Of a stretch of DNA of 64,000 nt, positions 1 to 64,000 are shown in pieces (the stretch's first letter is position 1; each line of letters starts with the position of its first letter). A model generated the notes under the pieces. The model was not told where the DNA came from. It made no database searches and saw nothing but the letters and a program-made list of their open reading frames with translations. The position numbers were made by a program, and so were the translations under genes. The stretch spans positions 992,001 through 1,056,000 of the forward strand of contig NZ_CP019419.1 in NCBI RefSeq assembly GCF_001975665.1. The letters are read 5' to 3'. The stretch is from Polaribacter reichenbachii. Lineage in GTDB: Bacteria; Bacteroidota; Bacteroidia; Flavobacteriales; Flavobacteriaceae.

Positions 1-1589
1 AAAGGAGCAACTTTTATTTTCTTTTTAGGTGCATCATGTTCTGTTGCATGTAAATCGAATTTTGGTACAACTTTCATTAACTCATCACGCTCTTTTCTAT
101 GCGCTTCAGAAACTGTACTCCAATCTTTAATTTTAGGAAAACTAATTAAATCTGCTGGATATTCGCTAACATCATACCAAATATTATTACCATCTTTCAT
201 TACATAATCTCCACGAATTAAGGTTGTTTCTTTGTGATAACCGTAAATCCACTCACGATGTTTCTTTTTATTGGTTGTTATAAACGGAATTAAACTTTCT
301 CCATTAATTTCATATGAATCAGGAATTTTTACATTTCCTAACTCAGCAATTGTTGGCACTAAATCTGCCATATTTGCCAAAACATCTTGTGCTCCTTTTT
401 TGGTTAAGTTCATACCTGGAGCATAAATAATTAAAGGCACATGTGTTCCTTTTTGAGAAACAGGACTCGATTTACCATAACCACTTGTACCATTATCTGC
501 ACAAAAAATAAAAATGGTATTGTTTGCAATACCCAATTCTTTAAACTTATTCATATACTGCCAAACTTGATAATCTAAGTAGTTTACGTGATTATGAATA
601 CCACTTTCTGTTATAGTTCCGTAAGTATTATATTCTCCATGATCTCCTGTTACTTTAGGAGTTACACGAGTGTATTTTTTACCATCCCAAGAAATTTTTG
701 GAGTTCCAGGCCATTTATTACCCGACAATGGATGTAGAAAATCCCAAGCATCATGACCTAAATGACTTGTATGATACACAAAAAACGGCTTGTCTTCTTT
801 TACTTTTCTTTCTATAAAATCGAAGGTAAAATTAAGTTCAACATCTGGTCCAAAAGTGTGTAAACCAAACTCTTTTTTAGATGCTTTATCATTTGGCCAC
901 CATTCTAATTTTTCTTTGGCTTTTGGGTGATTTAATAATTGTACGTGAGGTTTCCAATACCAACCAGATTGTACATAGCTTTTTTTATGGATTTCTTTAT
1001 TAGTATCTGCATTAAAAATCTTTTTCTTACCATTAATTTTTCTGGATTCTAACCTGAAATCTGTGGTATGAATTGCTTTGTTATAAGAACCTTCTCCAGG
1101 TGTAAAACAACCTTCATCAAAAGGAAAACCATCAATATTCATTTGTGTTTTACCTGCCCAATAAGTTGCATAACCACCTGCTTTTGCAATATGTGCAATT
1201 GTGTGAGGTGAGCTGTCGTACAAATTCCAACTTCCTTTTTTATTTGGTGCTTTACCTTTGTCTTTATTATGCCACCATTTGTGTAAATGTGCATATCTAC
1301 CTGTCATCATCATTGCTCTACTTGGCCCACAAACTGTTGCTGCCCAAGCTGTTTTTATATACAAACCTTCTGCTGCTAATCTATCTAAAACAGGTGTTTT
1401 TGCTTTATATTTTTCGTTTGATGTTGTTCCTCCTTTTGGTGGACTCCAAGCAGTTGAATTATAAATTGGTAATTCTCTAGCACTAATATCATCAGCATAA
1501 AGTAACACTATATTGGGTTGTTTTTGTGCTTTTACAGAGAAATGATTAAAGAAAACTACGGTTAAAAAACTGATGATTATTTTTTTCAT
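1..1589 (-). CDS. S1-family sulfatase, C-terminus cut by window edge
   Basis: This is a formylglycine-dependent sulfatase that would remove sulfate esters from a glycan. It reads from an ATG at 1589 with a signal peptide ending near AQ (residue 22), so it is exported. A metal-binding YADD follows at about residues 31-34. The activation motif TVCGPSR puts the cysteine that becomes formylglycine at about residue 87. The pattern FCADNG lies further on. The usual GKWH signature is replaced by AGKTQMN, so it belongs to a subgroup that departs from the common arylsulfatase pattern. The open frame continues through base 1, so the last residues are missing here; about 529 residues are present and little is likely lost. 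It is the last visible gene of the run that begins at 12637, with 6 bases separating it from the upstream GH43-like gene. The exact sulfate position it attacks cannot be read from sequence. Confidence 0.93.
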   Translation of the reverse strand, partial: MKKIIISFLTVVFFNHFSVKAQKQPNIVLLYADDISARELPIYNSTAWSPPKGGTTSNEKYKAKTPVLDRLAAEGLYIKTAWAATVCGPSRAMMMTGRYAHLHKWWHNKDKGKAPNKKGSWNLYDSSPHTIAHIAKAGGYATYWAGKTQMNIDGFPFDEGCFTPGEGSYNKAIHTTDFRLESRKINGKKKIFNADTNKEIHKKSYVQSGWYWKPHVQLLNHPKAKEKLEWWPNDKASKKEFGLHTFGPDVELNFTFDFIERKVKEDKPFFVYHTSHLGHDAWDFLHPLSGNKWPGTPKISWDGKKYTRVTPKVTGDHGEYNTYGTITESGIHNHVNYLDYQVWQYMNKFKELGIANNTIFIFCADNGTSGYGKSSPVSQKGTHVPLIIYAPGMNLTKKGAQDVLANMADLVPTIAELGNVKIPDSYEINGESLIPFITTNKKKHREWIYGYHKETTLIRGDYVMKDGNNIWYDVSEYPADLISFPKIKDWSTVSEAHRKERDELMKVVPKFDLHATEHDAPKKKIKVAP

Positions 1590-1595
1590 TAATAT

Positions 1596-2975
1596 TTATT
1601 TTATGATGATTTCATCCAATTCCCAACTACCAGAATTAGTATTCACTGCTGGTTGTAATGCTATTTGCATTAGCCTACTATTGACTTCAGAAAACTCAGA
1701 AAGTTTAATCTTATACGTTTTAAAATCATTATCATTTTTAGTAATTGGTACAGTTATCCATTGCTGCTCTAACCAATTTATTGGTCTCGTATTCATACTC
1801 CAGAAGTTTTTTGTTTTCTCTTTTCTAGTATAAATTGCAAATTTTAGTTCTTTTGCATCACTATTGTTCTTAATTTTAATTTCTACTTCAGAACATATTT
1901 TGGTATCTGTATATAACCAGGGAGCACTTCTAATTATTGCATTTTTTTCTGATAGATTCCCAATTAACTTTCCTTCTTTAAAAGCTAGATTTGTACCACT
2001 TATGGCTTGCCAACCCATTGTACTATTTTTAAACTCGAAAGGCCTGCCAGGTTCTGGATACCATTTATCGTTTTTAGGTATTATAATGCTTCCATCATCG
2101 TTAAAATTAACTGGTTTTAAACTTGCACCCCTATAAAATGCACTGATATCATGATTTTCTTGCATTACGTATTTTTGACCTTTCCAATCAAAGAAACTGG
2201 TATGTCCTCCATTTAAAAAATTACCTTTAAAAGTATAAGGACCATATAAATTTTTAGACATTGCATATCGATTTCCATACACCAAATAATACCAATTTTT
2301 ACGTTTAAATAAGGTAGATTTATCTGGTACATTTAATTTTTTACCATTTTTATCTAGTACTAAAACTGGTTTAGGTTCTGTGGTTAAAGATTTCATATCT
2401 TTAGCTAAGGTTGCCATATAATAAGTACCTGCACCAAAACAGATGGTATACACATTATCTTCTATAAAAATTTCTGGATCGTAAGGATGAACAGGCACAA
2501 TACCTTTTGGCAATAAAGGTTTACCCAACAAATCTTTATACTCGCCAGTAACGGAATCTGCAACCATAACACCAGTATCTATATTTCTGTTAGAAAAAAA
2601 CCAATAATATTTACCATCTCTTTCGCAAACATCGCCAGCCCAACAATTAGGTTTATCTCCAATATAAGTTTGCGAAGGATAAATATTTCGATGATGCTCC
2701 CAATTTTTTAAGTCTGCTGATGACCAAATTTCCCATCTATCCATAGGAAATGACGAAGTAGGATTCCAAGATTTATCGTGGCCACAAATAATATAAACTC
2801 TACCATTTTCTACCCAAGCATGCGGATCTGCCATTCCATGTTCTGGAACAATAACATCAACATTAATTGCTTGATGTTCTATTTCTTTTGATTGTTTATT
2901 TCTCGTTTGTTTTTTATCACAAGAAAATAGCAGCAAAGAAAAAACTGCAAAAAAAAGTAATTTAGAAACCTTCAT
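1596..2975 (-). CDS. GH43-like beta-propeller glycosidase lipoprotein with C-terminal beta-sandwich
   Basis: This is a predicted exported lipoprotein: a hydrophobic start is followed by LLFSC with the lipid cysteine at residue 19. The region from about 40 to 320 has the repeated blade-like pattern of five-bladed beta-propeller glycosidases. It includes MADPHAW (possible general base D50), HPYDPEIF (D167) and repeated DGKYYW-type strands, which resemble family GH43 and relatives. The remaining ~140 residues look like an all-beta domain of the carbohydrate-binding type. GH43 members cleave beta-xylosides or alpha-arabinosides, and xylose genes occur elsewhere in this window, so a xylosidase is a reasonable but unproven guess. 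The gene lies 6 bases downstream of a sulfatase and 6 bases upstream of another, so it is co-transcribed with them. The family assignment to GH43 rather than a sister propeller family is not certain. Confidence 0.8.
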   Translation of the reverse strand: MKVSKLLFFAVFSLLLFSCDKKQTRNKQSKEIEHQAINVDVIVPEHGMADPHAWVENGRVYIICGHDKSWNPTSSFPMDRWEIWSSADLKNWEHHRNIYPSQTYIGDKPNCWAGDVCERDGKYYWFFSNRNIDTGVMVADSVTGEYKDLLGKPLLPKGIVPVHPYDPEIFIEDNVYTICFGAGTYYMATLAKDMKSLTTEPKPVLVLDKNGKKLNVPDKSTLFKRKNWYYLVYGNRYAMSKNLYGPYTFKGNFLNGGHTSFFDWKGQKYVMQENHDISAFYRGASLKPVNFNDDGSIIIPKNDKWYPEPGRPFEFKNSTMGWQAISGTNLAFKEGKLIGNLSEKNAIIRSAPWLYTDTKICSEVEIKIKNNSDAKELKFAIYTRKEKTKNFWSMNTRPINWLEQQWITVPITKNDNDFKTYKIKLSEFSEVNSRLMQIALQPAVNTNSGSWELDEIIIK

Positions 2976-2981
2976 AATTAT

Positions 2982-4397
2982 TTAATCTTTATCAATTAAC
3001 GGATCTCTTTTTTCATCCATTCTTTTCATTGCATTTACCTCATAAACACGTTTTAATTGCCAAAGAGGACGCTCTAATTCACTTTCCCAATTCCAAAGAA
3101 CTTTAAAGAGTTCTCTTACTTTTTCTGGATGTTTGTAGGCTAAATTGTTACTTTCTGAAATGTCTTCTTTTATATTATATAATTCAGCAGGTCTATCTGG
3201 ATAACGTAACATTTTCCAATCTCCTTTTCTAACAACACCTCTGTTTTCCTTTTTCCAGAACAAAACTTCGTGCGGACTTTCTTTTTTTACGCCTGTTAAA
3301 TAAGGAATTAAATCTACACCATCTAAACCTTTAATTTTTGATGCATCTCCTTGCGCAACATTTACAAAAGTGGGCAACATATCTAACATACTAATTGGTT
3401 TATGATAAACCGAATTTGCTTTAATTACATTTGGAAACTTTATAATTGCAGGCACTCTAATTCCGCCTTCTAAATGATTCGATTTACAACCACTTAAAGG
3501 ATAATTTGAAGTTTTACTACCATCTGGACCACCATTATCATTAGAAAAAACAATCATTGTATTTTCTTCTAATCCTAATTCTTTTAACTTGTCTAAAATT
3601 TGTCCACAAGCACGATCTAAAGCAATTGCCATAGCCGCTATTTTTTTTCTTTTTCCTTGTAAATGCTTAACTTTTTCTAAATCTTCTGGAGTTGCGTGTA
3701 AAGGTGTGTGCACAGCATTAAAGGAAACATACATAAAAAATGGATTGTTTTTGTTTCTCTCCATAAAATTACAAGCTTCATCTGCAATATGGTCTGTTAC
3801 GTATTTTTTGGGCTCTTTAAAATAACCAAAACCTTCTTCCCATTTATCTTCTGGCTTGTTCACTGCTTCTTTTTCTGTTAACTCAAAAAAGCTTCTTGCA
3901 CCACCTCTAAAGCCGTAAAACTCATCAAAACCTCTTTTTAAAGGATGATATTTATCTGCGCCACCTAAATGCCATTTTCCAAAAATTACGGACTTATAAC
4001 CTAAAGGTTTTAAATGATCTGCGATTGTTTTTTGATCTAATGGAAGCCCCATTTCGTCTCCCAATAATTTAGAAGATTGGCTCATATAACCAGGCACATT
4101 ATTTTCTTCGATACCAAATCTTTGTTGATATTTACCTGTTAATAATCCTGCTCTAGAAGGCCCACAAACTGCAGCTGTAGTATAGGCTTCTTTAAAAACC
4201 ATTCCTTCTTTAGCCAGTTGATCTAAATTAGGCGTATCAAAATATTTACTACCTTGAAAACCAAAATCGTTATAGCCTGCATCATCAGCAAAAAGAAAAA
4301 TAATATTCTTTTTTTGTGCTGATAAACCTTGAATACAAATACCCAAAAAGGCTAAAAAGAATAGTTTTGATAAGTATGATTTGTAAGTAATTTTCAT
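2982..4397 (-). CDS. S1-family sulfatase
   Basis: This 471-residue exported sulfatase has a signal peptide ending near LSAQ (residue 28). Metal-binding FADDAG follows at about 36-41. The activation motif AAVCGPSRAGLLTG has its formylglycine cysteine at about residue 78. GKWHLGG and SNDNGG complete the catalytic set, so it should be active once matured. It resembles the sulfatase at 56653-58053 in length and around the motif (RAGLLTG-YQ-RFG), suggesting paralogues working on related sulfate groups. It sits 3 bases after the GH3 gene and 6 bases before the GH43-like gene. The maturase that would convert the cysteine is not encoded in the window. The substrate is inferred only from context (sulfated algal galactan). 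Confidence 0.95.
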   Translation of the reverse strand: MKITYKSYLSKLFFLAFLGICIQGLSAQKKNIIFLFADDAGYNDFGFQGSKYFDTPNLDQLAKEGMVFKEAYTTAAVCGPSRAGLLTGKYQQRFGIEENNVPGYMSQSSKLLGDEMGLPLDQKTIADHLKPLGYKSVIFGKWHLGGADKYHPLKRGFDEFYGFRGGARSFFELTEKEAVNKPEDKWEEGFGYFKEPKKYVTDHIADEACNFMERNKNNPFFMYVSFNAVHTPLHATPEDLEKVKHLQGKRKKIAAMAIALDRACGQILDKLKELGLEENTMIVFSNDNGGPDGSKTSNYPLSGCKSNHLEGGIRVPAIIKFPNVIKANSVYHKPISMLDMLPTFVNVAQGDASKIKGLDGVDLIPYLTGVKKESPHEVLFWKKENRGVVRKGDWKMLRYPDRPAELYNIKEDISESNNLAYKHPEKVRELFKVLWNWESELERPLWQLKRVYEVNAMKRMDEKRDPLIDKD

Positions 4398-4400
4398 TTT

Positions 4401-6782
4401 TTAAAGTATTTCATTTTCTGAAAAGAAAATTTGTCTTCCTTTTTCTAAAATTAAATTATCGCCTTTAAATTCTATAATGCCTTTTTGACGAATATCTGTG
4501 GAGGAAGCACCAATTTTAAACTCGTATTTACCAGATTCTACAATCCATTGATCTTTTTTATATTGCACCAATTGTTGTGGAGAAACTTTAAAAATTACTT
4601 TCTTTTTTTCACCCGCTTTTAAAGGGACTCTTTGAAAACCTTTTAACTGAATGGTTTTCATTGTGGAATTTTCATCAACTGGAGAAACATACAATTGCAC
4701 AATTTCTGTACCCTCTACTTTACCTGTATTTTCCAAATCGAAAGAAACTGAAAATCTAGCATCTGTTACATTCGTTTCTGATGGCATTTCGAAATCTGAA
4801 TATTTGTAATTTGTATAAGATAAACCGTAACCAAAAGGGTATAAAGGTTGGTTGGTTTTGTCATATCCGTTTTGATAATTTACCTCTTCTTTCTTTTGTG
4901 TATTTGGATAGGTAACACTCAATTTTGCAGATGGATTTACTTTACCTGTTAAAATATCTGCAATAGCATTACCACCTTCTTCACCTGGAAACCAAGCATT
5001 TATAATAGCTGCGCATCTGCCTTCAATTTTATCGATAACTTGTTGTCTACCACCAAATAAAACCAAAACTACAGGTTTACCAGTATCTAATAATTTTTCT
5101 ACAAATGCTTCTTGTTGCCCAGGCAAACCAATTCCATTTCTCCATCTACCTTCACCATTTAAAGAAATATTTTCGCCAACAGCAGCAATAATTACATCGC
5201 TTTCACTGGCAATTTTTATAGCATTTTCTAAATTGGGTTGTGGTAAATCTTTAACAATTAGTAGTTTTAATTTTCCTAATCTATTATCACCAAAACCATT
5301 TTTATCAATTTTAGCTTCTAAAGCAGCACTCCAATCACAACCTCTTTCGTGTTTAATTTCTACGGATTTATCAACCGCATTTTCTAAACCTTCTTTAAGC
5401 GTAACTAACTTTGGGTTTAAAGGATCGTAATCTTTACTTTTCCAAAAAGCTCTCATAGCTTGGTAAGTATAATCACCCAACAAACCTTGTGTTGTAGCTG
5501 CATTTGGACCAACTAAAGCTATTTTTTTAACATCTTTTTTTAAAGGTAAAATTCCGTTGTTTTTTAATAAAACAATAGATTGTGAAGCAGCTTCATAAGC
5601 TAATTTTCTATTTTCTGGCGGATCAAATTCTAAAACACCATCTTTACCAATCTGCGGATTTTGGTCTAACAATCCTAATTTAGCTTTCATAATTAAAGAT
5701 CTTTTTACAGAAGTATTAATCTCATTTTCTGTAACTAAACTTTTTTCGATTGCCTTTTTTAATAAAGGATATGTTGTTGGAGAAGACAACTCAATATCTA
5801 CACCTGCATTTAAAGCCATTGCACCTGCTGTCATTTCATCTGGTGCTTGTTTGTATTTTTTGTACACCATATTTATGGCTCCATAATCGCTTACAACCAA
5901 ACCATCAAAACCAATTTCTCTTCTTAACATTCTGTCTAACATACTCGGATTTACAGAAATTGGCAAAGATTTATAGGTACCATAAGAAGGCATAACGCTT
6001 TTTGCGCCTGCAATTTTTATACAAGCTTCGTGAGGCATTAAATACTCTTCGTACAAAGTTTTAGCATCGTTATTTTTTGTACCATAACCCGCAAAATGTT
6101 TTACGGTTGCTGCAACACCAGTTTTAAAATCATCGCCTTGTAAACCGTTTACAAACGCAACTCCCATTCTAGAAGTTAAATAAGCATCTTCTCCATAACT
6201 TTCTTGATGACGATTCCAATGTGCAGTTCTACTTAAATCTAACATTGGTGAAAGTGCAAAAGTTGCACCAGCAGCTCTCATATTTTTTCTGGTTGATGTA
6301 GTATTGTTTTTTACCAACTCAGGATTCCAAGAACAACTTACACCAATTTGCTGAGGAAACGTTGTTGCGCCTTGAGTTGCAAAACCAGTAATTGCTTCTT
6401 CGTGAAAAATTGCAGGAATTTTCAGTCTGGTTTCCGTTATTAAATAATCTTGAACTTCGCGAACTAAATCTCTTAATTCTTCTGGATTTAATGCTTGACC
6501 TGATGAAAACTGACAGAAATGACCAATTCCATTTGGGATGTGTTCTCTCATTTTTTCTCGAGATAATTTACCATCTACCATAATATCTCTAATACGAGTA
6601 CCAGTAATTTGAGCTATTTTTTCATCCAAAGTCATTTTAGCCATTAATTCATTAACCTTAATGTCTATTTCTGGAGTAGAAAATTTTGGTGTTTCTACAA
6701 TTACATCAACCTTATTTTTAGGCGCATTACAAGCTGATAAACAAATAAATATAACGTAAATAACTTTCTTAAAAATTTTCAT
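4401..6782 (-). CDS. GH3 beta-glycosidase lipoprotein
   Basis: This 793-residue exo-acting glycosidase of family GH3 starts with a lipoprotein signal (CLSAC, lipid cysteine residue 18). The N-terminal barrel shows KHFAGYG (about 229-234) and the nucleophile motif GLVVSDYGAI with the catalytic aspartate at about residue 299. The second alpha/beta domain and a C-terminal fibronectin-III-like domain (EGTEIVQLYVSP) complete the usual three-domain plan. Family members are mostly beta-glucosidases or beta-xylosidases. A xylose isomerase, xylulokinase and xylose-type permease lie in the same window, so beta-xylosidase is the more attractive guess, but sequence alone does not decide. It is flanked by two sulfatases, 59 bases after one and 3 bases before the next. 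Lipidation suggests it trims oligosaccharides at the membrane surface or in the periplasm. Confidence 0.93.
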   Translation of the reverse strand: MKIFKKVIYVIFICLSACNAPKNKVDVIVETPKFSTPEIDIKVNELMAKMTLDEKIAQITGTRIRDIMVDGKLSREKMREHIPNGIGHFCQFSSGQALNPEELRDLVREVQDYLITETRLKIPAIFHEEAITGFATQGATTFPQQIGVSCSWNPELVKNNTTSTRKNMRAAGATFALSPMLDLSRTAHWNRHQESYGEDAYLTSRMGVAFVNGLQGDDFKTGVAATVKHFAGYGTKNNDAKTLYEEYLMPHEACIKIAGAKSVMPSYGTYKSLPISVNPSMLDRMLRREIGFDGLVVSDYGAINMVYKKYKQAPDEMTAGAMALNAGVDIELSSPTTYPLLKKAIEKSLVTENEINTSVKRSLIMKAKLGLLDQNPQIGKDGVLEFDPPENRKLAYEAASQSIVLLKNNGILPLKKDVKKIALVGPNAATTQGLLGDYTYQAMRAFWKSKDYDPLNPKLVTLKEGLENAVDKSVEIKHERGCDWSAALEAKIDKNGFGDNRLGKLKLLIVKDLPQPNLENAIKIASESDVIIAAVGENISLNGEGRWRNGIGLPGQQEAFVEKLLDTGKPVVLVLFGGRQQVIDKIEGRCAAIINAWFPGEEGGNAIADILTGKVNPSAKLSVTYPNTQKKEEVNYQNGYDKTNQPLYPFGYGLSYTNYKYSDFEMPSETNVTDARFSVSFDLENTGKVEGTEIVQLYVSPVDENSTMKTIQLKGFQRVPLKAGEKKKVIFKVSPQQLVQYKKDQWIVESGKYEFKIGASSTDIRQKGIIEFKGDNLILEKGRQIFFSENEIL

Positions 6783-6841
6783 TTATCCTATTAATTTTAT
6801 TCAAAATTTTATCAACTTAAATAATTTGTAAAACCTTATTT

Positions 6842-8374
6842 TTATTTGATGTTAGAGTAGTCTTTGCCTCTAATTGCTTCGAATTCTGCTAATAACTCTT
6901 TTACTTTTTCTGGATTTTTTTCTGCCAAATTATTTGTTTGACCTGCATCATCCTTTAAATTATACAACTGAAATTTATCTAAAATACCAGATTCAACCAT
7001 AGATTTCCAGCTCATAGGACTTCCTTTATATGGTGGAATTAAAACCCAATCTCCTGTTCTAAAAGCCGTTTTAGAATTGGCTTCTAAAACAATATTATCT
7101 CTACCTTTTTTGCTTTTTCCTAAAAATTCTGCCATCATATTTTGGCTATCTTTTTTATCTGCAGTTACATTTACTAAATCTGCTAAAGACGCTAATAAAT
7201 CTACTTGACAAACCAAAGCATCAGAAACACCTGGCTGAATTGTTCCTTTCCAATACGTCATAAAAGGCACTCTTGTTCCTGCATCAAATAAGCTGTATTT
7301 ACCACCTCTTAATTTACCTGCTGGCGTGTGTTTTCCTAATTTCTCTATAGCATCATCATAATAACCATCTTGTAAAACTGGGCCATTATCACTAGAAAAA
7401 ATAATTAAAGTATTTTCTAAAATACCTTCTTCTTCTAGAGTTTTCATAAACTCGCCAATCATATAATCAGCTTCTAAAATAACATCGCCTCTTGGTCCCA
7501 TTCCAGATTTACCTACAAAACGCGGATGTGGAGTTCTTGGAACGTGTGGTTGTTGTAATGCGTAGTATAAAAAGAAGGGCTTGTCTTTATGGCTTTTTAC
7601 ATAGTTTTTCGCTTTCTTTAAAAAGTGATCTGCCATATCTACATCAGACCATTTTGCAGCCTCACCACCTTTCATATATCCTATTCTAGGAATTCCGTTT
7701 ACAATACTATTGTTATGACCATGGTGCCATTTCATTGTAGTTAATTCAGGGTTGTCTTTACCTGTTGGCTCTCCTTCAAAATTCTTTTTATAACTCACAG
7801 AAATTGGGTCTTTTGGGTCTAAACCATCTACATAACCATTGTCTATATACACAGTTGGCACACGATCTTGAGTGGCTGCTAAAATATAAGCATCATCGAA
7901 ACCTAACTCATTTGGCCCTGGAGAAATATGTGCATTCCAATTTACATTACCAGCACCTAAACCTAAATGCCATTTCCCCACAATACTAGTTTGATAACCT
8001 GCTCTTTTAAACATTTTTGGCACAGTTTCTTGTTCTGTAGATATAATTAAAGGCGCAGAACCAGGTAATATTTTTGCTTTTGCATTTCGCCAAGGATAAA
8101 CACCTGTTAATAACGCATATCTACTTGGTGTACACGTTGCTGATGTTGCATAACCGTTGGTAAATTTTATACCTTCGTTTGCTAAAAGATCCATATTTGG
8201 TGTACTAATTTCTGTTGCACCATATGCACTTAAATCTCCATAACCTAAATCATCTAAATAAATGACCACTACATTTGGCTTTTTATTTACTTCTTTTTTA
8301 GCGACTTTCTTTGCTTCTTTACAGGCCGTAAATACTATTGAAATTAGTAAAATATATTTTAGTATGCTTTTCAT
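6842..8374 (-). CDS. S1-family sulfatase lipoprotein
   Basis: This 510-residue sulfatase has a lipoprotein signal (VFTAC, lipid cysteine residue 18), so it is membrane-anchored rather than free. Motifs in order are YLDDLG near residue 40, ATCTPSRYALLTG with the formylglycine cysteine at residue 81, GKWHLGLGAG and SSDNGP. All are intact. A stretch rich in aspartate and glycine (about residues 165-225) separates the active-site segments. It lies 39 bases downstream of the DUF4038-type hydrolase gene and 59 bases upstream of GH3, inside the first long operon. It appears unlike the sulfatases next to it in length and in the region after the GKWH motif, so the operon probably carries non-redundant sulfatases. 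The position of the sulfate it removes is unknown. Confidence 0.95.
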   Translation of the reverse strand: MKSILKYILLISIVFTACKEAKKVAKKEVNKKPNVVVIYLDDLGYGDLSAYGATEISTPNMDLLANEGIKFTNGYATSATCTPSRYALLTGVYPWRNAKAKILPGSAPLIISTEQETVPKMFKRAGYQTSIVGKWHLGLGAGNVNWNAHISPGPNELGFDDAYILAATQDRVPTVYIDNGYVDGLDPKDPISVSYKKNFEGEPTGKDNPELTTMKWHHGHNNSIVNGIPRIGYMKGGEAAKWSDVDMADHFLKKAKNYVKSHKDKPFFLYYALQQPHVPRTPHPRFVGKSGMGPRGDVILEADYMIGEFMKTLEEEGILENTLIIFSSDNGPVLQDGYYDDAIEKLGKHTPAGKLRGGKYSLFDAGTRVPFMTYWKGTIQPGVSDALVCQVDLLASLADLVNVTADKKDSQNMMAEFLGKSKKGRDNIVLEANSKTAFRTGDWVLIPPYKGSPMSWKSMVESGILDKFQLYNLKDDAGQTNNLAEKNPEKVKELLAEFEAIRGKDYSNIK

Positions 8375-8413
8375 TATAATGTAATTATAGTTTTAGTTAA
8401 TGAATTAAAGTTC

Positions 8414-10063
8414 TTAGTTTTTTAGTTTTAGATTTTTAACAATTCTGATAGCATCTGCTTCTAAATGCCAAGGTCTTTTTTTCCAAAAATTGTACGCTTT
8501 TTTATCGAAAGATTCTTCTTCTGTATATTCTCCTGTAAGCGTATTGAACCAAACTTCTTTGGCTTCAGAAAAATCGAATTTCTTTTTTAAGCCTTCTACA
8601 ACACCAACCCAATTGTTCTCTTTTGGTACAAATAACATGACCACTCCGTCTTTTTCATTGGTTAAATTGTAGCCATTACCATTAAACCACTGAATGGGTT
8701 TAAAATTCTGAAAATTATAGTCTGTAAATAGCGTTTTTAGATGTTTAAAATACTCGAACTTTGGTTTTATAAAACCTTCTGGCTGCTCAAAAGGATTATG
8801 AATCACAACATTCCAAGAAGTACCTTGCCAATAATATGTTGTATAACCACCTGCAAACAAGCACATATAATTTCTTCTTAAACAAGCTTCTGCATCTGTG
8901 TAAGCTCCTGGAAAAACTACATATGGAGATTTTTCATAACCCCCATGTTCTATATTAAAAATTGGTTTTTTAGGAAACTGTTTTCTGGCATCAATCATAT
9001 TTTTATACAGCATGTGTTGCCAGTTTTGCATCGAAATAAAATCTACTTTATCTGGATTTCTTTTACAAAAACCAAAATCGTGCACTGAAACCAAACGATT
9101 ATAAGCATCTATTTTTCTAGTTCTTTCTATTCGTTCTGCAATATATTCTTCTGTTGCTCTACCATAAAACAAAGCTTCTTTAGAAACATCCCAAATGATA
9201 TTTGGAAAAGCTTGATACCTTTTAACCACATAATCGTAATACAAATTGTCTGCATCAGACTGCATATCTGGCCAAGAAACCAACTTATTCCATACATAAA
9301 TCATTAAATGACTTACTATTTCTTGGTCATGCATTTCTGCAATAACTTTATCAAAATGCTGAAAAAATTCAATATTTAAAGTACTAAAATCTGGCTTTGA
9401 ATTTGATCCTAAAAACGGAAAAATGTCTTCTCTACCTCCATATTCGTGCTCTGGATGATTGGCTAATTTTTTGTCTTTTTGCCATTTAACATCGTGAGAA
9501 TAAACATTCATAACAATCTGGTTAAAACCATTTTCTGTCACTTTAGATAATAAATGTTTGGTTTTAGGAATCTCTTTTTGCCCATAATCTAAGGCAAATA
9601 ACCAATCGCATTCAAAGGCTAAATTAAAATAATGAGAACCATCTTGATAAAAGAAATGTTGAGGATTATCAGCCTTTAAAACAACACCTCCATGTCTGTT
9701 TTTCTTCTGATTTTCTGTTACTAAAATCTTACCTTTTTTACCATTTAATTCCTTAATTTTAGATTGTAATACATAGGTTCTTTCTCCTATTGTATTTCCT
9801 GAATAACGAAAAATCCATTTTTTATCGCCATTATAAAACACAGGTATTTTCTGTATGCCATCATTACCAGTAACAATTGCAAAAACTTCTTGATTTAAAG
9901 GATCATCAACAGATTTTTTAACCTTATAAATAATATCGTTTACTTGCCATTGAGTAGTTTCTATGGTTTTATTTTTCTTCGGATTTTCCCATTTTTTAAT
10001 TTGAGAAAAACACGTAGTAATACACAATAATAGACTTAAAAAAATGGTTGATTTTATATTCAT
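8414..10063 (-). CDS. DUF5060/DUF4038-type glycoside hydrolase (apiosidase-like TIM barrel)
   Basis: This 549-residue exported protein has a signal peptide ending near CFSQ (residue 21). Residues ~25-120 look like the immunoglobulin-like DUF5060 domain. Residues ~140-460 resemble the DUF4038 TIM-barrel group (GH140-like). A short C-terminal beta domain of the 'putative collagen-binding' type follows. Candidate acid/base and nucleophile glutamates are E296 in VSKEALF and E372 in FNIEHGG, both in the places expected for a retaining barrel. Known relatives cleave unusual sugar linkages, for example apiose in rhamnogalacturonan II, but the group is broad and mostly uncharacterised. It lies between a GH2 gene (57 bases upstream) and a sulfatase. 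I cannot assign the sugar it acts on. Confidence 0.78.
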   Translation of the reverse strand: MNIKSTIFLSLLLCITTCFSQIKKWENPKKNKTIETTQWQVNDIIYKVKKSVDDPLNQEVFAIVTGNDGIQKIPVFYNGDKKWIFRYSGNTIGERTYVLQSKIKELNGKKGKILVTENQKKNRHGGVVLKADNPQHFFYQDGSHYFNLAFECDWLFALDYGQKEIPKTKHLLSKVTENGFNQIVMNVYSHDVKWQKDKKLANHPEHEYGGREDIFPFLGSNSKPDFSTLNIEFFQHFDKVIAEMHDQEIVSHLMIYVWNKLVSWPDMQSDADNLYYDYVVKRYQAFPNIIWDVSKEALFYGRATEEYIAERIERTRKIDAYNRLVSVHDFGFCKRNPDKVDFISMQNWQHMLYKNMIDARKQFPKKPIFNIEHGGYEKSPYVVFPGAYTDAEACLRRNYMCLFAGGYTTYYWQGTSWNVVIHNPFEQPEGFIKPKFEYFKHLKTLFTDYNFQNFKPIQWFNGNGYNLTNEKDGVVMLFVPKENNWVGVVEGLKKKFDFSEAKEVWFNTLTGEYTEEESFDKKAYNFWKKRPWHLEADAIRIVKNLKLKN

Positions 10064-10120
10064 TTTTAATTTAATTTTTTCTAGTTAATTGAGTATTACT
10101 TCTTAAAACATAGCAATTAC

Positions 10121-12637
10121 TTACTCTACAGTTATAGAAATTGAGTCTCCTTTTAAACCTTGACCTGTAAACTTAACTGTTACTTTACCTTTTTCTTTTA
10201 AAGATTGTAATAACAATAAAGCTTTACCATTATTGGTAATTACACTTTTTGCACTGTAATCTTGCACGCTAAATTTTGATCCATTGTCTATACCTAATAC
10301 TCGAATATTACCATCAATAGAAAAAGAGATTTTAGCTTCATTATTACTTGTAATTTTATTACCATCTTTATCTATTAGTTGTGCAATTACGTGTGCAACA
10401 TCATAACCATCTGCTGTTAATACTGTTTTATCTACAGATAATTTTATGGTAACTGGTTTTGTAGTAGTTTTTAAAATTACTTCTTGTTCTTGACCATCAA
10501 AACCACCTTTTGCAGTTAACACACCTTCTTGAAAAGGAACAGCCCAACGTAAAATACGATCAGGACTTTGGCTTAAAGATCTAAAACCTAAAGTTTTTCC
10601 GTTTAAAAACAATTCAACTTTGTGCAAGTTTGTTGGTATTTCTACCATAATCATTTCGCCCTTTTTATAGTTCCAGCTTTTTTGAGCTTGGCTGTTATTC
10701 CAGTTTAGTTGTTTTTTAGTTAAGTTTACTTGACCGCTTAAAGAGTCTATAATTGAAGTATCTTCTATTTTATAAGTACCAATTGCAAGATTTGGTTTGT
10801 TTACCCAAATACTTTTAAAGTGATCGAAACCTGCTTTTTTAAAGCCTGCAAAATCTAGAATATCTCCATCCCAACCTTTTTGTGGCCATTGTTTATTAGC
10901 TTCACCTAAATAATCTATACCTGTCCACATATACATACTGTAAATCATAGGGTCTTCGATTATTGAATTCCATTCTTGCCAAGCACCAGCGTTTTCATTC
11001 CCAGTAAAATGAAGTTCTGGGTAATATTTTTTACTCCAATTGTATTGATTAATTTGATAACTAAACCCAACAATATCTAAATTTTGAGCATAACCAGAAG
11101 CTAAACTTGCTACAGGAATAATTAAGTTTGCAGTTACAGGTCTTGATGTATCTAAATCTTTAACCCAACCTGCTAATCTCTTAGAAGTTTCTGCTAATTT
11201 GTATTTTCTATCTGGCAATTCTTGGTAACGTTTTTGCATTTCTTTTGCAGAAATATTCGGAATTCTATTCCAGTAATTAGGTGCTCCTTCATCCCATAAA
11301 CCACTTACGTGTTTGTAATCTTTGTAAGTCCATTCTATTTCATTACCAATACTCCATTCAAAAATTGACGGGTGATTTCGATCTCTTAAAATAGAGCGTG
11401 TTAAATCGCTTTTTCCCCATTTTTGAAAATGCTCTGTATATCCTCTAGAAAAATAATCGTCGTGTTTTTCATTTAAGTTTTCTCTTTTATCCTTCGGATT
11501 ATCGAATTCATCAAAAATTTCTGCTTGCACTAAAAAGCCCATTTCATCGCATAAATCATAAAATTCTTGCGAAAAAGGATTGTGAGAAGTACGAATTGCA
11601 TTTACACCAGCATCACGTAAATTTTGTAAACGACGTCTCCAAACTCCTTTAGGAACTGCAGCACCCACTAAACCTCCATCATGATGTATACAAACCCCTT
11701 TTACAAAAACTGATTCTCCGTTTAAAAAGAAACCTTGTTCTTTATCGTGTTTAATGCTACGAATTCCGAATGGAGTTGTATAACTATCAACAATTTTTCC
11801 TTTTTTGCTGATGGTTGTAATTGCAGTGTACATATTGGGTTTTGCAATATGCCAAATCTTAGGATTTTTAACTTCTAATTTCTGATTGAAAACACCTTCT
11901 TTTCTTCCTTTTACTTTTTGATTTTCCGTAATTTCTGCAACAACATTTCCATTATTATCAACTATTTTGGTTTTTAAATCAAAAGAAGCAGCACCTCTAT
12001 TTTGATTTGCAACCTGAACTTGAATATTTACTGCTGCTTTTTCTGATGTAATTTCTGGAGTAGTTACAAAAGTTCCCCAAATAGGAATGTGTAATTTATC
12101 TACAGTGATTAATTTGACGTTTCTGTAAATTCCACTTCCAGAATACCAACGACTATCTACATATCTTGAATGATCTACGTGAACCGTTAATACATTTTTA
12201 GAACCATCTGTTTTTAAATGCTTTGTTAAATCGAAATAAGTTGGAGAATATCCATAAGGATTTTCGCCTAACAATTTACCATTTAGCCAAAATGTAGCGT
12301 TGTTATACACACCATCAAACAAAACATAAATGCTTTTATTTTTTGTACTTGTAGGAGTAGCAAAATGCTTTTGATACAAACCAACTCCACCAGGTAAATA
12401 ACCTGTTGCTCCTTCTAGTTTTTCATCAAACTGAGCTTCTATACTCCAATCGTGAGGCAAACGAATATCTCTCCAATTTTCATCATCTAAAGGTAATTTT
12501 GATGGCTTTTTTGTATCCTCAACTAAAGAGAATTTCCAGTTAAAATTAAAGTCGGTTTCTCTGTCTTGAGCTACTGAATTAAAAACTCCTAAAAGAAGTA
12601 TAAAAATGGTTGCTAAAAAACTGAATCTTTTGTTCAT
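10121..12637 (-). CDS. GH2 beta-galactosidase-like enzyme
   Basis: This exported GH2 enzyme is about 838 residues long. I place the start at the ATG at 12637 because it gives a normal signal peptide (MNKRFSF... to NSVAQ). An in-frame ATG at 12649 would add four residues (MQFI). The domain order is sugar-binding domain, immunoglobulin-like domain, TIM barrel, then DUF4982-like and a C-terminal Ig-like domain (ADGYDVAHVIAQ). The acid/base candidate is the glutamate of FEWSIGNE. The nucleophile candidate is the glutamate of FTGNENAG, where related Bacteroidota enzymes carry YGSET. Most enzymes of this architecture act on beta-galactosides, fitting a galactan substrate, though beta-glucuronidases and others share the fold. 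It is the first gene of the long left-hand operon and has an AGAACATATGTT palindrome 56 bases before its start. Confidence 0.9.
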   Translation of the reverse strand: MNKRFSFLATIFILLLGVFNSVAQDRETDFNFNWKFSLVEDTKKPSKLPLDDENWRDIRLPHDWSIEAQFDEKLEGATGYLPGGVGLYQKHFATPTSTKNKSIYVLFDGVYNNATFWLNGKLLGENPYGYSPTYFDLTKHLKTDGSKNVLTVHVDHSRYVDSRWYSGSGIYRNVKLITVDKLHIPIWGTFVTTPEITSEKAAVNIQVQVANQNRGAASFDLKTKIVDNNGNVVAEITENQKVKGRKEGVFNQKLEVKNPKIWHIAKPNMYTAITTISKKGKIVDSYTTPFGIRSIKHDKEQGFFLNGESVFVKGVCIHHDGGLVGAAVPKGVWRRRLQNLRDAGVNAIRTSHNPFSQEFYDLCDEMGFLVQAEIFDEFDNPKDKRENLNEKHDDYFSRGYTEHFQKWGKSDLTRSILRDRNHPSIFEWSIGNEIEWTYKDYKHVSGLWDEGAPNYWNRIPNISAKEMQKRYQELPDRKYKLAETSKRLAGWVKDLDTSRPVTANLIIPVASLASGYAQNLDIVGFSYQINQYNWSKKYYPELHFTGNENAGAWQEWNSIIEDPMIYSMYMWTGIDYLGEANKQWPQKGWDGDILDFAGFKKAGFDHFKSIWVNKPNLAIGTYKIEDTSIIDSLSGQVNLTKKQLNWNNSQAQKSWNYKKGEMIMVEIPTNLHKVELFLNGKTLGFRSLSQSPDRILRWAVPFQEGVLTAKGGFDGQEQEVILKTTTKPVTIKLSVDKTVLTADGYDVAHVIAQLIDKDGNKITSNNEAKISFSIDGNIRVLGIDNGSKFSVQDYSAKSVITNNGKALLLLQSLKEKGKVTVKFTGQGLKGDSISITVE

Positions 12638-12692
12638 TATAAATTGCATTTATTTAAGGTTAAAATTACTGTAAGCAAAAACACTTTGATGT

Positions 12693-12704
12693 AACATATG
12701 TTCT
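12693..12704 (-). promoter_or_regulatory. AGAACATATGTT palindrome upstream of the GH2 operon
   Basis: The minus strand reads AGAACATATGTT, a near-perfect palindrome, 56 bases before the chosen start of the GH2 gene. The same core occurs upstream of other operon heads in this window (15447, 26868, 34214, 60689 and, in a degenerate form, 63277). I infer an operator for a shared regulator; the regulator itself is unknown. Confidence 0.55.
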
Positions 12705-12759
12705 AAATTGTATCAATTAAGATTTATGAACAAGGTTTTCGCAAATACAATTATAAAAA

Positions 12760-12787
12760 AAAGCGTTGCAACTGAGTGCAACGCTTT
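12760..12787 (-). terminator. Rho-independent terminator after the 56-residue gene
   Basis: A perfect 11-base stem (AAAGCGTTGCA / TGCAACGCTTT) with a 6-base loop is followed on the minus strand by a run of U (bases 12754-12759 are A on the plus strand). It lies 22 bases beyond the stop codon of the small gene at 12810-12980 and separates that unit from the GH2 operon. Confidence 0.88.
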
Positions 12788-12809
12788 CTACTAATATAAG
12801 CTTGTTTAG

Positions 12810-12980
12810 TTAAAATCCAGTTCCAGGATCAGAAGGTGCAGAAGCTGCTTGTGCTTTTTGCGGGTTTAAAATCATATAAGTTCCTAGAGCTGTTAGTGCA
12901 GCATACTTTCCGTAATTACCGATTTTTTTAATAGCGTCTTTTCTTGTTATTTCTTCTTGTTTATTTAATTTTTTTTCCAT
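12810..12980 (-). CDS. Small 56-residue protein with a hydrophobic segment ending in AQA
   Basis: This short gene reads from an ATG at 12980 to a TAA at 12810. The protein begins with a charged, lysine-rich segment (MEKKLNKQEEITRKDAIKK). A weakly hydrophobic stretch (YAALTALGTYMIL) and NPQKAQA follow, and it ends in a Pro/Gly-rich tail. That order (charged, hydrophobic, A-x-A) resembles an export signal with almost no mature protein behind it. It starts 34 bases after the stop of the T9SS-sorted surface protein and is followed by a strong terminator, so the two form a unit. Short proteins of this look are, as far as I recall, common next to surface-protein genes in Flavobacteriia, but I know of no assigned function. 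It is well supported as a gene by its reading frame and terminator. Confidence 0.75.
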   Translation of the reverse strand: MEKKLNKQEEITRKDAIKKIGNYGKYAALTALGTYMILNPQKAQAASAPSDPGTGF

Positions 12981-13014
12981 GACTTTGTGTAGTATTTTTT
13001 GGTTAACTAATTTC

Positions 13015-15321
13015 TTATTCTAAAGTTATTTTTTTGTTTAACATTCCGTTTTCTGTTGATAACTGAACTATGTAAATTCCGGTTGCTAAACTTGGTAAAT
13101 TAACATCACTTACTCCATTAGAAGTAAAAGATGTATTTAAAACTTGTTTACCTAAAATATTGAATAATTTTAAGCTAGATTTTCCTTGAGTTAAACCTGT
13201 AATTCTTAAAGTTGAATTGTTTGTTTTATAAATACTAATTGTATCTAACTCTAGATTATCTGTACTTAATACACTAGCTCTTGTATGTAAGTAAAAACGA
13301 CCAGTATCATTTAAAGCTGCTGTTAAAGTAACTTTATATGTACTATTTGCTTCATCTAACCTTGTAAAGGTATTTGTTTGTCTGTCTTCCAAATAAACAT
13401 TTATGCCAGAAGGTAAGTTTAATACTGCTGCTGAAAAAGTAATTTCTTTATCTGCTGCTGCATTAATACCAACAGGAACAATCATAGATTCAAAATCTGA
13501 ATTTGGTAAAGATTGAATTTGATATTTTTTACCAACATTGTTTGATAATAAGCTTGTATACACTGCAAAAGGCTGTGCAACACCACCAAACAATTTAGCA
13601 TCTTTACTATTATCAAATTCTTTTGTAGCTCCAGTTACATAATTTAATTTTGCATATCTAGTTAAATCTCCATCAGTAATATTTAATTGAATTTCTGTAG
13701 TAGCTGTTTTTTGAAAAGTATCTGCAGTTTGTGTACTTAACATAGATGTATTTACTGTAAATGTACTAGCTGCTGCTGAAGCTTCTACAAAAAACCCTTG
13801 ACCCGGTGCAATTTGAACACTACCAGTTGTTGCATTATAAGTTTTATTAGCAGAATCCCACATCCAAATTGTTGATTCAGTTAATAAATCATTACCTCCT
13901 GAATTATTTGCAGTCATTAAATCACTTAAAGAAAGATAAGCTATAAAAGGATTCCCAACTAAATTATAACCATTTGAACCATCTATAGTTAATGCAATAT
14001 CTGTAATATTAGACGCTCTAAACGAACCCGTAAAAGAAACATCTCCTGTAGACGCTCTTTTCATTGAATATCCTATTCCTTCATTAAAACTATTACCACC
14101 TCCAGATTGCATATACGACCAAGTATCATCTGCTTGAACATAGGTAGAAATACCTCTATTATCTCCTGAACCGTAAGCTATATCATTATTAGTAACCCAA
14201 GTATCATCATAAGTTTCTCCAGAAACAGGTGAAGACACCAAATACCATCCAGCTGAATTATCAGCTGCAGAATCTCCTGTTAAATCTGGCGTAGATAAAG
14301 ACCTATTATAAGTTAAAGCACCAGATAAAGAAGTAGCCGTTAAAGATGAACCTGAATTTAATGTTACTGAACCAGAAGCAGTAACAGCACCACTTACAGC
14401 TAAAGATGCTTCATCTTGCAAAGTAAGATCTATAGCAGTAACTGAACCAGAAGCTACTGGAAGATTAAACACATCTGGCACAACTGCTTTTAAAGAAGCT
14501 GTTGGCACTCCATTTGTCCAGTTTCCTGCAGTATCCCAGTCTGTGCCTGAAGAACCTGTCCATCTTGTAATATCATTAACAATTGAAACAGGCTCAGAAA
14601 GATCAGTTGTACCAGCATAATTAGAATTAATTGTACCTGTTGTACCTGCAACTAATTCTCCACCACCAAAATAACCCCATTCAATTTCTTGAGAGCCATC
14701 TGCTGTAGTTATAGCATAAGTTTTACCACCAACTTGTACTCCATTAGCATCTCTTAACTGATTATAGAGTGTAGAACCTGGAGTTACATTTGACCAAGTT
14801 ACTATTGTTTTTACAGACCCTTTACCAACTCCTACACCACTTATTCCTGCTGCAATTTCTGTTGGAAGTGAAGTATATTTAATATTTGGACCTTCTATTA
14901 CTGTTATTACTTGTTGTTTTTCTATTCTTACACCATCAGAATTTGTAATCCAACATACAATTCTATACTCTTTACCTGGATCTAAATCTGCGGAAGGAAC
15001 TGTATTAAGCGCTTGTAAATTATTAGAATTAACAGTGCCAGCATGAACACCATTCTGACTTACGTTTCCTGCATTTTTCCATACTATCCCTTCAGGGTTA
15101 GTTGTTGTATCATATTCTCTTAATATCATTCCAACATTACCATCAACAGTATAATCTGTTCCTGCTCCATCATCACCAGCATCAAAGCTTACTGTTACAG
15201 CAATTGTACCACCAACCTCTACTGTTAAAGGCGCAGAATCAATGGTAATAGATGGCCCTGTTTGACCTTGTAAGGAAACCCCAACCAAGAGTAACCCAAA
15301 AAAAAGTAATTTTCTAAACAT
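13015..15321 (-). CDS. T9SS-sorted surface protein of unknown function
   Basis: This 768-residue exported protein has a signal peptide ending near LQGQ (residue 20). Two Ig-like beta segments follow (about 22-145 and 148-250). Then comes a segment beginning RWTGSSGTDWD with the NW-NGVP pattern typical of large Bacteroidota surface proteins, a Ser/Thr/Gly-rich middle region, and a C-terminal type-A T9SS sorting domain. The sorting domain shows LFNILGKQV, LATGIYIVQL and a terminal KKITLE. It is therefore expected to cross the outer membrane through the type IX system and be attached to or released from the surface. No catalytic motif was found, so adhesion or glycan capture is only a guess. It is followed 34 bases later by the 56-residue gene. 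Two AACATATGT palindromes lie about 125-160 bases before the start. Confidence 0.85.
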   Translation of the reverse strand: MFRKLLFFGLLLVGVSLQGQTGPSITIDSAPLTVEVGGTIAVTVSFDAGDDGAGTDYTVDGNVGMILREYDTTTNPEGIVWKNAGNVSQNGVHAGTVNSNNLQALNTVPSADLDPGKEYRIVCWITNSDGVRIEKQQVITVIEGPNIKYTSLPTEIAAGISGVGVGKGSVKTIVTWSNVTPGSTLYNQLRDANGVQVGGKTYAITTADGSQEIEWGYFGGGELVAGTTGTINSNYAGTTDLSEPVSIVNDITRWTGSSGTDWDTAGNWTNGVPTASLKAVVPDVFNLPVASGSVTAIDLTLQDEASLAVSGAVTASGSVTLNSGSSLTATSLSGALTYNRSLSTPDLTGDSAADNSAGWYLVSSPVSGETYDDTWVTNNDIAYGSGDNRGISTYVQADDTWSYMQSGGGNSFNEGIGYSMKRASTGDVSFTGSFRASNITDIALTIDGSNGYNLVGNPFIAYLSLSDLMTANNSGGNDLLTESTIWMWDSANKTYNATTGSVQIAPGQGFFVEASAAASTFTVNTSMLSTQTADTFQKTATTEIQLNITDGDLTRYAKLNYVTGATKEFDNSKDAKLFGGVAQPFAVYTSLLSNNVGKKYQIQSLPNSDFESMIVPVGINAAADKEITFSAAVLNLPSGINVYLEDRQTNTFTRLDEANSTYKVTLTAALNDTGRFYLHTRASVLSTDNLELDTISIYKTNNSTLRITGLTQGKSSLKLFNILGKQVLNTSFTSNGVSDVNLPSLATGIYIVQLSTENGMLNKKITLE

Positions 15322-15763
15322 TTTAATTTTGATTTTAGTTAATTATTAATTGATTTAAAAATTTGTTAACAATAATTTTATATATATCATTATTTTTTAA
15401 CAATAATTTAGCATCAAAACTAATTAAACAGTAATAGCTCAAGGAAAACATATGTTCTACAACACAAAACATATGTACTAACTTTAAAAATTAAAATAAA
15501 TATAAGTTACTTATTTACAATCTTTTAACAATTACAGGTGAAAATTTATTTGTTATTGTGGTTAAAATAGAAACTAATAGAGTTAAAATAGGATATATTT
15601 TACAAGCTATTTTATTTTAACATTTGTAAGAGAATAATTTAAGAAAATACAATGCCAAAGCAGGCAAATTATAAATAATTTATAATTGCACAGATATATT
15701 ATTAAATACAAAGAAAATCAAAAAAGAAAAATTTGGTATTTATTTATTGAAAAGGTATTTCAG
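15322..15763. other. 441-base AT-rich intergenic region
   Basis: This is the only gap longer than 300 bases in the window. I see no coding frame of convincing length. It holds the leader and palindromes of the T9SS gene (15447-15479). On the other side it is the downstream region of the cytochrome/FG-GAP gene, for which I find no clear terminator hairpin. The rest is AT-rich sequence without a recognisable element. Confidence 0.6.
15447..15479 (-). promoter_or_regulatory. Paired AACATATGT palindromes upstream of the T9SS gene
   Basis: Two copies lie 21 bases apart, start to start: AACATATGTTCT at 15447-15458 and AACATATGTACT at 15468-15479 (plus strand). A 21-base spacing is two helical turns, so two dimers could bind the same face of the DNA. 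The core matches the palindromes before the operons at 12637, 26780 and 34122. The distance to the start codon (126 bases) is longer than elsewhere. The regulatory role is inferred. Confidence 0.5.
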
Positions 15764-17326
15764 TTAATTACTAGTATTTCGCAAAATAGTGATAGCACCA
15801 CCTTCTTGAGTCCAAAGAGTATTAATTTTTTGTTTTCTTTTATCTGAGAAAATACTGGTATTGCTTCCTAATAAAAGGTCTACATCGCCATCATTATCGA
15901 TATCTTTTGCTTTAATAAGCATAAAGCTATTATTTGTATTTGTTGGAAGTACATGAGTTTTAAAACTCCATTGATTGGTTTTAGTGCTTACATTTTCAAA
16001 ATAGAAAAAAGCTTCGTCATCTTTGTTTTGTAGGGATGCATAATAACCAATAGAAGCAATATCTATATCTCCATCATTATCAAAATCTGCTGATGCTGTA
16101 CCATAAGCACCTTCTTGTTTATGAAACCAAACCTGCTCATACTTATAATTTCCTTTGTTCTCAAAAATTCTTACGCCATGATACGGTTTTAAAGCACTTG
16201 CAAAATCATCACTATCTCCACTTGAACAAATAATATCATCATCTCCATCATTATCAAAATCTAAGAGCTCAAAATGTGTAGTTCCATAATAAGATGGTAA
16301 TGTTAGCAATTGTTGTTTTTCGAACTTAAAATTACCTTTATTTATAAATAGATAAACACTTTCATCTTCTTGAGCTACCAGAGTAAAAAAATCTTTTAAA
16401 CCATCATTATTAACATCTTTTACAACAAATTTTACAGCTCCTGGTTTGGGATGAACGTTTGTTTTCTTAATATTCTGTCTGCCAGAATAAATGTTTATGC
16501 CTCCTAGATATTTACCAAATTCAGCCACTAAAAAATCCATTATTCCATCATTATCAAAATCATCAATAACAAAATCAACAGGTCTTTCTAAATTACCGAT
16601 TAAATTTATAGGCTCTGGTTTATCTGCTAAGACAGCAATACTTCCTGTAGGTTCATCCACATTAAACATACGCCCCATACTGAGTAGAAATTCTATTTTA
16701 CCATTCTGAATTACATCAACCAAAGGATAAGTCATTTGATTTTTCTGTAGCAATTTTCCTGTTTTATCAAGCTTTATATAAAATGATTCATGATCAGTAT
16801 TAAAACCCAAATGATACTCGTTATCCTGAAAATTTAAATAAGTCAATCCATTTCCACTTGATTGCCAAGGAAGAATTTCTTTTTTAAACAGTGCTAAATT
16901 TCTATTTAAAATAGGTTTTACATCTGGAATGTTTTCAAGAGAATTATCATCATAAAATTGAATTATCGCTTCCCATTCTTTATCTGTAATTAATCCTTTT
17001 TCTGGAAATAAATAAGATGCTTTTAATCGTTCTCTAGCAATAATATTATTATAATCTCCTAACATTTTGCCTTCAGGACGTTTTCCTAAAAATAATCCCA
17101 TAATTGGTAATACTTCTTTCCAATAACGTTTTGGCATTACTTTAGGCTCTGGAAATGAATGACATCTAGCACAATGCATTTCTGCTAATGCTTTTCCTGT
17201 AAATTTAAGCTCAGACCCAACAGGTTCTAATTTTTCTTTTTTGTTTGATTTATTACAATTAAAAAAAACTAAAGTCATCAATAAAAAAAGTAAACCACGA
17301 ATCATAGTATTTGATATTTTTTTCAA
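15764..17326 (-). CDS. Lipoprotein with cytochrome c motif and FG-GAP/VCBS-like repeats
   Basis: This 520-residue predicted lipoprotein (VFFNC, lipid cysteine residue 24) has a single heme-attachment motif CARCH at residues 52-56. Helices of a small cytochrome c-like domain follow to about residue 130. The rest is a beta-propeller-like region. At least five calcium-loop motifs of the D-x-DNDG type (DDFDNDG, DVNNDG, DFDNDG twice, DIDNDG) mark FG-GAP/VCBS-like repeats. Such combinations occur in Bacteroidota and Planctomycetota proteins near glycan genes, where an oxidoreductase or electron-transfer role has been suggested but not established. A distal axial ligand could be a methionine such as those in VMPKRYW or LPIMG. 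The gene stands alone between the terminator at 17348-17389 and the AT-rich gap; its link to the polysaccharide genes is by position only. Confidence 0.82.
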   Translation of the reverse strand: MKKISNTMIRGLLFLLMTLVFFNCNKSNKKEKLEPVGSELKFTGKALAEMHCARCHSFPEPKVMPKRYWKEVLPIMGLFLGKRPEGKMLGDYNNIIARERLKASYLFPEKGLITDKEWEAIIQFYDDNSLENIPDVKPILNRNLALFKKEILPWQSSGNGLTYLNFQDNEYHLGFNTDHESFYIKLDKTGKLLQKNQMTYPLVDVIQNGKIEFLLSMGRMFNVDEPTGSIAVLADKPEPINLIGNLERPVDFVIDDFDNDGIMDFLVAEFGKYLGGINIYSGRQNIKKTNVHPKPGAVKFVVKDVNNDGLKDFFTLVAQEDESVYLFINKGNFKFEKQQLLTLPSYYGTTHFELLDFDNDGDDDIICSSGDSDDFASALKPYHGVRIFENKGNYKYEQVWFHKQEGAYGTASADFDNDGDIDIASIGYYASLQNKDDEAFFYFENVSTKTNQWSFKTHVLPTNTNNSFMLIKAKDIDNDGDVDLLLGSNTSIFSDKRKQKINTLWTQEGGAITILRNTSN

Positions 17327-17347
17327 TATAACTCTTAATAAAAAATT

Positions 17348-17389
17348 AAAAGCAGTTGTTTAGAATTATAGTCCTAAACAACTGCTTTT
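17348..17389 (-). terminator. Terminator hairpin ending the L-galactose/L-fucose operon
   Basis: A perfect 16-base stem (AAAAGCAGTTGTTTAG / CTAAACAACTGCTTTT) encloses a 10-base loop, with A-rich sequence at its left that becomes U on the minus strand. It lies 25 bases beyond the stop of the mutarotase gene at 17414 and would end operon D before the cytochrome gene. Confidence 0.85.
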
Positions 17390-17413
17390 ATAAATGATAA
17401 ATATTTTTACTGA

Positions 17414-17755
17414 TTAAAGTTGAAAAACCTTTTCCAATTCAATCCATTTTTCGCCATCTTTTGCCCAAGGTAATTCTTGTTGATAATCCCACATTAGGTT
17501 TTCCCATTCTTGCACTTTTGGATTATTAGCGTCCATTGCTGCTTTTTTTGCAGGATCGAAAGTTTCATCAACCTCCATAATCATAAACATTCTATTACCT
17601 GTTAAATAGATTTGCATATCTACAATACCAGCATCTTTTATGCTTTTGGTAATTTCTGGCCACGCATTTCCTGCTGCGTGGTATTCTTTGTATTCTGCAA
17701 TTAATTTAGAATCGTCTTTTAAATCGCAAGAATAACAGTATCTTTTTGTGTTCAT
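17414..17755 (-). CDS. RhaM-family sugar mutarotase (L-rhamnose/L-fucose/L-galactose type)
   Basis: This 113-residue cytoplasmic protein belongs to the L-rhamnose mutarotase family (DUF718, YiiL/RhaM), which interconverts alpha and beta anomers of a free sugar. Family features seen are the KRYCYSCDLKDD start, the EYKEYHAAGNAWPEI segment, a DMQIYLTGNRMFMIMEV beta hairpin and the Trp-rich end. Length matches the family (about 104-115). It is the last gene of operon D, after a fucose-type permease, an SDR dehydrogenase, a lactonase and the altronate branch. The same mutarotase type sits in the Campylobacter jejuni L-fucose locus. Its real substrate here is thus probably L-galactose or L-fucose rather than rhamnose, for which no isomerase, kinase or aldolase gene is visible. 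Confidence 0.88.
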   Translation of the reverse strand: MNTKRYCYSCDLKDDSKLIAEYKEYHAAGNAWPEITKSIKDAGIVDMQIYLTGNRMFMIMEVDETFDPAKKAAMDANNPKVQEWENLMWDYQQELPWAKDGEKWIELEKVFQL

Positions 17756-17785
17756 AAGTTTTTTTTAATTAAAACAGATTTATCA

Positions 17786-17873
17786 GCCACGAATTCACGA
17801 ATTTTTCACCAATGAAAATGAATAATTATCACGAAAAATCTTTAAAAAGATTTTTTATTCGTGAATTCGTGGC
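17786..17873. repeat. Long inverted-repeat element in the FucP-mutarotase gap
   Basis: A perfect 17-base inverted repeat (GCCACGAATTCACGAAT / ATTCGTGAATTCGTGGC) flanks 54 bases, which hold a second hairpin (AAAAATCTTT / AAAGATTTTT). Each arm itself contains the palindrome CACGAATTCACG-like core. This resembles dispersed intergenic hairpin repeats of Bacteroidota genomes more than a simple terminator. It lies between two co-oriented genes and could also stabilise or attenuate the transcript. Confidence 0.75.
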
Positions 17874-17933
17874 AATTATTTATAGTTTGTACAACTCAAT
17901 AATTTAAAATAATGTATTGAACAAAAGTTATAA

Positions 17934-19256
17934 CTATGCTTTTGACTTTTTATATGTTGAATATCCATAAAAGGCTACAACTGCTAAACAAATTAATGGT
18001 AAAATAAAAGAGAAATTAACTTCTGGAATAAAGCCTAACACTTTTACATCAGCAAAACCAGAACCTCCCCAATCTAAAATTCCTCCTTGTAAAACTGGCA
18101 TTAAAGCCCCACCTACAATCGCCATTACTAAACCTGCTGAACCAATTTTTGCTTCATCTCCCATATCTTTTAAAGCGATTCCGTAAATAGTTGGAAACAT
18201 AATTGACATAAAAACTGAAACTGCTACTAAAGAAATTAAACCTGGCATACCTGATAATAAAATAGCACCTGCGCAACAAACTACACCTCCAATACCAAAA
18301 ATCATTAGCATTTTTGATGGATTAATTGTTCTCATTAAAGCAGTTCCTATCCATCTACCAATTAAAAATGAAATCATTGCAGCTACATTAAAATAAGTTG
18401 CTGTTAACTCCATACCTAAAGTTTCATTAATATTATCTACATATTGAAAAATATATGTCCAACACATAATTTGCGCACCTACATAAAAAGCTTGTGCAAC
18501 AACACCGAATTTATAATTGCTATTTGCAAATAATTTATTGAAAGATTCAGAAAGCGACATTTTATCTTCTTCTGCCGTTTTTGGCATTTTTGTAAAGATG
18601 ATAATCGTCATTATGATTAAAACCAAAATACCTAAACCTATATAAGGTACACTAATTATTCCTAAATCATTTTCTCTAACTGCTGCTAATTCATCCGAAG
18701 AAAGTGCATTATAAGCTTCTACTGTATAATCATCTGATCGTAAAGCACTAATTACAAAAACCTGTGCAATAATCATTCCTGTTAAAGAACCAATTGGGTT
18801 AAATGCTTGCGCTAAATTTAAACGTTGTGTTGATGTTTCTTTATCACCCAAAGCTAAAATTAACGGATTTGATGTGGTTTCTAAAAACGCTAATCCACAA
18901 GTAATTACCCATAAAGAGATTAAAAAGAACGTAAATGTTTCCTTTGCTGCTGCAGGATAAAACAAAAATGCACCAATTGCATACAAACTTAACCCTAAAA
19001 TAATTCCAGATTTATAACTGTATTTTCTGATAAATAAAGCTGCTGGTAAAGCCATAAAGAAATATCCAAAATAAAAGGCAAATTGCACTAATGATGCTTG
19101 CATATTAGACAATTCTGGCATCACTTTTTTAAATGCAGAAACCATAGGATTTGTTAAATCATTGGCAATTCCCCATAAAGCAAATAGCGATGTTATGATA
19201 ATAAAAGGGAACAACAATTCCTTTTTTACTACTGGTATTTTTTTAAGCTGACTCAT
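17934..19256 (-). CDS. fucP: FucP-type sugar:H+ symporter (major facilitator superfamily)
   Basis: This 440-residue integral inner-membrane protein has about twelve hydrophobic segments and the opening FALWGIANDLTNPM typical of the L-fucose permease group. It imports a free sugar with protons. The family includes carriers for L-fucose and for L-galactose-like substrates such as D-arabinose. Its place between the SDR dehydrogenase (120 bases upstream) and the mutarotase matches the arrangement of genes in L-fucose and L-galactose catabolic loci. A 120-base leader with no obvious terminator precedes it, so it may have an additional promoter. The name fucP marks family membership; whether the cargo is L-galactose or L-fucose is not decided by sequence. 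Confidence 0.88.
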   Translation of the reverse strand: MSQLKKIPVVKKELLFPFIIITSLFALWGIANDLTNPMVSAFKKVMPELSNMQASLVQFAFYFGYFFMALPAALFIRKYSYKSGIILGLSLYAIGAFLFYPAAAKETFTFFLISLWVITCGLAFLETTSNPLILALGDKETSTQRLNLAQAFNPIGSLTGMIIAQVFVISALRSDDYTVEAYNALSSDELAAVRENDLGIISVPYIGLGILVLIIMTIIIFTKMPKTAEEDKMSLSESFNKLFANSNYKFGVVAQAFYVGAQIMCWTYIFQYVDNINETLGMELTATYFNVAAMISFLIGRWIGTALMRTINPSKMLMIFGIGGVVCCAGAILLSGMPGLISLVAVSVFMSIMFPTIYGIALKDMGDEAKIGSAGLVMAIVGGALMPVLQGGILDWGGSGFADVKVLGFIPEVNFSFILPLICLAVVAFYGYSTYKKSKA

Positions 19257-19376
19257 ATTTTAGTTAATTTTAATAATATTAAAAGTCTTTTATCTTTTTA
19301 ATTTTAACAATGAAACTTGAATTAGTTCTTGATTTAACTTTCTAAAACAAAATATCTCGAACTAATATTTTATACA

Positions 19377-20168
19377 TTATTCTGTTAATAAAGATCTATC
19401 TAAATTTACATAACCACCATCTACAGCTATAAACTGACCTGTAGTGTGTGACGATCTTTCTGATATAGTAAACAAACACTGATCTGCAATTTCTGCTGGT
19501 GTTGTCATTCTATTTTCTAACGGGATTTTCTTAACAATAGATTTTAGTTTTTCTTCTCCATTTTCTAAAGTTTTAATCCAAGCATCGTAAGCTGGTGTCC
19601 AGCTTTCTGCTATAATTATTGCATTACAACGAATTTTATCTTTGATTAAATCTACTGCCCATTCTCTGGTTAAACCTAAAACTCCTCCTTTTGATGCTGC
19701 ATAACCAGAAGTGCCTCCTTGACCTGTTAAACCAACTTTAGAACCAATATTTAAGATATTTCCTGTTGATGCTTTTAAGAATGGTAAAGCGTGTTTTACC
19801 ACTAAAAAATAACTGACCATATTTAGTTTTAAAGACCACATAAAATCTTCGTAAGACGCGTCTAAACCAACACCATCATTAACACCAACATTATTAATTA
19901 CAGCGTCTATTTTACCATATTTATCTGTAATTTTCTTTATAGATGCTTCTATTTGGCCTGGGTTTGTAACATCCGTTTTACAAAAAATAGCATCTATGCC
20001 TCTTGCTTGCAATTCTTCTACATATACAAAACCTCTATCGTTTCTATCTATAATGGCTGGTATTGCGCCTTCTGCAGCTAAATGTTGTACAATAGTTTCT
20101 CCTATACTTCCTTTAATTCCTGCTGCTCCAGTTATTAATACTACTTTATCTTTTAATCCTAAATCCAT
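19377..20168 (-). CDS. Short-chain dehydrogenase, probable L-galactose/L-fucose dehydrogenase
   Basis: This 263-residue NAD(P)-dependent short-chain dehydrogenase has the cofactor motif TGAAGIKGSIG near residues 14-24, NNVG at about 91-94, and the catalytic serine/YAASK region (SGYAASKGG). It ends in the usual IAVDGGYV. In sugar loci this type oxidises the anomeric carbon of L-fucose or L-galactose to a lactone. The adjacent lactonase, permease and mutarotase fit that role, and a homologous combination is known for L-fucose use in Campylobacter. The downstream Zn-dehydrogenase, UxaB and UxaA genes favour L-galactose as the main substrate. A hairpin at 20191-20223 lies between it and the lactonase gene, so its transcript may be partly attenuated. 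Confidence 0.85.
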   Translation of the reverse strand: MDLGLKDKVVLITGAAGIKGSIGETIVQHLAAEGAIPAIIDRNDRGFVYVEELQARGIDAIFCKTDVTNPGQIEASIKKITDKYGKIDAVINNVGVNDGVGLDASYEDFMWSLKLNMVSYFLVVKHALPFLKASTGNILNIGSKVGLTGQGGTSGYAASKGGVLGLTREWAVDLIKDKIRCNAIIIAESWTPAYDAWIKTLENGEEKLKSIVKKIPLENRMTTPAEIADQCLFTISERSSHTTGQFIAVDGGYVNLDRSLLTE

Positions 20169-20190
20169 TACTTAATATTTTTATATAAAT

Positions 20191-20223
20191 AGCCCATTCA
20201 GGTTTTAAAAGCCTGAATGGGCT
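20191..20223 (-). terminator. Hairpin between lactonase and dehydrogenase genes
   Basis: A 12-base perfect stem (AGCCCATTCAGG / CCTGAATGGGCT) with a 9-base loop sits 9 bases after the lactonase stop codon. It is GC-richer than its surroundings, but only a weak U run follows on the minus strand. It may be a partial terminator or a 3'-stabilising hairpin inside operon D rather than a full stop. Confidence 0.6.
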
Positions 20224-20232
20224 TAAATTCAT

Positions 20233-21060
20233 TTACAAATTGTAAAATTTAATTGCATTTTCACCCATTATTTTGGCTTTTTCATCATCAGAAAAATCTG
20301 CAATAAAATTGGTTACTATATTTTTTACTTGACCATAATTACCTGCCACTAAACAAACTGGCCAATCTGAACCATACATAATTCTATCTGTACCAAAAGC
20401 ATTAAATACTAAATCCAAATACGGATTTAGTTCTACTTCTGTCCAAGTTTTGTAATTGGCTTCTGTAATCATTCCAGATACTTTACAAAACACATTTTCT
20501 AGTTTAGCAATGGCTTTCATTTGATTTGCCCATCCATCAAAAAAACCATCTTTTATATACGGTTTTGCAATATGATCTATTACAAATTTGATGTTTGGAA
20601 ATCTCTTTACAAACTCTAAAGTTGCTCCTAATTGATGTGGAAACACCAAAATATCATACGTGAAATTGTGTTTTTCTAATGCTGAAATTCCGTTTAAAAA
20701 ATTAGGCCTTAACAAAAAGTTATGATCTGCTTCTCCTTGCACAACGTGTCTAAAACCTTTTACAGCTTTATAATTGCTATATTTTTCTAAGACTTGCTCA
20801 ATATCATTTCCTCTTAAATCAACCCAACCCACAATTCCTTTTATAAAATTGTTTTTTGATGCTAAATCAATTAAAAAATCAGTTTCTCCTAAAGTTTGGT
20901 CTGCTTGCACAGCAACACAACCATCCACACCATTTTCTTGATATACTTTTTGTAAATCTTCTGGCAAAAAATCACGTCGAATTACAGCCATTTCATCATC
21001 TATCCAGCTGTGTTTTACAGGTTCGTATTGCCAAAAATGTTGGTGTGAATCTATAATCAT
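20233..21060 (-). CDS. Amidohydrolase-family sugar lactonase (L-galactono/L-fucono-lactonase)
   Basis: This 275-residue metal-dependent hydrolase belongs to the amidohydrolase group that contains L-fuconolactonase, L-galactonolactonase and 2-pyrone-4,6-dicarboxylate lactonase (COG3618). The N-terminal metal motif IIDSHQHFW, KFVIDHIAKP in the middle and the C-terminal RIMYGSDWPV with the key aspartate are all visible. It would hydrolyse the lactone made by the neighbouring SDR dehydrogenase to the open sugar acid. The protein lacks a signal peptide and is cytoplasmic. It begins 3 bases downstream of the UxaB stop codon. Enzymes of this group from gut Bacteroides have been shown to act on L-galactono-lactone, which matches the rest of the operon. 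Confidence 0.9.
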   Translation of the reverse strand: MIIDSHQHFWQYEPVKHSWIDDEMAVIRRDFLPEDLQKVYQENGVDGCVAVQADQTLGETDFLIDLASKNNFIKGIVGWVDLRGNDIEQVLEKYSNYKAVKGFRHVVQGEADHNFLLRPNFLNGISALEKHNFTYDILVFPHQLGATLEFVKRFPNIKFVIDHIAKPYIKDGFFDGWANQMKAIAKLENVFCKVSGMITEANYKTWTEVELNPYLDLVFNAFGTDRIMYGSDWPVCLVAGNYGQVKNIVTNFIADFSDDEKAKIMGENAIKFYNL

Positions 21061-21063
21061 TTT

Positions 21064-22494
21064 TTACAATGCTTTTAATGCTGATTGCATTCCTTTTTCT
21101 GTAATTGCAGTTAAATGTTTTGTAACTGTTTCTTGTAAACCATTAAAAGAAGTTAAATCTACTCCCCAAAAACCTGTATTTTCTAAAGTAGCTTTTACAA
21201 TAGATGGTATATCATTAGTTGCCCATTGATTTGTAAAGAAATCTAATGCTGATTGATCATCTTTTAAAGGAATTGCTTCACCATTTCTATCGCCTTTATA
21301 AAAAGCAATTAATGAAGCTAAAGAGAATAATAAACGATTTGGTAATGCGTCTTTTCTTTTGATGTACTCTAAAACTGATGGCAATACTCTTGTTTTGTAT
21401 TTTGATGTTGAGTTTAAAGAAATACTAATTAAAGCGTGCTCTAAATACGGATTTCTAAATCTGTCTAGCACATCATTTGCAAACTGATTTAACTCTGCTT
21501 CTGGTAAATCTAAAGTTGGACAAATTTCTTCGAAAATGGCATCCTTTAGGAAACCACCAACAACATCATCTTCTAAAGATTCACGAACTTTATCAATTCC
21601 GTATAAATAACCAACTGGCACTAAACTAGTATGTGCACCATTTAAAATTCGCACTTTACGAGTTCTGTATGGTTCTTGATTGTCTGTAAAAACAATGTTT
21701 AATCCACAAGCCTCTGCTGGAATTTCTTCTTTTACAGTTGACGGCCCTTCAATTACCCATAAATGGAATTGCTCACCTTCTACCACCAAATTGTCTTTAT
21801 AACCTAACTCTTTGGTGATTGCATCCATTTTATCTCTTGGATAACCGGGTACAATTCTATCTACCAAAGTGTTACAAAAAATATTATCTTCATTTATCCA
21901 TTCTACAAAATCCCCTCCTAAATCCCAATCAGCTGCATATTGTAAAATGATTTTCTTTAGATTTTCTCCGTTTTTATCAATTAACTCACAAGGAATTACA
22001 ATCATTCCTTTGTCTGAAGCACCTCCAAAAGTTTGGAATCTCTTGTATAATAATGCTGTTAATTTCCCTGGAAAACTGCTCTGTGGAGCATCATCTAATT
22101 TATCATCTGCATTATAAGCAATACCAGCTTCTGTGGTATTAGAAATTACAAAACGTAAATCTGGATTGTCTGCAATTGCTAAATAATCTGCATTGTTTTC
22201 ATAAGGATTTATACCTCTTTGAATACAATCGATAATTTCGTGTTCGCTAATTGCTTCTCCGTTTTTAATTCCGTTTAAGTATAAAGTGTACAATCCATCT
22301 TGATCGTTTAACATCTTTATTAACCCTTGATTGATAGGTTGAACAACAACAACGCCAGCATCAAAATCGGCTTGTTTGTTCATTTCGTGAATCATCCAGT
22401 TTGCAAAGGCTCTTAAAAAATTACCTTCTCCAAATTGCACAATTCTTTCTGTATATGTTTTTACTTTAGCTGTACTTCTGTTTAAATTTTGCAT
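21064..22494 (-). CDS. uxaB: Tagaturonate reductase (altronate oxidoreductase)
   Basis: This cytoplasmic NAD-dependent enzyme of the polyol dehydrogenase family is about 476 residues long. It interconverts D-tagaturonate and D-altronate. I start it at 22494 because MQNLNRS...YTERIVQFGEGNFLRAF then aligns with the start of E. coli UxaB; an upstream ATG at 22512 adds six residues. The FGEGNF nucleotide-binding start, VRILNGAHTSLVP and the following helical domain match UxaB rather than mannitol dehydrogenase. It normally serves galacturonate degradation, but no uronate isomerase (UxaC) is seen here. With the Zn-dehydrogenase at 24215-25225 it would instead finish the C5 epimerisation of L-galactonate to D-altronate. 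It follows uxaA by 50 bases and precedes the lactonase by 3. Confidence 0.9.
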   Translation of the reverse strand: MQNLNRSTAKVKTYTERIVQFGEGNFLRAFANWMIHEMNKQADFDAGVVVVQPINQGLIKMLNDQDGLYTLYLNGIKNGEAISEHEIIDCIQRGINPYENNADYLAIADNPDLRFVISNTTEAGIAYNADDKLDDAPQSSFPGKLTALLYKRFQTFGGASDKGMIVIPCELIDKNGENLKKIILQYAADWDLGGDFVEWINEDNIFCNTLVDRIVPGYPRDKMDAITKELGYKDNLVVEGEQFHLWVIEGPSTVKEEIPAEACGLNIVFTDNQEPYRTRKVRILNGAHTSLVPVGYLYGIDKVRESLEDDVVGGFLKDAIFEEICPTLDLPEAELNQFANDVLDRFRNPYLEHALISISLNSTSKYKTRVLPSVLEYIKRKDALPNRLLFSLASLIAFYKGDRNGEAIPLKDDQSALDFFTNQWATNDIPSIVKATLENTGFWGVDLTSFNGLQETVTKHLTAITEKGMQSALKAL

Positions 22495-22544
22495 TATTTT
22501 TTCTTTTAGCAATTAGCACTCTGCCTTTCGCTTTTAGTAATTAA

Positions 22545-24197
22545 TTATAATGAAACTCCTCTTTTCCAAGGAATAAAATCGTTATTTCCGTGTAAAACTG
22601 CTTTTGATGGTGTTTCTCCACTGGCAACTCTAATAATATGATCTAAAATCTTTTCTCCCATAGTTGCAATAGTGTCTTCACCAGTAATTACAGTTCCTGC
22701 ATTGATATCAATAATATCATTCATACGTTCGTATAAATTGGTATTACTAGACATCTTTAAAACAGGTGCAACAGGATTACCAGTTGGTGTTCCTAAACCT
22801 GTTGTAAACACCACAACATTACAACCAGAACCAACTAAACCTGTTGTAGATTCTACGTCATTTCCTGGTGTACATAATAAATTTAAACCCGGTTTTGTAA
22901 CTTGTTCTGTATAATCTAACACTTTTACAACAGGAGATGTTCCTCCTTTTTTAGCTGCTCCTGCAGATTTCATTGCATCTGTGATTAATCCATCTTTGAT
23001 GTTTCCTGGTGAAGGATTGTTCTCAAATCCAGAACCTACAGCCACTGCAGCTGCTGAATACGCTCTCATTAATCCGTAGAATTTTTTAGAATCTTCTTCA
23101 GTTTCACATCTATTGATTAATTCTTGCTCTACTCCATTTAATTCTGGAAATTCTGCTAAAACTGGGCTTCCTCCTAAAGCCACTAACAAATCTGAGGCGT
23201 AACCTAAAGCCGGATTTGCAGAAATTCCTGAAAAACCATCTGAACCACCACATTCTAAACCTAAAGTCAATTTACTTAATGGTGCAGGTTTACGCTCTAA
23301 TTTATTGGCTTCAACTAAACCTAAAAAGGTATATTTTACAGCTTCTTCTATTAAATGTCTTTCGCTTACACTTCTTTGCTGTTCTAAAAAGTGAACTGGT
23401 TTTGTGTTATTTGGTGCTATTTTATCAATAGCTTCTTGCAACATTTCAATTTGTGCATTTTGGCATCCTAAGCTAAAAACGGTAGCGCCTGCAACATTTG
23501 GATTGGTAATATAACCTGCCAATAATTGACACAACATTTGAGAATCTTCACGTGTACCTCCACAACCACCATCGTGTTTTAAGAATTTAATTCCGTCTAC
23601 ATTTGGGAATATTCTGTTTTTAGACATTTCTTCTTTTGTAGTGATAATTGGTGTGTTAAAAATAGCATCATTAGATGCTCCTGATTTGTATTGTTGAATT
23701 AAAGCATCTGTATCTACAGCAAAATCTTTTTTGGTTTCATACCCTAATTTTTCTGATAAAGCACCTTCTAAAACATCAACATTTCTGTTTTCGCAAAACG
23801 TTAACGGAATTACCAACCAATAATTTGCAGTACCTACTTTACCATCTTCTCTATGAAAACCGTTAAAAGTTCTTCCTTCAAAATTAGATGCATCTGGTGC
23901 AGACCATGTAAATTTTTCTTTTTCTTCTTTAAATTCTGCGGATGCGTGTTTTACATTATCTATGGTAATGGCACATCCTTCAGGAATTTCTTGAACAGCT
24001 TTACCTATTAAAACACCATACATATAAATTTCATCTCCAACATTAAAATCGTTTAATGAGAATTTATGTTTTTGTTTAATGTTTTCTTTTAAAACAACTT
24101 CTTTACCTGCTACTTCTATAATTCTCCCTTTTTCTAAAGGATTTATTGCAACGATAATATTGTCTCTTGTATCTATTTGAACGTAGTCTTTAGACAT
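22545..24197 (-). CDS. uxaA: Altronate dehydratase
   Basis: This 550-residue cytoplasmic dehydratase has an N-terminal SAF domain (about 1-95). The long UxaA/GarD-type catalytic region begins at NGFHREDGKVGTANYW. Cysteines likely to bind iron occur in GGCGGTRED and in the SLGCQNAQIE region. It is longer than E. coli UxaA (about 495 residues), mainly from insertions, and is unbroken. The enzyme removes water from D-altronate to give 2-keto-3-deoxy-D-gluconate. A related pair of genes sits in the L-fucose locus of Campylobacter, so acceptance of L-fuconate is an alternative. Here the presence of UxaB and a Zn-dehydrogenase makes altronate the best fit. It starts 17 bases after the Zn-dehydrogenase gene. 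Confidence 0.88.
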   Translation of the reverse strand: MSKDYVQIDTRDNIIVAINPLEKGRIIEVAGKEVVLKENIKQKHKFSLNDFNVGDEIYMYGVLIGKAVQEIPEGCAITIDNVKHASAEFKEEKEKFTWSAPDASNFEGRTFNGFHREDGKVGTANYWLVIPLTFCENRNVDVLEGALSEKLGYETKKDFAVDTDALIQQYKSGASNDAIFNTPIITTKEEMSKNRIFPNVDGIKFLKHDGGCGGTREDSQMLCQLLAGYITNPNVAGATVFSLGCQNAQIEMLQEAIDKIAPNNTKPVHFLEQQRSVSERHLIEEAVKYTFLGLVEANKLERKPAPLSKLTLGLECGGSDGFSGISANPALGYASDLLVALGGSPVLAEFPELNGVEQELINRCETEEDSKKFYGLMRAYSAAAVAVGSGFENNPSPGNIKDGLITDAMKSAGAAKKGGTSPVVKVLDYTEQVTKPGLNLLCTPGNDVESTTGLVGSGCNVVVFTTGLGTPTGNPVAPVLKMSSNTNLYERMNDIIDINAGTVITGEDTIATMGEKILDHIIRVASGETPSKAVLHGNNDFIPWKRGVSL

Positions 24198-24214
24198 TTG
24201 GTTCTTTCTTTTTT

Positions 24215-25225
24215 TTAATTAAAACTTACAGTCGCTTTGATTACGCCCGTTTTTGGATCTAACCAACTATCAAAATTTTCGATCATTTCTGTATAAGCTA
24301 CAGAATGCGTAATAAATGATTCTGTTGGAAACTGATTTAACACACTAATTACGTGTTCAAAATCTTCTGTAGTTGCATTTCTACTACACATTAATGTCAT
24401 TTCTTTAGCGTGTACTTTTGGATGTGTATACGTTAACTCTCCTTTAGATAAGCCTACCAAAACAAATCGACCTCCATGAGACATATAATCTGGACAAGAT
24501 TCTAAAGCATACTTATTTCCTGATGCATCAAAAACTGCTGTGCATAAATCGCCATTGGTAATTTTTGAAACTTCTTCTACTGCTTCTGCTCCTGCTTTTA
24601 CAATATAATCAACACCAATCTTTTCTTTGGCGTATGTTAAACGATCTTCGTTCATATCAATAGCAATTACTTTTGCACCTGCAATCTGAGCTAATTTCAT
24701 AATTCCAATTCCTATGGGTCCTGCACCTACAACTGCAACAATTTCACCTTTTTGAATTGCTGCTCTTCTTACTGCATGTGCACCAATAGCCAAAGGCTCT
24801 ACAATAGCCATTTCGTTATCTGACAGGTTATTTGCAGGTAATAAAATGTCTACAGGAACCGTAATTTGTTCTTGCATTCCTCCATCTCCATGTACACCTA
24901 AAACAGTAATATTTGTGCAACAGTTTGTTTTGCCATTTCTACAAGCAATACATTTACCACAACTTACATAAGGCATAACAACTACTTTATCTCCAGCTTT
25001 TATTCCTCTCGCATTTTCTCCTATTTCTAAAACTTCTGATGCCAATTCATGCCCTAAAATTCTTGGATAAGTAAAAAATGCTTGATTCCCTGCATAAGCG
25101 TGTAAATCTGTACCGCAAATACCCACTTTATTAATCTGTAATAAGGCTTCGCCTTCTTTTCTTATTGGAGCCTCTTTTTCTTTTAAGATAAATTCTCCGG
25201 GTTTTTCACAAACTATGTACTTCAT
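24215..25225 (-). CDS. Zn-dependent dehydrogenase, probable L-galactonate 5-dehydrogenase
   Basis: This 336-residue medium-chain zinc dehydrogenase has catalytic-zinc residues in VGICGTDLH (about 36-44) and GHE (about 58-60). The structural-zinc cysteines are in CGKCIACRNGKTNCC, and the nucleotide motif is VGAGPIGIG (about 166-174). In E. coli a protein of this type (LgoD/YjjN) oxidises L-galactonate to D-tagaturonate, the substrate of UxaB. The gene lies directly upstream of uxaA and uxaB, so the assignment is attractive but rests on context. Sorbitol or threonine dehydrogenase activity is the alternative from family alone. It follows the GH29 gene by 40 bases and belongs to operon D. Confidence 0.8.
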   Translation of the reverse strand: MKYIVCEKPGEFILKEKEAPIRKEGEALLQINKVGICGTDLHAYAGNQAFFTYPRILGHELASEVLEIGENARGIKAGDKVVVMPYVSCGKCIACRNGKTNCCTNITVLGVHGDGGMQEQITVPVDILLPANNLSDNEMAIVEPLAIGAHAVRRAAIQKGEIVAVVGAGPIGIGIMKLAQIAGAKVIAIDMNEDRLTYAKEKIGVDYIVKAGAEAVEEVSKITNGDLCTAVFDASGNKYALESCPDYMSHGGRFVLVGLSKGELTYTHPKVHAKEMTLMCSRNATTEDFEHVISVLNQFPTESFITHSVAYTEMIENFDSWLDPKTGVIKATVSFN

Positions 25226-25265
25226 TCGTTGTGTTTTAATACTATTCGATTAGTTCTAATTTAAA

Positions 25266-26780
25266 TTACTTTATAAGCTTAAGTGTAAATGCAAAATCTC
25301 CTTTTTTAACTTTTGGCATTTGTACAGTTAAACCTTTGTCAGTTTGTTTCCAAGTTAATTTTTCGTCACTACCAAGCATTGTAACGTTTTTAATATTATC
25401 ACTTGCTTTTATTGATGAAATAGTAACTTTATTATTTTCTGGCCACTCCATTAAAATTGCATAAATGTTACCATCTTTCTGCGTAAAACGCATATCTTGA
25501 CCCGTAAACGCTTTATTACCACCTTCTGAATGATGACCTGTACCAACTTCTGTTGGTCCTTCACCAAAAGTTCTCCAGTATTTTGTATCGTAAATTGCCT
25601 CTCCGTTAACATCTAACCAAGCTCCAATTTGTAATAAAATTTTCTCTTGATCTTCAGGAATTGTTCCATCTGCTTTTGGTCCAACGTTTAATAATAAGTT
25701 TCCATTTTTAGAAACAATATCAATTAAATCATCAACCAAAGAATTTGCAGTTTTAGATTTCCAGTTGGTTACGTGAGACCATGAATTTTTACCAATAGAA
25801 GTATCTGTTTGCCAAGGCAGTTTACGAATGTCTGGTAATTTTCCTCTTTCTAAATCATAAATAACTGTACCTTCTGGAAAAGCTTGTTCGTAAAAGTTTT
25901 TGTCTTGTAGCACAACTTCTTTACCCCACTCAAGCCCTTTATTATAATAATAAGCTGCTAATTTTGGTCTGTATTCTCTAAACTCTGGAGTATCTAACAT
26001 AAAATCGAACCAAAGAATATCTGGTTGATAGTTATCGATTAAATCTTTTGTTCTTAACCACCAACGTTTTTTAAATGCTTCTGAAACGGGTTCTCTTAAA
26101 TTTTTTCCTTTTGATGAATATAAATCTGCATATGCTGGATCTGTGGTATCAAAATGATCTTTTTTATTGTAAAAAGACCAGTTGAATGCAAAGTGAGAAG
26201 AAGCTCCCATTATTAAACCTTGTTTTCTACCTTCTTTCATCAACTCACCTAAAACATCTCTTTTTGGCCCCATATCAAAAGAGTTCCAACGAGTTGTATT
26301 TGATTTATACATAGCAAAACCATCATGATGATCTGCAACAGGAACTACATATTTTGCACCCGCTTTTTTGAAAAGTGAAATCCACTCTGCTGGCTGAAAT
26401 TTTTCCGCTTTAAACATCGGAATAAAATCTTTGTACCCAAACTTTTTATGATCTCCGAAGTTTTTTTGATGAAATAAAAACTCTCTAGAAGGACCATCTG
26501 CTTGATGTTTTAATTGAGCTGTATATCTAGCAGAGTCCATATACATATTTCTAGGATACCATTCTGAACCATAAGCAGGCACTGCATAAGCACCCCAATG
26601 AATAAAAATACCAAACTTCTTTTGATTAAACCATTCTGGGTCTTTATAATGTTTTTTTATTGACTCCCAATTTGCCTCGTAAACTTCTTTGTTTTCTGCA
26701 ACCGCTTTTTTTTCTTCTGTTTTACAAGAAACAAGAACCACAATTGCAAATAAGATTAATGCTGATAATTTCCTACTCAT
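25266..26780 (-). CDS. GH29 alpha-L-fucosidase/alpha-L-galactosidase lipoprotein
   Basis: This 504-residue retaining glycosidase of family GH29 has a lipoprotein signal (VLVSC, lipid cysteine residue 19). Family landmarks are FGIFIHWGAYAVPAYGSEWYPRNM at about 56-79, VADHHDGFAMY (about 148-158) and the nucleophile motif ILWFDF with aspartate 259. Two C-terminal beta regions follow. GH29 enzymes usually release alpha-L-fucose, and a porphyran-locus member from Bacteroides plebeius releases alpha-L-galactose, which differs only by a C6 hydroxyl. It is the first gene of the operon that encodes the putative L-galactose pathway, so I favour alpha-L-galactosidase. An AGAACA-type palindrome lies 88 bases before the start. 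Confidence 0.9.
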   Translation of the reverse strand: MSRKLSALILFAIVVLVSCKTEEKKAVAENKEVYEANWESIKKHYKDPEWFNQKKFGIFIHWGAYAVPAYGSEWYPRNMYMDSARYTAQLKHQADGPSREFLFHQKNFGDHKKFGYKDFIPMFKAEKFQPAEWISLFKKAGAKYVVPVADHHDGFAMYKSNTTRWNSFDMGPKRDVLGELMKEGRKQGLIMGASSHFAFNWSFYNKKDHFDTTDPAYADLYSSKGKNLREPVSEAFKKRWWLRTKDLIDNYQPDILWFDFMLDTPEFREYRPKLAAYYYNKGLEWGKEVVLQDKNFYEQAFPEGTVIYDLERGKLPDIRKLPWQTDTSIGKNSWSHVTNWKSKTANSLVDDLIDIVSKNGNLLLNVGPKADGTIPEDQEKILLQIGAWLDVNGEAIYDTKYWRTFGEGPTEVGTGHHSEGGNKAFTGQDMRFTQKDGNIYAILMEWPENNKVTISSIKASDNIKNVTMLGSDEKLTWKQTDKGLTVQMPKVKKGDFAFTLKLIK

Positions 26781-26867
26781 TATAACTTAGGTTGATTAAT
26801 ATTTTTTCTTAATACAAATTAGGTCTATTTTTAGCTAATAGTAATATTCGTATGTTTTAATTTGTGC

Positions 26868-26887
26868 AACAAATAGTCATTTGTTCT
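26868..26887 (-). promoter_or_regulatory. Inverted repeat AACAAAT-agtc-ATTTGTT upstream of GH29 operon
   Basis: A perfect 7-base inverted repeat with a 4-base spacer is continued by CT, so that the minus strand begins AGAACAAATG. It ends 88 bases before the GH29 start, nearly the same distance as the AGAACAT blocks at 34214, 60689 and 63277. It likely carries the operator of operon D. The half-sites are spaced wider than in the other copies. Confidence 0.5.
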
Positions 26888-26935
26888 AGTTTACTGATGT
26901 TTTACACATCTTTCTTAAGTTTTCTGAAAAACAAA

Positions 26936-26967
26936 AAAGACCCATAAAATTTCTCTTATAGGTCTTT
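26936..26967 (-). terminator. Terminator after the xylose permease gene
   Basis: A 12-base stem with one mismatch (AAAGACCCATAA / TTATAGGTCTTT) and an 8-base loop is followed on the minus strand by a U-rich run. It lies about 30 bases after the permease stop codon at 26997 and ends the xylose operon. Confidence 0.82.
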
Positions 26968-26996
26968 GTAAATTAAATATTTATATGAATAACAAC

Positions 26997-28412
26997 TTAT
27001 TTACCCCATACTTTTTCCATTTCCTCTAAAGTTTTACCTTTGGTTTCTGGCACGTATTTCCATACAATAAATGTTGCAATTATTCCCATTAATCCGTAAA
27101 TCCAATAGGCAAATCCGTGATTGAATTTTTCTAGTAAATAGGAGTTTTTATCCATCATAGGAAAAGTCCAAGAAACAATATAATTGGCAATCCATTGTGC
27201 TGCAACAGCAAGTGCCATTGCTTTGCCTCTAATTTTATTCGGGAAAATTTCTGATAACAACACCCATACTACTGGCCCCCAACTCATCGCAAAACTTGCA
27301 ACATAAACCAACATACAAATCAATGCAAAAACACCCACAGATTCACTAAAAAATGCGCCTCCTAATGCAAACATGGCAACTGCCATACCTAAAGCTCCAA
27401 TAATCATTAGAGGTTTTCTACCGAATTTATCTACTGTCATAATAGCTAAAACCGTAAATAATAAGTTTACAGCACCAACAATTATAGTTTGTAATAAAGC
27501 TGTATCTGTACCAGAACCCATACTTTTAAAGATTTCTGGTGCATAATATAAAACTACATTAATACCCACGAATTGCTGAAAAATAGACAATAACAAACCT
27601 ATTATAATCACACCAATTCCGAAAGAAAACAATTTTCCTGAATGACTAACAACTGTATTTTGAATTTCGGCTAAAATTCTTTTTCCTTCTTCTAAACCAT
27701 TAACCTTTATTAAAACATTTAATGCTTTTTCTGGATTGTTCTTTAAAACCAAAGATCTTGGTGTATCTGGTACAAAAAACAATAAAAATAAAAATAAACA
27801 TGCAGGTATCATTTCTGATGCAAACATCCATCTCCAACCAATAGTATTCAACCAAGTATCATTTCCTTGTTTTGCTATATAGTAGTTTACAAAATACACC
27901 ACTAACATACCAAAAATTATAGCAAACTGATTTAAAGAAACTAATTTACCTCTACTTTTTGCAGGTGCAATTTCTGCAATATACAAAGGCGATAACATAG
28001 AAGCTAAACCAACTCCTATACCACCAATAATTCTATAAACTATAAATACGTAAATTAAATTATGATCGCCTTCGCCAATTGGTTTTATAAATATTTCTGG
28101 CATTGATGAACCTAATGCTGAAAACAGAAACAGCAAAGCAGCTAGAATTAACCCTTTTTTTCTACCTAATTTTTTACTGACAACACCACCAAAAATTCCA
28201 CCAATTATACAACCAATTAATGCACTAGAAACAACAAAACCTAAACGTGCATTTGCAGCATTTTCTCCTAACTTAAAAGGAAGTACAAAAAAACTTTCTA
28301 AAGAGCTTACTGTACCCGAAATCACTGCTGTATCGTAACCAAATAACAATCCACCTAAGGTGGCTACTAAAGTTAGTTTTAGCAGATAACCTGAACTCGT
28401 TGTTTTTTCCAT
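26997..28412 (-). CDS. xylE: XylE-type sugar:H+ symporter (major facilitator superfamily)
   Basis: This 471-residue inner-membrane transporter of the sugar-porter family has twelve expected hydrophobic segments. It carries the signatures GGLLFGYDTAVISG near the N-terminus, KKLGRKKG and DKFGRKP loop motifs, PDTPRSL, and PETKGKTLEEME at the C-terminus. It resembles bacterial D-xylose:H+ symporters, and its place after xylA and xylB supports xylose as cargo. The gene is separated from xylA by a strong 17-base hairpin (28443-28479). It may therefore be expressed at a lower level or from another start. A terminator follows it. Glucose or galactose uptake is possible in this family, so the symbol reflects context as well as sequence. 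Confidence 0.87.
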   Translation of the reverse strand: MEKTTSSGYLLKLTLVATLGGLLFGYDTAVISGTVSSLESFFVLPFKLGENAANARLGFVVSSALIGCIIGGIFGGVVSKKLGRKKGLILAALLFLFSALGSSMPEIFIKPIGEGDHNLIYVFIVYRIIGGIGVGLASMLSPLYIAEIAPAKSRGKLVSLNQFAIIFGMLVVYFVNYYIAKQGNDTWLNTIGWRWMFASEMIPACLFLFLLFFVPDTPRSLVLKNNPEKALNVLIKVNGLEEGKRILAEIQNTVVSHSGKLFSFGIGVIIIGLLLSIFQQFVGINVVLYYAPEIFKSMGSGTDTALLQTIIVGAVNLLFTVLAIMTVDKFGRKPLMIIGALGMAVAMFALGGAFFSESVGVFALICMLVYVASFAMSWGPVVWVLLSEIFPNKIRGKAMALAVAAQWIANYIVSWTFPMMDKNSYLLEKFNHGFAYWIYGLMGIIATFIVWKYVPETKGKTLEEMEKVWGK

Positions 28413-28442
28413 AATGTTGTTTTTAGTAATTAGTTTTAGTCA

Positions 28443-28479
28443 AAAAACCCAACTAAATAAAATATTTAGTTGGGTTTTT
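28443..28479. terminator. Strong hairpin between xylA and the permease
   Basis: A perfect 17-base stem (AAAAACCCAACTAAATA / TATTTAGTTGGGTTTTT) with a 3-base loop has T runs on both strands. It lies 5 bases after the xylA stop and 30 bases before the permease start. As a terminator it would reduce read-through from xylA into the permease gene. Confidence 0.88.
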
Positions 28480-28484
28480 GTTTT

Positions 28485-29810
28485 TTAGATATATTGATTA
28501 ATAATGTTTTCGAACAATTCTTGTTTACCACTTTTTAAAGTTAACTCTCCATTTTCTTGTGCAATCTTGTATAAATCTTGCATTGTTAATTTTCCGTCTT
28601 CAAAAGATTTTCCATTACCAGCATCAAAAGAAGCGTAACGTTCTTCTCTTAATTTTTCGTAAGGTGAAGAAGTCATAATTTTATCAGCAATTAATAAAGC
28701 TCTTGCAAATGTGTCTGCACCACCAATATGAGCATAAAAAACATCCTCTAAATCTGTAGAATTTCTTCGGATTTTAGCATCAAAATTGATACCTCCACCT
28801 TGTAAACCACCAGCTTTTAAGAATACTAACATAGCTTCTGTAGTTTCTTGAATGTTATTTGGAAACTGATCTGTATCCCATCCGTTTTGATAATCTCCAC
28901 GATTTGCATCTAAACTACCCAACATTCCTGCATTTGCAGCAACTTCTAATTCGTGTTGAAAAGTATGTTGTGCTAATGTTGCGTGATTTACTTCGATATT
29001 CATTTTAAAATCGTCTTGTAAACCATATTTATTTAAGAACCCAATTGCTGTTGCTGAATCAAAATCGTATTGATGTTTCATTGGCTCCATTGGCTTAGGC
29101 TCAATAAAGAAATTACCTTTAAAACCTTGGGCTCTTGCATAGTCTCTTGCCATTGTTAAAAACTGACCCATATGATCTAACTCACGACCCATATCTGTAT
29201 TTAACAAAGACATATAACCTTCTCTACCACCCCAAAAAACATAATTCTCTCCACCTAAAGCAATAGTTGCATCTAAAGCCAATTTTATTTGACCACCTGC
29301 TCTTGCAACTACATTGAAATCTGGATTTGTAGCAGCACCATTCATATATCTTGGATTAGAAAAACAGTTTGCTGTACCCCATAATAATTTGATACCAGAT
29401 TCAGCTTGTTTACCTTTTAAATACTCTGTAATTGTTGCTAATCTTTGTTCTGATTCTGCAAAAGTTGTGCCTTCTTGAATTAAATCGTAATCGTGAAAAC
29501 AGAAATAATCAAAACCCATTTTACTAATAAATTCGAAAGCTGCATCTGCTTTATCTTTTGCTGCTTGTACTGGATCTGAAGATTGATCCCAAGCAAAATT
29601 TTGTGTTCCAGGACCAAAAGGATCTGAACCTTGACCACAGAATGTATGCCAATACGCAATTGCAAATTTAAAATGCTCACGCATTGTTTTACCTGCCACA
29701 ACCTGGTCTGGATTGTAGTATTTAAACGCTAAAGGATTGTCTGATTCCTTACCTTCAAATTTAATTTCTCCAATACCTTTATAGTATTCTTTATTTCCTA
29801 TAATTGCCAT
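28485..29810 (-). CDS. xylA: Xylose isomerase
   Basis: This 441-residue cytoplasmic enzyme interconverts D-xylose and D-xylulose. The TIM-barrel motifs of the long (class II) xylose isomerases are present: FCFHDYDL around residue 101, the [17 protein letters not shown] segment, [13 protein letters not shown] with metal-binding glutamate, [19 protein letters not shown] and [17 protein letters not shown]. Length agrees with the family. It follows xylulokinase by 17 bases, forming the core of operon E. A hairpin immediately downstream marks a likely transcript end. Nothing in the protein is unusual; it fixes xylose as a sugar this organism gains from the glycans handled here or from other xylans. 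Confidence 0.97.
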
Positions 29811-29827
29811 AATTTTTTTTTATTAAT

Positions 29828-31306
29828 TTATTTACTTAATTTTTTTTCTAATTCGGTTTTCCAGTTTTGATAAGCTTCTTCGTAAGCCTTTTTATTTTTT
29901 AAAGGAACAAATGTCATTACATGATCATTATTAGTAATGTTTTCGCCAAAGGTTTTAAAATCGCCATTTCTTAAACCTACTGCTCTTGCAGCGCCAATTG
30001 CACCTGTTGTATTATAAATCTCTATTTCTTGCCCTATTAAAGTAGCCACTGTATTTGAGAATATTTCTGAACGGAATAAATTATCATTCCCTGCTCTAAT
30101 TACATCAATTTTTGCGTTGTCGTTTTTTAAGATTTCCATTCCGTATACAAATGAAAAAGCAATACCTTCTAAAGCTGCTCTGTATAAATGTCCGTTATTA
30201 TGAATATTGAAATTTACATTCACAAAATGAGCACCAATATTTGTGTTATTTAGCATACGTTCTGCTCCATTACCAAAAGGTAAAATGGAAACACCTTCTG
30301 AACCCACAGCAACTTGAGATGCTTTTTCGTTCATCTCTTCGTAAGAAATATCACCTAAATTATTTTTAAGCCATCTATACAAAATACCTGAACCATTAAT
30401 ACATAACAACTTACCTACATTTTTAAGATTTTTAGCATAATTAATGTGTGCAAAATTGTTAATTCTGATAGATTCTTTTGATTTTAATTGATCTGTAACT
30501 GCATAAATAACGCCAGATGTACCACCAGTTGCAGCAACTTCACCAGGATTAAACACATTTAAAGACAATGCATTATTAGGCTGATCTCCTGCTCTGTATA
30601 CAATAGGAATTCCTTTTGGTAAGCCAGTAATTTCTGAAGCTTTTGCATGAACTTCGCCTTGATTTGTAAAATTATCGACAACTTCTGGAGTTAAGGATGG
30701 CGATATTCCATAATATTCTAATAACCAGTCTGCAACTTTATCTTCTTTATAATCCCAAAGAATACCTTCTGATAAACTATTTTTAGTTGTGCAGACTTTA
30801 CCAGATAATTTCGCTGCGATAAAATCTCCAGGTAACATATATTTATGAATTTTATCATAAACTTCTGGTTCATTATCTTTTACCCATTTTAATTTAGAAG
30901 CTGTAAAATTTCCAGGAGAATTTAGTAAATGTTCTGTACACTTTTCTTCTAAATCGTTAAAGGCTTTGTTGCCAATTGCTACTGCTCTACTGTCGCACCA
31001 AATAATTGAATTTCGTAAAGATTTAAGATTTTCATCAACCACAACCAATCCATGCATTTGATAAGAAATGCCTATACCTGTAATTTTAGATGCATCTATT
31101 CCTGATTCTGCAATGGCTTTTTTTGTAGCAATACAAATATAATTCCACCACATTTCAGGGTCTTGTTCTGCCCAATCATTCTGAACTGCTAAAATTTCCA
31201 TTTCAGCTTCTGGTTCATTTTTTGTGATGATATTTGCGCCCGATTTTGCATCAACCAAAGCAACTTTTATAGAAGAACTACCAATATCGTAACCTATGTA
31301 ATACAT
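29828..31306 (-). CDS. xylB: Xylulokinase
   Basis: This 492-residue cytoplasmic kinase of the FGGY family phosphorylates D-xylulose to xylulose 5-phosphate for the pentose phosphate pathway. It opens with YYIGYDIGSSSIKVALVD (ATP-binding fold), has GIGISYQMHGLV and IIWCDSRA, a GTSGVIYAV loop and the C-terminal ALEGIAFSFVYGMEI signature. It starts 3 bases after the regulator stop codon and precedes xylA by 17 bases, so regulator, kinase and isomerase share one message. Other FGGY sugars are possible by family, but the position next to xylose isomerase makes the role clear. Confidence 0.95.
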   Translation of the reverse strand: MYYIGYDIGSSSIKVALVDAKSGANIITKNEPEAEMEILAVQNDWAEQDPEMWWNYICIATKKAIAESGIDASKITGIGISYQMHGLVVVDENLKSLRNSIIWCDSRAVAIGNKAFNDLEEKCTEHLLNSPGNFTASKLKWVKDNEPEVYDKIHKYMLPGDFIAAKLSGKVCTTKNSLSEGILWDYKEDKVADWLLEYYGISPSLTPEVVDNFTNQGEVHAKASEITGLPKGIPIVYRAGDQPNNALSLNVFNPGEVAATGGTSGVIYAVTDQLKSKESIRINNFAHINYAKNLKNVGKLLCINGSGILYRWLKNNLGDISYEEMNEKASQVAVGSEGVSILPFGNGAERMLNNTNIGAHFVNVNFNIHNNGHLYRAALEGIAFSFVYGMEILKNDNAKIDVIRAGNDNLFRSEIFSNTVATLIGQEIEIYNTTGAIGAARAVGLRNGDFKTFGENITNNDHVMTFVPLKNKKAYEEAYQNWKTELEKKLSK

Positions 31307-31309
31307 AAT

Positions 31310-32311
31310 TTATAATGATTCTCTTAGTGTTAATTTTGTAGGCACATAATGCTGCATTAATTTATCTTGCATTACAAATTCTGCTGCTTTTGTTCCTAAT
31401 TCTTTAAAATCTGTAGAAATGACTGAAATACCTTTGTAAATAAATTTTTTCATAGGTGTTTCGTTATAAGAAAGAAAGCCTACGTCTTTACCAGGCTCGT
31501 AATTTTTCTCTTTAGATTGCTCTAAAAACCTACCCAACATTCTATCACTCGTACTTATATAAGCAGTGTTTTTATGAACTTTAAATGTTTTTGGGTCTGT
31601 AACAATTCTATAATTGAAATTATTTAAAGCACAATATTCTTTAAAATAATCTACTGTTTCTATAGGATGATAAGTAAAAGTTGGATACAAGAAAACCAAT
31701 TCTTTATACTTACTAAACGCTTCTGTTGCACCTTTTAAAGCTTCGAAAAAAGATTGCCCAAAATCTTGAAAAACGTAATTATTGTTGCTAATAGAATGTA
31801 CGCTCCAATCTATTAATAATAATTTATCATTATCAATATCAGCAATTACCTCAGGCACATCATTATGATTAAAAGGCATTACAACATACTTGTAATATTT
31901 ACCTTTAGAATTGTTTAAAATGGTTTTAAAATTATCAATATTATAATGATGAAATTGTAAATCGACAATTATATTTTCTGATAAATTTTGCACAAAAGAA
32001 TGATAAACCACTTCTTTATACGCCTTAAAAGTATCTAACACCAACAAAACTTTTTTAGTTTCATTGGCTATATAATACCCTTTATTAGGTACAGATTCTA
32101 TAACTCCGTTTTCTTTTAAAATAGAATATGCTTTAAAAACAGTGTCTCTAGAAAGTTGAGTGGCTGCGCAAATTTTATTTACTGAAGGGATAGCATCTCC
32201 AATAACAAAAAGGTTTTCTGCGATAGCATCATTAATAGCATTTACAATCTGTTGATATTTTGGAATATCACTTTGATGATTAATTTTAAAATAAAAATTT
32301 GTTTTATCCAT
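31310..32311 (-). CDS. GntR-type regulator with periplasmic-binding-protein-like sensor, probable xylose regulator
   Basis: This 333-residue transcription factor has a GntR-family winged helix at about residues 12-80 (DIPKYQQIVNAINDAI, then IPSVNKICAATQLSRDTVFKAYSILKENG). A LacI-like sugar-sensing domain fills the rest, ending in GKDVGFLSYNETPMKKFIYKGIS. The same two-part design is known from arabinose-type regulators of Firmicutes and Bacteroidota. It heads the xylose operon, so it most likely senses xylose or xylulose and controls itself, xylB, xylA and the permease. Direct repeats of AGAAC just before its start codon are a plausible autoregulatory operator. Its motif shares the AGAACA half-site with the promoters described elsewhere in the window, so it may act more widely. 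Confidence 0.87.
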   Translation of the reverse strand: MDKTNFYFKINHQSDIPKYQQIVNAINDAIAENLFVIGDAIPSVNKICAATQLSRDTVFKAYSILKENGVIESVPNKGYYIANETKKVLLVLDTFKAYKEVVYHSFVQNLSENIIVDLQFHHYNIDNFKTILNNSKGKYYKYVVMPFNHNDVPEVIADIDNDKLLLIDWSVHSISNNNYVFQDFGQSFFEALKGATEAFSKYKELVFLYPTFTYHPIETVDYFKEYCALNNFNYRIVTDPKTFKVHKNTAYISTSDRMLGRFLEQSKEKNYEPGKDVGFLSYNETPMKKFIYKGISVISTDFKELGTKAAEFVMQDKLMQHYVPTKLTLRESL

Positions 32312-32330
32312 ACTGTTCTGTTCCGTTCTG
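32312..32330 (-). promoter_or_regulatory. AGAAC direct repeats at the regulator start codon
   Basis: Directly before the ATG of the GntR-type gene the minus strand reads CAGAACGGAACAGAACAGT, with two AGAAC units and one GGAAC unit. Overlap with the translation start region suits an autoregulatory operator. No binding data; inferred from repeat structure. Confidence 0.45.
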
Positions 32331-32390
32331 TAAATATATGAAAAAATGTGAATAAAACTTATTCTACCTATAAAAAATATTATATCAACA

Positions 32391-32426
32391 AAAAAAAGCA
32401 GATTTATAATTAAATCTGCTTTTTTT
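32391..32426. terminator. Terminator between sulfatase and xylose operon
   Basis: A perfect 16-base stem (AAAAAAAGCAGATTTA / TAAATCTGCTTTTTTT) with loop TAAT has strong U runs on both strands. It sits 19 bases beyond the stop of the sulfatase at 32446-34122 and ends that transcript before the regulator promoter. Confidence 0.92.
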
Positions 32427-32445
32427 AATTTTATAGTTCTAACTA

Positions 32446-34122
32446 TTAGTCATTCCAATGTTCATCAATCACTTTTTGAATATGAGGATATTTTTCGCCA
32501 TCTTCTTCATTTAGTTCTTTACGCTTGGCAATTAACTGCTCTTTTAAATTGGCAATAATATCTTTGTATTCTGGATCATTGTATGCGTTATTCATTTCTT
32601 TAGGATCTTTTGTTAAGTCGTAAAACTCCCAAGCAGCTGGTGTGTGTAAGGTAAATCGATTACCCCAACTTTTTTTGTTCCAATCTGCATCTGGATTGTC
32701 TGTATCTACCCAATATTTACCATAAAAGAAAATTAGTTTGTGAGTTTTAGTTCTAATACCAAAATGTGCAGGATTTGCATGTGCATGTGCCATGTGCATC
32801 CAATATCTGTAATAAGTAGATTGTTGCCAACCTTCTGGTTCTTTACCAGTTTCTAAAATATGTTTAAAACTATGCCCTTGCATTTTTTCTGGTGGTGTAC
32901 CACCTGCCATTTCTATTAAAGTTGGTGCAAAATCTGTATTATTTATAATTGCATCAGTTCTACTTCCTGCTTTTATAGACTCAGGATATCTTACAAAAAA
33001 TGGCATACGTAAAGATTCTTCATACATCCATCTTTTATCAATGTAATCGTGCTCACCTAGCATAAAACCTTGATCACCAGTATAAACAATAATGGTATTA
33101 TCATACAAACCTTCTTCTTTTAGGTATTTTATTAATCGTGCAACATTATCATCTACACCTTTTACACATCTTAAATATCTTTTTAAGTATTCTTGATAAG
33201 TAGCACTCATGTATTCTTTTTCGCTTAAACCATCAGCTTGATGAATATCAAAATCTGGATTGTTTCTTTTAGAATATTTATTGCTCCACATACGCATTCC
33301 CATATGTCTAATTGTATTTCTTTTTGATAAAGATGAACCAATTACATGAATTAAAGAGTCGTTTTTACCTCTTGTACCTTCAGAACCATTATTACCATTA
33401 TCGTAATAACTTTCTGGTTCAGGAATAAAAGTGTCTGCTAAATAATCTTTGTATCTTGGTGCATACTCAAAATCGTCATGAGGTGCTTTGTATTGATGAA
33501 ATAGTACAAACGGTTTATTCTTATCTCTCTTATTTTTTAACCAATCTAAAGTAATGTCTGCAACAATATCTGAACTGTGCCCTTTGTACATTTTACCTTC
33601 GTAAGCTGGGTCTTTTTCATTAGCGAAATTCATACCTGTTTCTGTTAGGTAAGGATCGAAATAAGAACCTTGCTGACCGTGTTTTGTAAATACGTTATAA
33701 TAATCGAAATTTGGTTCTTCTTTTAAATGCCATTTACCAACTATTGCAGTTTGGTAACCTAATTTTTTCATTTCAATTGGCAAATATTGATGCTCTTTTG
33801 GTAAACTACCTTCTAAATCTAATACTCCATTTGCTTGTGAATGTTGCCCAGATAAAATGGCTGCTCTACTTGGTGTACAAATTGAATTGTTTACAAAACA
33901 GTTGTCAAAAATCATCCCTTCATTCGCAATCTTATCTAAAGTTGGTGTAGGATTTAATTTTGATAAACGACTGTTATAAATCCCAAAAGCTTGAGAAGTA
34001 TGGTCGTCTGCCATAATGTAAATAATATTTGGTTGCTTTGCCGTTTTTTGACTTTCTGCTTGCTTACAAGAAAAAATACTTAGCACTAAAGTTAGAATTG
34101 CAATTCTTTTTAAAAATATCAT
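32446..34122 (-). CDS. S1-family sulfatase lipoprotein
   Basis: This 558-residue sulfatase has a lipoprotein signal (SIFSC, lipid cysteine residue 19). Motifs are MADDHT at about 37-42, NSICTPSRAAILSG with the formylglycine cysteine at residue 82, GKWHLKE, and TGDQGFMLGEHDYIDKRWMYEES. The last pattern is typical of the subgroup that includes many glycosaminoglycan-type and algal-glycan sulfatases. All active-site motifs are intact. It is monocistronic: a terminator follows at 32391-32426, and a conserved AGAACAT/TCATTTG promoter block precedes it by 72-103 bases. Having its own promoter of the same design as the GH2 and GH16 units suggests joint control with them. Confidence 0.95.
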   Translation of the reverse strand: MIFLKRIAILTLVLSIFSCKQAESQKTAKQPNIIYIMADDHTSQAFGIYNSRLSKLNPTPTLDKIANEGMIFDNCFVNNSICTPSRAAILSGQHSQANGVLDLEGSLPKEHQYLPIEMKKLGYQTAIVGKWHLKEEPNFDYYNVFTKHGQQGSYFDPYLTETGMNFANEKDPAYEGKMYKGHSSDIVADITLDWLKNKRDKNKPFVLFHQYKAPHDDFEYAPRYKDYLADTFIPEPESYYDNGNNGSEGTRGKNDSLIHVIGSSLSKRNTIRHMGMRMWSNKYSKRNNPDFDIHQADGLSEKEYMSATYQEYLKRYLRCVKGVDDNVARLIKYLKEEGLYDNTIIVYTGDQGFMLGEHDYIDKRWMYEESLRMPFFVRYPESIKAGSRTDAIINNTDFAPTLIEMAGGTPPEKMQGHSFKHILETGKEPEGWQQSTYYRYWMHMAHAHANPAHFGIRTKTHKLIFFYGKYWVDTDNPDADWNKKSWGNRFTLHTPAAWEFYDLTKDPKEMNNAYNDPEYKDIIANLKEQLIAKRKELNEEDGEKYPHIQKVIDEHWND

Positions 34123-34194
34123 TGAGTAACTATTTTATAATAATTAATTATCGACTATAACAAATAACTAATAATTTACATTAAAGCAGCTACA

Positions 34195-34225
34195 CAAATG
34201 AGCTGAACAATAAAACAAATGTTCT
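34195..34225 (-). promoter_or_regulatory. Composite block AGAACATTTGTT ... GCTCATTTG before a sulfatase gene
   Basis: On the minus strand AGAACATTTGTT starts at 34225 and TCATTTG ends at 34195, with TCATTTG beginning 24 bases after the first A. The sulfatase start is 72 bases further on. The same order and exact spacing recur before 60599 and 63189. TTTG could be the -33 element of a Bacteroidetes promoter and AGAACAT the regulator site. Confidence 0.65.
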
Positions 34226-34254
34226 TTTAAGCAAACATTTTACTGTATTTTATC

Positions 34255-35709
34255 TTAACTTTTTAATAAGTCTTGCTCCCAATATTTTACAATTTGCTCA
34301 TCTGTAGCATTTTCTGGTAAACCTCTTTTTTTTATTCCTTTTAAATAATATTGATAAGAACCTGTTTTAGCTTTAAGAATTGCTGCTGCAGATTCTGGTT
34401 TTCTATTCTTTTCGATGTCTTTTAATTTGACTGATAAAACTTTAAATAGTGTATTTTTTATGGTTTGATATTCCTCTTTATCAGATAAATTATACAGCTC
34501 ATTTTTATCATCTTGTAAATTATACAACTCTATTTCTGGGCGCGTTTTTGCCATAAACTGATTGTATGGATATTTTAATTCGCCTTTTTGATGTAACACA
34601 TTATACAACGAAAAAGCTGGGTATTGTAATTTTTTATAGGATGATAATTGCATATAGGGTAAATGTGGCATTCTGTTCCAAATTAATTTAAATTTACCAT
34701 CTGAAATTGAGCGAATATCATCTACAGCATCTCCACAACGATCTCTAAAGCCAAAAATATAATTTCTTTTTTTACCACCTAAAACATCTTTTCCATACAT
34801 ATTTTTAGGAACATCGATATTTGCTAATTTTAACGTACTTGAGGTAATATCAACCAAACTGATTAAATCATCTTTAACTGTACCTGCTTTTAATTTCTTT
34901 GGATAACGAACAATTAACGGAATTGCCAAACCACCTTCATACAACCATTGTTTATCTCTTAAATGCGGACGCCCATGATCGCCAAAAAGAATTACAATGG
35001 TATTATCTGCTAAACCTTCTTTTTCTAATCTTTCAAGAATTTGACCTACTTGTTTATCGCCAATTTGAACACTTTCTAAATATTTTGCCCAATCTGCTTT
35101 TAACAAAGGATGATTAGGATACGAACCAGGTAAGGTTACTTTTTTATAATCTATTGCGTTTTCTTTATCGTATTTAAAACTACGATGTGGTTCGTGAATT
35201 TGTACTTGTGCAAAAAATGGTTGCCCTTCTTTTCTTTGATTCCAGTCTGTGCCATCAAAAAAATTGTTACCTAAAAAATTATAATCTTCTTTTCCTTTTT
35301 TGTTCATATTATGTGCCCAACCATTGCTACAGAAATAACCATTTTTTTGAAAAATTTCCATAATTGTAGCAACCCCATCAGGTAAATTTTCTTTATCAAT
35401 TGTTCTATGATTAAGCACATTTATAGCACTAGGATACATACCTGTAATCTGCGAAGAACGACTTGATGAACAAACTGGCGCATTAGAATAAGCGTTTGTA
35501 TAACGTATACCTTCTTGTGCCAATTTATCCATATTTGGTGTTTTAACATCTGTGTTTCCATAACAACTTAACTCTCTTCCAAGATCGTCTAAATTAATCC
35601 AAAGAATGTTGGGTTGTTGAATTATAGTTGTTTGTGTACTTTTTTGACATCCTATGAAAAGAAGAAAAGTGATACTATAAAAAACAGACTTAATTTTAAA
35701 ACTATTCAT
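34255..35709 (-). CDS. S1-family sulfatase with CSSSR activation motif
   Basis: This 484-residue lipoprotein sulfatase (lipid cysteine residue 21) has NLDDLG at about 39-44 and FGDHGRPHLRDKQWLYEGG, resembling the heparan-N-sulfatase-like subgroup. The activation motif reads APVCSSSRSSQITG (cysteine 80), so the usual proline or alanine at the third position is serine. The GKWH signature is replaced by CSNGWAHNM. These changes set it apart from the other nine sulfatases of the window. It overlaps the GH117 gene upstream by 8 bases and is the last gene of the symporter operon. It is probably active if the maturase accepts CxSSR, which is reported in some sulfatase subfamilies, but that is a family-level statement. 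Confidence 0.93.
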   Translation of the reverse strand: MNSFKIKSVFYSITFLLFIGCQKSTQTTIIQQPNILWINLDDLGRELSCYGNTDVKTPNMDKLAQEGIRYTNAYSNAPVCSSSRSSQITGMYPSAINVLNHRTIDKENLPDGVATIMEIFQKNGYFCSNGWAHNMNKKGKEDYNFLGNNFFDGTDWNQRKEGQPFFAQVQIHEPHRSFKYDKENAIDYKKVTLPGSYPNHPLLKADWAKYLESVQIGDKQVGQILERLEKEGLADNTIVILFGDHGRPHLRDKQWLYEGGLAIPLIVRYPKKLKAGTVKDDLISLVDITSSTLKLANIDVPKNMYGKDVLGGKKRNYIFGFRDRCGDAVDDIRSISDGKFKLIWNRMPHLPYMQLSSYKKLQYPAFSLYNVLHQKGELKYPYNQFMAKTRPEIELYNLQDDKNELYNLSDKEEYQTIKNTLFKVLSVKLKDIEKNRKPESAAAILKAKTGSYQYYLKGIKKRGLPENATDEQIVKYWEQDLLKS

Positions 35710-36994
35710 TTTCTTTTTGAATTCTATTCAGTTGTTTTTTACTTAATTTTCTAGAAAAATAAACTTCAGGATCTAAATATAATCGTGTATCTTTCATCTG
35801 AGGATCGTTTAAATCTAAACTTAAATCGCAATCAAAACGTGCTAAATAACTGTATTTTCTTCTATTACCAGTACTTGCACCTTGAGAACCCGTAAAATGA
35901 GATAATCCCCAAGTTATTCCACGTCCATTACCATTGCTGGTAAATGCATCTGGCACATATGCACCTGCAGCAAATGGCAATAGTGCTGTTACAGAAGCAA
36001 TATCAAAAGTTACTCCATCAGGAGCATATTGAATGGTACTATTTTCGTTACCATCTCTAGTGATTATTGCTGCAATTCCTTCTTTAAAAGGAAACATTGC
36101 TGTTTCATGACCAGAGTTAAATAAAGGATTTAATGGATGTTTTTTAAATGGTCCTAAAGGATTATCTGCAATTGCCAAACCTGCTGCTACAATATACTCT
36201 GGGCGAACTCCATAGGCTGCTTTATAATAGATATAAATTTTTCCTTTATAAACCAATGGATAAGGATCGTGAATTGAGTACTGATCCCAAGTACCAGATT
36301 CTCCATTTGGTATAATTTCTTGGTCAACTATTGTCCAAGGTCCATCAGGTGAATCTGCATAAGCTGCTGCTACAGGACAATGATCTCCTTTTGTACCACT
36401 TGCTTCATTAAATGCCTGAAAATATAAATAGTATTTGCCTTTCCATTTTAAAATATCTGTAGTGGTTACAGAACGCCATCCTAAAGCAGGTTTTTCTGGT
36501 CTTTTTATTGCTGGACCTTGCTCTTGCCAAGTAATGCCATCTTTAGATGTTGCATACCAAATATCTGCCAAATCCCAATCTGTAGACGGAATTTTATCTG
36601 TAGATAAATGTGCACGCCCAAAGCCAACAGGTGGTTTTATGGTTTTTCTATAAGTATACCAAACATAGTATTTACCATTTTCTTTGATAATTTTTGATGG
36701 ATCTCTTCTAGACTCAGTTCCATCACCATTACTATAATCAAATCCTTTTAACTTGGTATATTTAAATTGAGAAAACAATTCATTATCTTGTGGTCTAGGA
36801 GCCATATACCTATCATAAAGTCTTTCGTTTGCGGCACTTAAAGGCCTATCTGGTTTTGTCTGAGGAATATGCCAAGGATAGCCTTTTAAGTTTTCTAAAG
36901 AAACTTCTTTTTCTTGATCTTTTTTTGCTTCCTGATTACAAGAAATCAATAATAAAAAGTAAAAAATACTTATTATTAATTTTAAATTTTTCAT
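35702..36994 (-). CDS. GH117-like glycosidase lipoprotein (anhydrogalactosidase family)
   Basis: This 430-residue five-bladed beta-propeller enzyme carries a lipoprotein signal (LLLISC, lipid cysteine about residue 19). It shows the GH117 landmarks ESRRDPSKII, WYTYR, WDLADIWYATSKDG, SIHDPYPLV and NSGHETAMFPFKEG in order. Characterised GH117 enzymes remove 3,6-anhydro-alpha-L-galactose from the non-reducing end of agar oligosaccharides. Distance from those members is considerable, so substrate specificity could differ, for example L-galactose or another anhydro-sugar unit. It lies 12 bases after the GH16 gene and overlaps the following sulfatase by 8 bases. Two further homologues occur at 49383-50663 and 63316-64000. 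Confidence 0.85.
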   Translation of the reverse strand: MKNLKLIISIFYFLLLISCNQEAKKDQEKEVSLENLKGYPWHIPQTKPDRPLSAANERLYDRYMAPRPQDNELFSQFKYTKLKGFDYSNGDGTESRRDPSKIIKENGKYYVWYTYRKTIKPPVGFGRAHLSTDKIPSTDWDLADIWYATSKDGITWQEQGPAIKRPEKPALGWRSVTTTDILKWKGKYYLYFQAFNEASGTKGDHCPVAAAYADSPDGPWTIVDQEIIPNGESGTWDQYSIHDPYPLVYKGKIYIYYKAAYGVRPEYIVAAGLAIADNPLGPFKKHPLNPLFNSGHETAMFPFKEGIAAIITRDGNENSTIQYAPDGVTFDIASVTALLPFAAGAYVPDAFTSNGNGRGITWGLSHFTGSQGASTGNRRKYSYLARFDCDLSLDLNDPQMKDTRLYLDPEVYFSRKLSKKQLNRIQKENE

Positions 36995-37006
36995 TTTTCC
37001 TCCTAT

Positions 37007-38260
37007 TTATTTTTTCTGATAATATTTAACGTAATCTACTTTCATACTTTTGCCATCTAAATCGTCTGTTAAAGTTCCATGCCATTTTATTAATGCCAAG
37101 CTCAACCAAATAGGAGTTTCGCTATGACAGAATTCATTTTTAGCTCTTCTAATTTCTTTTCCATCAAAATAAAAGATGAGTTCATCTTCATTCCATTCTA
37201 AACCATACGTATGGAATTCTTTAGAAAAATCGTATTGTTCTTCTGCATTTAACACAGTAATATCTCTCCAAACACCATCTTTAAAATATTGTATTTTGTA
37301 TTCGTGAATTAAACTTCTCCAGTTTTTATTTTTAGCTCTCCAACCGTTTATAAACTGTATGCACCCTACTTTTATGGCTTTATCCCAAGTGAATTCTACC
37401 CATTTTTGTCCTTCTTTTTGAGTGCTCCAAGATGTAAAAGGATTACCATCTATCAATTTAGATTCTGAAGCATTTTTGTTAAAAGAACCACTAGAAGTTA
37501 TGGTTACATTTTTAGCCTTGGCATAATTTACCAAACCTTCAATATCTGTGTCTGCTGTTTCTGACAATACTTTTGGGTATTCTCCAGATTCATTTACACC
37601 ATAAACTCTGAACTCGCCAATATTAAATCTAGAACTATTATTAGAAATAAAACGTATTTTTTTTGTTTCTACAGGCAACTCTAATTGAATAGAATAATCT
37701 GGTTTTGCACCAAAATAAAACTGCTTGTTAAAACTTGGGTGCGTCTTTTTTCCATTTGGCATTACTGTAAAATCTGACCAATTGTGAATATTTGTACTTA
37801 CCTCATTTGGGTAATGCCCTTCATTTATATCGATTTCAAAAATTTTACCTTCTTTTGGTTCTTTTCTTGGTTTGGTCATTAACCAAAAAGAGTTGTTGGT
37901 AGCCTCACCACCTGCATATTTGTATCTGCATTCAAAATACCCGTATTTAAATTTTTTCTTTGTCCAGATACTTCCTGCAGTCCAATCTTGGCCTCCTCTT
38001 TTTTCTTTTCTGATGTTTAAATGTAACACTCCATTTACAGGCTCAACATTTTCGCGCCAACGACTACAATACAAGTTTTTACTTGAATGATTTGCTGATT
38101 CCCATTCTTTGTCTAATTCTTCGTTTTTATAATTAAAATCATCTTGCCAAGTTAATTCCCAATTAGTATAATCGAATTTTTTAGTTTCTTGTGCCTTGCT
38201 ATTTTGTGCTAAAACTACAATTGAAAAACTGAAAACTATTTTTTTTAAAACTTTTATCAT
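37007..38260 (-). CDS. GH16 endo-glycanase with an inserted discoidin-like domain
   Basis: This 417-residue exported GH16 enzyme has a signal peptide ending near SKAQ (residue 24). The first half of the jelly roll includes YGYFECRYKYAGG and the catalytic FEIDINE (E142, D144, E147, the ExDxxE form of agarases, carrageenases and laminarinases). The fold is then interrupted at about residue 186. Residues ~190-340 resemble one partial and one full F5/8-type C (discoidin) domain (IRFISNNSS, then DGNPFTSWST). GH16 resumes at FHTYGLEWNEDELIFYFDG to the end. All catalytic residues are kept. It belongs to the symporter operon, 2 bases after the propeller enzyme and 12 before GH117. The target is probably a galactan backbone. 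Confidence 0.88.
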   Translation of the reverse strand: MIKVLKKIVFSFSIVVLAQNSKAQETKKFDYTNWELTWQDDFNYKNEELDKEWESANHSSKNLYCSRWRENVEPVNGVLHLNIRKEKRGGQDWTAGSIWTKKKFKYGYFECRYKYAGGEATNNSFWLMTKPRKEPKEGKIFEIDINEGHYPNEVSTNIHNWSDFTVMPNGKKTHPSFNKQFYFGAKPDYSIQLELPVETKKIRFISNNSSRFNIGEFRVYGVNESGEYPKVLSETADTDIEGLVNYAKAKNVTITSSGSFNKNASESKLIDGNPFTSWSTQKEGQKWVEFTWDKAIKVGCIQFINGWRAKNKNWRSLIHEYKIQYFKDGVWRDITVLNAEEQYDFSKEFHTYGLEWNEDELIFYFDGKEIRRAKNEFCHSETPIWLSLALIKWHGTLTDDLDGKSMKVDYVKYYQKK

Positions 38261-38262
38261 CT

Positions 38263-39381
38263 TTATTTTTCTTTAGTAATAATTAACGGAATTTGTAAAT
38301 TAAAAGAATGGCGAACATTATTTACATCTATAGAATCTGCTGCACATAAAAGTGCTATTGGTTTTCCATTTTCGATAAAAACTTGTGGGCGTTCTAAATG
38401 ATCGAATTTATAAGATGAGCCATCTTGCCAAGTTACAGTTCTGTCTGAAATTTCGAAATATTTACCTTGACTCCAATGAATACCATCATTTGAATCATAA
38501 TGTACCAAAGAGAAAAGACGTTTTTTATTTACGTGTTTTATCCTCTTAACAATGGCTCTATATTTACCATCTTGATACCAGATATAAGGATCTTCTGCAG
38601 GAAAAGTTTCACCATCAAAAGTAAAAACCGGATCTGGATATTTTTTAAAAGGACCTGTAGGCGAATCTGCAATAGCAACCATATGCACTACTGGACCACC
38701 AGCTGGTAATTTTCGTTTTTTGCCTACAGCTTTATAAACCATTAAAATTTTACCATCTGCCATTTGACAAACAGAAGGATTGGATGTCATTAAAGCATCG
38801 TGTGCCAAAGAATCATTTTTTGTGATGTCTAGAACTGGTTTATCAAAACGTTTCCAAGGGCCATTTGGGCTATCTGCAACTGCAACACCAATTCTTTGGT
38901 TATTTCTGTGTACCCAATTTATTTTTGCTTTTCCAGGAACACTTACTATTTTTTTATTGCCTGTATTACCCATATAATACAGATAATATTTACCATTAAA
39001 TTTATGTACTGTTGGGTTATGAGTGGTAGAACCATCCCAAAATTGTGGTCCACGATCTGGAAGTGCATCATCTTTGTGTGTAAAAGGCCCAAAAGGAGAA
39101 TCTGAAACTGCGTGCGAAATAATGGAATAATTAACCCATTCCCAACCTATATTTTTTGGCCATTTTGCGTAAAACATATGGTATAAATCATCTTCACCTT
39201 TTACCAAAGAACCTCCCCAAATGCTCATTGTATCGTTCTCGAAAATTGATTTTTTAGAAACTTTCCCCAATTCTATTTTATAGTTTTCTATTTTTTTTGT
39301 TGATTTTTCTGAAGTTTCTTTTTTTCCTGAACAAGCGCTTAAGAAAGCTAAAAACACGATTAGTACTGAATAATATTTCAT
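38263..39381 (-). CDS. Beta-propeller glycosidase-like lipoprotein (GH43/GH117-clan resemblance)
   Basis: This 372-residue lipoprotein (FLSACS, lipid cysteine about residue 17) is built of repeated propeller blades with strands such as FNGKYYLYYMGN and VADSPNGPWKRF. Acidic motifs include THNPTVHKF, MTSNPSV and AEDPYIWYQDGKYR. The pattern is that of GH43/GH32/GH117-like enzymes, but I cannot place it in a defined family and do not claim a substrate. It is smaller than the GH117 proteins here and lacks RRDPS. It lies 1 base after the large GH2 gene and 2 bases before GH16, so translation of the three is likely coupled. Confidence 0.7.
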   Translation of the reverse strand: MKYYSVLIVFLAFLSACSGKKETSEKSTKKIENYKIELGKVSKKSIFENDTMSIWGGSLVKGEDDLYHMFYAKWPKNIGWEWVNYSIISHAVSDSPFGPFTHKDDALPDRGPQFWDGSTTHNPTVHKFNGKYYLYYMGNTGNKKIVSVPGKAKINWVHRNNQRIGVAVADSPNGPWKRFDKPVLDITKNDSLAHDALMTSNPSVCQMADGKILMVYKAVGKKRKLPAGGPVVHMVAIADSPTGPFKKYPDPVFTFDGETFPAEDPYIWYQDGKYRAIVKRIKHVNKKRLFSLVHYDSNDGIHWSQGKYFEISDRTVTWQDGSSYKFDHLERPQVFIENGKPIALLCAADSIDVNNVRHSFNLQIPLIITKEK

Positions 39382-39382
39382 T

Positions 39383-42300
39383 TTAATTAATTTGCTTTTT
39401 TGTTGATTTTACAATTTGAGACCAATTACTGTCCTTACTACTTAACCTTCTTTTTATTTTGAAATAAATTTCATCTTCGTTATTTAAATCAATAGACAAC
39501 ATTCCACGAACATTAGATGTAAATTCTTTGTTTAAATTCTCTTTTGATGTTCCATAATTCACACTGTAAATTCTATCATTAAAATCGCTAGAATAACCAA
39601 TTACCAATTTATTATCCGTGATAAAAGCATCCCAAATAATTGGAGGTAATACTAAGTTATTGGGTGTTGCTTTTACCATTTCTGATGGATTGCTAACCCC
39701 TTTATCGTTTAAGGCAAACAATTTAAAATTGTAAGAATTATTGTTTTTTATGCCTACAATATCAATTAAAGGTTCTATTGTTTTTATGGATTTCATTTCA
39801 ACTCCAACATCATTTATATAAGACACGTAATATTCTGTTGCATTTGGCACTTTATCAAACAAAATTCTAACACTTTTATCACCAGAAATTATTTTCGAAA
39901 TTTTAGGTGTAATTGCTTTTTTAAAAGAAACAGTTTTTGTGAATCTTGAGTAATTTGTGGGTGTAATTAAGGCAACTGTTAAGTCTAAAATATCATCAGA
40001 AAAAGCATTCCAAGAAATAGCACCTTTCCAGAATTTATCTTCAGGATTTAATATTGGCAAATCTAAAGAGTTTTCAAGAACAACTTTGCCTTTTGTGTTT
40101 TTAAATTGATATTTCAATTTGTAATTTTTCATAGCATGACTTGGATAATCGCTTCTACTTTTTATCGGAATTTTTATATCCGCAGAATTTTTATCAAAAT
40201 TAATATTCGAAATTTCGATATCTTTTATTGGTGCGTGTTCCTTTTTTATTCTGTTAAATAATCTTCTTTTTTGTCTCCAAGAACTGATAATTCCCCACAC
40301 ACGATTTTCTTCTGCTGTTGTTGCTGCATATCCACTTCTGTAGTCATTAAATGTCCACATAGAAGTACCTATTACAAACTCATTTTTATTTCTAAAATGG
40401 TTCATCCAATCTGAGAAAATTTCTTTATCAGCATTTAAAGCTGTTGATGGAAAAGGGTCGAAACCAAACTCAGAAATAAAGATGGGTTTATCTGGCCATT
40501 TTGTTCTTAAGGTATTTAAAATTTCTTGTGGTTTACCTTGCCAACGATACATATTGTGCATAATTAAATCTACAAATGTATTTGGATCTGTTTCTGGTGT
40601 ATAGGCCTCTTTTTGCCCAGAATTACTTACGCAAGTTACCAATCTATAAGGGTCTAATTCGTTCTTAACATAATCGATTGCAGCCTTACCATACTCGAAA
40701 TGATTGTTCAATTCGTTACCCACACTCCAACCAATTATACTAGGATGATTGAGGTCTCTTTCAATCATTCCTTTTAGCCAATATTTGGCTAATAAATAAT
40801 TTTTTTCTCCTTCTGTAGATTTTGATATTTTTACATAAGGCTCATCTAAATTTAAGATTTCAGCATTTGGATTATTAAGGTAATCTTCCTTGTTTTCTAA
40901 AGTTGATAAAGGTTTATAGTTTGCTCTAAACTCATCATTATCTAGATCTCGAACATTAATTTCTTCGAAAAGTAAAATTCCTTTTTTATCACACAATTTG
41001 ATGAGTTTTTCATTTTGAGTTCCGTGCATAATTCGCATAAAATTAGCACCAGCTTCTTTCATTAAATCCACATCTTTTTCTAAAACGGCTAAAGGTTCTG
41101 ACGAGCCCCAAAAACGACTTTCACTAACTCTATTAAAACCTGCCAATCTTACTGGCTCTCCATTTAATAACATCTTAGAATTTGTCAATGCTACTTTTCG
41201 AATTCCGAAATTGTCTTGCTTTTTATTTAGAACAATAGCATCCTCAGAAATTGTGGTTTCTATTTGATATAATTTAGGATTATCAAAATGCCATAATTCT
41301 ACATTTTCAGCTTTTAAAGACGTTTCTAATGTGATACTTTTTGATGAGTTTGGTTCAATTTTAATAATACCATTTAAAGCTCCAATAACTTTATCATCTA
41401 AAATTTTAGAATTTACTTGAATTGTTCTTTTTTTAGGGGAGTTATTTTCAATTTTCACTTTTAATTTTAAAGCTGCAGCACCTGTTTTTAAATCAGGATT
41501 TGCGTGTATGTATTGATAATCAATTCGTACATCTTTATTTTTTGTGATGGTTACGTCTCTAATAATTCCACCCCAATTCCAAGTGGCACCAACAATGGCA
41601 GAATTATCAGCTTGTACTGCAATTGTATTTTTACCATCAAAATTTAGAGCATCAGTAATATCAAACTCAAAAGGTGTAAAACCACCTCTATTATTCCCTA
41701 TAAATTTACCATTTACATAAATTTTAGACAAATGATATACACCATCAAACTTTAGGTAAAATCTATTTTCTTTTGATTTTGTCCAGCTTTTTGGCAACTG
41801 AATTGTTTTACGATACCAAGCTTTTCCTGTATAATTCGAAAAATCATTAATCATTCCCCAATGACCAGGCACTTTTAAATTATGCCAATTTTCATCATCA
41901 AAATCACTTAAAAAAACACGTTTTGGTTCTTCTTTAGCTGTTAAATATTGCTCTTTAGAAATTGGTCTAAACATTACTGCATCTGCTGCTGTTGTTCCTG
42001 CTGCAATGGCTGTTAATTCAACATAATTTTTATCGGTATTTTTAAAATCATAAATTCCTAAGCTTATCCATTCACCACAAAAAGTTCGCTGACTTATGTA
42101 TTTTGTAGTAATTCCATTTTTGTGTTTTATGTTGTATTGAGCTGTTAAATGAGAGGCAAAAGGAAACTTTGTAAACGCTTCATAATACCCAGAATTAGTA
42201 AAATTTGGATAAAAACGCACATAAGAATCATCATTTTTAGGATTGTTTGGAAAGTTATGCTGAATGTAATTTTCTTTATAAAACTTAGATGCTCTTGCTC

Positions 42301-42538
42301 CTTTTTTTAAGGTTTTCCATTTTCCTTTTACTTCAACATTTTTATCTGTATTATCAATAATGATATCAGATTCAGTTTCGTGAATGTTTAAATAATTAGA
42401 ACCTTCGCCATAAATAGTATGGAATTTCCAATTGCCATTTAAGCTTAAAACATCTTCTTTACTATTAATTTCTGATGTTGTTTGATTAGCACAAGAAGTT
42501 AATAATAGCGCTATAAATAAATTAATAATTGTTCGCAT
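39383..42538 (-). CDS. Large GH2 glycosidase with golvesin-like insertion and C-terminal Fn3-like domains
   Basis: This 1051-residue lipoprotein (LLLTSC, lipid cysteine residue 16) carries GH2 domains in order: sugar-binding (about 205-335), Ig-like (340-445) and TIM barrel (450-770). The acid/base glutamate is E609 in GWSVGNE and the nucleophile is E690 in FISEFG. Between the start of the first domain (LSLNGNWKFH, 31-40) and its continuation lies an extra all-beta segment, about 58-192. Its features (ARASKFY, YVRFYPNFTNSGYYEAFTKFP, GTTAADAVMF) match golvesin/xanthan-lyase-type binding domains. The last ~270 residues look like fibronectin-III repeats. Substrate is likely a beta-galactoside or related sugar, inferred from family. 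It is 4 bases from the upstream GH2 gene and 1 base from the next gene. Confidence 0.88.
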   Translation of the reverse strand: MRTIINLFIALLLTSCANQTTSEINSKEDVLSLNGNWKFHTIYGEGSNYLNIHETESDIIIDNTDKNVEVKGKWKTLKKGARASKFYKENYIQHNFPNNPKNDDSYVRFYPNFTNSGYYEAFTKFPFASHLTAQYNIKHKNGITTKYISQRTFCGEWISLGIYDFKNTDKNYVELTAIAAGTTAADAVMFRPISKEQYLTAKEEPKRVFLSDFDDENWHNLKVPGHWGMINDFSNYTGKAWYRKTIQLPKSWTKSKENRFYLKFDGVYHLSKIYVNGKFIGNNRGGFTPFEFDITDALNFDGKNTIAVQADNSAIVGATWNWGGIIRDVTITKNKDVRIDYQYIHANPDLKTGAAALKLKVKIENNSPKKRTIQVNSKILDDKVIGALNGIIKIEPNSSKSITLETSLKAENVELWHFDNPKLYQIETTISEDAIVLNKKQDNFGIRKVALTNSKMLLNGEPVRLAGFNRVSESRFWGSSEPLAVLEKDVDLMKEAGANFMRIMHGTQNEKLIKLCDKKGILLFEEINVRDLDNDEFRANYKPLSTLENKEDYLNNPNAEILNLDEPYVKISKSTEGEKNYLLAKYWLKGMIERDLNHPSIIGWSVGNELNNHFEYGKAAIDYVKNELDPYRLVTCVSNSGQKEAYTPETDPNTFVDLIMHNMYRWQGKPQEILNTLRTKWPDKPIFISEFGFDPFPSTALNADKEIFSDWMNHFRNKNEFVIGTSMWTFNDYRSGYAATTAEENRVWGIISSWRQKRRLFNRIKKEHAPIKDIEISNINFDKNSADIKIPIKSRSDYPSHAMKNYKLKYQFKNTKGKVVLENSLDLPILNPEDKFWKGAISWNAFSDDILDLTVALITPTNYSRFTKTVSFKKAITPKISKIISGDKSVRILFDKVPNATEYYVSYINDVGVEMKSIKTIEPLIDIVGIKNNNSYNFKLFALNDKGVSNPSEMVKATPNNLVLPPIIWDAFITDNKLVIGYSSDFNDRIYSVNYGTSKENLNKEFTSNVRGMLSIDLNNEDEIYFKIKRRLSSKDSNWSQIVKSTKKQIN

Positions 42539-42542
42539 ATTG

Positions 42543-44282
42543 TTAGTTCTTATATATCTTTTTTATTTGTTGATATGCCTTTTTAGGCGCTCTTTTTTCG
42601 TTAACAACTCCCCATTCTCTAAATCCAGATGCTGGTGTGCCTTTATAATCGCTTCTATAATCGTTATAAGACCAAATTGATGATCCCACAACATATGGCA
42701 AGGTTTTTAAAATTTGTAATTGGTCTATTAATTGAGCTGATAATTCTCCTTCTGTAGCAGGACCAATCTGTTTTATTCCTATTTCTGATACAAAAATTGG
42801 CTTACCTGGAAATTTTTCGTGAGTTGATTTTGCAGCTTTCACTGCATCACCATAACTGTTAATACACAACAAATCTAATTTCTCAAAAGGTTCGTTTGTT
42901 TGGTCAGTATTTTTACCATAAGACGTTAAACTTACATAGGTTTTTAAACGTGTTTTATCTAAATCATCCACGTGATCTAACATAGAATTTATGTAATATA
43001 ATTGCGATTTTGTAAGTGTTTTTTTACCCCAAGGTTTTATCGAATCTCGCAACTCATTACCCACACTCCAACCTACAACAGATGGGTGATTGTAATCTCT
43101 TTCTATCATTTCTGATAGCCATTTTTTTGTTAACGGATTGCCTTTAAAAGTTTGTGGATCATCATCTCCCCAAACAGGAATTTCTTCAATAATTAAATAC
43201 CCAATTTTATCACAAAAGTCTAATAAATTTGGTGCTTGTGGTGAGTGCATCAATCTAGAAAAAACACCTCCTAAAGATTTAATATCTAACATATCTTTTT
43301 GCACCAATTCATCTGGTTCTGTGTTTCCATATTTTGGATGATCGTGAACTCTATTAAAACCATTCATTTTTACAGGTTTATTATTCAAAAACAATTGCTC
43401 TCCTTTGGCTTCAATTTTTCTTACTCCAAAATTATCTTTTTGTTCATCTTGTTCAATTTTATCAACTAAAAGTGCTGTTTTTAACTGATATAAATTTGGA
43501 TGATTAAAATCCCATAATTTAAAATTAGATAACTTTTGTGTAAACGAAATATTAGAAACCTGAACTGAATTTGACTGTAAAACCACTTGATGTTCTTTTG
43601 ATAAAACTGCTGTTTCTTGAAATAAAATTTCAGAATTTAAATCAACTTTCACAGTTCTATCATCATTATTTTCTAATTTATAGCTGATTGTAAAAGCTAC
43701 AGTTTCATCATCAAAATTCGGAATTGCAGTGATGTGCTGACGAACCATTCTTACCTTCTGATTTTTTACCAAAGTAACAGATCTGCTAATGCCACCCCAA
43801 GCCCACCAAGCACCTCTGCTATAGGTATTATCTGCCAAAACCACCAAAATATTTTCTTTATTTTGGTTGATGTATGGTGTAATATTAAATTCAAAAGGCG
43901 TGTAACCACCAACGTGATTGCCAAGCAAAACACCATTTAACCAAACTTTACTGGTTTGATAAACGGCCCCAAATTGTATTCTTATTTGGCTTTCTTGCAA
44001 ATCTTCTGGAATGCTAAATTTTCTTTGATAATAACCTTTTCCTTTAAATGTTGCGTATTTTTCTGTAGTATCCCAATTTCCTGGAACTGACAAAGTATCC
44101 CATTCTACAGCTTTATCTAGAATAATTTTTTCTTCGGATAAATTGTTAGCTGCTATAAAATTCCAAGTTCCATTTAAAGAAATTTGATTGTCTGAAACTT
44201 GTATAATAGCAGTTTGTTTTTTTGATTGACAAGCCATCAAAAAACAAATTAAAAACCCAAGTATAACTCCTTTTTGTATCAT
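42543..44282 (-). CDS. GH2 glycosidase lipoprotein, short form
   Basis: This GH2 enzyme is about 579 residues long. I start it at the ATG at 44282, two bases after the FAD-gene stop codon. An ATG at 44294 would overlap that gene and add four residues. It has a lipoprotein signal (CFLMAC), sugar-binding, Ig-like and TIM-barrel domains, with acid/base in GWSVGNELRD and nucleophile in IFVSEIG. It ends right after the barrel and has none of the extra C-terminal domains of the other GH2 proteins here. It is closest to the following GH2 (39383-42538) in barrel motifs, suggesting duplication followed by domain gain or loss. The linkage cleaved is unknown. Confidence 0.88.
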   Translation of the reverse strand: MIQKGVILGFLICFLMACQSKKQTAIIQVSDNQISLNGTWNFIAANNLSEEKIILDKAVEWDTLSVPGNWDTTEKYATFKGKGYYQRKFSIPEDLQESQIRIQFGAVYQTSKVWLNGVLLGNHVGGYTPFEFNITPYINQNKENILVVLADNTYSRGAWWAWGGISRSVTLVKNQKVRMVRQHITAIPNFDDETVAFTISYKLENNDDRTVKVDLNSEILFQETAVLSKEHQVVLQSNSVQVSNISFTQKLSNFKLWDFNHPNLYQLKTALLVDKIEQDEQKDNFGVRKIEAKGEQLFLNNKPVKMNGFNRVHDHPKYGNTEPDELVQKDMLDIKSLGGVFSRLMHSPQAPNLLDFCDKIGYLIIEEIPVWGDDDPQTFKGNPLTKKWLSEMIERDYNHPSVVGWSVGNELRDSIKPWGKKTLTKSQLYYINSMLDHVDDLDKTRLKTYVSLTSYGKNTDQTNEPFEKLDLLCINSYGDAVKAAKSTHEKFPGKPIFVSEIGIKQIGPATEGELSAQLIDQLQILKTLPYVVGSSIWSYNDYRSDYKGTPASGFREWGVVNEKRAPKKAYQQIKKIYKN

Positions 44283-44284
44283 TT

Positions 44285-46564
44285 TTATGCGCAATAGATT
44301 TCAAAAATTGATGCTGGTACATTTTCTGAAGGATGATCGAATTCAAAAATCAATCCTTTTAATTTCGTTTTTTCATCAAACTTAAATTGATTTATAGTTT
44401 GATAATTACCTTGCTTGGTAAATAAAATTTCTCCTTCTAAATTTTTAATCACATAATTCTGAATCATAAATGGCACCACCTCTTCTGGATGCCCCATTAA
44501 TGTAGATTCTAATGGATGATCGTAATCAGAATCTAAAAATAATTTGATTTCTGACAATTCTTTTTCTTTATCCCAAACCACTTTTACTGTTGGCTTTTCA
44601 TCTTTTAAGTCTGCAACCCAAGCATTGGATTTTATGTAAGGTCTTACAAATCCGTTTCCTAAATTTTCGGAGCTAAAATCATCTATTGCTGGCGAAATTT
44701 CCATCGCAATATTTTGTCCTTTTGGTCTTCTATGAGGTGTCCAAAATTCAAAAGTATCTACACCAATATTTTCTGGTGGCGTTTGTTTTCCGTTGTTTGA
44801 AACGGCCTTATTTACTCCGTTAAAAACAGATAAAATTCCTGTAAATCTTTTATTGCTCGTTTTAATGCTTACATTTTCATTAGATAAAAAAGTAACAAAA
44901 CCATATTGATTTTTTTCTAATCTTTTAGAAAATGAAACTTCTATGAATTGCTGTCCTTTTTGTAAATCAAATGCTTGAGTTTCTATGATAACTTCGGGTG
45001 TGTAATTTTCTGCTTTTTCTGATGTTCTTAGTTCAACTTTCAAAGTTGTAGCTTCAGTAGCTTTTACTTTCACTTTAAAACTATAGTTCTGATTTGCTTT
45101 TAATGGCAACATTTGAGCTGATGAAATTGATAATTGAAACCAATCTCCATCAAAAGGAATTTCTGATAAACTTAAACTCGACGACGCTTTTACATCAGCA
45201 GAATTAATTAAATTAGAAGCTTTTTGAATTGGTACATTAAGAATACTTTGCCCAATAATATTCAACTCATTTTGCAGTTCTTTGATTTTACCATTTTCTA
45301 AAATCTCTGCAGGATTTAGGTCATTTTCTATACAAATAGCAGCAGCCATACCCACAGCTTGTGCACAAAAACCAGTTGTAGCCATTACTCTTGTTGAGCC
45401 AAAAGCTACGTGAGTTGCACTGATTATTCTGCCAGCTAAGAATAGATTATCTATATCCTTGCTTACAAAAGAACGATAAGGAATATCGTAAACACCTTTA
45501 GAATGCCATTGCGTACAACCAGAAAGTTCGCTGTAAACTCCGTCTGCAGGATGTAAATCGATTGCCCAACCCCCAAATGCAATGGCGTCATCAAACTTTG
45601 TTTGTTCAATAACATCTTGTTGTTTCATCATATATAAACCCTCAAAACGCCTACTTTCTCTTTTTCCTGGTACAGTTGCAACCCATTCTAAAGTCATATT
45701 TTCTACACCCTCAAATTCACCTGAATTTTTGATGTAATCCCAAACTCCGTAAATTACTTTCCATAGTTCGTATTTTATTTCTTCTGTTTCGTGAATTGTA
45801 TCGTGTCTTCCTCCATATTCAAACCACCAAAAACGGCAACCTTTATCGTCTTTACCAATGGATTTATATCTAGGAACTGTAGTAATATCTTTTAAAGCAT
45901 ACGCAGGCGGAATGTATTTTACAGGTTTGTCTGTTTCTTTGCTGTAGAAATACATAGAATGTCCCAACAATTCGCCATAAGATTTATCTGGTGCAAACAA
46001 TTCGCCAAATTCTTCTTTAGACTCTGCTCCCATTCTAAAACTTGCGCCTGCTTTAAACGCCACAATTCCATCTCCAGAAGCATCGCAAAACAAAGGTGCT
46101 TTTATGTTATATTCTGTAGAATTTTGAGCGTTAAATGCTTTTACAGATTCAATTTTTGTGTCATTAGATTTATAAACGTCATATACAGCAGTATTTAAAA
46201 GTAAGGTAATATTTTCTTCATTTAGCACTTTCTCTAACAAAACAGTATCAAAAATAACCGCATTTCCTTCTTTGTTTCTGTAGAGGTTTTCAACTAAAAT
46301 TTCATCCATAACTCCACCTTCTCTAGACCAACGATTGTTGTTACCCATATGAGAAGTTGCACCTAAAATCCAAAGACGAACTTCTGATGAAGCATTACCA
46401 CCTAAAATGGGTCTATCTTGCACCAATGTTACTTTTATGCCTTTTCTGGCTGCTGTAATTGCTGCACAAACTCCTGCTGTTCCACCACCAATAACTACCA
46501 AATCTGTAGAAATAGTAATTTCTTTTGATTTTCTAACCTTTTTATTAAATGTTTCTTGAATCAT
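44285..46564 (-). CDS. FAD-dependent oxidoreductase of unknown substrate
   Basis: This 759-residue protein has no signal peptide, so it is cytoplasmic. The N-terminal FAD fold shows LVVIGGGTAGVCAAITAARKG (about 22-42) and PILGGNASSEVR. Later motifs such as CDASGDGIVAFKAG and LFLAGRIISATHVAFGSTRVMATTGFCAQAVG belong to the FAD_oxidored family. About 290 C-terminal residues look like beta-sandwich domains. Members are common in glycan loci of Bacteroidota, but their reaction is largely undescribed; oxidation of a sugar hydroxyl is a reasonable guess. It follows the Na+/solute symporter by 10 bases and precedes a GH2 gene. It may therefore act on the imported oligosaccharide or monosaccharide inside the cell while the GHs act outside. 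Confidence 0.85.
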   Translation of the reverse strand: MIQETFNKKVRKSKEITISTDLVVIGGGTAGVCAAITAARKGIKVTLVQDRPILGGNASSEVRLWILGATSHMGNNNRWSREGGVMDEILVENLYRNKEGNAVIFDTVLLEKVLNEENITLLLNTAVYDVYKSNDTKIESVKAFNAQNSTEYNIKAPLFCDASGDGIVAFKAGASFRMGAESKEEFGELFAPDKSYGELLGHSMYFYSKETDKPVKYIPPAYALKDITTVPRYKSIGKDDKGCRFWWFEYGGRHDTIHETEEIKYELWKVIYGVWDYIKNSGEFEGVENMTLEWVATVPGKRESRRFEGLYMMKQQDVIEQTKFDDAIAFGGWAIDLHPADGVYSELSGCTQWHSKGVYDIPYRSFVSKDIDNLFLAGRIISATHVAFGSTRVMATTGFCAQAVGMAAAICIENDLNPAEILENGKIKELQNELNIIGQSILNVPIQKASNLINSADVKASSSLSLSEIPFDGDWFQLSISSAQMLPLKANQNYSFKVKVKATEATTLKVELRTSEKAENYTPEVIIETQAFDLQKGQQFIEVSFSKRLEKNQYGFVTFLSNENVSIKTSNKRFTGILSVFNGVNKAVSNNGKQTPPENIGVDTFEFWTPHRRPKGQNIAMEISPAIDDFSSENLGNGFVRPYIKSNAWVADLKDEKPTVKVVWDKEKELSEIKLFLDSDYDHPLESTLMGHPEEVVPFMIQNYVIKNLEGEILFTKQGNYQTINQFKFDEKTKLKGLIFEFDHPSENVPASIFEIYCA

Positions 46565-46574
46565 TTATTTAATA

Positions 46575-48221
46575 CTATTTCTTTGTTTTATATATGATAT
46601 ATGCTCCTAACATCAACACTAAAAACCCCATACTACCTACTAATATTTGAGCTTTATCGCCTATTAAGGCCAAGAGTACTATTAGAAATCCTGTAGATGC
46701 TACACCAATTCCTATAACTCGAGTCCCTTTTTTATTGCTACCATCAGATGGTTCTTCTGGTTGCAACTCTTTTAATTTTCTGTTGGTCTCATAAGTATCA
46801 TAGGCAGTGGTTTTACTTTTCGAGTATTTTAAATCTATTTCGTAAAAAAGCAGTAATAAAATTGGTGTACACATACCCACCACCATTTCCATTGCTCTAC
46901 CTAAAGTAAGGTCGATTAAACTTGGTGCTAAAAACTTAAAAAACGCATTAATTGCAAGCGATACAAATGTTACAATTAATACTGTTTTACCTGTTTGCCT
47001 TCTAGAAAACAAAGCCCATAAAGGTGGCAAAAACATTGCACCACCTGTTAAGGCTGCCAAACTCATTACCACTTCTACAATTCCGCCAAAAAGTGGGACT
47101 AGCAAAGCAATAATAATGGTAAGTAAGCCTAATAGAATTGTAGCTATTCTTGCAATTCTCACCAAACTTTTATCAGTAGTATTTGGGAAAAAGCTTTTGT
47201 ATAAATCATTGGTTAACACACCTGCAGAAATGTTTAATGTTGTATTTACAGAACTTGATGTGGCAAAAACCATACCTCCTAACATTAAACCTAACATACC
47301 AACAGGCAACACTTCTTTACACATTAAAAGGTAAGCACCTTCGTCTGCTAATTCTCCCAATTCAGGATTTAAAACTCGGTAAATCATAGGTGGTAACATC
47401 CAAATTAAAGGACTAATTGTGTATAATGCACCAAACAACCAACCTACTTTTTTTGCATCTTTTGGAGTAGCAACACTTGTATAACGTTGTACATATGCCC
47501 AATTACCAGCTATAAAAAACAAGTTATATAAACCGAATGCAATCATAAAAACCCAAGAATATTCTGAATTTGTAAACTCAAAAAAACGTTCTGGAGCTTG
47601 TGAAATAAAATTATCTATGCCACCAATTTTATCAAAAGAAAGTGGCACAACAATTAAAACAGCGGCTGTTAAAACAATAAATTGAAGTACATCTGTTACA
47701 ATTACTGCCCATAAACCACCAACAGCAGTGTAAATTAAAATAAGAACACCTAAAACAATTATACTTGTTGTTATAGGAATACCCGTTGAAACCTCAACTA
47801 TTTTTGCTACTGGATATAAAAAAGCACCTGTTGTAAAAATGGAAATGAATAAAAATAAATAGGTATAAATTTTTTGGGTAGATTTACCTAAACGTTCAGA
47901 AATATATTCTGCAGCAGTTAAAGCTTTTGTTTTTTGCCATTTAGGTGCAATAAAAAAACCAATAATTACACCTGCAATACACATTGTCCATTGAATGGTT
48001 ACTGCAACCCAACCAGTTGAGTACGCAATAGAACCCCAAACTACAAAAGTACCAGCAGAAAAGAAGCTCATAAATAAAGACAAACCACTCATCCACCAAG
48101 GTAAAGCTCCACCTGCAGCAAAGTACGATTTCATATTTTTACCAGCTTTAGAAAAACTCATTCCGCAGATAAAAACTAGCAGTGTAAAAATTAAAATAAC
48201 TGAAAGATCTATAGTTCCCAT
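46575..48221 (-). CDS. Sodium:solute symporter (SSS family)
   Basis: This 548-residue inner-membrane transporter has about thirteen to fourteen hydrophobic segments. SSS-family sequence patterns include FFSAGTFVVWGSIAYSTGW near the N-terminus, WAVIVTDVLQF in the middle and FATSSSVNTTLNISAGVLTNDLY. Such carriers move sugars, sugar acids or amino acids with Na+. It heads the operon that contains the cytoplasmic FAD oxidoreductase and six exported carbohydrate enzymes, and lies opposite the LacI-type regulator. The regulator's two operators (48290-48333) lie 69-112 bases before its start. The cargo is probably a monosaccharide or short oligosaccharide released by these enzymes; sequence does not say which. 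Confidence 0.9.
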   Translation of the reverse strand: MGTIDLSVILIFTLLVFICGMSFSKAGKNMKSYFAAGGALPWWMSGLSLFMSFFSAGTFVVWGSIAYSTGWVAVTIQWTMCIAGVIIGFFIAPKWQKTKALTAAEYISERLGKSTQKIYTYLFLFISIFTTGAFLYPVAKIVEVSTGIPITTSIIVLGVLILIYTAVGGLWAVIVTDVLQFIVLTAAVLIVVPLSFDKIGGIDNFISQAPERFFEFTNSEYSWVFMIAFGLYNLFFIAGNWAYVQRYTSVATPKDAKKVGWLFGALYTISPLIWMLPPMIYRVLNPELGELADEGAYLLMCKEVLPVGMLGLMLGGMVFATSSSVNTTLNISAGVLTNDLYKSFFPNTTDKSLVRIARIATILLGLLTIIIALLVPLFGGIVEVVMSLAALTGGAMFLPPLWALFSRRQTGKTVLIVTFVSLAINAFFKFLAPSLIDLTLGRAMEMVVGMCTPILLLLFYEIDLKYSKSKTTAYDTYETNRKLKELQPEEPSDGSNKKGTRVIGIGVASTGFLIVLLALIGDKAQILVGSMGFLVLMLGAYIIYKTKK

Positions 48222-48289
48222 TTAGGTTTTTTTGTGGATGTTTTTACCAAATTACATAATAAAACAATATGAAGGTTCAATTTTGTTTT

Positions 48290-48303
48290 CGGAAACGTTT
48301 CCG
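48290..48303. promoter_or_regulatory. LacI-type operator, copy 1
   Basis: This is a perfect 14-base palindrome CGGAAACGTTTCCG, the classic LacI-family half-site arrangement with central CG. It lies 69 bases before the symporter start and 67 bases before the regulator start. The next copy starts exactly 30 bases further on. Confidence 0.85.
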
Positions 48304-48319
48304 AAACTAAAATAATTAA

Positions 48320-48333
48320 CGGAAACGTTTCCG
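48320..48333. promoter_or_regulatory. LacI-type operator, copy 2
   Basis: An identical perfect palindrome CGGAAACGTTTCCG lies 30 bases (about three helical turns) from copy 1. It sits just upstream of the TATCTTTG element of the regulator gene, so bound regulator would cover that promoter. This suggests autoregulation together with control of the divergent symporter operon. Confidence 0.85.
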
Positions 48334-48340
48334 AAAAATG

Positions 48341-48348
48341 TATCTTTG
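48341..48348 (+). promoter_or_regulatory. TAnnTTTG promoter element of the LacI-type gene
   Basis: TATCTTTG matches the Bacteroidetes -7 consensus TAnnTTTG exactly and lies 21 bases before the regulator ATG. A clear -33 element is not visible because operator copy 2 occupies most of that region. Confidence 0.6.
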
Positions 48349-48369
48349 AAAAATTAAAGCCCAATTTTT

Positions 48370-49386
48370 ATGGAATATATTACCATTAAAGACATTGCTA
48401 AAAAGCTAAATGTTTCTATTTCTACTGTGTCTAGAGCTTTTAATGATAAGTATGATATTAAGAAAGAAACTAGAGAATTGGTCTTAAAAACTGCCAATGA
48501 AATGGGTTATAGACCCAATCCAATTGCAAAAAAATTAATTCAAAAAAGGTCTTATAATATTGGTATTGTTGTACCTGAATTTGTAAACAGTTTTTTTCCT
48601 GAAGTAATTATTGGCGCGCAAGAAATTTTACATCAGAAAGGATATCAAGTACTTGTAATGCAGTCTAATGATTCTTGGGAAATTGAATTAAAAAATGTTG
48701 AAACTTTAGTAGATAATATGGTTGATGGCTTAATTGTTTCTCTTTCTTCTGAAGACCACAATAACAAATACTACAATTCCTTGATTAAAAGAGGAATTCC
48801 TATTGTATTTTTTAATCGAGTTGTAGATGAATTTGAAGCCTCTAAAGTTTTGTTTGATGATTTTAAATGGGCTTTATTTGCTACAGAACATCTGATTATA
48901 CAAGGATATAAAAACATTACTCATATTGCAGGTAGTAAAAATTTGACTTTGACTAAAAACAGGATTAAAGGTTTTAAAGCTGCGCATCGTAAATACAAAC
49001 AAGAATTAGGGAGTATCATTTATGCTGGTTTTACAATGGAAGATGGCGAACGAGTTGCTCTAGAAATGATTGAAAAAGAAAAAGTACCAAGAGCTATTTT
49101 TGCGGCTAATGATGCCACTGCAATTGGTGCAATGAAAATATTTAAAGAGCACGGTTTTTTAATACCAGATGATGTTGCTTTTGTTGGTTTTTCTGAATCT
49201 AGATTGGCTAAAAATGTATCGCCTCCTATTTCTTCTGTAGAGCAACCCACATATGATATTGGACAATCTACAGCAAAATTATTATTAGACCAAATAGAAA
49301 ATAAGGGTTTACACATACCACAAACCCTTATTTTAAACGGACGATTAAATATTAGAGAATCATCTATAAACTTAAAAAAAGTTTAA
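48370..49386 (+). CDS. LacI-family transcriptional regulator
   Basis: This 338-residue regulator is the only plus-strand gene. The N-terminal helix-turn-helix ITIKDIAKKLNVSISTVSRAF and hinge region YRPNPIAKKL are typical LacI features. A sugar-binding-protein-like domain follows (SYNIGIVVPE, then FAANDATAIGAMKIFKEHG and DDVAFVGFSE). It is divergent from the symporter operon, with two perfect palindromic operators in the 148-base gap. Its last four bases overlap the stop region of the convergent GH117 gene at 49383. It most likely senses a sugar liberated by the operon and controls that operon and itself. Whether it represses or activates is not shown by sequence. Confidence 0.95.
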   Translation: MEYITIKDIAKKLNVSISTVSRAFNDKYDIKKETRELVLKTANEMGYRPNPIAKKLIQKRSYNIGIVVPEFVNSFFPEVIIGAQEILHQKGYQVLVMQSNDSWEIELKNVETLVDNMVDGLIVSLSSEDHNNKYYNSLIKRGIPIVFFNRVVDEFEASKVLFDDFKWALFATEHLIIQGYKNITHIAGSKNLTLTKNRIKGFKAAHRKYKQELGSIIYAGFTMEDGERVALEMIEKEKVPRAIFAANDATAIGAMKIFKEHGFLIPDDVAFVGFSESRLAKNVSPPISSVEQPTYDIGQSTAKLLLDQIENKGLHIPQTLILNGRLNIRESSINLKKV

Positions 49387-50663
49387 TTCTTATTCTTTAA
49401 TAATTCTTTATTCTGCTTTTCTACTCTATCTTTTTGCGCCTTACTTAAACCGTGTTTATAATAAAACGCTGGCTTTCTATAATATTGCGATTTTTTCATT
49501 TGCTGATCATCAACATCTAAACTTAAATCGCAATCGAAACGTAATAAAATTGCGTGATTTTTACTCCATTCTGTTACGTTTGTTAAATGAGATACACCCC
49601 AAGTAATCCCTCTACCATCTTTTGTATCTGTAAACGCATCTGGTATAAATGGCCCACCAGCAACTGGCATTAACTCTGTGATTGATGCAATATCGAAATT
49701 TACACCATCTTCTGCATATTGCACTGTAAAATGCTCATTACCATCTTTAATTACTAAAGCTGCAATACCTTCTTTAAAAGGAAACATTGTAGTTTCATGA
49801 CCTGAATTAATAATAGGATTTTGAGGATGTTTTGTGAAAGGTCCTAAAGGATTGTCTGCAGTAGCTAAACCTTGTAATCTTATTAAATCATCACCTTTAC
49901 CTGAGTCTGATTTATAATACAAATAAATTTTTCCATTGTGTACTAAAGGATAAGGATCATGAATTGAAAATTGATCCCACTGACCCTCTCCTCCATTAGG
50001 AATTACAACTTCGCTATGAGGTGTCCAAGGTCCATCAGGAGAATCTGCATAAGAAACTGCCACTGGGCAATCATCACCTCTTAAACCACTAACTTCCATA
50101 AATCCTTGGTAATACAAATAGTATTTACCTTTCCATTTTAAAATATCTGTAGTTGTTACAGAACGCCAACCTACAGCTGGTTTTTCTGGTCTTTTTATAG
50201 CAACACCTTGCTCTTCCCAAGTAAAACCATCTTTACTGGTTGCATACCAAATATCGCATAAATCCCAATCACTAGAAGGAATTTCGTCTGTTGCTAAATG
50301 AGCGTTTTTACCACCAACTGGTGCTGTTTTTGTATTTCTATACGTATACCATATGTAATATTTTCCGTTTTCGAAAATAATTTTAGATGGATCTCTTCTT
50401 GTAATTGTACCATCGTGATTGTTGTAATCAAAACCTTTTAGTTCTGTATATTTAAATTGAGAATACAATTCATTGTATTTTGGTTGAATACCCATATAAG
50501 CATCGTAATTACGCTCCATAGCCTTACTTAATTTTATGGCTGGCTTTTCTTTAGGCATATAAAAAGGAAATCCTTTTTCTGGTAATTCTTGTGATTCTTC
50601 TTTCTGTTGGGTAGTACTGCAAGACATCATTAAGACCAAAACAGTTAAGACCAAATACTTCAT
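49383..50663 (-). CDS. GH117-like glycosidase lipoprotein
   Basis: This 426-residue lipoprotein (VLMMSC, lipid cysteine about residue 15) is homologous to the GH117 protein at 35702-36994. The same motifs are intact: TRRDPSKII, WDLCDIWYATSKDG, SIHDPYPLV and NSGHETTMFPFKEG. It is the last gene of the four-sulfatase operon, 24 bases after a sulfatase. Its end overlaps the convergent LacI-type gene by four bases, so no terminator fits between them. GH117 enzymes of known activity take 3,6-anhydro-L-galactose from agar-type oligomers. The presence of two or three copies beside different sulfatases suggests each handles differently substituted ends, which is inference. Confidence 0.85.
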   Translation of the reverse strand: MKYLVLTVLVLMMSCSTTQQKEESQELPEKGFPFYMPKEKPAIKLSKAMERNYDAYMGIQPKYNELYSQFKYTELKGFDYNNHDGTITRRDPSKIIFENGKYYIWYTYRNTKTAPVGGKNAHLATDEIPSSDWDLCDIWYATSKDGFTWEEQGVAIKRPEKPAVGWRSVTTTDILKWKGKYYLYYQGFMEVSGLRGDDCPVAVSYADSPDGPWTPHSEVVIPNGGEGQWDQFSIHDPYPLVHNGKIYLYYKSDSGKGDDLIRLQGLATADNPLGPFTKHPQNPIINSGHETTMFPFKEGIAALVIKDGNEHFTVQYAEDGVNFDIASITELMPVAGGPFIPDAFTDTKDGRGITWGVSHLTNVTEWSKNHAILLRFDCDLSLDVDDQQMKKSQYYRKPAFYYKHGLSKAQKDRVEKQNKELLKNKN

Positions 50664-50687
50664 ATTCTATAATTTTAATTTGTATAA

Positions 50688-51989
50688 TTAGTTAATATAT
50701 TCTTTGTAAATTTTATTTACGTTTACAGTATCTCCTACTTTTAATTGCCAATTTTCGAATTTACTTAATAAACTTTTTATTACTGGCTTCGATTTCTTGT
50801 TGTCAAGTAAATTTCTAGTTTCCCAAGGGTCTTTTTCTAAATTGTAGTACTCTATTGCACCTGTTTTTGGATACATAATTAATTTTTTATTGTTTGATAT
50901 AATTCCTCTTTGATCATCAAACATCGCTAAATAGATAGATTCTCTAGCTTTAGCTTTTTTATCGATTAAGGGTTTTAAACTTTGAAAATCGATATTCTCT
51001 ACACCTTTAAAACCTAATAAATCGAATAACGTTGGGTTAATATCTTGTAAATAAACACGTTCTTTTATTTTGGTATTGGCTTTAATTTTTGGTGCTTTTA
51101 TAATTAATGGAGCTGTTACACTTGGCTCGTACAAACAAACTTTACCAGCAACTCCGTTTTCGCCAAAATTAATTCCATGATCAGACATAAATACAATAAT
51201 TGTGTTGTTGTAAATTCCTTTTTGTTTAAGGGCTTTTATGATGTCTCCAATTCTATCATCCATATGCGTAACCATAGCATTATTTTGCTGTACTCTATTT
51301 TGCATGGTTTTTGATCTTAAAGGATTGTTTGTATATTGATATTTTACATTTTTATTTAGAGGTATATTATCTACAACACTTGGTGGTAAAACAATTTCTT
51401 TAGCAGGATATAAATCGTAATAATTTTGCGTAGTTTGTCTTGGCACATGAGGTGCATTAAAAGCTACGTACATAAAAAATGGTTTATTATCCTTGTAATT
51501 TTCAATATATTCTACTGCTTCTTTACCTGTAATGTCTGTAATATGACCCGCTTTTGAATTATAAGTTTTTAACTGACCAGGTTGTATGCTACCTAACTTT
51601 TCGAAAATTTCATTTGGTTTTTTACCATAAGCGTGCCATTTACCTGTCATAAAAGTTGCAAAACCATTTTCTTTTAAAACTTCAGGAAAAGCTTTTGGTG
51701 CATTTTTTCTATTTATTTTTTGCGATTTCCATAAGGTTTTTCCGTAAAACAACATTGTTCTACTGGGCACACAAACTGCTGGAGACCAACAGCCCATATT
51801 GTATGCATTTGTAAAAGAAACTCCATCTTTTGCTAACGCATCTAAATTAGGTGTTACCATTGCTGTATTTCCATACGCACCCAAAGCTTGATTGCTTTGA
51901 TCATCAGATTCGATAAAAACGATGTTGGTTTGTGCTTGTAAATTTGCATGTAAAGCAAAAGTTAGTAATATAAAAACTATTCTTATCAT
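50688..51989 (-). CDS. S1-family sulfatase, compact
   Basis: At 433 residues this is the shortest complete sulfatase of the window. A signal peptide ends near LQAQ (residue 20), so it is soluble and exported. Motifs are ESDDQS (about 27-32), PAVCVPSRTMLFYG with formylglycine cysteine 73, GKWHAYG, and MSDHGINFGENG. The set is complete. It shares the overall plan and several motif details (VPSR/IPSR, FMYVAFNAPHVPRQ-like segment) with the next sulfatase upstream, 52013-53575, and the two probably arose by duplication. It lies 23 bases after that gene and 24 bases before the GH117 gene. Confidence 0.95.
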   Translation of the reverse strand: MIRIVFILLTFALHANLQAQTNIVFIESDDQSNQALGAYGNTAMVTPNLDALAKDGVSFTNAYNMGCWSPAVCVPSRTMLFYGKTLWKSQKINRKNAPKAFPEVLKENGFATFMTGKWHAYGKKPNEIFEKLGSIQPGQLKTYNSKAGHITDITGKEAVEYIENYKDNKPFFMYVAFNAPHVPRQTTQNYYDLYPAKEIVLPPSVVDNIPLNKNVKYQYTNNPLRSKTMQNRVQQNNAMVTHMDDRIGDIIKALKQKGIYNNTIIVFMSDHGINFGENGVAGKVCLYEPSVTAPLIIKAPKIKANTKIKERVYLQDINPTLFDLLGFKGVENIDFQSLKPLIDKKAKARESIYLAMFDDQRGIISNNKKLIMYPKTGAIEYYNLEKDPWETRNLLDNKKSKPVIKSLLSKFENWQLKVGDTVNVNKIYKEYIN

Positions 51990-52012
51990 TCTCTAGTATT
52001 TCAATGTTTAAC

Positions 52013-53575
52013 TTAATTATAATAATCCCAAAAATGATATTCTCTTTCTTTACTGCTTGTTACTTTAACATCACCTAATTCATCAGCTTTTGCTTTCATT
52101 TCTTTTCTCATTAGAGCAACCTTTTCTTTGTATTGTGGTAAAAACGATAAATCTGTGGTTTCCCAAAAATCATCTTTAATATTAAACAATTGCGTTACTC
52201 TAGCACCTGCAATAAAAGGTCCATTTTTCCAATGATTACCATTTGCTTTTACATATTCGATTAATTTAAAATCTCCTTTTCTGTATGCTCTTTGAAATTG
52301 TTTATAAGCATGATATGTTGATTGCCTAATTTGTTCGGTTTTATAATCTATTACAGGTTTTAAACTTTTACCATTCATCGATTTTGGCTTTTTTAAATTT
52401 GCAAGATCACAAATGGTTGGAAAAATATCTTGAATGTAACTTAACGCGTCAATTTTTCTACCTTTCTGTTTTATGTAATTTCCAGAAATGATAAAAGGTA
52501 CGTGTAAACCATCTTCATCATATACATTTTGTTTTCCTATTAATCCGTGGTTACCTACTGCCAAACCACTATCGCCTGCTAAAACAATAATTGTATTTTT
52601 ATACGCCCCACTATCTTTTAAAGCTTGTATTACTTTACCAATTTGCGCATCTAAATGCGTAATAATTGCATAATATTCTGCTAAGTGCTTTTTAGCGATT
52701 TCATTGGTTCTTGGCCAAGGTGCAAGAGCTTCATCTCTAACAGTCATTGCTCCATTATCAAAAGGATGTTGTGGTAAATAAGAGGGTGGTAACTTTATAT
52801 TTTTTGTATTGTATTTATCTAAATATTCTTGAGGTGCTTGTCTTGGATCATGAGGTGCATGAAATGCCAAATACATAAAAAAAGGTTTTTCTTTTTTGCT
52901 TTTTTTGATGTAATTCGATGCATGTTCTGCAAACACTTCTGATGTATGTGGCCCTATTCTTTCTGTTCCTATAGGTCCTTTTTTATCTTCTTTTGTTAAG
53001 CTTCTTTTTATTCTTTTACCTTTTTTATCATATACTAACAAATAAGCTTCTTTACGAGTATAGTTGCTATTTTTGTTAAAATCCCAAAAAGGCATTCTAA
53101 AATGATCTGTTAAATATGCACTTCTACCCATAATTTTATCACCAGAATTAAAAGAGCGATTTAGTGATGCGTTATCTTGATGCCATTTACCTACAATATG
53201 TGTATCATAACCTTCTTTTTGAAAAGCTTCTGCTATGGTTGTATCGTTTTTCGGAATGTTTCTTCCAACACCATCTAGCGTAAATAAATTTTTACCTGTT
53301 AGCAACATTGCTCTACTAGGTATGCAAGTTGCTCCAGAAAAAGAACCCATTAAATACGTTTTGGTAAATGTAATGCCGTCTTTTGCAAGTTGATCTATGT
53401 TTGGTGTTTGCACTTGTAAACCTGCTAACGTGTGAATACCCGAAAATCGATGATCGTCTGTATAAATTAATAAAACATTGGGTTTTTTGTTAACATTGTT
53501 CTCTTGTCCAAAAGCTTTACCTATTGAAAAAACAAGACAAAAAGCAAAAATAATTTTCAATAAAAATGTGCTCAT
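52013..53575 (-). CDS. S1-family sulfatase
   Basis: This 520-residue exported sulfatase has a signal peptide ending near AFGQ (residue 24). It contains YTDDHR (about 38-43), GATCIPSRAMLLTG with formylglycine cysteine 84, GKWHQDN and AGDSGLAVGNHG. In the last motif the usual DHG/DNG reads DSG, a small departure in a metal-binding region worth noting. FMYLAFHAPHDPRQAP resembles the neighbouring sulfatase at 50688-51989. The gene lies 4 bases after the GH28-like gene, and translational coupling is likely. The attacked sulfate position is unknown. Confidence 0.94.
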   Translation of the reverse strand: MSTFLLKIIFAFCLVFSIGKAFGQENNVNKKPNVLLIYTDDHRFSGIHTLAGLQVQTPNIDQLAKDGITFTKTYLMGSFSGATCIPSRAMLLTGKNLFTLDGVGRNIPKNDTTIAEAFQKEGYDTHIVGKWHQDNASLNRSFNSGDKIMGRSAYLTDHFRMPFWDFNKNSNYTRKEAYLLVYDKKGKRIKRSLTKEDKKGPIGTERIGPHTSEVFAEHASNYIKKSKKEKPFFMYLAFHAPHDPRQAPQEYLDKYNTKNIKLPPSYLPQHPFDNGAMTVRDEALAPWPRTNEIAKKHLAEYYAIITHLDAQIGKVIQALKDSGAYKNTIIVLAGDSGLAVGNHGLIGKQNVYDEDGLHVPFIISGNYIKQKGRKIDALSYIQDIFPTICDLANLKKPKSMNGKSLKPVIDYKTEQIRQSTYHAYKQFQRAYRKGDFKLIEYVKANGNHWKNGPFIAGARVTQLFNIKDDFWETTDLSFLPQYKEKVALMRKEMKAKADELGDVKVTSSKEREYHFWDYYN

Positions 53576-53579
53576 CCTT

Positions 53580-54974
53580 TTACTTATTTACAAATTGTTT
53601 TTTTGTTATTTTCTTTCTGTTTGAATATATATTTTCTATGTATCCATCTTTTACATCATCAAAAACAAGGGTTGGTCTTTTATCTTCAGTAATAGTATTT
53701 ACCTGAAAATTATTTACAGTTAAACCCTCTATATGTCTTGCATACAAACCATAAGCAGGCAAAGTACCTACTTTACTAAATTCTGGCCACCAATTGCCTA
53801 TCGTTTCTAAAGTATATTCTTTTATTTTGTTTGATGCATCTTGTTTTGTACCTCCACCAGCAACAGTAAACTGTATATTATTTAACTGAATATCTTGTAT
53901 GTAATGATTTGGCATACCTGTTAAAAAGAAAGCTGAATTTTTATCTAGTTCTCTATTATCAACAATAAAATTGCTAAAAATAAAACTGTGCATTGCTTTG
54001 TAAGGCAACATTTCTTGTGGTGCATCTACACCTGCTCTTTGTTGGCAAAAAGTCATAAAAACTGGCCTCGGAACATTTTTCATTGTTAGATTTGTAAAGG
54101 TCATATTTTTCATTTCTCCACCTTCATTCATCTGAATTTTTAAACCTGAATCTTTGATATCAAAAAAAGTACAATTAGAAACTGTAACCGATTCAAAATT
54201 ACCTCTCGATGCCAAACCTATTCGCATTCCTCCCCATTTTGTTTTAAAAATACAATTGGTTACTGTTACGTTTTTAATAGGATAATCTGGGTTTGATGTT
54301 TGTAAACAAATAGAATCATCGCTATTATCAAAAGAAGAATCACTAACTCTAACATTGGTACAACCATCAAAATCTAAACCATCTCCATTATGATTTATGT
54401 TACTTACAATTTTAATTCCTGAAACCACAATTTCATTACAATACAACCAAGCAGATGTCCATGCTGCAGGGTTTATTAAGTTTACATTTCTTATTTTAAT
54501 GTCATTACATTTATAAAAACGCAATAACATTGGTCTTCCATTTCCTTTTTTTCTATTAAAATTTTTAGGAGATCCATTACCATTTATTGTTCCATAACCC
54601 TCTATTGCAAAAGATTTTGCATTGCGAGCAAAAATTAAGCAACGATCCATATGATGTTCGTTCTTGTACGTATTATAATGCGTATCTGTTGTGTAATCTT
54701 TATAATCTGGGCTACCTAATAAAATAGCTCCGTTTTCTATATGAAGCGTTACAAAATCTTTTAAATAGATCGTACCAATTACAACTGTTTTACCAGCAGG
54801 AATAATTACTTTACCTCCACCATTTTTGGTACAAGCATCTATAGCTGCTTGTACCGCTTTTGTGTCTTTGGTAATTCCGTCTGCTTTTGCACCATATTTT
54901 ATCACATTAAAATCGGTTGCAAAAACTGAAAATTGCAAATAAAATATAAACAAAACTATTGCTTTTTTTATCAT
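53580..54974 (-). CDS. GH28-like right-handed beta-helix protein with altered active-site motifs
   Basis: This 464-residue exported protein has a signal peptide ending near VFAT (residue 20). The pectin-lyase-like beta helix starts YGAKADGITKDTKAVQAAIDAC as in polygalacturonase-type enzymes. Of the four GH28 signatures, N-x-D (N196/D198, NHNGDGLDF) and DD (D219/D220, NSDDSICL) are present. GHG is replaced by WGGM (about 247-250) and R-x-K by GLKIQ (about 277-281). The catalytic aspartates thus remain, but the substrate-positioning residues differ from polygalacturonases. It may hydrolyse another alpha-linked sugar; GH110-like or other helix families are alternatives. It is packed between two sulfatases, 3 bases after one and 4 before the next. 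Confidence 0.82.
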   Translation of the reverse strand: MIKKAIVLFIFYLQFSVFATDFNVIKYGAKADGITKDTKAVQAAIDACTKNGGGKVIIPAGKTVVIGTIYLKDFVTLHIENGAILLGSPDYKDYTTDTHYNTYKNEHHMDRCLIFARNAKSFAIEGYGTINGNGSPKNFNRKKGNGRPMLLRFYKCNDIKIRNVNLINPAAWTSAWLYCNEIVVSGIKIVSNINHNGDGLDFDGCTNVRVSDSSFDNSDDSICLQTSNPDYPIKNVTVTNCIFKTKWGGMRIGLASRGNFESVTVSNCTFFDIKDSGLKIQMNEGGEMKNMTFTNLTMKNVPRPVFMTFCQQRAGVDAPQEMLPYKAMHSFIFSNFIVDNRELDKNSAFFLTGMPNHYIQDIQLNNIQFTVAGGGTKQDASNKIKEYTLETIGNWWPEFSKVGTLPAYGLYARHIEGLTVNNFQVNTITEDKRPTLVFDDVKDGYIENIYSNRKKITKKQFVNK

Positions 54975-54977
54975 GAT

Positions 54978-56639
54978 TTAATGCCCTCCATTTGGATGAC
55001 TATCGTTTGTATATCTTAATACTTTTGGTTTTCCTACACCTCTTGCAGCTTTAATTTCTACTTGCCAAGCAGCTCTCATTTCTGCTAATTTTGCTTGATA
55101 TTGTTTTTCATAAGCCAAGTTAGTTAGCTCATTAGCATCATTTTTTAAATGATATAATTCTTCATAAACAGGTTCTTCTCCTTCTAAAGAAGAGTCAGAC
55201 AAGCTTCTGTAATAGGCTATATCTGGATCATGCACTGCATATAACATTTTGTTTACAGGCATACCTATACTTTTAGCAACTTCGATCTCTTTACTGGCAG
55301 AACGAGTTGTATTTTTATAATATCGAATGTATTTCCAATCTTTAGTTTGCACAGCTTCACATTTCGGATTTCCAAAATGTGTAGACCATAAATTTTCTGT
55401 AAACACATACTTTCTTATTTCTTTTGATGAATCTTCTGTTAAATGAGAAATATCTTTACCTTGAAATTCTTCAGGAACTTGAACACCAGCAAAGGTTAAT
55501 ATAGTTGGTGCTACATCTATAGATTGTACTAAAGCATCCGTTTTTAAGCCTTTGTGTTTTCTTTTTACCTTCGGATTCATAATAATTAGAGGTACGTGTG
55601 TAGTTTTTTCGTAACACAATGCTTTACCACCTAAACCTTGTTCGCCCATAAATAATCCATGATCTGAAGTAAAAATGATAATGGTATTTTTATCGATTTT
55701 TAATTCTTTTAATTTGGCTCTTAAATTACCAATCATTCTATCTATACCTGTCATGGCTTGCATTTGCCTTATATACCTTTCTTTAAATCCTTCTGGTGTA
55801 TCTGAATGATTATAACCTGTTTGCCTATCTTCTGTTCTCAATAAATCTGCTGGTAATTTTGGCGTTTTTATATCTTTCTTAGCAATGTAATTTTTTGGCA
55901 ATGGAATGTCTAAATCGCGATATAATGTTTTGTAAATATCATCATCATTCTTTTTTAATTGCATAGTACTTGTACCTGCTCCATGAGGTAAATTAAAGTT
56001 GATAGACAGTAAAAACGGTTTGTCTTTTGGCCTTACTTCTAAAAACTTAACAGCTCCTTTTAATTTTCTTGCATTCGGATCTAAAAAATCATCTACACTT
56101 TCGTTAATGATTTCTGGTTGTGTATGTGCAATAGCATCATTAAAAATTTCGTGTACTTGCTTCGGATAAAATCTAATATGTCCATGGCCTGCATACCAAT
56201 AATCGAAACTTTTTTCCATTAAGCCACTTGTATAACCACCTTCGCCAATTGGCGCATGGTTTTTACCAATCCAACCTGTATAATAACCAGCGTTTCTCAT
56301 AACAACTGGGTAAGATTTTTGCCAAGCTTCATCAGAAACAGATGTTCCTGAATTGAAATTTACGCCATGTTTTCTTTCATACTGACTTAATAAAATAGAA
56401 ATTCTACTGGGTGTACAAATTGCACTTGTAATGTGTGTATTTGTAAACAAAGTACCTTCTTTAGCCAGTTGATCTATATTTGGTGTTTGTACAATATTAT
56501 TACCTGTAGCACCCATCATTCCATAAGACTGATCATCAGTTAAAATAAAAACAATATTTGGTTTTTCTTGCGCAACGTAACTTATTGACAAACCAACAAG
56601 TAACAATTGTAACACATTTTTTTTAGATAAGAATTTCAT
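54978..56639 (-). CDS. S1-family sulfatase
   Basis: This 553-residue exported sulfatase has a signal peptide ending near YVAQ (residue 24). Motifs are LTDDQS (about 33-38), AICTPSRISILLS with formylglycine cysteine 75, WIGKNHAPIG and TSDHGLFMGEQGLGG. GKWH is replaced by GKNH, so the lysine is kept and the tryptophan changed. A long insert between the two halves (about 145-260) makes it the longest sulfatase of this cluster. It lies 13 bases after the sulfatase at 56653-58053 and 3 bases before the GH28-like gene. Substrate is not assignable. Confidence 0.95.
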   Translation of the reverse strand: MKFLSKKNVLQLLLVGLSISYVAQEKPNIVFILTDDQSYGMMGATGNNIVQTPNIDQLAKEGTLFTNTHITSAICTPSRISILLSQYERKHGVNFNSGTSVSDEAWQKSYPVVMRNAGYYTGWIGKNHAPIGEGGYTSGLMEKSFDYWYAGHGHIRFYPKQVHEIFNDAIAHTQPEIINESVDDFLDPNARKLKGAVKFLEVRPKDKPFLLSINFNLPHGAGTSTMQLKKNDDDIYKTLYRDLDIPLPKNYIAKKDIKTPKLPADLLRTEDRQTGYNHSDTPEGFKERYIRQMQAMTGIDRMIGNLRAKLKELKIDKNTIIIFTSDHGLFMGEQGLGGKALCYEKTTHVPLIIMNPKVKRKHKGLKTDALVQSIDVAPTILTFAGVQVPEEFQGKDISHLTEDSSKEIRKYVFTENLWSTHFGNPKCEAVQTKDWKYIRYYKNTTRSASKEIEVAKSIGMPVNKMLYAVHDPDIAYYRSLSDSSLEGEEPVYEELYHLKNDANELTNLAYEKQYQAKLAEMRAAWQVEIKAARGVGKPKVLRYTNDSHPNGGH

Positions 56640-56652
56640 ATCAGTTTTTATA

Positions 56653-58053
56653 TTATTTAGGTTTGTTTGTAGCTCTTTTTCTAATTGCTCTAAATTGTTT
56701 TTCTTCTTTAATTACATTCTCTGGATGAGGATCTACCCATTGAGGCGCAATATTATTAGCATCCCATGTTGTGTAAGCCTTTTCTAATTCAGCAATTTTT
56801 TTAGGATGTTCTTTTGCAATATCCTTTCTTTCAAAAGGATCTGTTTTTAAATTAAATAACAGTGTTTTTTCTTTGTAAGCACTTTTGTACAATTTAAAAT
56901 CGCCAATTCTTACAGCATATTCAAAGCCACCTACTGAACGCCAAAATAACTTTTCATGTGGTTTTGATGTATTTTTCTTGTTGATGTAAGGCATTAAATT
57001 TACCCCATCTAATTGGGTTTCTTTTGCTGAGTTTGCACCTGCAGCTTCTATAAGTGTAGGAAATAAATCTAAAGAAATAATAGGATTCTCATACACCTGA
57101 TTAGACTTAATTTTATTTTGCCAAGTAATAAAAAACGGCACTTTAATTCCGCCTTCAAAAAGCATTCCTTTATGACCTCTGTTTGGTCTATTATCTGCGT
57201 GATGTTTTCTACCTCCATTATCACTTAAAAAAGCAATAATTGTATTTTCTTTTATCCCTTTTGCTTTTAAAAGCGAATCGATTCTACCTACACCAATATC
57301 AACACCATTAACCATTGCTGCGTAAACACTTCTACCACCATATTCTATATGTTTTGTGTTTTTTAAGTATTTATCTGTTGCGTGATCTGGTGCATGAGGC
57401 GCATTATAAGCTAAGTAAATAAAGAAAGGTTTATCGTCTTTTTTGTTGATAAAATCTATAGCTTCGTCTGTAAAATCGTCTGTTAAATAACTCAGTTCTT
57501 CTTGCGCAACTTTTTTACCATTTCTAATGATGGTTTTTAGGGGGCCATCAGGTTTTCCCCAAAAATTCATAGCACCACCAGGAAAACCAAACCAATGATC
57601 GAAACCTTGGGCATTGGGCTGCAAATCTGTATGATCGCCCACGTGCCATTTGCCAATTGCTGCAGTTCTGTAACCTTGTTCTTTTAAAGCTTCAGAAATC
57701 ATTTTTTCTGATAAAGGAGTTCCTACAGAAGCATCATTTTCACCTTCGTAAGGCATGTTACAATCGTGCCCAAAACGTGCTTGATATCTACCTGTTAATA
57801 AACCTGCTCTAGATGGACTACAGTAGGGATGTGAAACATATCCGTTAGAAAAAATTACACCTTCTTTTGCAATTCTATCTAAATTATCTGTTGGTATATC
57901 TGTTGCTCCGTTAAAACCAACATCTGCCCAACCTTGATCGTCTGTTAAAACAATAATAATATTGGGTTTTTTATTTTTATCTTTCTGAGCCTGAATACAC
58001 AAGCTAAAAATAAAAACCAAAAGAAAACAGTAATTTCTAGATATTTTTTTCAT
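56653..58053 (-). CDS. S1-family sulfatase
   Basis: This 466-residue exported sulfatase has a signal peptide ending near IQAQ (residue 23). It has LTDDQGWADVG (about 36-46), HPYCSPSRAGLLTG with formylglycine cysteine 78, GKWHVGD and LSDNGGRKHH. It resembles the sulfatase at 2982-4397 in size and around the motif. It is the first gene of the sulfatase/GH28/GH117 run ending at 49383. An 83-base gap with a hairpin at 58077-58107 separates it from the GH2 gene. No separate AGAACA block is seen here, so the run may depend on read-through from the GH2 promoter. Confidence 0.95.
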   Translation of the reverse strand: MKKISRNYCFLLVFIFSLCIQAQKDKNKKPNIIIVLTDDQGWADVGFNGATDIPTDNLDRIAKEGVIFSNGYVSHPYCSPSRAGLLTGRYQARFGHDCNMPYEGENDASVGTPLSEKMISEALKEQGYRTAAIGKWHVGDHTDLQPNAQGFDHWFGFPGGAMNFWGKPDGPLKTIIRNGKKVAQEELSYLTDDFTDEAIDFINKKDDKPFFIYLAYNAPHAPDHATDKYLKNTKHIEYGGRSVYAAMVNGVDIGVGRIDSLLKAKGIKENTIIAFLSDNGGRKHHADNRPNRGHKGMLFEGGIKVPFFITWQNKIKSNQVYENPIISLDLFPTLIEAAGANSAKETQLDGVNLMPYINKKNTSKPHEKLFWRSVGGFEYAVRIGDFKLYKSAYKEKTLLFNLKTDPFERKDIAKEHPKKIAELEKAYTTWDANNIAPQWVDPHPENVIKEEKQFRAIRKRATNKPK

Positions 58054-58076
58054 TTATTTTTTAAAGTTTTATTTAA

Positions 58077-58107
58077 AATAGAAGTCAATATTAGATTGAC
58101 CTCTATT
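58077..58107 (-). terminator. Imperfect hairpin after the GH2 gene
   Basis: A 13-base stem with one mismatch (AATAGAAGTCAAT / ATTGACCTCTATT) and a 5-base loop lies 30 bases after the GH2 stop codon. The U run on the minus strand is short and interrupted. It could end the GH2 transcript partly, or act as a processing or attenuation hairpin before the sulfatase run. Confidence 0.6.
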
Positions 58108-58136
58108 TAACAAATTCAAATACACACAAATTTCTA

Positions 58137-60599
58137 CTAATTTGTTTTTACAATAATTTTATCTGTCTTAAGCGATTTCGATTTTGCTGTTAATTCTATT
58201 TTACCAGATGTTTTTGATGATTTTAATATTGCCAAACACATACCACTAAAAGCTTTTCTTTGTGGTGCTTGAAAAGAAGTTAAACTCGTTTGATCTCCAT
58301 TATCTACCGCAATTAAATTCCCTTCGCCTTTTACTGAAAACTTGACTAAGTTATCTGCATTCGGACAAAGATTTCCGTTTTTATCTTCTACTCTAATTGT
58401 TACATATGCTAGATCTGTACCATCTGCATCAATCTCTTTTCTGTCTACAGATAATTTAACTTGATAAGGTTTACCAGCAGTATTAATTGTTTTTTCATTT
58501 ACAACTTTGCCATCTTTATAACCTACAACTTTTATGGTTCCTGGTTCATAAGGTACGTTCCAAGATAATCTGTATTTAGAATTAAAGATTTTTGGTTCGT
58601 ATCGTAAAAAATCTACTTTAAGTTCTGTAAAATCTTTTCCTTTTACTCTTTTTCCCATTGATTTTCCGTTCACAAAAAGTTCGGCTTCATCAACATTTGT
58701 GTAACAATACACAGGTATTTCTTCACCTTCCATACCTTTCCAGTTCCAATGAGGTAATAGATGAATCATTGGTTTTGTGGTCCAGTGACTTTGGTACAAA
58801 TAAAATCTATCCTTAGGAAAACCACATAAATCTACAGCTCCAAAATAAGAACTTCTAGAAGGCCAATCTGCATTCCAATATCCGTTTGTAGAATTATCTC
58901 TACCTCCATAAGGTGTTGGTTCTCCTAAGTAATCGAACCCTGTCCAAATAAATTCGCCCATAATATTAGGGTTTTGCTCTTGAAAATGGAATTCTACATC
59001 TGGTGGATAAGCCCAAGGTGGCCCAACTAAATCGTAACTTGTTACGTGATTTGATTCGTGTTTTTGATATTTTTCGATTGGTAAATGATACACACCTCTA
59101 CTACTAGTACAACTTGAGGTTTCTGAGCCATACAAAGCCAACTGCGGATAAGTTTCGTGAATATAACCATACTTTGTTGGTTTATAATTGATACCTGCAA
59201 TGTCTGATTGTGCAGCGAAATTCATTTTGTAAGGAGCTTCAAAATTGTTCATTCCTAAGGTTGTAGGACGAGTTGGATCGATTTCTTTACAGTATTCATG
59301 CAACATTTTAGCAACCTTCCATCCATTCTTTTTGTTATGTTGCTCGTGAATTTCGTTACCTGTACTCCACATAATTACAGAAGGATGGTTTCTATCTCTT
59401 TTTACCATATCTTTTATGTCTCTTTCTGCCCATTCTTCGAAAAATACGTTGTAGCCATTTTCTACTTTTTGTTCTTTCCAAACATCAAAAGCTTCATCTA
59501 AAACCATTAACCCTAATTCATCACACAGTTCTAAAAATTCTCTAGAAGGTGGGTTATGACTTGTACGAACTGCATTTACCCCCATACTTTTCATAATTTG
59601 CAACTTGCGCTCATCTGCTCTTCTATAAACAGCAGCACCTAAAGCTCCATTGTCATGATGTAAACAAACTCCGTTAAATCTTACTTTTTTTCCATTTAAG
59701 AAAAACCCTTCTGTAGTAAATGAAATCGATCTAAAGCCAAAAGTTGAATTGTAAGTATCGATTACTTTTCCGTTTTTAGAAACTGTAGTTACAGCTTTAT
59801 AAATATTCGGATTTTCAGTATCCCAAATTTCTGGGTTCTTCACATTTACCCAAGTTCCTGAAACTTCTTTAGAATTTGCTTTTACTGTAATTTCATCATC
59901 AATTTTTGCAGCCAATTTACCATCTGGAGAAAAATACTCTTGTGTAACTTTAACTTTAGCATCTAAATTTGTGCTATTTACAATTGTAGTTTCATTTTGA
60001 ATAACACCTAATTTCTTAGAAACAGTTGGTGTAGTAATATACGCACCCCATTGTTCTACGTGTACTGGGTTGTTAACTTTTAACCAAACAGAACGATATA
60101 AACCTGCTCCTGGATACCATCTTGATGATAAATCTTTTGGCGTTAAACGAACAGCAACAACATTTTCTGAACCATCGAATTTTAAGTGTTTACTAATTTC
60201 GAACTCAAAACCTATGTAACCATAAGGTCTGTTGCCTACAAAATTACCATTTACCCAAACATATGCATCGTACATGGCACCTTCGAATTCGATATGAACC
60301 AATTTGCCTTCTGCATTTTTATCCATTTTAAAATGCTTTCTGTACCAACCAGTTCCTTTAGAAGGCAAACCACCTGTTCTTGCATTATTGTTATTGCTAA
60401 ATGGACCTTCTATTCCCCAATCATGAGGCAAACTTAATTTACGCCATTTAGCATCATTAAAATCTGGTTTTTCTGCACCTTCTGCAACATCATTATAGAA
60501 AAGCCAGGCATCATTAAAATTTAAATCTTGTGCTATTGTTTTTTCTGATGAAACAAGAAATGCAATCATCACAATAAGTAGAAAACTATTTTTATTCAT
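58137..60599 (-). CDS. GH2 beta-galactosidase-like enzyme
   Basis: This exported GH2 enzyme is about 820 residues long. I choose the ATG at 60599 because it gives a normal signal peptide (MNKNSFLLIV... to TIAQ); the ORF extends 19 codons further upstream without one. Domains are sugar-binding, Ig-like, TIM barrel, DUF4982-like and a terminal Ig-like domain (ADGTDLAYVTIRV). Acid/base is in IMWSTGNE. The nucleophile is in LYGSETSS, the form common in Bacteroidota beta-galactosidases. GEFIWTGFDYLGEPTPYGG is also typical. It has the same architecture as the GH2 at 10121-12637 but with canonical nucleophile context. Its promoter region carries the conserved AGAACAT/TCATTTG block. Confidence 0.92.
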   Translation of the reverse strand: MNKNSFLLIVMIAFLVSSEKTIAQDLNFNDAWLFYNDVAEGAEKPDFNDAKWRKLSLPHDWGIEGPFSNNNNARTGGLPSKGTGWYRKHFKMDKNAEGKLVHIEFEGAMYDAYVWVNGNFVGNRPYGYIGFEFEISKHLKFDGSENVVAVRLTPKDLSSRWYPGAGLYRSVWLKVNNPVHVEQWGAYITTPTVSKKLGVIQNETTIVNSTNLDAKVKVTQEYFSPDGKLAAKIDDEITVKANSKEVSGTWVNVKNPEIWDTENPNIYKAVTTVSKNGKVIDTYNSTFGFRSISFTTEGFFLNGKKVRFNGVCLHHDNGALGAAVYRRADERKLQIMKSMGVNAVRTSHNPPSREFLELCDELGLMVLDEAFDVWKEQKVENGYNVFFEEWAERDIKDMVKRDRNHPSVIMWSTGNEIHEQHNKKNGWKVAKMLHEYCKEIDPTRPTTLGMNNFEAPYKMNFAAQSDIAGINYKPTKYGYIHETYPQLALYGSETSSCTSSRGVYHLPIEKYQKHESNHVTSYDLVGPPWAYPPDVEFHFQEQNPNIMGEFIWTGFDYLGEPTPYGGRDNSTNGYWNADWPSRSSYFGAVDLCGFPKDRFYLYQSHWTTKPMIHLLPHWNWKGMEGEEIPVYCYTNVDEAELFVNGKSMGKRVKGKDFTELKVDFLRYEPKIFNSKYRLSWNVPYEPGTIKVVGYKDGKVVNEKTINTAGKPYQVKLSVDRKEIDADGTDLAYVTIRVEDKNGNLCPNADNLVKFSVKGEGNLIAVDNGDQTSLTSFQAPQRKAFSGMCLAILKSSKTSGKIELTAKSKSLKTDKIIVKTN

Positions 60600-60669
60600 T
60601 CTATCTTTATTAAATCGTGGTAATTTATTGAGTAAGCAATTAACAAAAAAAGACAAAATCTAAAGATTC

Positions 60670-60700
60670 CAAATGAGCAAATAGTTATAACAGATGTTCT
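60670..60700 (-). promoter_or_regulatory. Composite block AGAACATCTGTT ... GCTCATTTG before GH2
   Basis: On the minus strand AGAACATCTGTT starts at 60700 and TCATTTG ends at 60670, again with TCATTTG starting 24 bases after the first A. The GH2 start is 70 bases further on. GCTCATTTG is identical to the copy before the sulfatase at 34122. Confidence 0.65.
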
Positions 60701-60762
60701 TTTAGGAATTTTTAGTTTTTATTAAGCTTTTACTCAACGTTTACTGTGTATTATTTTACAAG

Positions 60763-62286
60763 CTAATGTACTGAAGTAGAAGCATTAGAATCTCTAGTTT
60801 TATTATAAGTAGCAAACAAATATTTTACTTTTTCTTGATGTTTAGTTGATGTAATAAAGTTATACTTTTCGTTTTCGCTAATATTTGTGTTTAAATCGAA
60901 CAAAGCAACTGGAGTTCTGGTTTTATTAGACTTGTCTTTTTTATCAACTTTAATCACAAGTTTCCAACCATCTTCTATAATAATAACGTGATGTGCAGAA
61001 CCCCCTTGAATCATTAAATGACTTCTTTGTTCTTTTTTCTCTTTGTTTAATAATACTGTATACAAATTGTAAGAATCTTGTGCTACATCATTACTTAATT
61101 TTTGATTCGCTATTGCAGCAATCGTAGCCATAATATCTTGTCCTAAAATTGGTTTTGCTGATTGTTGATTCTTTTTTACAACATTTGGCCAGGTAACAAT
61201 AAAAGGAACTCTGTGCCCACCTTCGTGGAATTTATTTTTAGATCCTCTATAAATATCACTTACTTTATGACCTGATTTTATGGTATTTTTTTTCATTAAA
61301 CCACCATTATCCGAAGTAAAAATAAAAACAGTATTTTCATAAACACCTTGTTTTTTAAGTTCAGCAACCAACATACCCATTTGTGTATCAAGCTCTTTAA
61401 CCATATCTAAGTGTAAAGAAGGTGTTGTACCTTTTATTTTTTTACCATCTAATTTATCTATTGGAGCGTGAGGAACATGCACTGCTTGCGAACAATAATA
61501 CATAAAGAATGGCTTTTCTTTATTCGCATTTTTTGCAATATAATTAACTGCTTTTGTTGCTAAAATTCCACCTACATTATGAGGATTCCAGTTAGAATCT
61601 CCATATCCAGGATTTTTATCTAATTTTAGGTTGATATTTTTCATAAAATCATTATCAATCATCTGAATTTTAGAATCTGATTTTAATTTCATCCACTCGT
61701 GGTTTTCGTAAAAAGCATAAGGAGGTCCTTGAATACCTGCTGGTAAAGACAAACTATAATCGAAACCTAATTGTTTAGGGCCAATGATAATTTTAGAAAT
61801 ATCTACATTATAATCTACTTTTCCATTCTTATCAAAATATAATTGATCTGGGTTGTCTTTGGTTTTAAAGGTGGTTCCTAAATGCCATTTTCCGAAAAAT
61901 GCAGTGTTATAATTGGCTTGTTTCATCAACTTACCTAAAGTCATTTGATCTTTTCTAATAACAGATTTTGCGTAACCAGACCAAACACCCCAAGGTGCAG
62001 TACTTCTAAAATTGCTATTCCCTGTCATGATTGCGTAACGTGAAGTTGCACACAATGCTGCAGGTGAATGTGCATCTGTAAACATCATTCCGTCTTTGGC
62101 AAGATTGTCTATACTTGGTGTTTCTAGTATAATATTATTACTGTGTAATCTTCTGTATTTAGAGATGTCTCCAACACCAATATCATCAGCTAAAATAACA
62201 ATTACATTAGGTCTTTTATCCTTTTTTTGAGCATCAATATTTACAACAAAGCATACTAAAATTAGAAAAGTTAAGATTTTTTTCAT
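60763..62286 (-). CDS. S1-family sulfatase with CATSR activation motif
   Basis: This 507-residue exported sulfatase has a signal peptide ending near NIDAQ (residue 20). Motifs are LADDIG (about 32-37), AALCATSRYAIMTG with formylglycine cysteine 79, GKWHLGTTFK and TSDNGG. The third residue of the activation motif is threonine instead of proline or alanine, a second non-standard motif in this window besides CSSSR at 34255-35709. All else is intact. It follows the GH16 gene by 30 bases, so the pair is probably made together: one enzyme cuts the backbone and the other strips sulfate. I see no terminator before the GH2 promoter. Confidence 0.94.
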   Translation of the reverse strand: MKKILTFLILVCFVVNIDAQKKDKRPNVIVILADDIGVGDISKYRRLHSNNIILETPSIDNLAKDGMMFTDAHSPAALCATSRYAIMTGNSNFRSTAPWGVWSGYAKSVIRKDQMTLGKLMKQANYNTAFFGKWHLGTTFKTKDNPDQLYFDKNGKVDYNVDISKIIIGPKQLGFDYSLSLPAGIQGPPYAFYENHEWMKLKSDSKIQMIDNDFMKNINLKLDKNPGYGDSNWNPHNVGGILATKAVNYIAKNANKEKPFFMYYCSQAVHVPHAPIDKLDGKKIKGTTPSLHLDMVKELDTQMGMLVAELKKQGVYENTVFIFTSDNGGLMKKNTIKSGHKVSDIYRGSKNKFHEGGHRVPFIVTWPNVVKKNQQSAKPILGQDIMATIAAIANQKLSNDVAQDSYNLYTVLLNKEKKEQRSHLMIQGGSAHHVIIIEDGWKLVIKVDKKDKSNKTRTPVALFDLNTNISENEKYNFITSTKHQEKVKYLFATYNKTRDSNASTSVH

Positions 62287-62316
62287 CTTTATATTTTATT
62301 TAAAAAAAGTACTCTA

Positions 62317-63189
62317 TTATTTTAATTTCCAAGTACGTACCCAATCATAAGAAGTTGTTCTGTCTTCTTTAGAACCTGTCATTCCACCATCTGCTGGCAC
62401 AGGATTCCAGTTATACGTTTCTACAACCATTCTTAAATGCATATCTAAATCGAAATCTGCTGGCGGTTTAACTTTAGAATGTAATTTGCCATCTAAAAAG
62501 AATAAGATTTCGTCTTTGCTTTTCCACCAAACTGCGTAAACGTGGTAATCATCATATACTTTACCACTTGCAAGATTTGCTTTTGCAGGAGATCGTCCTT
62601 CAGGAATATCGCAACCTTCTTTTACACCTCTACTGTGTGTATTAGAATTCATTCTTTGATCAAAACCAATGGTAAATTGTCTGTCTGATGTTATTTGACC
62701 AAAACATTCTTGTATGTCTAATTCTGTAACTCTGTTATCGCAACCTTTTGTGCCTTTTCTATCATTTATCAACCAAAAAGTAGAAGACATAAAAGTTTTA
62801 TTGGCTTTCATTCTTGCTTCATAATAGCCATATTTCATAGACTCATAAGAACCAACATAACCACCTCCGTGTGTAAATGTATTACCGTTTTTTACAATTG
62901 GTTTTGCTAGTTTTTTTGTGGTGATTTGTAAGTTACCATCTGCAACTTTTATGTTTTCTGCTTGGAATAATCCTGGTGCACGACCAATCCAACCTTGGCC
63001 AGAAATTTGCCATTTGCCTTCATTTACGCTCTTGCCATTAAACTCATCAGACATTCCTTTTACTAATTTCCATTTTGTACCTTCTGGTTTAGGATCTTCA
63101 CCTTTTTCAAAATAGGGAGATTTTTGAGCGTACAAAGAGTTTAAAGTTATTATAATTATTAGAGTAACTAACTTTTTTAATCTTGCCAT
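62317..63189 (-). CDS. GH16 beta-porphyranase/beta-agarase-like endo-glycanase
   Basis: This 290-residue exported GH16 enzyme has a signal peptide ending near LYAQ (residue 22). It has SDEFNG (about 47-52), GWIGRAPGLF (67-75), the catalytic TELDIQE (E156, D158, E161), and YYEARMKANKTFMSSTFWLI before it. That segment is shared by marine agarases and porphyranases, so the substrate is probably an agar-type galactan backbone. There are no extra binding domains and no T9SS tail. It heads a two-gene unit with the sulfatase at 60763-62286. A conserved AGAACAT/TCATTTG block lies 69-99 bases before the start. Agarase and porphyranase cannot be told apart by eye. Confidence 0.88.
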   Translation of the reverse strand: MARLKKLVTLIIIITLNSLYAQKSPYFEKGEDPKPEGTKWKLVKGMSDEFNGKSVNEGKWQISGQGWIGRAPGLFQAENIKVADGNLQITTKKLAKPIVKNGNTFTHGGGYVGSYESMKYGYYEARMKANKTFMSSTFWLINDRKGTKGCDNRVTELDIQECFGQITSDRQFTIGFDQRMNSNTHSRGVKEGCDIPEGRSPAKANLASGKVYDDYHVYAVWWKSKDEILFFLDGKLHSKVKPPADFDLDMHLRMVVETYNWNPVPADGGMTGSKEDRTTSYDWVRTWKLK

Positions 63190-63257
63190 TATTAATCTTT
63201 TTTCAAAATTGTTTATATGATGATAAAAATAAATATTGATATAAGAAATAATGTAAA

Positions 63258-63288
63258 CAAATGACCAACTTTGTAGTTGATATGTTCT
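63258..63288 (-). promoter_or_regulatory. Composite block AGAACATAT ... TCATTTG before GH16
   Basis: On the minus strand AGAACATATCAA starts at 63288 and TCATTTG ends at 63258, with identical spacing to the copies at 34195-34225 and 60670-60700. The right half of the palindrome is changed (CAA for GTT), while the left half and TCATTTG are kept. The GH16 start is 68 bases further on. Confidence 0.6.
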
Positions 63289-63315
63289 ATTTACAGATTT
63301 TTAGAAAAAATGCCT

Positions 63316-64000
63316 TTATTTTAAAACTTCTTTGTTTTCTTTTGTAATTCTTTGCTGCTGTTTTTTACTTAAACTACGTTTAAAATAATCTTGTGGTGTA
63401 TATTTTACGCGTGGTTCTTTCATTTCTGGGTCGTTTAGATCTTGACTTAAATCGCAATCGAAACGAGTTAAAATAGAATGAAAAGTACCCCAATTAGAAT
63501 TATAATTGATAAAATGAGCCATTCCCCAAGTTACACCTCTACCATCTTTTGTATCTGTAAAAGCATCTGGCACAAATGGCGCAGCTGCATAAGGCATCAT
63601 TTCTGTAATTGAAGCAATTTCGAAATTTACACCATCTTCTGCATATTGTACTGTATTATGCTCATTACCATCTTTATAAACCATTGCTGCAATACCTGTT
63701 TTAAAAGGGAAAAGAGAAGTTTCGTGTCCTGAAGAAATTACAGGGTTTAATGGATGTTTTGTAAAAGGACCTAAAGGATTATCCGCAGTTGCTAAACCTT
63801 GCATTCTTACCCAATCACCAGGCTCACCAAAATCTGATTTATAGTATAAATAAATTTTTCCTTTATACACTAAAGGATATGGATCGTGAATAGAAAACTG
63901 ATCCCATTCACCTTCACCACCATTAGGAATTACAATTTTATTATAAGGTGTCCAAGGTCCATCAGGAGAATCTGCATACGAAACTGCAACTGGGCAATCA
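63316..64000 (-). CDS. GH117-like glycosidase, N-terminus cut by window edge
   Basis: The reading frame is open through base 64000, so the N-terminal part (about half) is missing. The first visible residues are DCPVAVSYADSPDGPW. The visible 227 residues are homologous to the GH117 proteins at 35702 and 49383: SIHDPYPLV, SSGHETSLFPFKTG and the VPDAFTDTKDGRGVTWG segment. In the third motif the other two read FPFKEG and this one FPFKTG, so a glutamate is lost; whether that residue is catalytic must be checked against GH117 structures. It lies upstream of the GH16 unit, separated by 126 bases containing the GH16 promoter. It presumably belongs to an operon beyond the window. Confidence 0.85.
   Translation of the reverse strand, partial: DCPVAVSYADSPDGPWTPYNKIVIPNGGEGEWDQFSIHDPYPLVYKGKIYLYYKSDFGEPGDWVRMQGLATADNPLGPFTKHPLNPVISSGHETSLFPFKTGIAAMVYKDGNEHNTVQYAEDGVNFEIASITEMMPYAAAPFVPDAFTDTKDGRGVTWGMAHFINYNSNWGTFHSILTRFDCDLSQDLNDPEMKEPRVKYTPQDYFKRSLSKKQQQRITKENKEVLK

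Follow-up and report, generated by a model that had tools for sequence, protein, structure and literature searches.

Among the closest described systems, the Bacteroides (Phocaeicola) vulgatus route encoded by BVU_0219, BVU_0220 and BVU_0222 comprises a sugar dehydrogenase, a lactonase (reportedly BVU_0220) and an L-galactonate dehydrogenase that yields D-tagaturonate. Its first enzyme is of a type, shared with LguA and plant GalDH, that belongs to the aldo-keto reductase (AKR) class. The functions of BVU_0219 (sugar dehydrogenase) and BVU_0222 (L-galactonate dehydrogenase) are cited in the available part of PMC12632266, where BVU_0219 groups with LguA and plant GalDH and where the E. coli reactions downstream of LgoD are described. 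In E. coli K-12, LgoD acts with UxaB and UxaA, lgoD stands beside lgoT and lgoR, and the adjoining stretch has no annotated sugar dehydrogenase, lactonase or glycosidase. Luteolibacter LG18, of another phylum, carries the dual L-glucose/L-galactose cluster lguABCDEF, which according to the accessible portion of its description includes the NADP-dependent, BVU_0219-like dehydrogenase LguA, LguD, LguC (UxaB function), LguB (UxaA function) and a KDPG aldolase, with the KDG kinase elsewhere; the lgu genes named there include neither a lactonase nor a GH29 gene, and there is an extra C4 epimerase, LguG.

The depolymerisation of porphyran, a polysaccharide of red seaweeds that contains the rare mirror-image sugar L-galactose, is well described. 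In the cycle of Bacteroides plebeius, whose porphyran PUL includes BpGH29, BpS1_11 and GH16 porphyranases, an exo-L-Gal-6-sulfatase is followed by an exo-alpha-L-galactosidase; the available part of PMC12316285 deals with depolymerisation only, and the words "L-galactonate", "tagaturonate" and "altronate" are absent from its main text. The 3,6-anhydro-L-galactose pathway of Vibrio EJY3, Zobellia, Aquimarina and Paraglaciecola, as given in the accessible portions of PMC10163077, PMC5943477 and PMC5613140, likewise reaches KDG and also requires KDG kinase and KDPG aldolase, but it employs a cycloisomerase and three dehydrogenases, one of them an aldehyde dehydrogenase. In the literature searched we found neither the fate of freed L-galactose in marine bacteria nor a marine operon of the kind reported here, a description of which may still exist in print.

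The window analysed, a 64,000-nt stretch of the Flavobacteriaceae genome of a probably marine bacterium, contains an eight-gene operon (Table 1) that we regard, with a probability of roughly 85%, as a unit devoted to L-galactose use within an island for porphyran degradation. This reading is based on the set of genes present, their conserved order, sequence homology, co-occurrence and a common upstream motif, and the substrate of every operon enzyme is one that we infer from sequence. The sequence-only reading had listed eight families in one orientation, bounded by a terminator and an upstream palindrome. All eight were indeed found complete on the minus strand, in the order (from the 5' end) GH29, Zn-dehydrogenase, UxaA, UxaB, lactonase, SDR, FucP-type permease and RhaM-family mutarotase, with intergenic gaps of 3–120 nt and 178 nt ahead of RhaM by ORF coordinates; a hairpin follows RhaM, and a perfect inverted repeat (AACAAAT-N4-ATTTGTT, 26868-26885) overlaps the upstream site common to relatives. 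Promoter-like sites showed no excess (52 vs a shuffle mean of 60.5) and were not used.

Table 1. Features of the operon and its surroundings (positions within the window)
Feature	Position	Strand	Support
Operon, eight genes	17414-26780	minus	all ORFs complete, order as in the text
GH29 lipoprotein, likely exo-alpha-L-galactosidase, first operon gene	25266..26780	minus	PF01120 + PF16757
Zn-dependent L-galactonate 5-dehydrogenase, LgoD-type (predicted L-galactonate to D-tagaturonate)	24215..25225	minus	ADH_N/ADH_zinc_N
UxaA, predicted D-altronate dehydratase	22545..24197	minus	GD_AH_C 321.5 bits
UxaB, predicted D-tagaturonate reductase	21064..22512	minus	NF002969 694.6 bits, cut-off 359
COG3618-type lactonase, putative L-galactono-lactone hydrolysis	20233..21060	minus	PF04909 (Amidohydro_2) 168 bits
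SDR of L-fucose-dehydrogenase family, putative L-galactose 1-dehydrogenase	19377..20168	minus	NF052481 345.6 bits, cut-off 300
FucP-type sugar:H+ symporter, putative L-galactose importer	17934..19256	minus	TIGR00885 509 bits, cut-off 280
RhaM-family mutarotase	17414..17755	minus	PF05336 111 bits
Terminator-like hairpin 3' of RhaM	17390-17347	minus	stem of 19 pairs with a T-rich tail after it
Predicted regulator site upstream of GH29	26849..26878	minus	matrix score 26.6
Upstream terminator-like hairpin, 3' of xylose operon	26967-26936		hairpin scan
Adjoining upstream xylose operon	26997..32311	minus	sugar transporter, xylose isomerase, xylulokinase-like FGGY kinase, GntR-type regulator
Sulfatase, close homologue of exo-L-galactose-6-sulfatase	32446..34122	minus	607.6 bits to 7LHA, against 349.9 to 5G2V as the next function
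GH16 beta-porphyranase, PorB homologue	62317..63189	minus	430.4 bits to porphyranase B (3JUU), 137.6 to the next match

In the proposed scheme a porphyranase would cut the porphyran chain, the S1_11-type sulfatase would take the 6-sulfate off terminal L-galactose and the GH29 lipoprotein would free the L-galactose, which the FucP-type permease would bring in and whose anomers the RhaM-family enzyme would interconvert. The SDR may then oxidise L-galactose to L-galactonolactone and the lactonase open the ring to give L-galactonate, which the LgoD-type Zn-enzyme would oxidise at C5 to D-tagaturonate; reduction by UxaB would yield D-altronate, dehydration by UxaA would yield the common sugar-acid intermediate KDG, and a KDG kinase and KDPG aldolase would deliver pyruvate and glyceraldehyde 3-phosphate. 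The operon would offer L-galactose a complete route into central metabolism. The last two enzymes had been predicted to be encoded elsewhere, and candidates do lie side by side at 1.099-1.100 Mb, 80 kb from the operon: the aldolase exceeds a curated cut-off, and the kinase is of the PfkB family with its best NCBIfam matches below their cut-offs. By homology, candidates for UxaB, UxaA, KDG kinase and KDPG aldolase are thus all present in the genome.

The pathway logic is already known from B. vulgatus, Luteolibacter and the E. coli Lgo route, and the operon would be a variant of it. The COG3618-type lactonase is shared with B. vulgatus by homology (PF04909), but the first enzyme here is an SDR and there is no AKR, while the permease, mutarotase, UxaA, UxaB and GH29 are joined in one operon within the porphyran island. 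The earlier reading had cited a lactonase/dehydrogenase route of gut Bacteroides; the lactonase and the LgoD-related Zn-enzyme agree with it by homology, and the first enzyme is not of the BVU_0219 type.

The GH29 protein, whose N-terminus is hydrophobic and then has a Cys, matches PF01120 at 348 bits in the family scan, and its best PDB matches are 7SNK and 7LJJ (432 and 429 bits; next enzyme 290). The Asp in its ILWFDF motif, which we take to be the catalytic nucleophile, aligns with a residue that is Asn in 7LNP. BpGH29, the B. plebeius exo-alpha-L-galactosidase, is by far the nearest solved relative of the operon enzyme; it shares 44% identity with this enzyme and with the 74% paralogue of the latter, and 36-41% with the other four of the genome's six GH29s. 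An exo-alpha-L-galactosidase releasing L-galactose is the likely function on these similarities; the similarity cluster of BpGH29 includes fucosidases too, according to the available part of PMC11189522.

Homologues of the B. plebeius PUL enzymes occur in the window, and more porphyranase-like GH16 genes are found at 0.982 Mb and 0.972 Mb. The earlier proposal of L-galactose catabolism fed by the GH29 enzyme gains from the proximity of the latter to BpGH29, from the porphyranase-B and sulfatase homologues, from the co-occurrence described below and from the absence of any PF07881 L-fucose isomerase match genome-wide at E≤0.001. Agar or porphyran had been named as the source; the porphyran half of this stands, the agar half does not, as anhydro-L-galactose apparently has its own cluster (a separate candidate at 0.954-0.962 Mb), and porphyran L-galactose-6-sulfate is the likely source rather than agar. 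The same cluster was considered as an L-fucose or rhamnose route and rejected, since family scans and the Aquimarina gene list fit the anhydro-L-galactose set better.

The Zn-dehydrogenase is 41% identical to E. coli LgoD over 337 aa, and 30% to the genome's Zn-dehydrogenase at 0.961 Mb. It retains Cys, His and Glu at the usual zinc-ligand positions, where they presumably bind zinc, and by homology to LgoD, the reference compared, it probably belongs with L-galactonate dehydrogenases. UxaA scores 280.6 bits on the galactarate-dehydratase equivalog, under its cut-off of 730.85. The lactonase, whose closest solved structure is the amidohydrolase 4DLF, reaches 267.9 bits on the L-fucono-lactonase model NF052480, below the cut-off of 400, and the mutarotase 21.6 bits on the L-rhamnose mutarotase equivalog (cut-off 99.6).

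A protein search with the Zn-dehydrogenase, in which the top 7999 candidates were scored, listed 120 matches; the related loci are the best 80 among 120 encoding stretches. In 37 of these best 80 of 120 the seven genes from Zn-dehydrogenase to RhaM keep the same order and strand, so the arrangement is more than chance, and the L-galactose reading accounts for this conserved block. Both UxaA and UxaB lie downstream on the same strand in 53 of the best 80, only one in 10 and neither in 17; three of the latter are cut by a contig end and 12 retain the SDR together with lactonase, FucP or both. In 17 of the best 80 the identity of UxaB to the operon protein is only 45-50%. A GH29 match is present in only 24 of them, at least 65% identical in 12 (a cut-off picked after the data were seen). 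Homologues of KDG kinase and KDPG aldolase both occur within 12 of the best 80, in nine of these between Zn-dehydrogenase and UxaA. Beyond close relatives, where neighbourhoods were taken for 16 of the 32 genomes matching at phylum level besides the window's own, 13 of 16 neighbourhoods of more distant or family-level Zn-dehydrogenases have no UxaA or UxaB match. The adjoining xylose operon was rejected as part of the unit: among the best 80 of 120 loci its isomerase and kinase were matched in none, its sugar transporter in two (36-41% identity) and its GntR gene in three.

Co-occurrence was assessed in 299 related genomes, with Fisher tests that ignore shared ancestry. The Zn-dehydrogenase is present in 30 of 31 genomes with an L-Gal-6-sulfatase homologue of at least 56% identity, a cut-off picked after the data were seen, vs 25 of 268 without; under the looser sulfatase criterion of E≤1e-130 the count is 34 of 38 genomes, and for genomes with porphyranase it is 18 of 20. 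As a control, alginate-lyase genomes carry it in 21 of 71 cases vs 34 of 228 without the lyase, and within the former it is found in 18 of the 19 that have the sulfatase and in 3 of the 52 that lack it. The Zn-dehydrogenase is commoner in FucI genomes too (10/21 vs 45/278).

The SDR and lactonase alone do not distinguish L-galactose from L-fucose, and the operon might instead degrade L-fucose (or D-arabinose) oxidatively, with an ordinary alpha-L-fucosidase at its head. The SDR, which carries Tyr156-x3-Lys160, and the permease both exceed the cut-offs of fucose models (NF052481 and FucP), the genome has six GH29 genes, and the L-fucose-like clusters L111 and L113 combine an SDR 69-70%, a Zn-dehydrogenase 53-54% and a lactonase 54-57% identical to those of the operon (homologues in L115 are more distant), so that in other places three of the genes work on another sugar as well. 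An L-fucose route is expected to include an FAA hydrolase and a further SDR; clusters with the 69-70% SDR hold both (Pfam-checked in L111 only), whereas the eight operon genes include neither, nor a fuconate dehydratase, KDF dehydrogenase or diketo-acid hydrolase (MR_MLE_C has three matches genome-wide, one at 3.52 Mb). Established chemistry, moreover, leaves UxaA, UxaB and a C6-acting kinase no role in breaking down a 6-deoxy or five-carbon sugar. In a tree that took in 21 of the 80 loci (L090, without an ORF, was left out), the operon Zn-dehydrogenase falls in a 25-row branch of moderate support (93/63), outside which the Zn-dehydrogenases of L-fucose-like clusters lie. With the GH29 enzyme nearest to an L-galactosidase and the strong sulfatase co-occurrence also against it, we consider an L-fucose operon very improbable.

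The recurrence of the same SDR and lactonase types in other contexts would also suit a broad unit oxidising several L-galacto-type sugars, of which L-galactose would be only one beside L-fucose, D-arabinose and perhaps, on the Luteolibacter pattern, L-glucose; the specific linkage to porphyran enzymes, and the lack among the eight genes of any family match hinting at a C4 epimerase (LguG function), make this very improbable. Hardly credible is a main role of UxaA and UxaB in D-galacturonate use with the remaining genes as passengers. UxaB and UxaA are the classic galacturonate enzymes and a GH28-family gene is present in the window, but at 0.818-0.821 Mb a second uxaB-uxaA pair, with identities of 50% and 55%, adjoins pectin-type genes (ORFs that by eye resemble LacI regulator and pectate lyase genes), no uronate isomerase (UxaC) family match is found among the eight genes, and the seven-gene order is conserved as above.

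The operon also suggests that there is an L-galactose dehydrogenase of a new type. Within the best 80 of 120 loci, the 49 operons with lactonase and FucP have an SDR in 42 and an AKR in the same slot in seven, which suggests that the SDR is the L-galactose dehydrogenase. On balance, and with due reserve, we favour the wider view that this is one case of an undescribed L-galactose regulon through which marine Flavobacteriaceae in general dispose of the L-galactose of porphyran. In this view an SDR of the L-fucose-dehydrogenase family serves as L-galactose dehydrogenase interchangeably with an unrelated aldo-keto reductase, and the operon has two forms, one headed by LacI and the other by GH29 with a hybrid two-component system. 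Many proteins of seaweed bacteria that are annotated as fucosidase, fucose permease or fucose dehydrogenase would then in truth handle L-galactose, and annotations of seaweed degraders that refer to fucose may be wrong.

The regulatory motif was chosen by eye upstream of 12 GH29-led loci and was visible in nine (no site was seen upstream of GH29 in L068, L074 and L075); after removal of the near-duplicate L102, the matrix was built on eight sites from relatives, the window excluded. The operon site is joint top in 230 kb, and six Markov controls gave maxima of 14.6-15.8 in five and 21.5 in one. The site is found again ahead of a hybrid two-component regulator gene and of a second GH29 gene, and we infer that the hybrid regulator encoded at 0.89 Mb controls the operon. 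A LacI gene stands divergent to the Zn-dehydrogenase in 33 of the best 80 of 120 loci, with an operator-like palindrome in 27 of the 33. LacI control of the operon itself is not supported, the palindrome TTYAAWCGWTTRAA of these LacI-led relatives being absent from the window at up to one mismatch and from the GH29 upstream region at up to three. The best match of their LacI in this genome is the LacI beside the KDG kinase, and the palindrome occurs twice, with one mismatch, between these two genes.

The eight genes that the sequence-only reading had assembled into an L-galactose operon (GH29, Zn-dehydrogenase, UxaA, UxaB, lactonase, SDR, FucP and RhaM) are present on the minus strand in the order claimed. 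Both claimed bounds were found, as a 19-pair terminator-like hairpin 3' of the operon and a perfect inverted repeat 5' of GH29; a second terminator-like hairpin lies 5' of GH29, at the end of the neighbouring xylose operon. In an NCBIfam profile scan three proteins exceeded their curated cut-offs: UxaB as a tagaturonate reductase, the SDR as an L-fucose dehydrogenase, and FucP. The lactonase and RhaM-like protein gave Pfam family matches, the L-fucono-lactonase and L-rhamnose-mutarotase equivalogs not being reached. Judged from sequence, the operon appears to be a variant of the already known L-galactose pathway, and what is new is chiefly the exchange of the SDR for an aldo-keto reductase (AKR), the apparent displacement of a kinase/aldolase/LacI half, the linkage to porphyran and a common regulator site. 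Between the FucP and RhaM genes (window 17786-17873) there is an imperfect inverted repeat (CCACGAATTCACGAAT ... ATTCGTGAATTCGTGGC, minus-strand reading), which may be a mobile repeat element.

The Zn-dehydrogenase shares 41% identity with E. coli LgoD across 337 aa. Together with UxaB and UxaA it would invert C5 and yield KDG, because this is the chemistry of the E. coli and Luteolibacter pathways as described in an excerpt of PMC12632266. KDG would then require a C6-acting kinase and KDPG aldolase, which had been expected elsewhere in the genome and for which adjacent candidates were indeed located (see the table), with a LacI gene adjoining them. A match to L-fucose isomerase (PF07881) is absent from this genome. 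The ORFs near a second uxaB-uxaA pair were judged by eye to be LacI-regulator-like and pectate-lyase-like.

Relatives were sampled as the best 80 of 120 loci encoding close relatives of the Zn-dehydrogenase. Anywhere in these 80 loci, matches were found to lactonase in 63, UxaB in 59, UxaA in 58, SDR in 55, FucP in 51, RhaM in 50 and GH29 in 24, and to KDG kinase and KDPG aldolase in 12 each. When only same-strand genes downstream of the Zn-dehydrogenase are counted, five loci being shortened by contig ends, Zn-dehydrogenase, UxaA, UxaB, lactonase, SDR, FucP and RhaM occur together in 37/80, always in that order, and UxaA and UxaB are both present in 53/80, one in 10/80 and neither in 17/80, 12 of these 17 still having the SDR alongside lactonase, FucP or both. 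Kinase and aldolase stand between Zn-dehydrogenase and UxaA in 9 of the 12 loci, and LacI is divergent to the Zn-dehydrogenase in 33 of the best 80, a palindrome occurring at no more than one mismatch in 27 of these 33 intergenic regions. The best match of the divergent LacI genes is the LacI beside this genome's KDG kinase (61-73% identity). We infer that the kinase, aldolase and LacI genes found together in this genome represent a second half of the operon that has been displaced. In one relative (L079:6022-7248) a phosphofructokinase-family gene separates KDG kinase from KDPG aldolase. Four loci (L062, L082, L084, L093) match Zn-dehydrogenase and UxaB, the remaining operon genes being without a match, which is possibly L-galactonate-only use; in L062 a saccharopine-dehydrogenase-like gene comes next.

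Features discussed in the text, with positions and supporting matches
Feature	Position	Evidence
Sulfatase	window 32446-34122	608 bits vs 7LHA (exo-L-galactose-6-sulfatase); next function 350
GH16 (PorB homologue)	window 62317-63189	430 bits vs porphyranase B (3JUU); next 138
Porphyranase-B-like GH16 stretch	G000:C1:972320-973153 (0.972 Mb)	57% identity to window PorB
Porphyranase-like GH16	0.982 Mb	184 bits vs 4AWD, the top match
PfkB-family protein (KDG kinase candidate)	within 1.0987-1.1004 Mb	105.9 bits; KDG-kinase-type NCBIfam best matches, below cut-offs
KDPG aldolase	within 1.0987-1.1004 Mb, adjoining the PfkB-family gene	NF005499 above cut-off
Second uxaB-uxaA pair	G000:C1:818273-821361 (L022:10273-13361)	50% and 55% identity to the operon's UxaB and UxaA
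Candidate anhydro-L-galactose cluster	G000:C1:954444-962227 (L010, L011; 0.954-0.962 Mb)	
Predicted regulator site	window 26849-26878	upstream of GH29
Hybrid two-component regulator gene	G000:C1:891613-895866 (L007:11613-15866)	propeller, kinase, receiver and AraC-type domains
Regulator paralogue	L014:4358-8587 (about 1.074-1.079 Mb)	55% identity
Kinase/aldolase between Zn-dehydrogenase and UxaA	L039, L043, L049, L059, L067, L076, L077, L079, L104	
Kinase/aldolase upstream of Zn-dehydrogenase	L040, L057, L060	3/12

We take the known L-galactose dehydrogenases LguA (Luteolibacter) and BVU_0219 (B. vulgatus) to be of the AKR class. Among the best 80 of 120 loci, 49 operons carry lactonase and FucP, with the SDR in 42 and absent in 7. 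In all seven, L064 of Lutibacter agarilyticus among them, the SDR slot is occupied by a gene of 315-317 aa whose product has an aldo-keto reductase model as its best NCBIfam match, at a score far below cut-off, and both of the slot proteins scanned (2 of 7) match Aldo_ket_red in Pfam. The swapping of unrelated enzymes at one slot points to a single reaction for both, putatively L-galactose oxidation. LguA and BVU_0219 fall in one cluster according to an excerpt of PMC12632266.

The SDR and lactonase do not determine the substrate, because homologues occur in L-fucose-like sets, of which one was checked by Pfam (L111), one assigned by sequence likeness (L113) and a third is more distant (L115). 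In L111 and L113 the Zn-dehydrogenase is 53-54%, the SDR 69-70% and the lactonase 54-57% identical to those of the window, and the L-fucose-like sets also hold an FAA hydrolase gene and a second SDR gene. UxaA/UxaB matches are absent in 13 of the 16 retrieved neighbourhoods of more distant or family-level Zn-dehydrogenases. A 39-row Zn-dehydrogenase tree separates the L-fucose-like rows from a branch of 25 rows that contains the window and all 20 rows labelled UxaA or UxaB nearby, although the support of this branch (93/63) is not strong. L-galactose as the substrate, the central claim of the sequence-only reading, is supported, and the case for it rests on the Zn-dehydrogenase with UxaB, UxaA and the candidate KDG kinase, and on the porphyran setting.

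The window GH29 scores 432 and 429 bits against structures of the B. plebeius exo-alpha-L-galactosidase BpGH29 (7SNK and 7LJJ), the next enzyme reaching 290. The genome has six GH29 genes, all at 0.896-1.074 Mb, and identity to BpGH29 is 44% for the window protein and its 74% paralogue (0.896 Mb) vs 36-41% for the other four. In an excerpt of PMC12316285, porphyran oligosaccharides are attacked by sulfatase, then GH29, then beta-galactosidase; homologues of the sulfatase and GH29 of this B. plebeius-type order are both in the window. Across 299 genomes of the family the Zn-dehydrogenase (E<=1e-130) was found in 55, including 34 of the 38 genomes that matched the sulfatase at E<=1e-130 and 18 of the 20 that matched porphyranase B (E<=1e-60). 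The p-values, all inflated by shared ancestry, were 3e-24 (Fisher) for sulfatase of at least 56% identity (30/31 genomes vs 25/268 others), 0.001 for FucI (10/21 vs 45/278), an association present but weaker, and 0.008 for the weak alginate-lyase control (21/71 vs 34/228). Omitting the window's own genome leaves 29/30 for the sulfatase, and among alginate-lyase genomes the Zn-dehydrogenase was present in 18/19 with sulfatase vs 3/52 without.

Of the two sugar sources that had been proposed, agar or porphyran, the second is the likelier. Agar's anhydro-sugar probably bypasses the window operon, which would serve porphyran's L-galactose, because a separate cluster at 0.954-0.962 Mb resembles the Aquimarina anhydro-L-galactose gene set, as given in an excerpt of PMC10163077. 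This cluster encodes a GH43-type hydrolase (possibly GH117-like), a RhaT-like transporter, an aldose epimerase, an MR_MLE enzyme, an ORF that by eye resembles an aldehyde dehydrogenase, a KduD-like SDR and a Zn-dehydrogenase, and its probable role is 3,6-anhydro-L-galactose catabolism. The target may be a xylose-bearing sulfated agaran instead of plain porphyran, because many sulfatase, GH2, GH43, GH16 and GH28 genes (window 32446-63189) adjoin the xylose operon.

As to regulation, no LacI match was found in the 12 loci, among the best 80 of 120, with a GH29 at least 65% identical upstream of the Zn-dehydrogenase. Nine of these 12 GH29-led loci share an upstream site, picked by eye, and a matrix built from eight of the nine, the window excluded, was used to scan 230 kb of this genome. 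Its three top matches lie 5' of the window GH29 (26.6), the hybrid regulator gene (26.6) and the paralogous GH29 (24.5), whereas of six Markov controls five had maxima of 14.6-15.8 and the sixth reached 21.5. We infer that the hybrid two-component regulator may control the operon via the predicted site. Homologues of 61-70% identity occur in 6 of the 12 GH29-led loci; a nearby regulator of this type is not confined to them, because 14 other loci of the best 80 carry homologues of 53-56%. The fourth matrix match (window 15446-15475; score 19.0, inside the control range) has a AACATATGTT-type repeat and lies upstream of a 768-aa protein with Por_Secre_tail (13015-15321). Directly downstream of the operon terminator, window 15764-17326 encodes a 520-aa protein that combines FG-GAP repeats with a CxxCH motif and was matched near the operon in just 1 of the best 80 of 120 loci.
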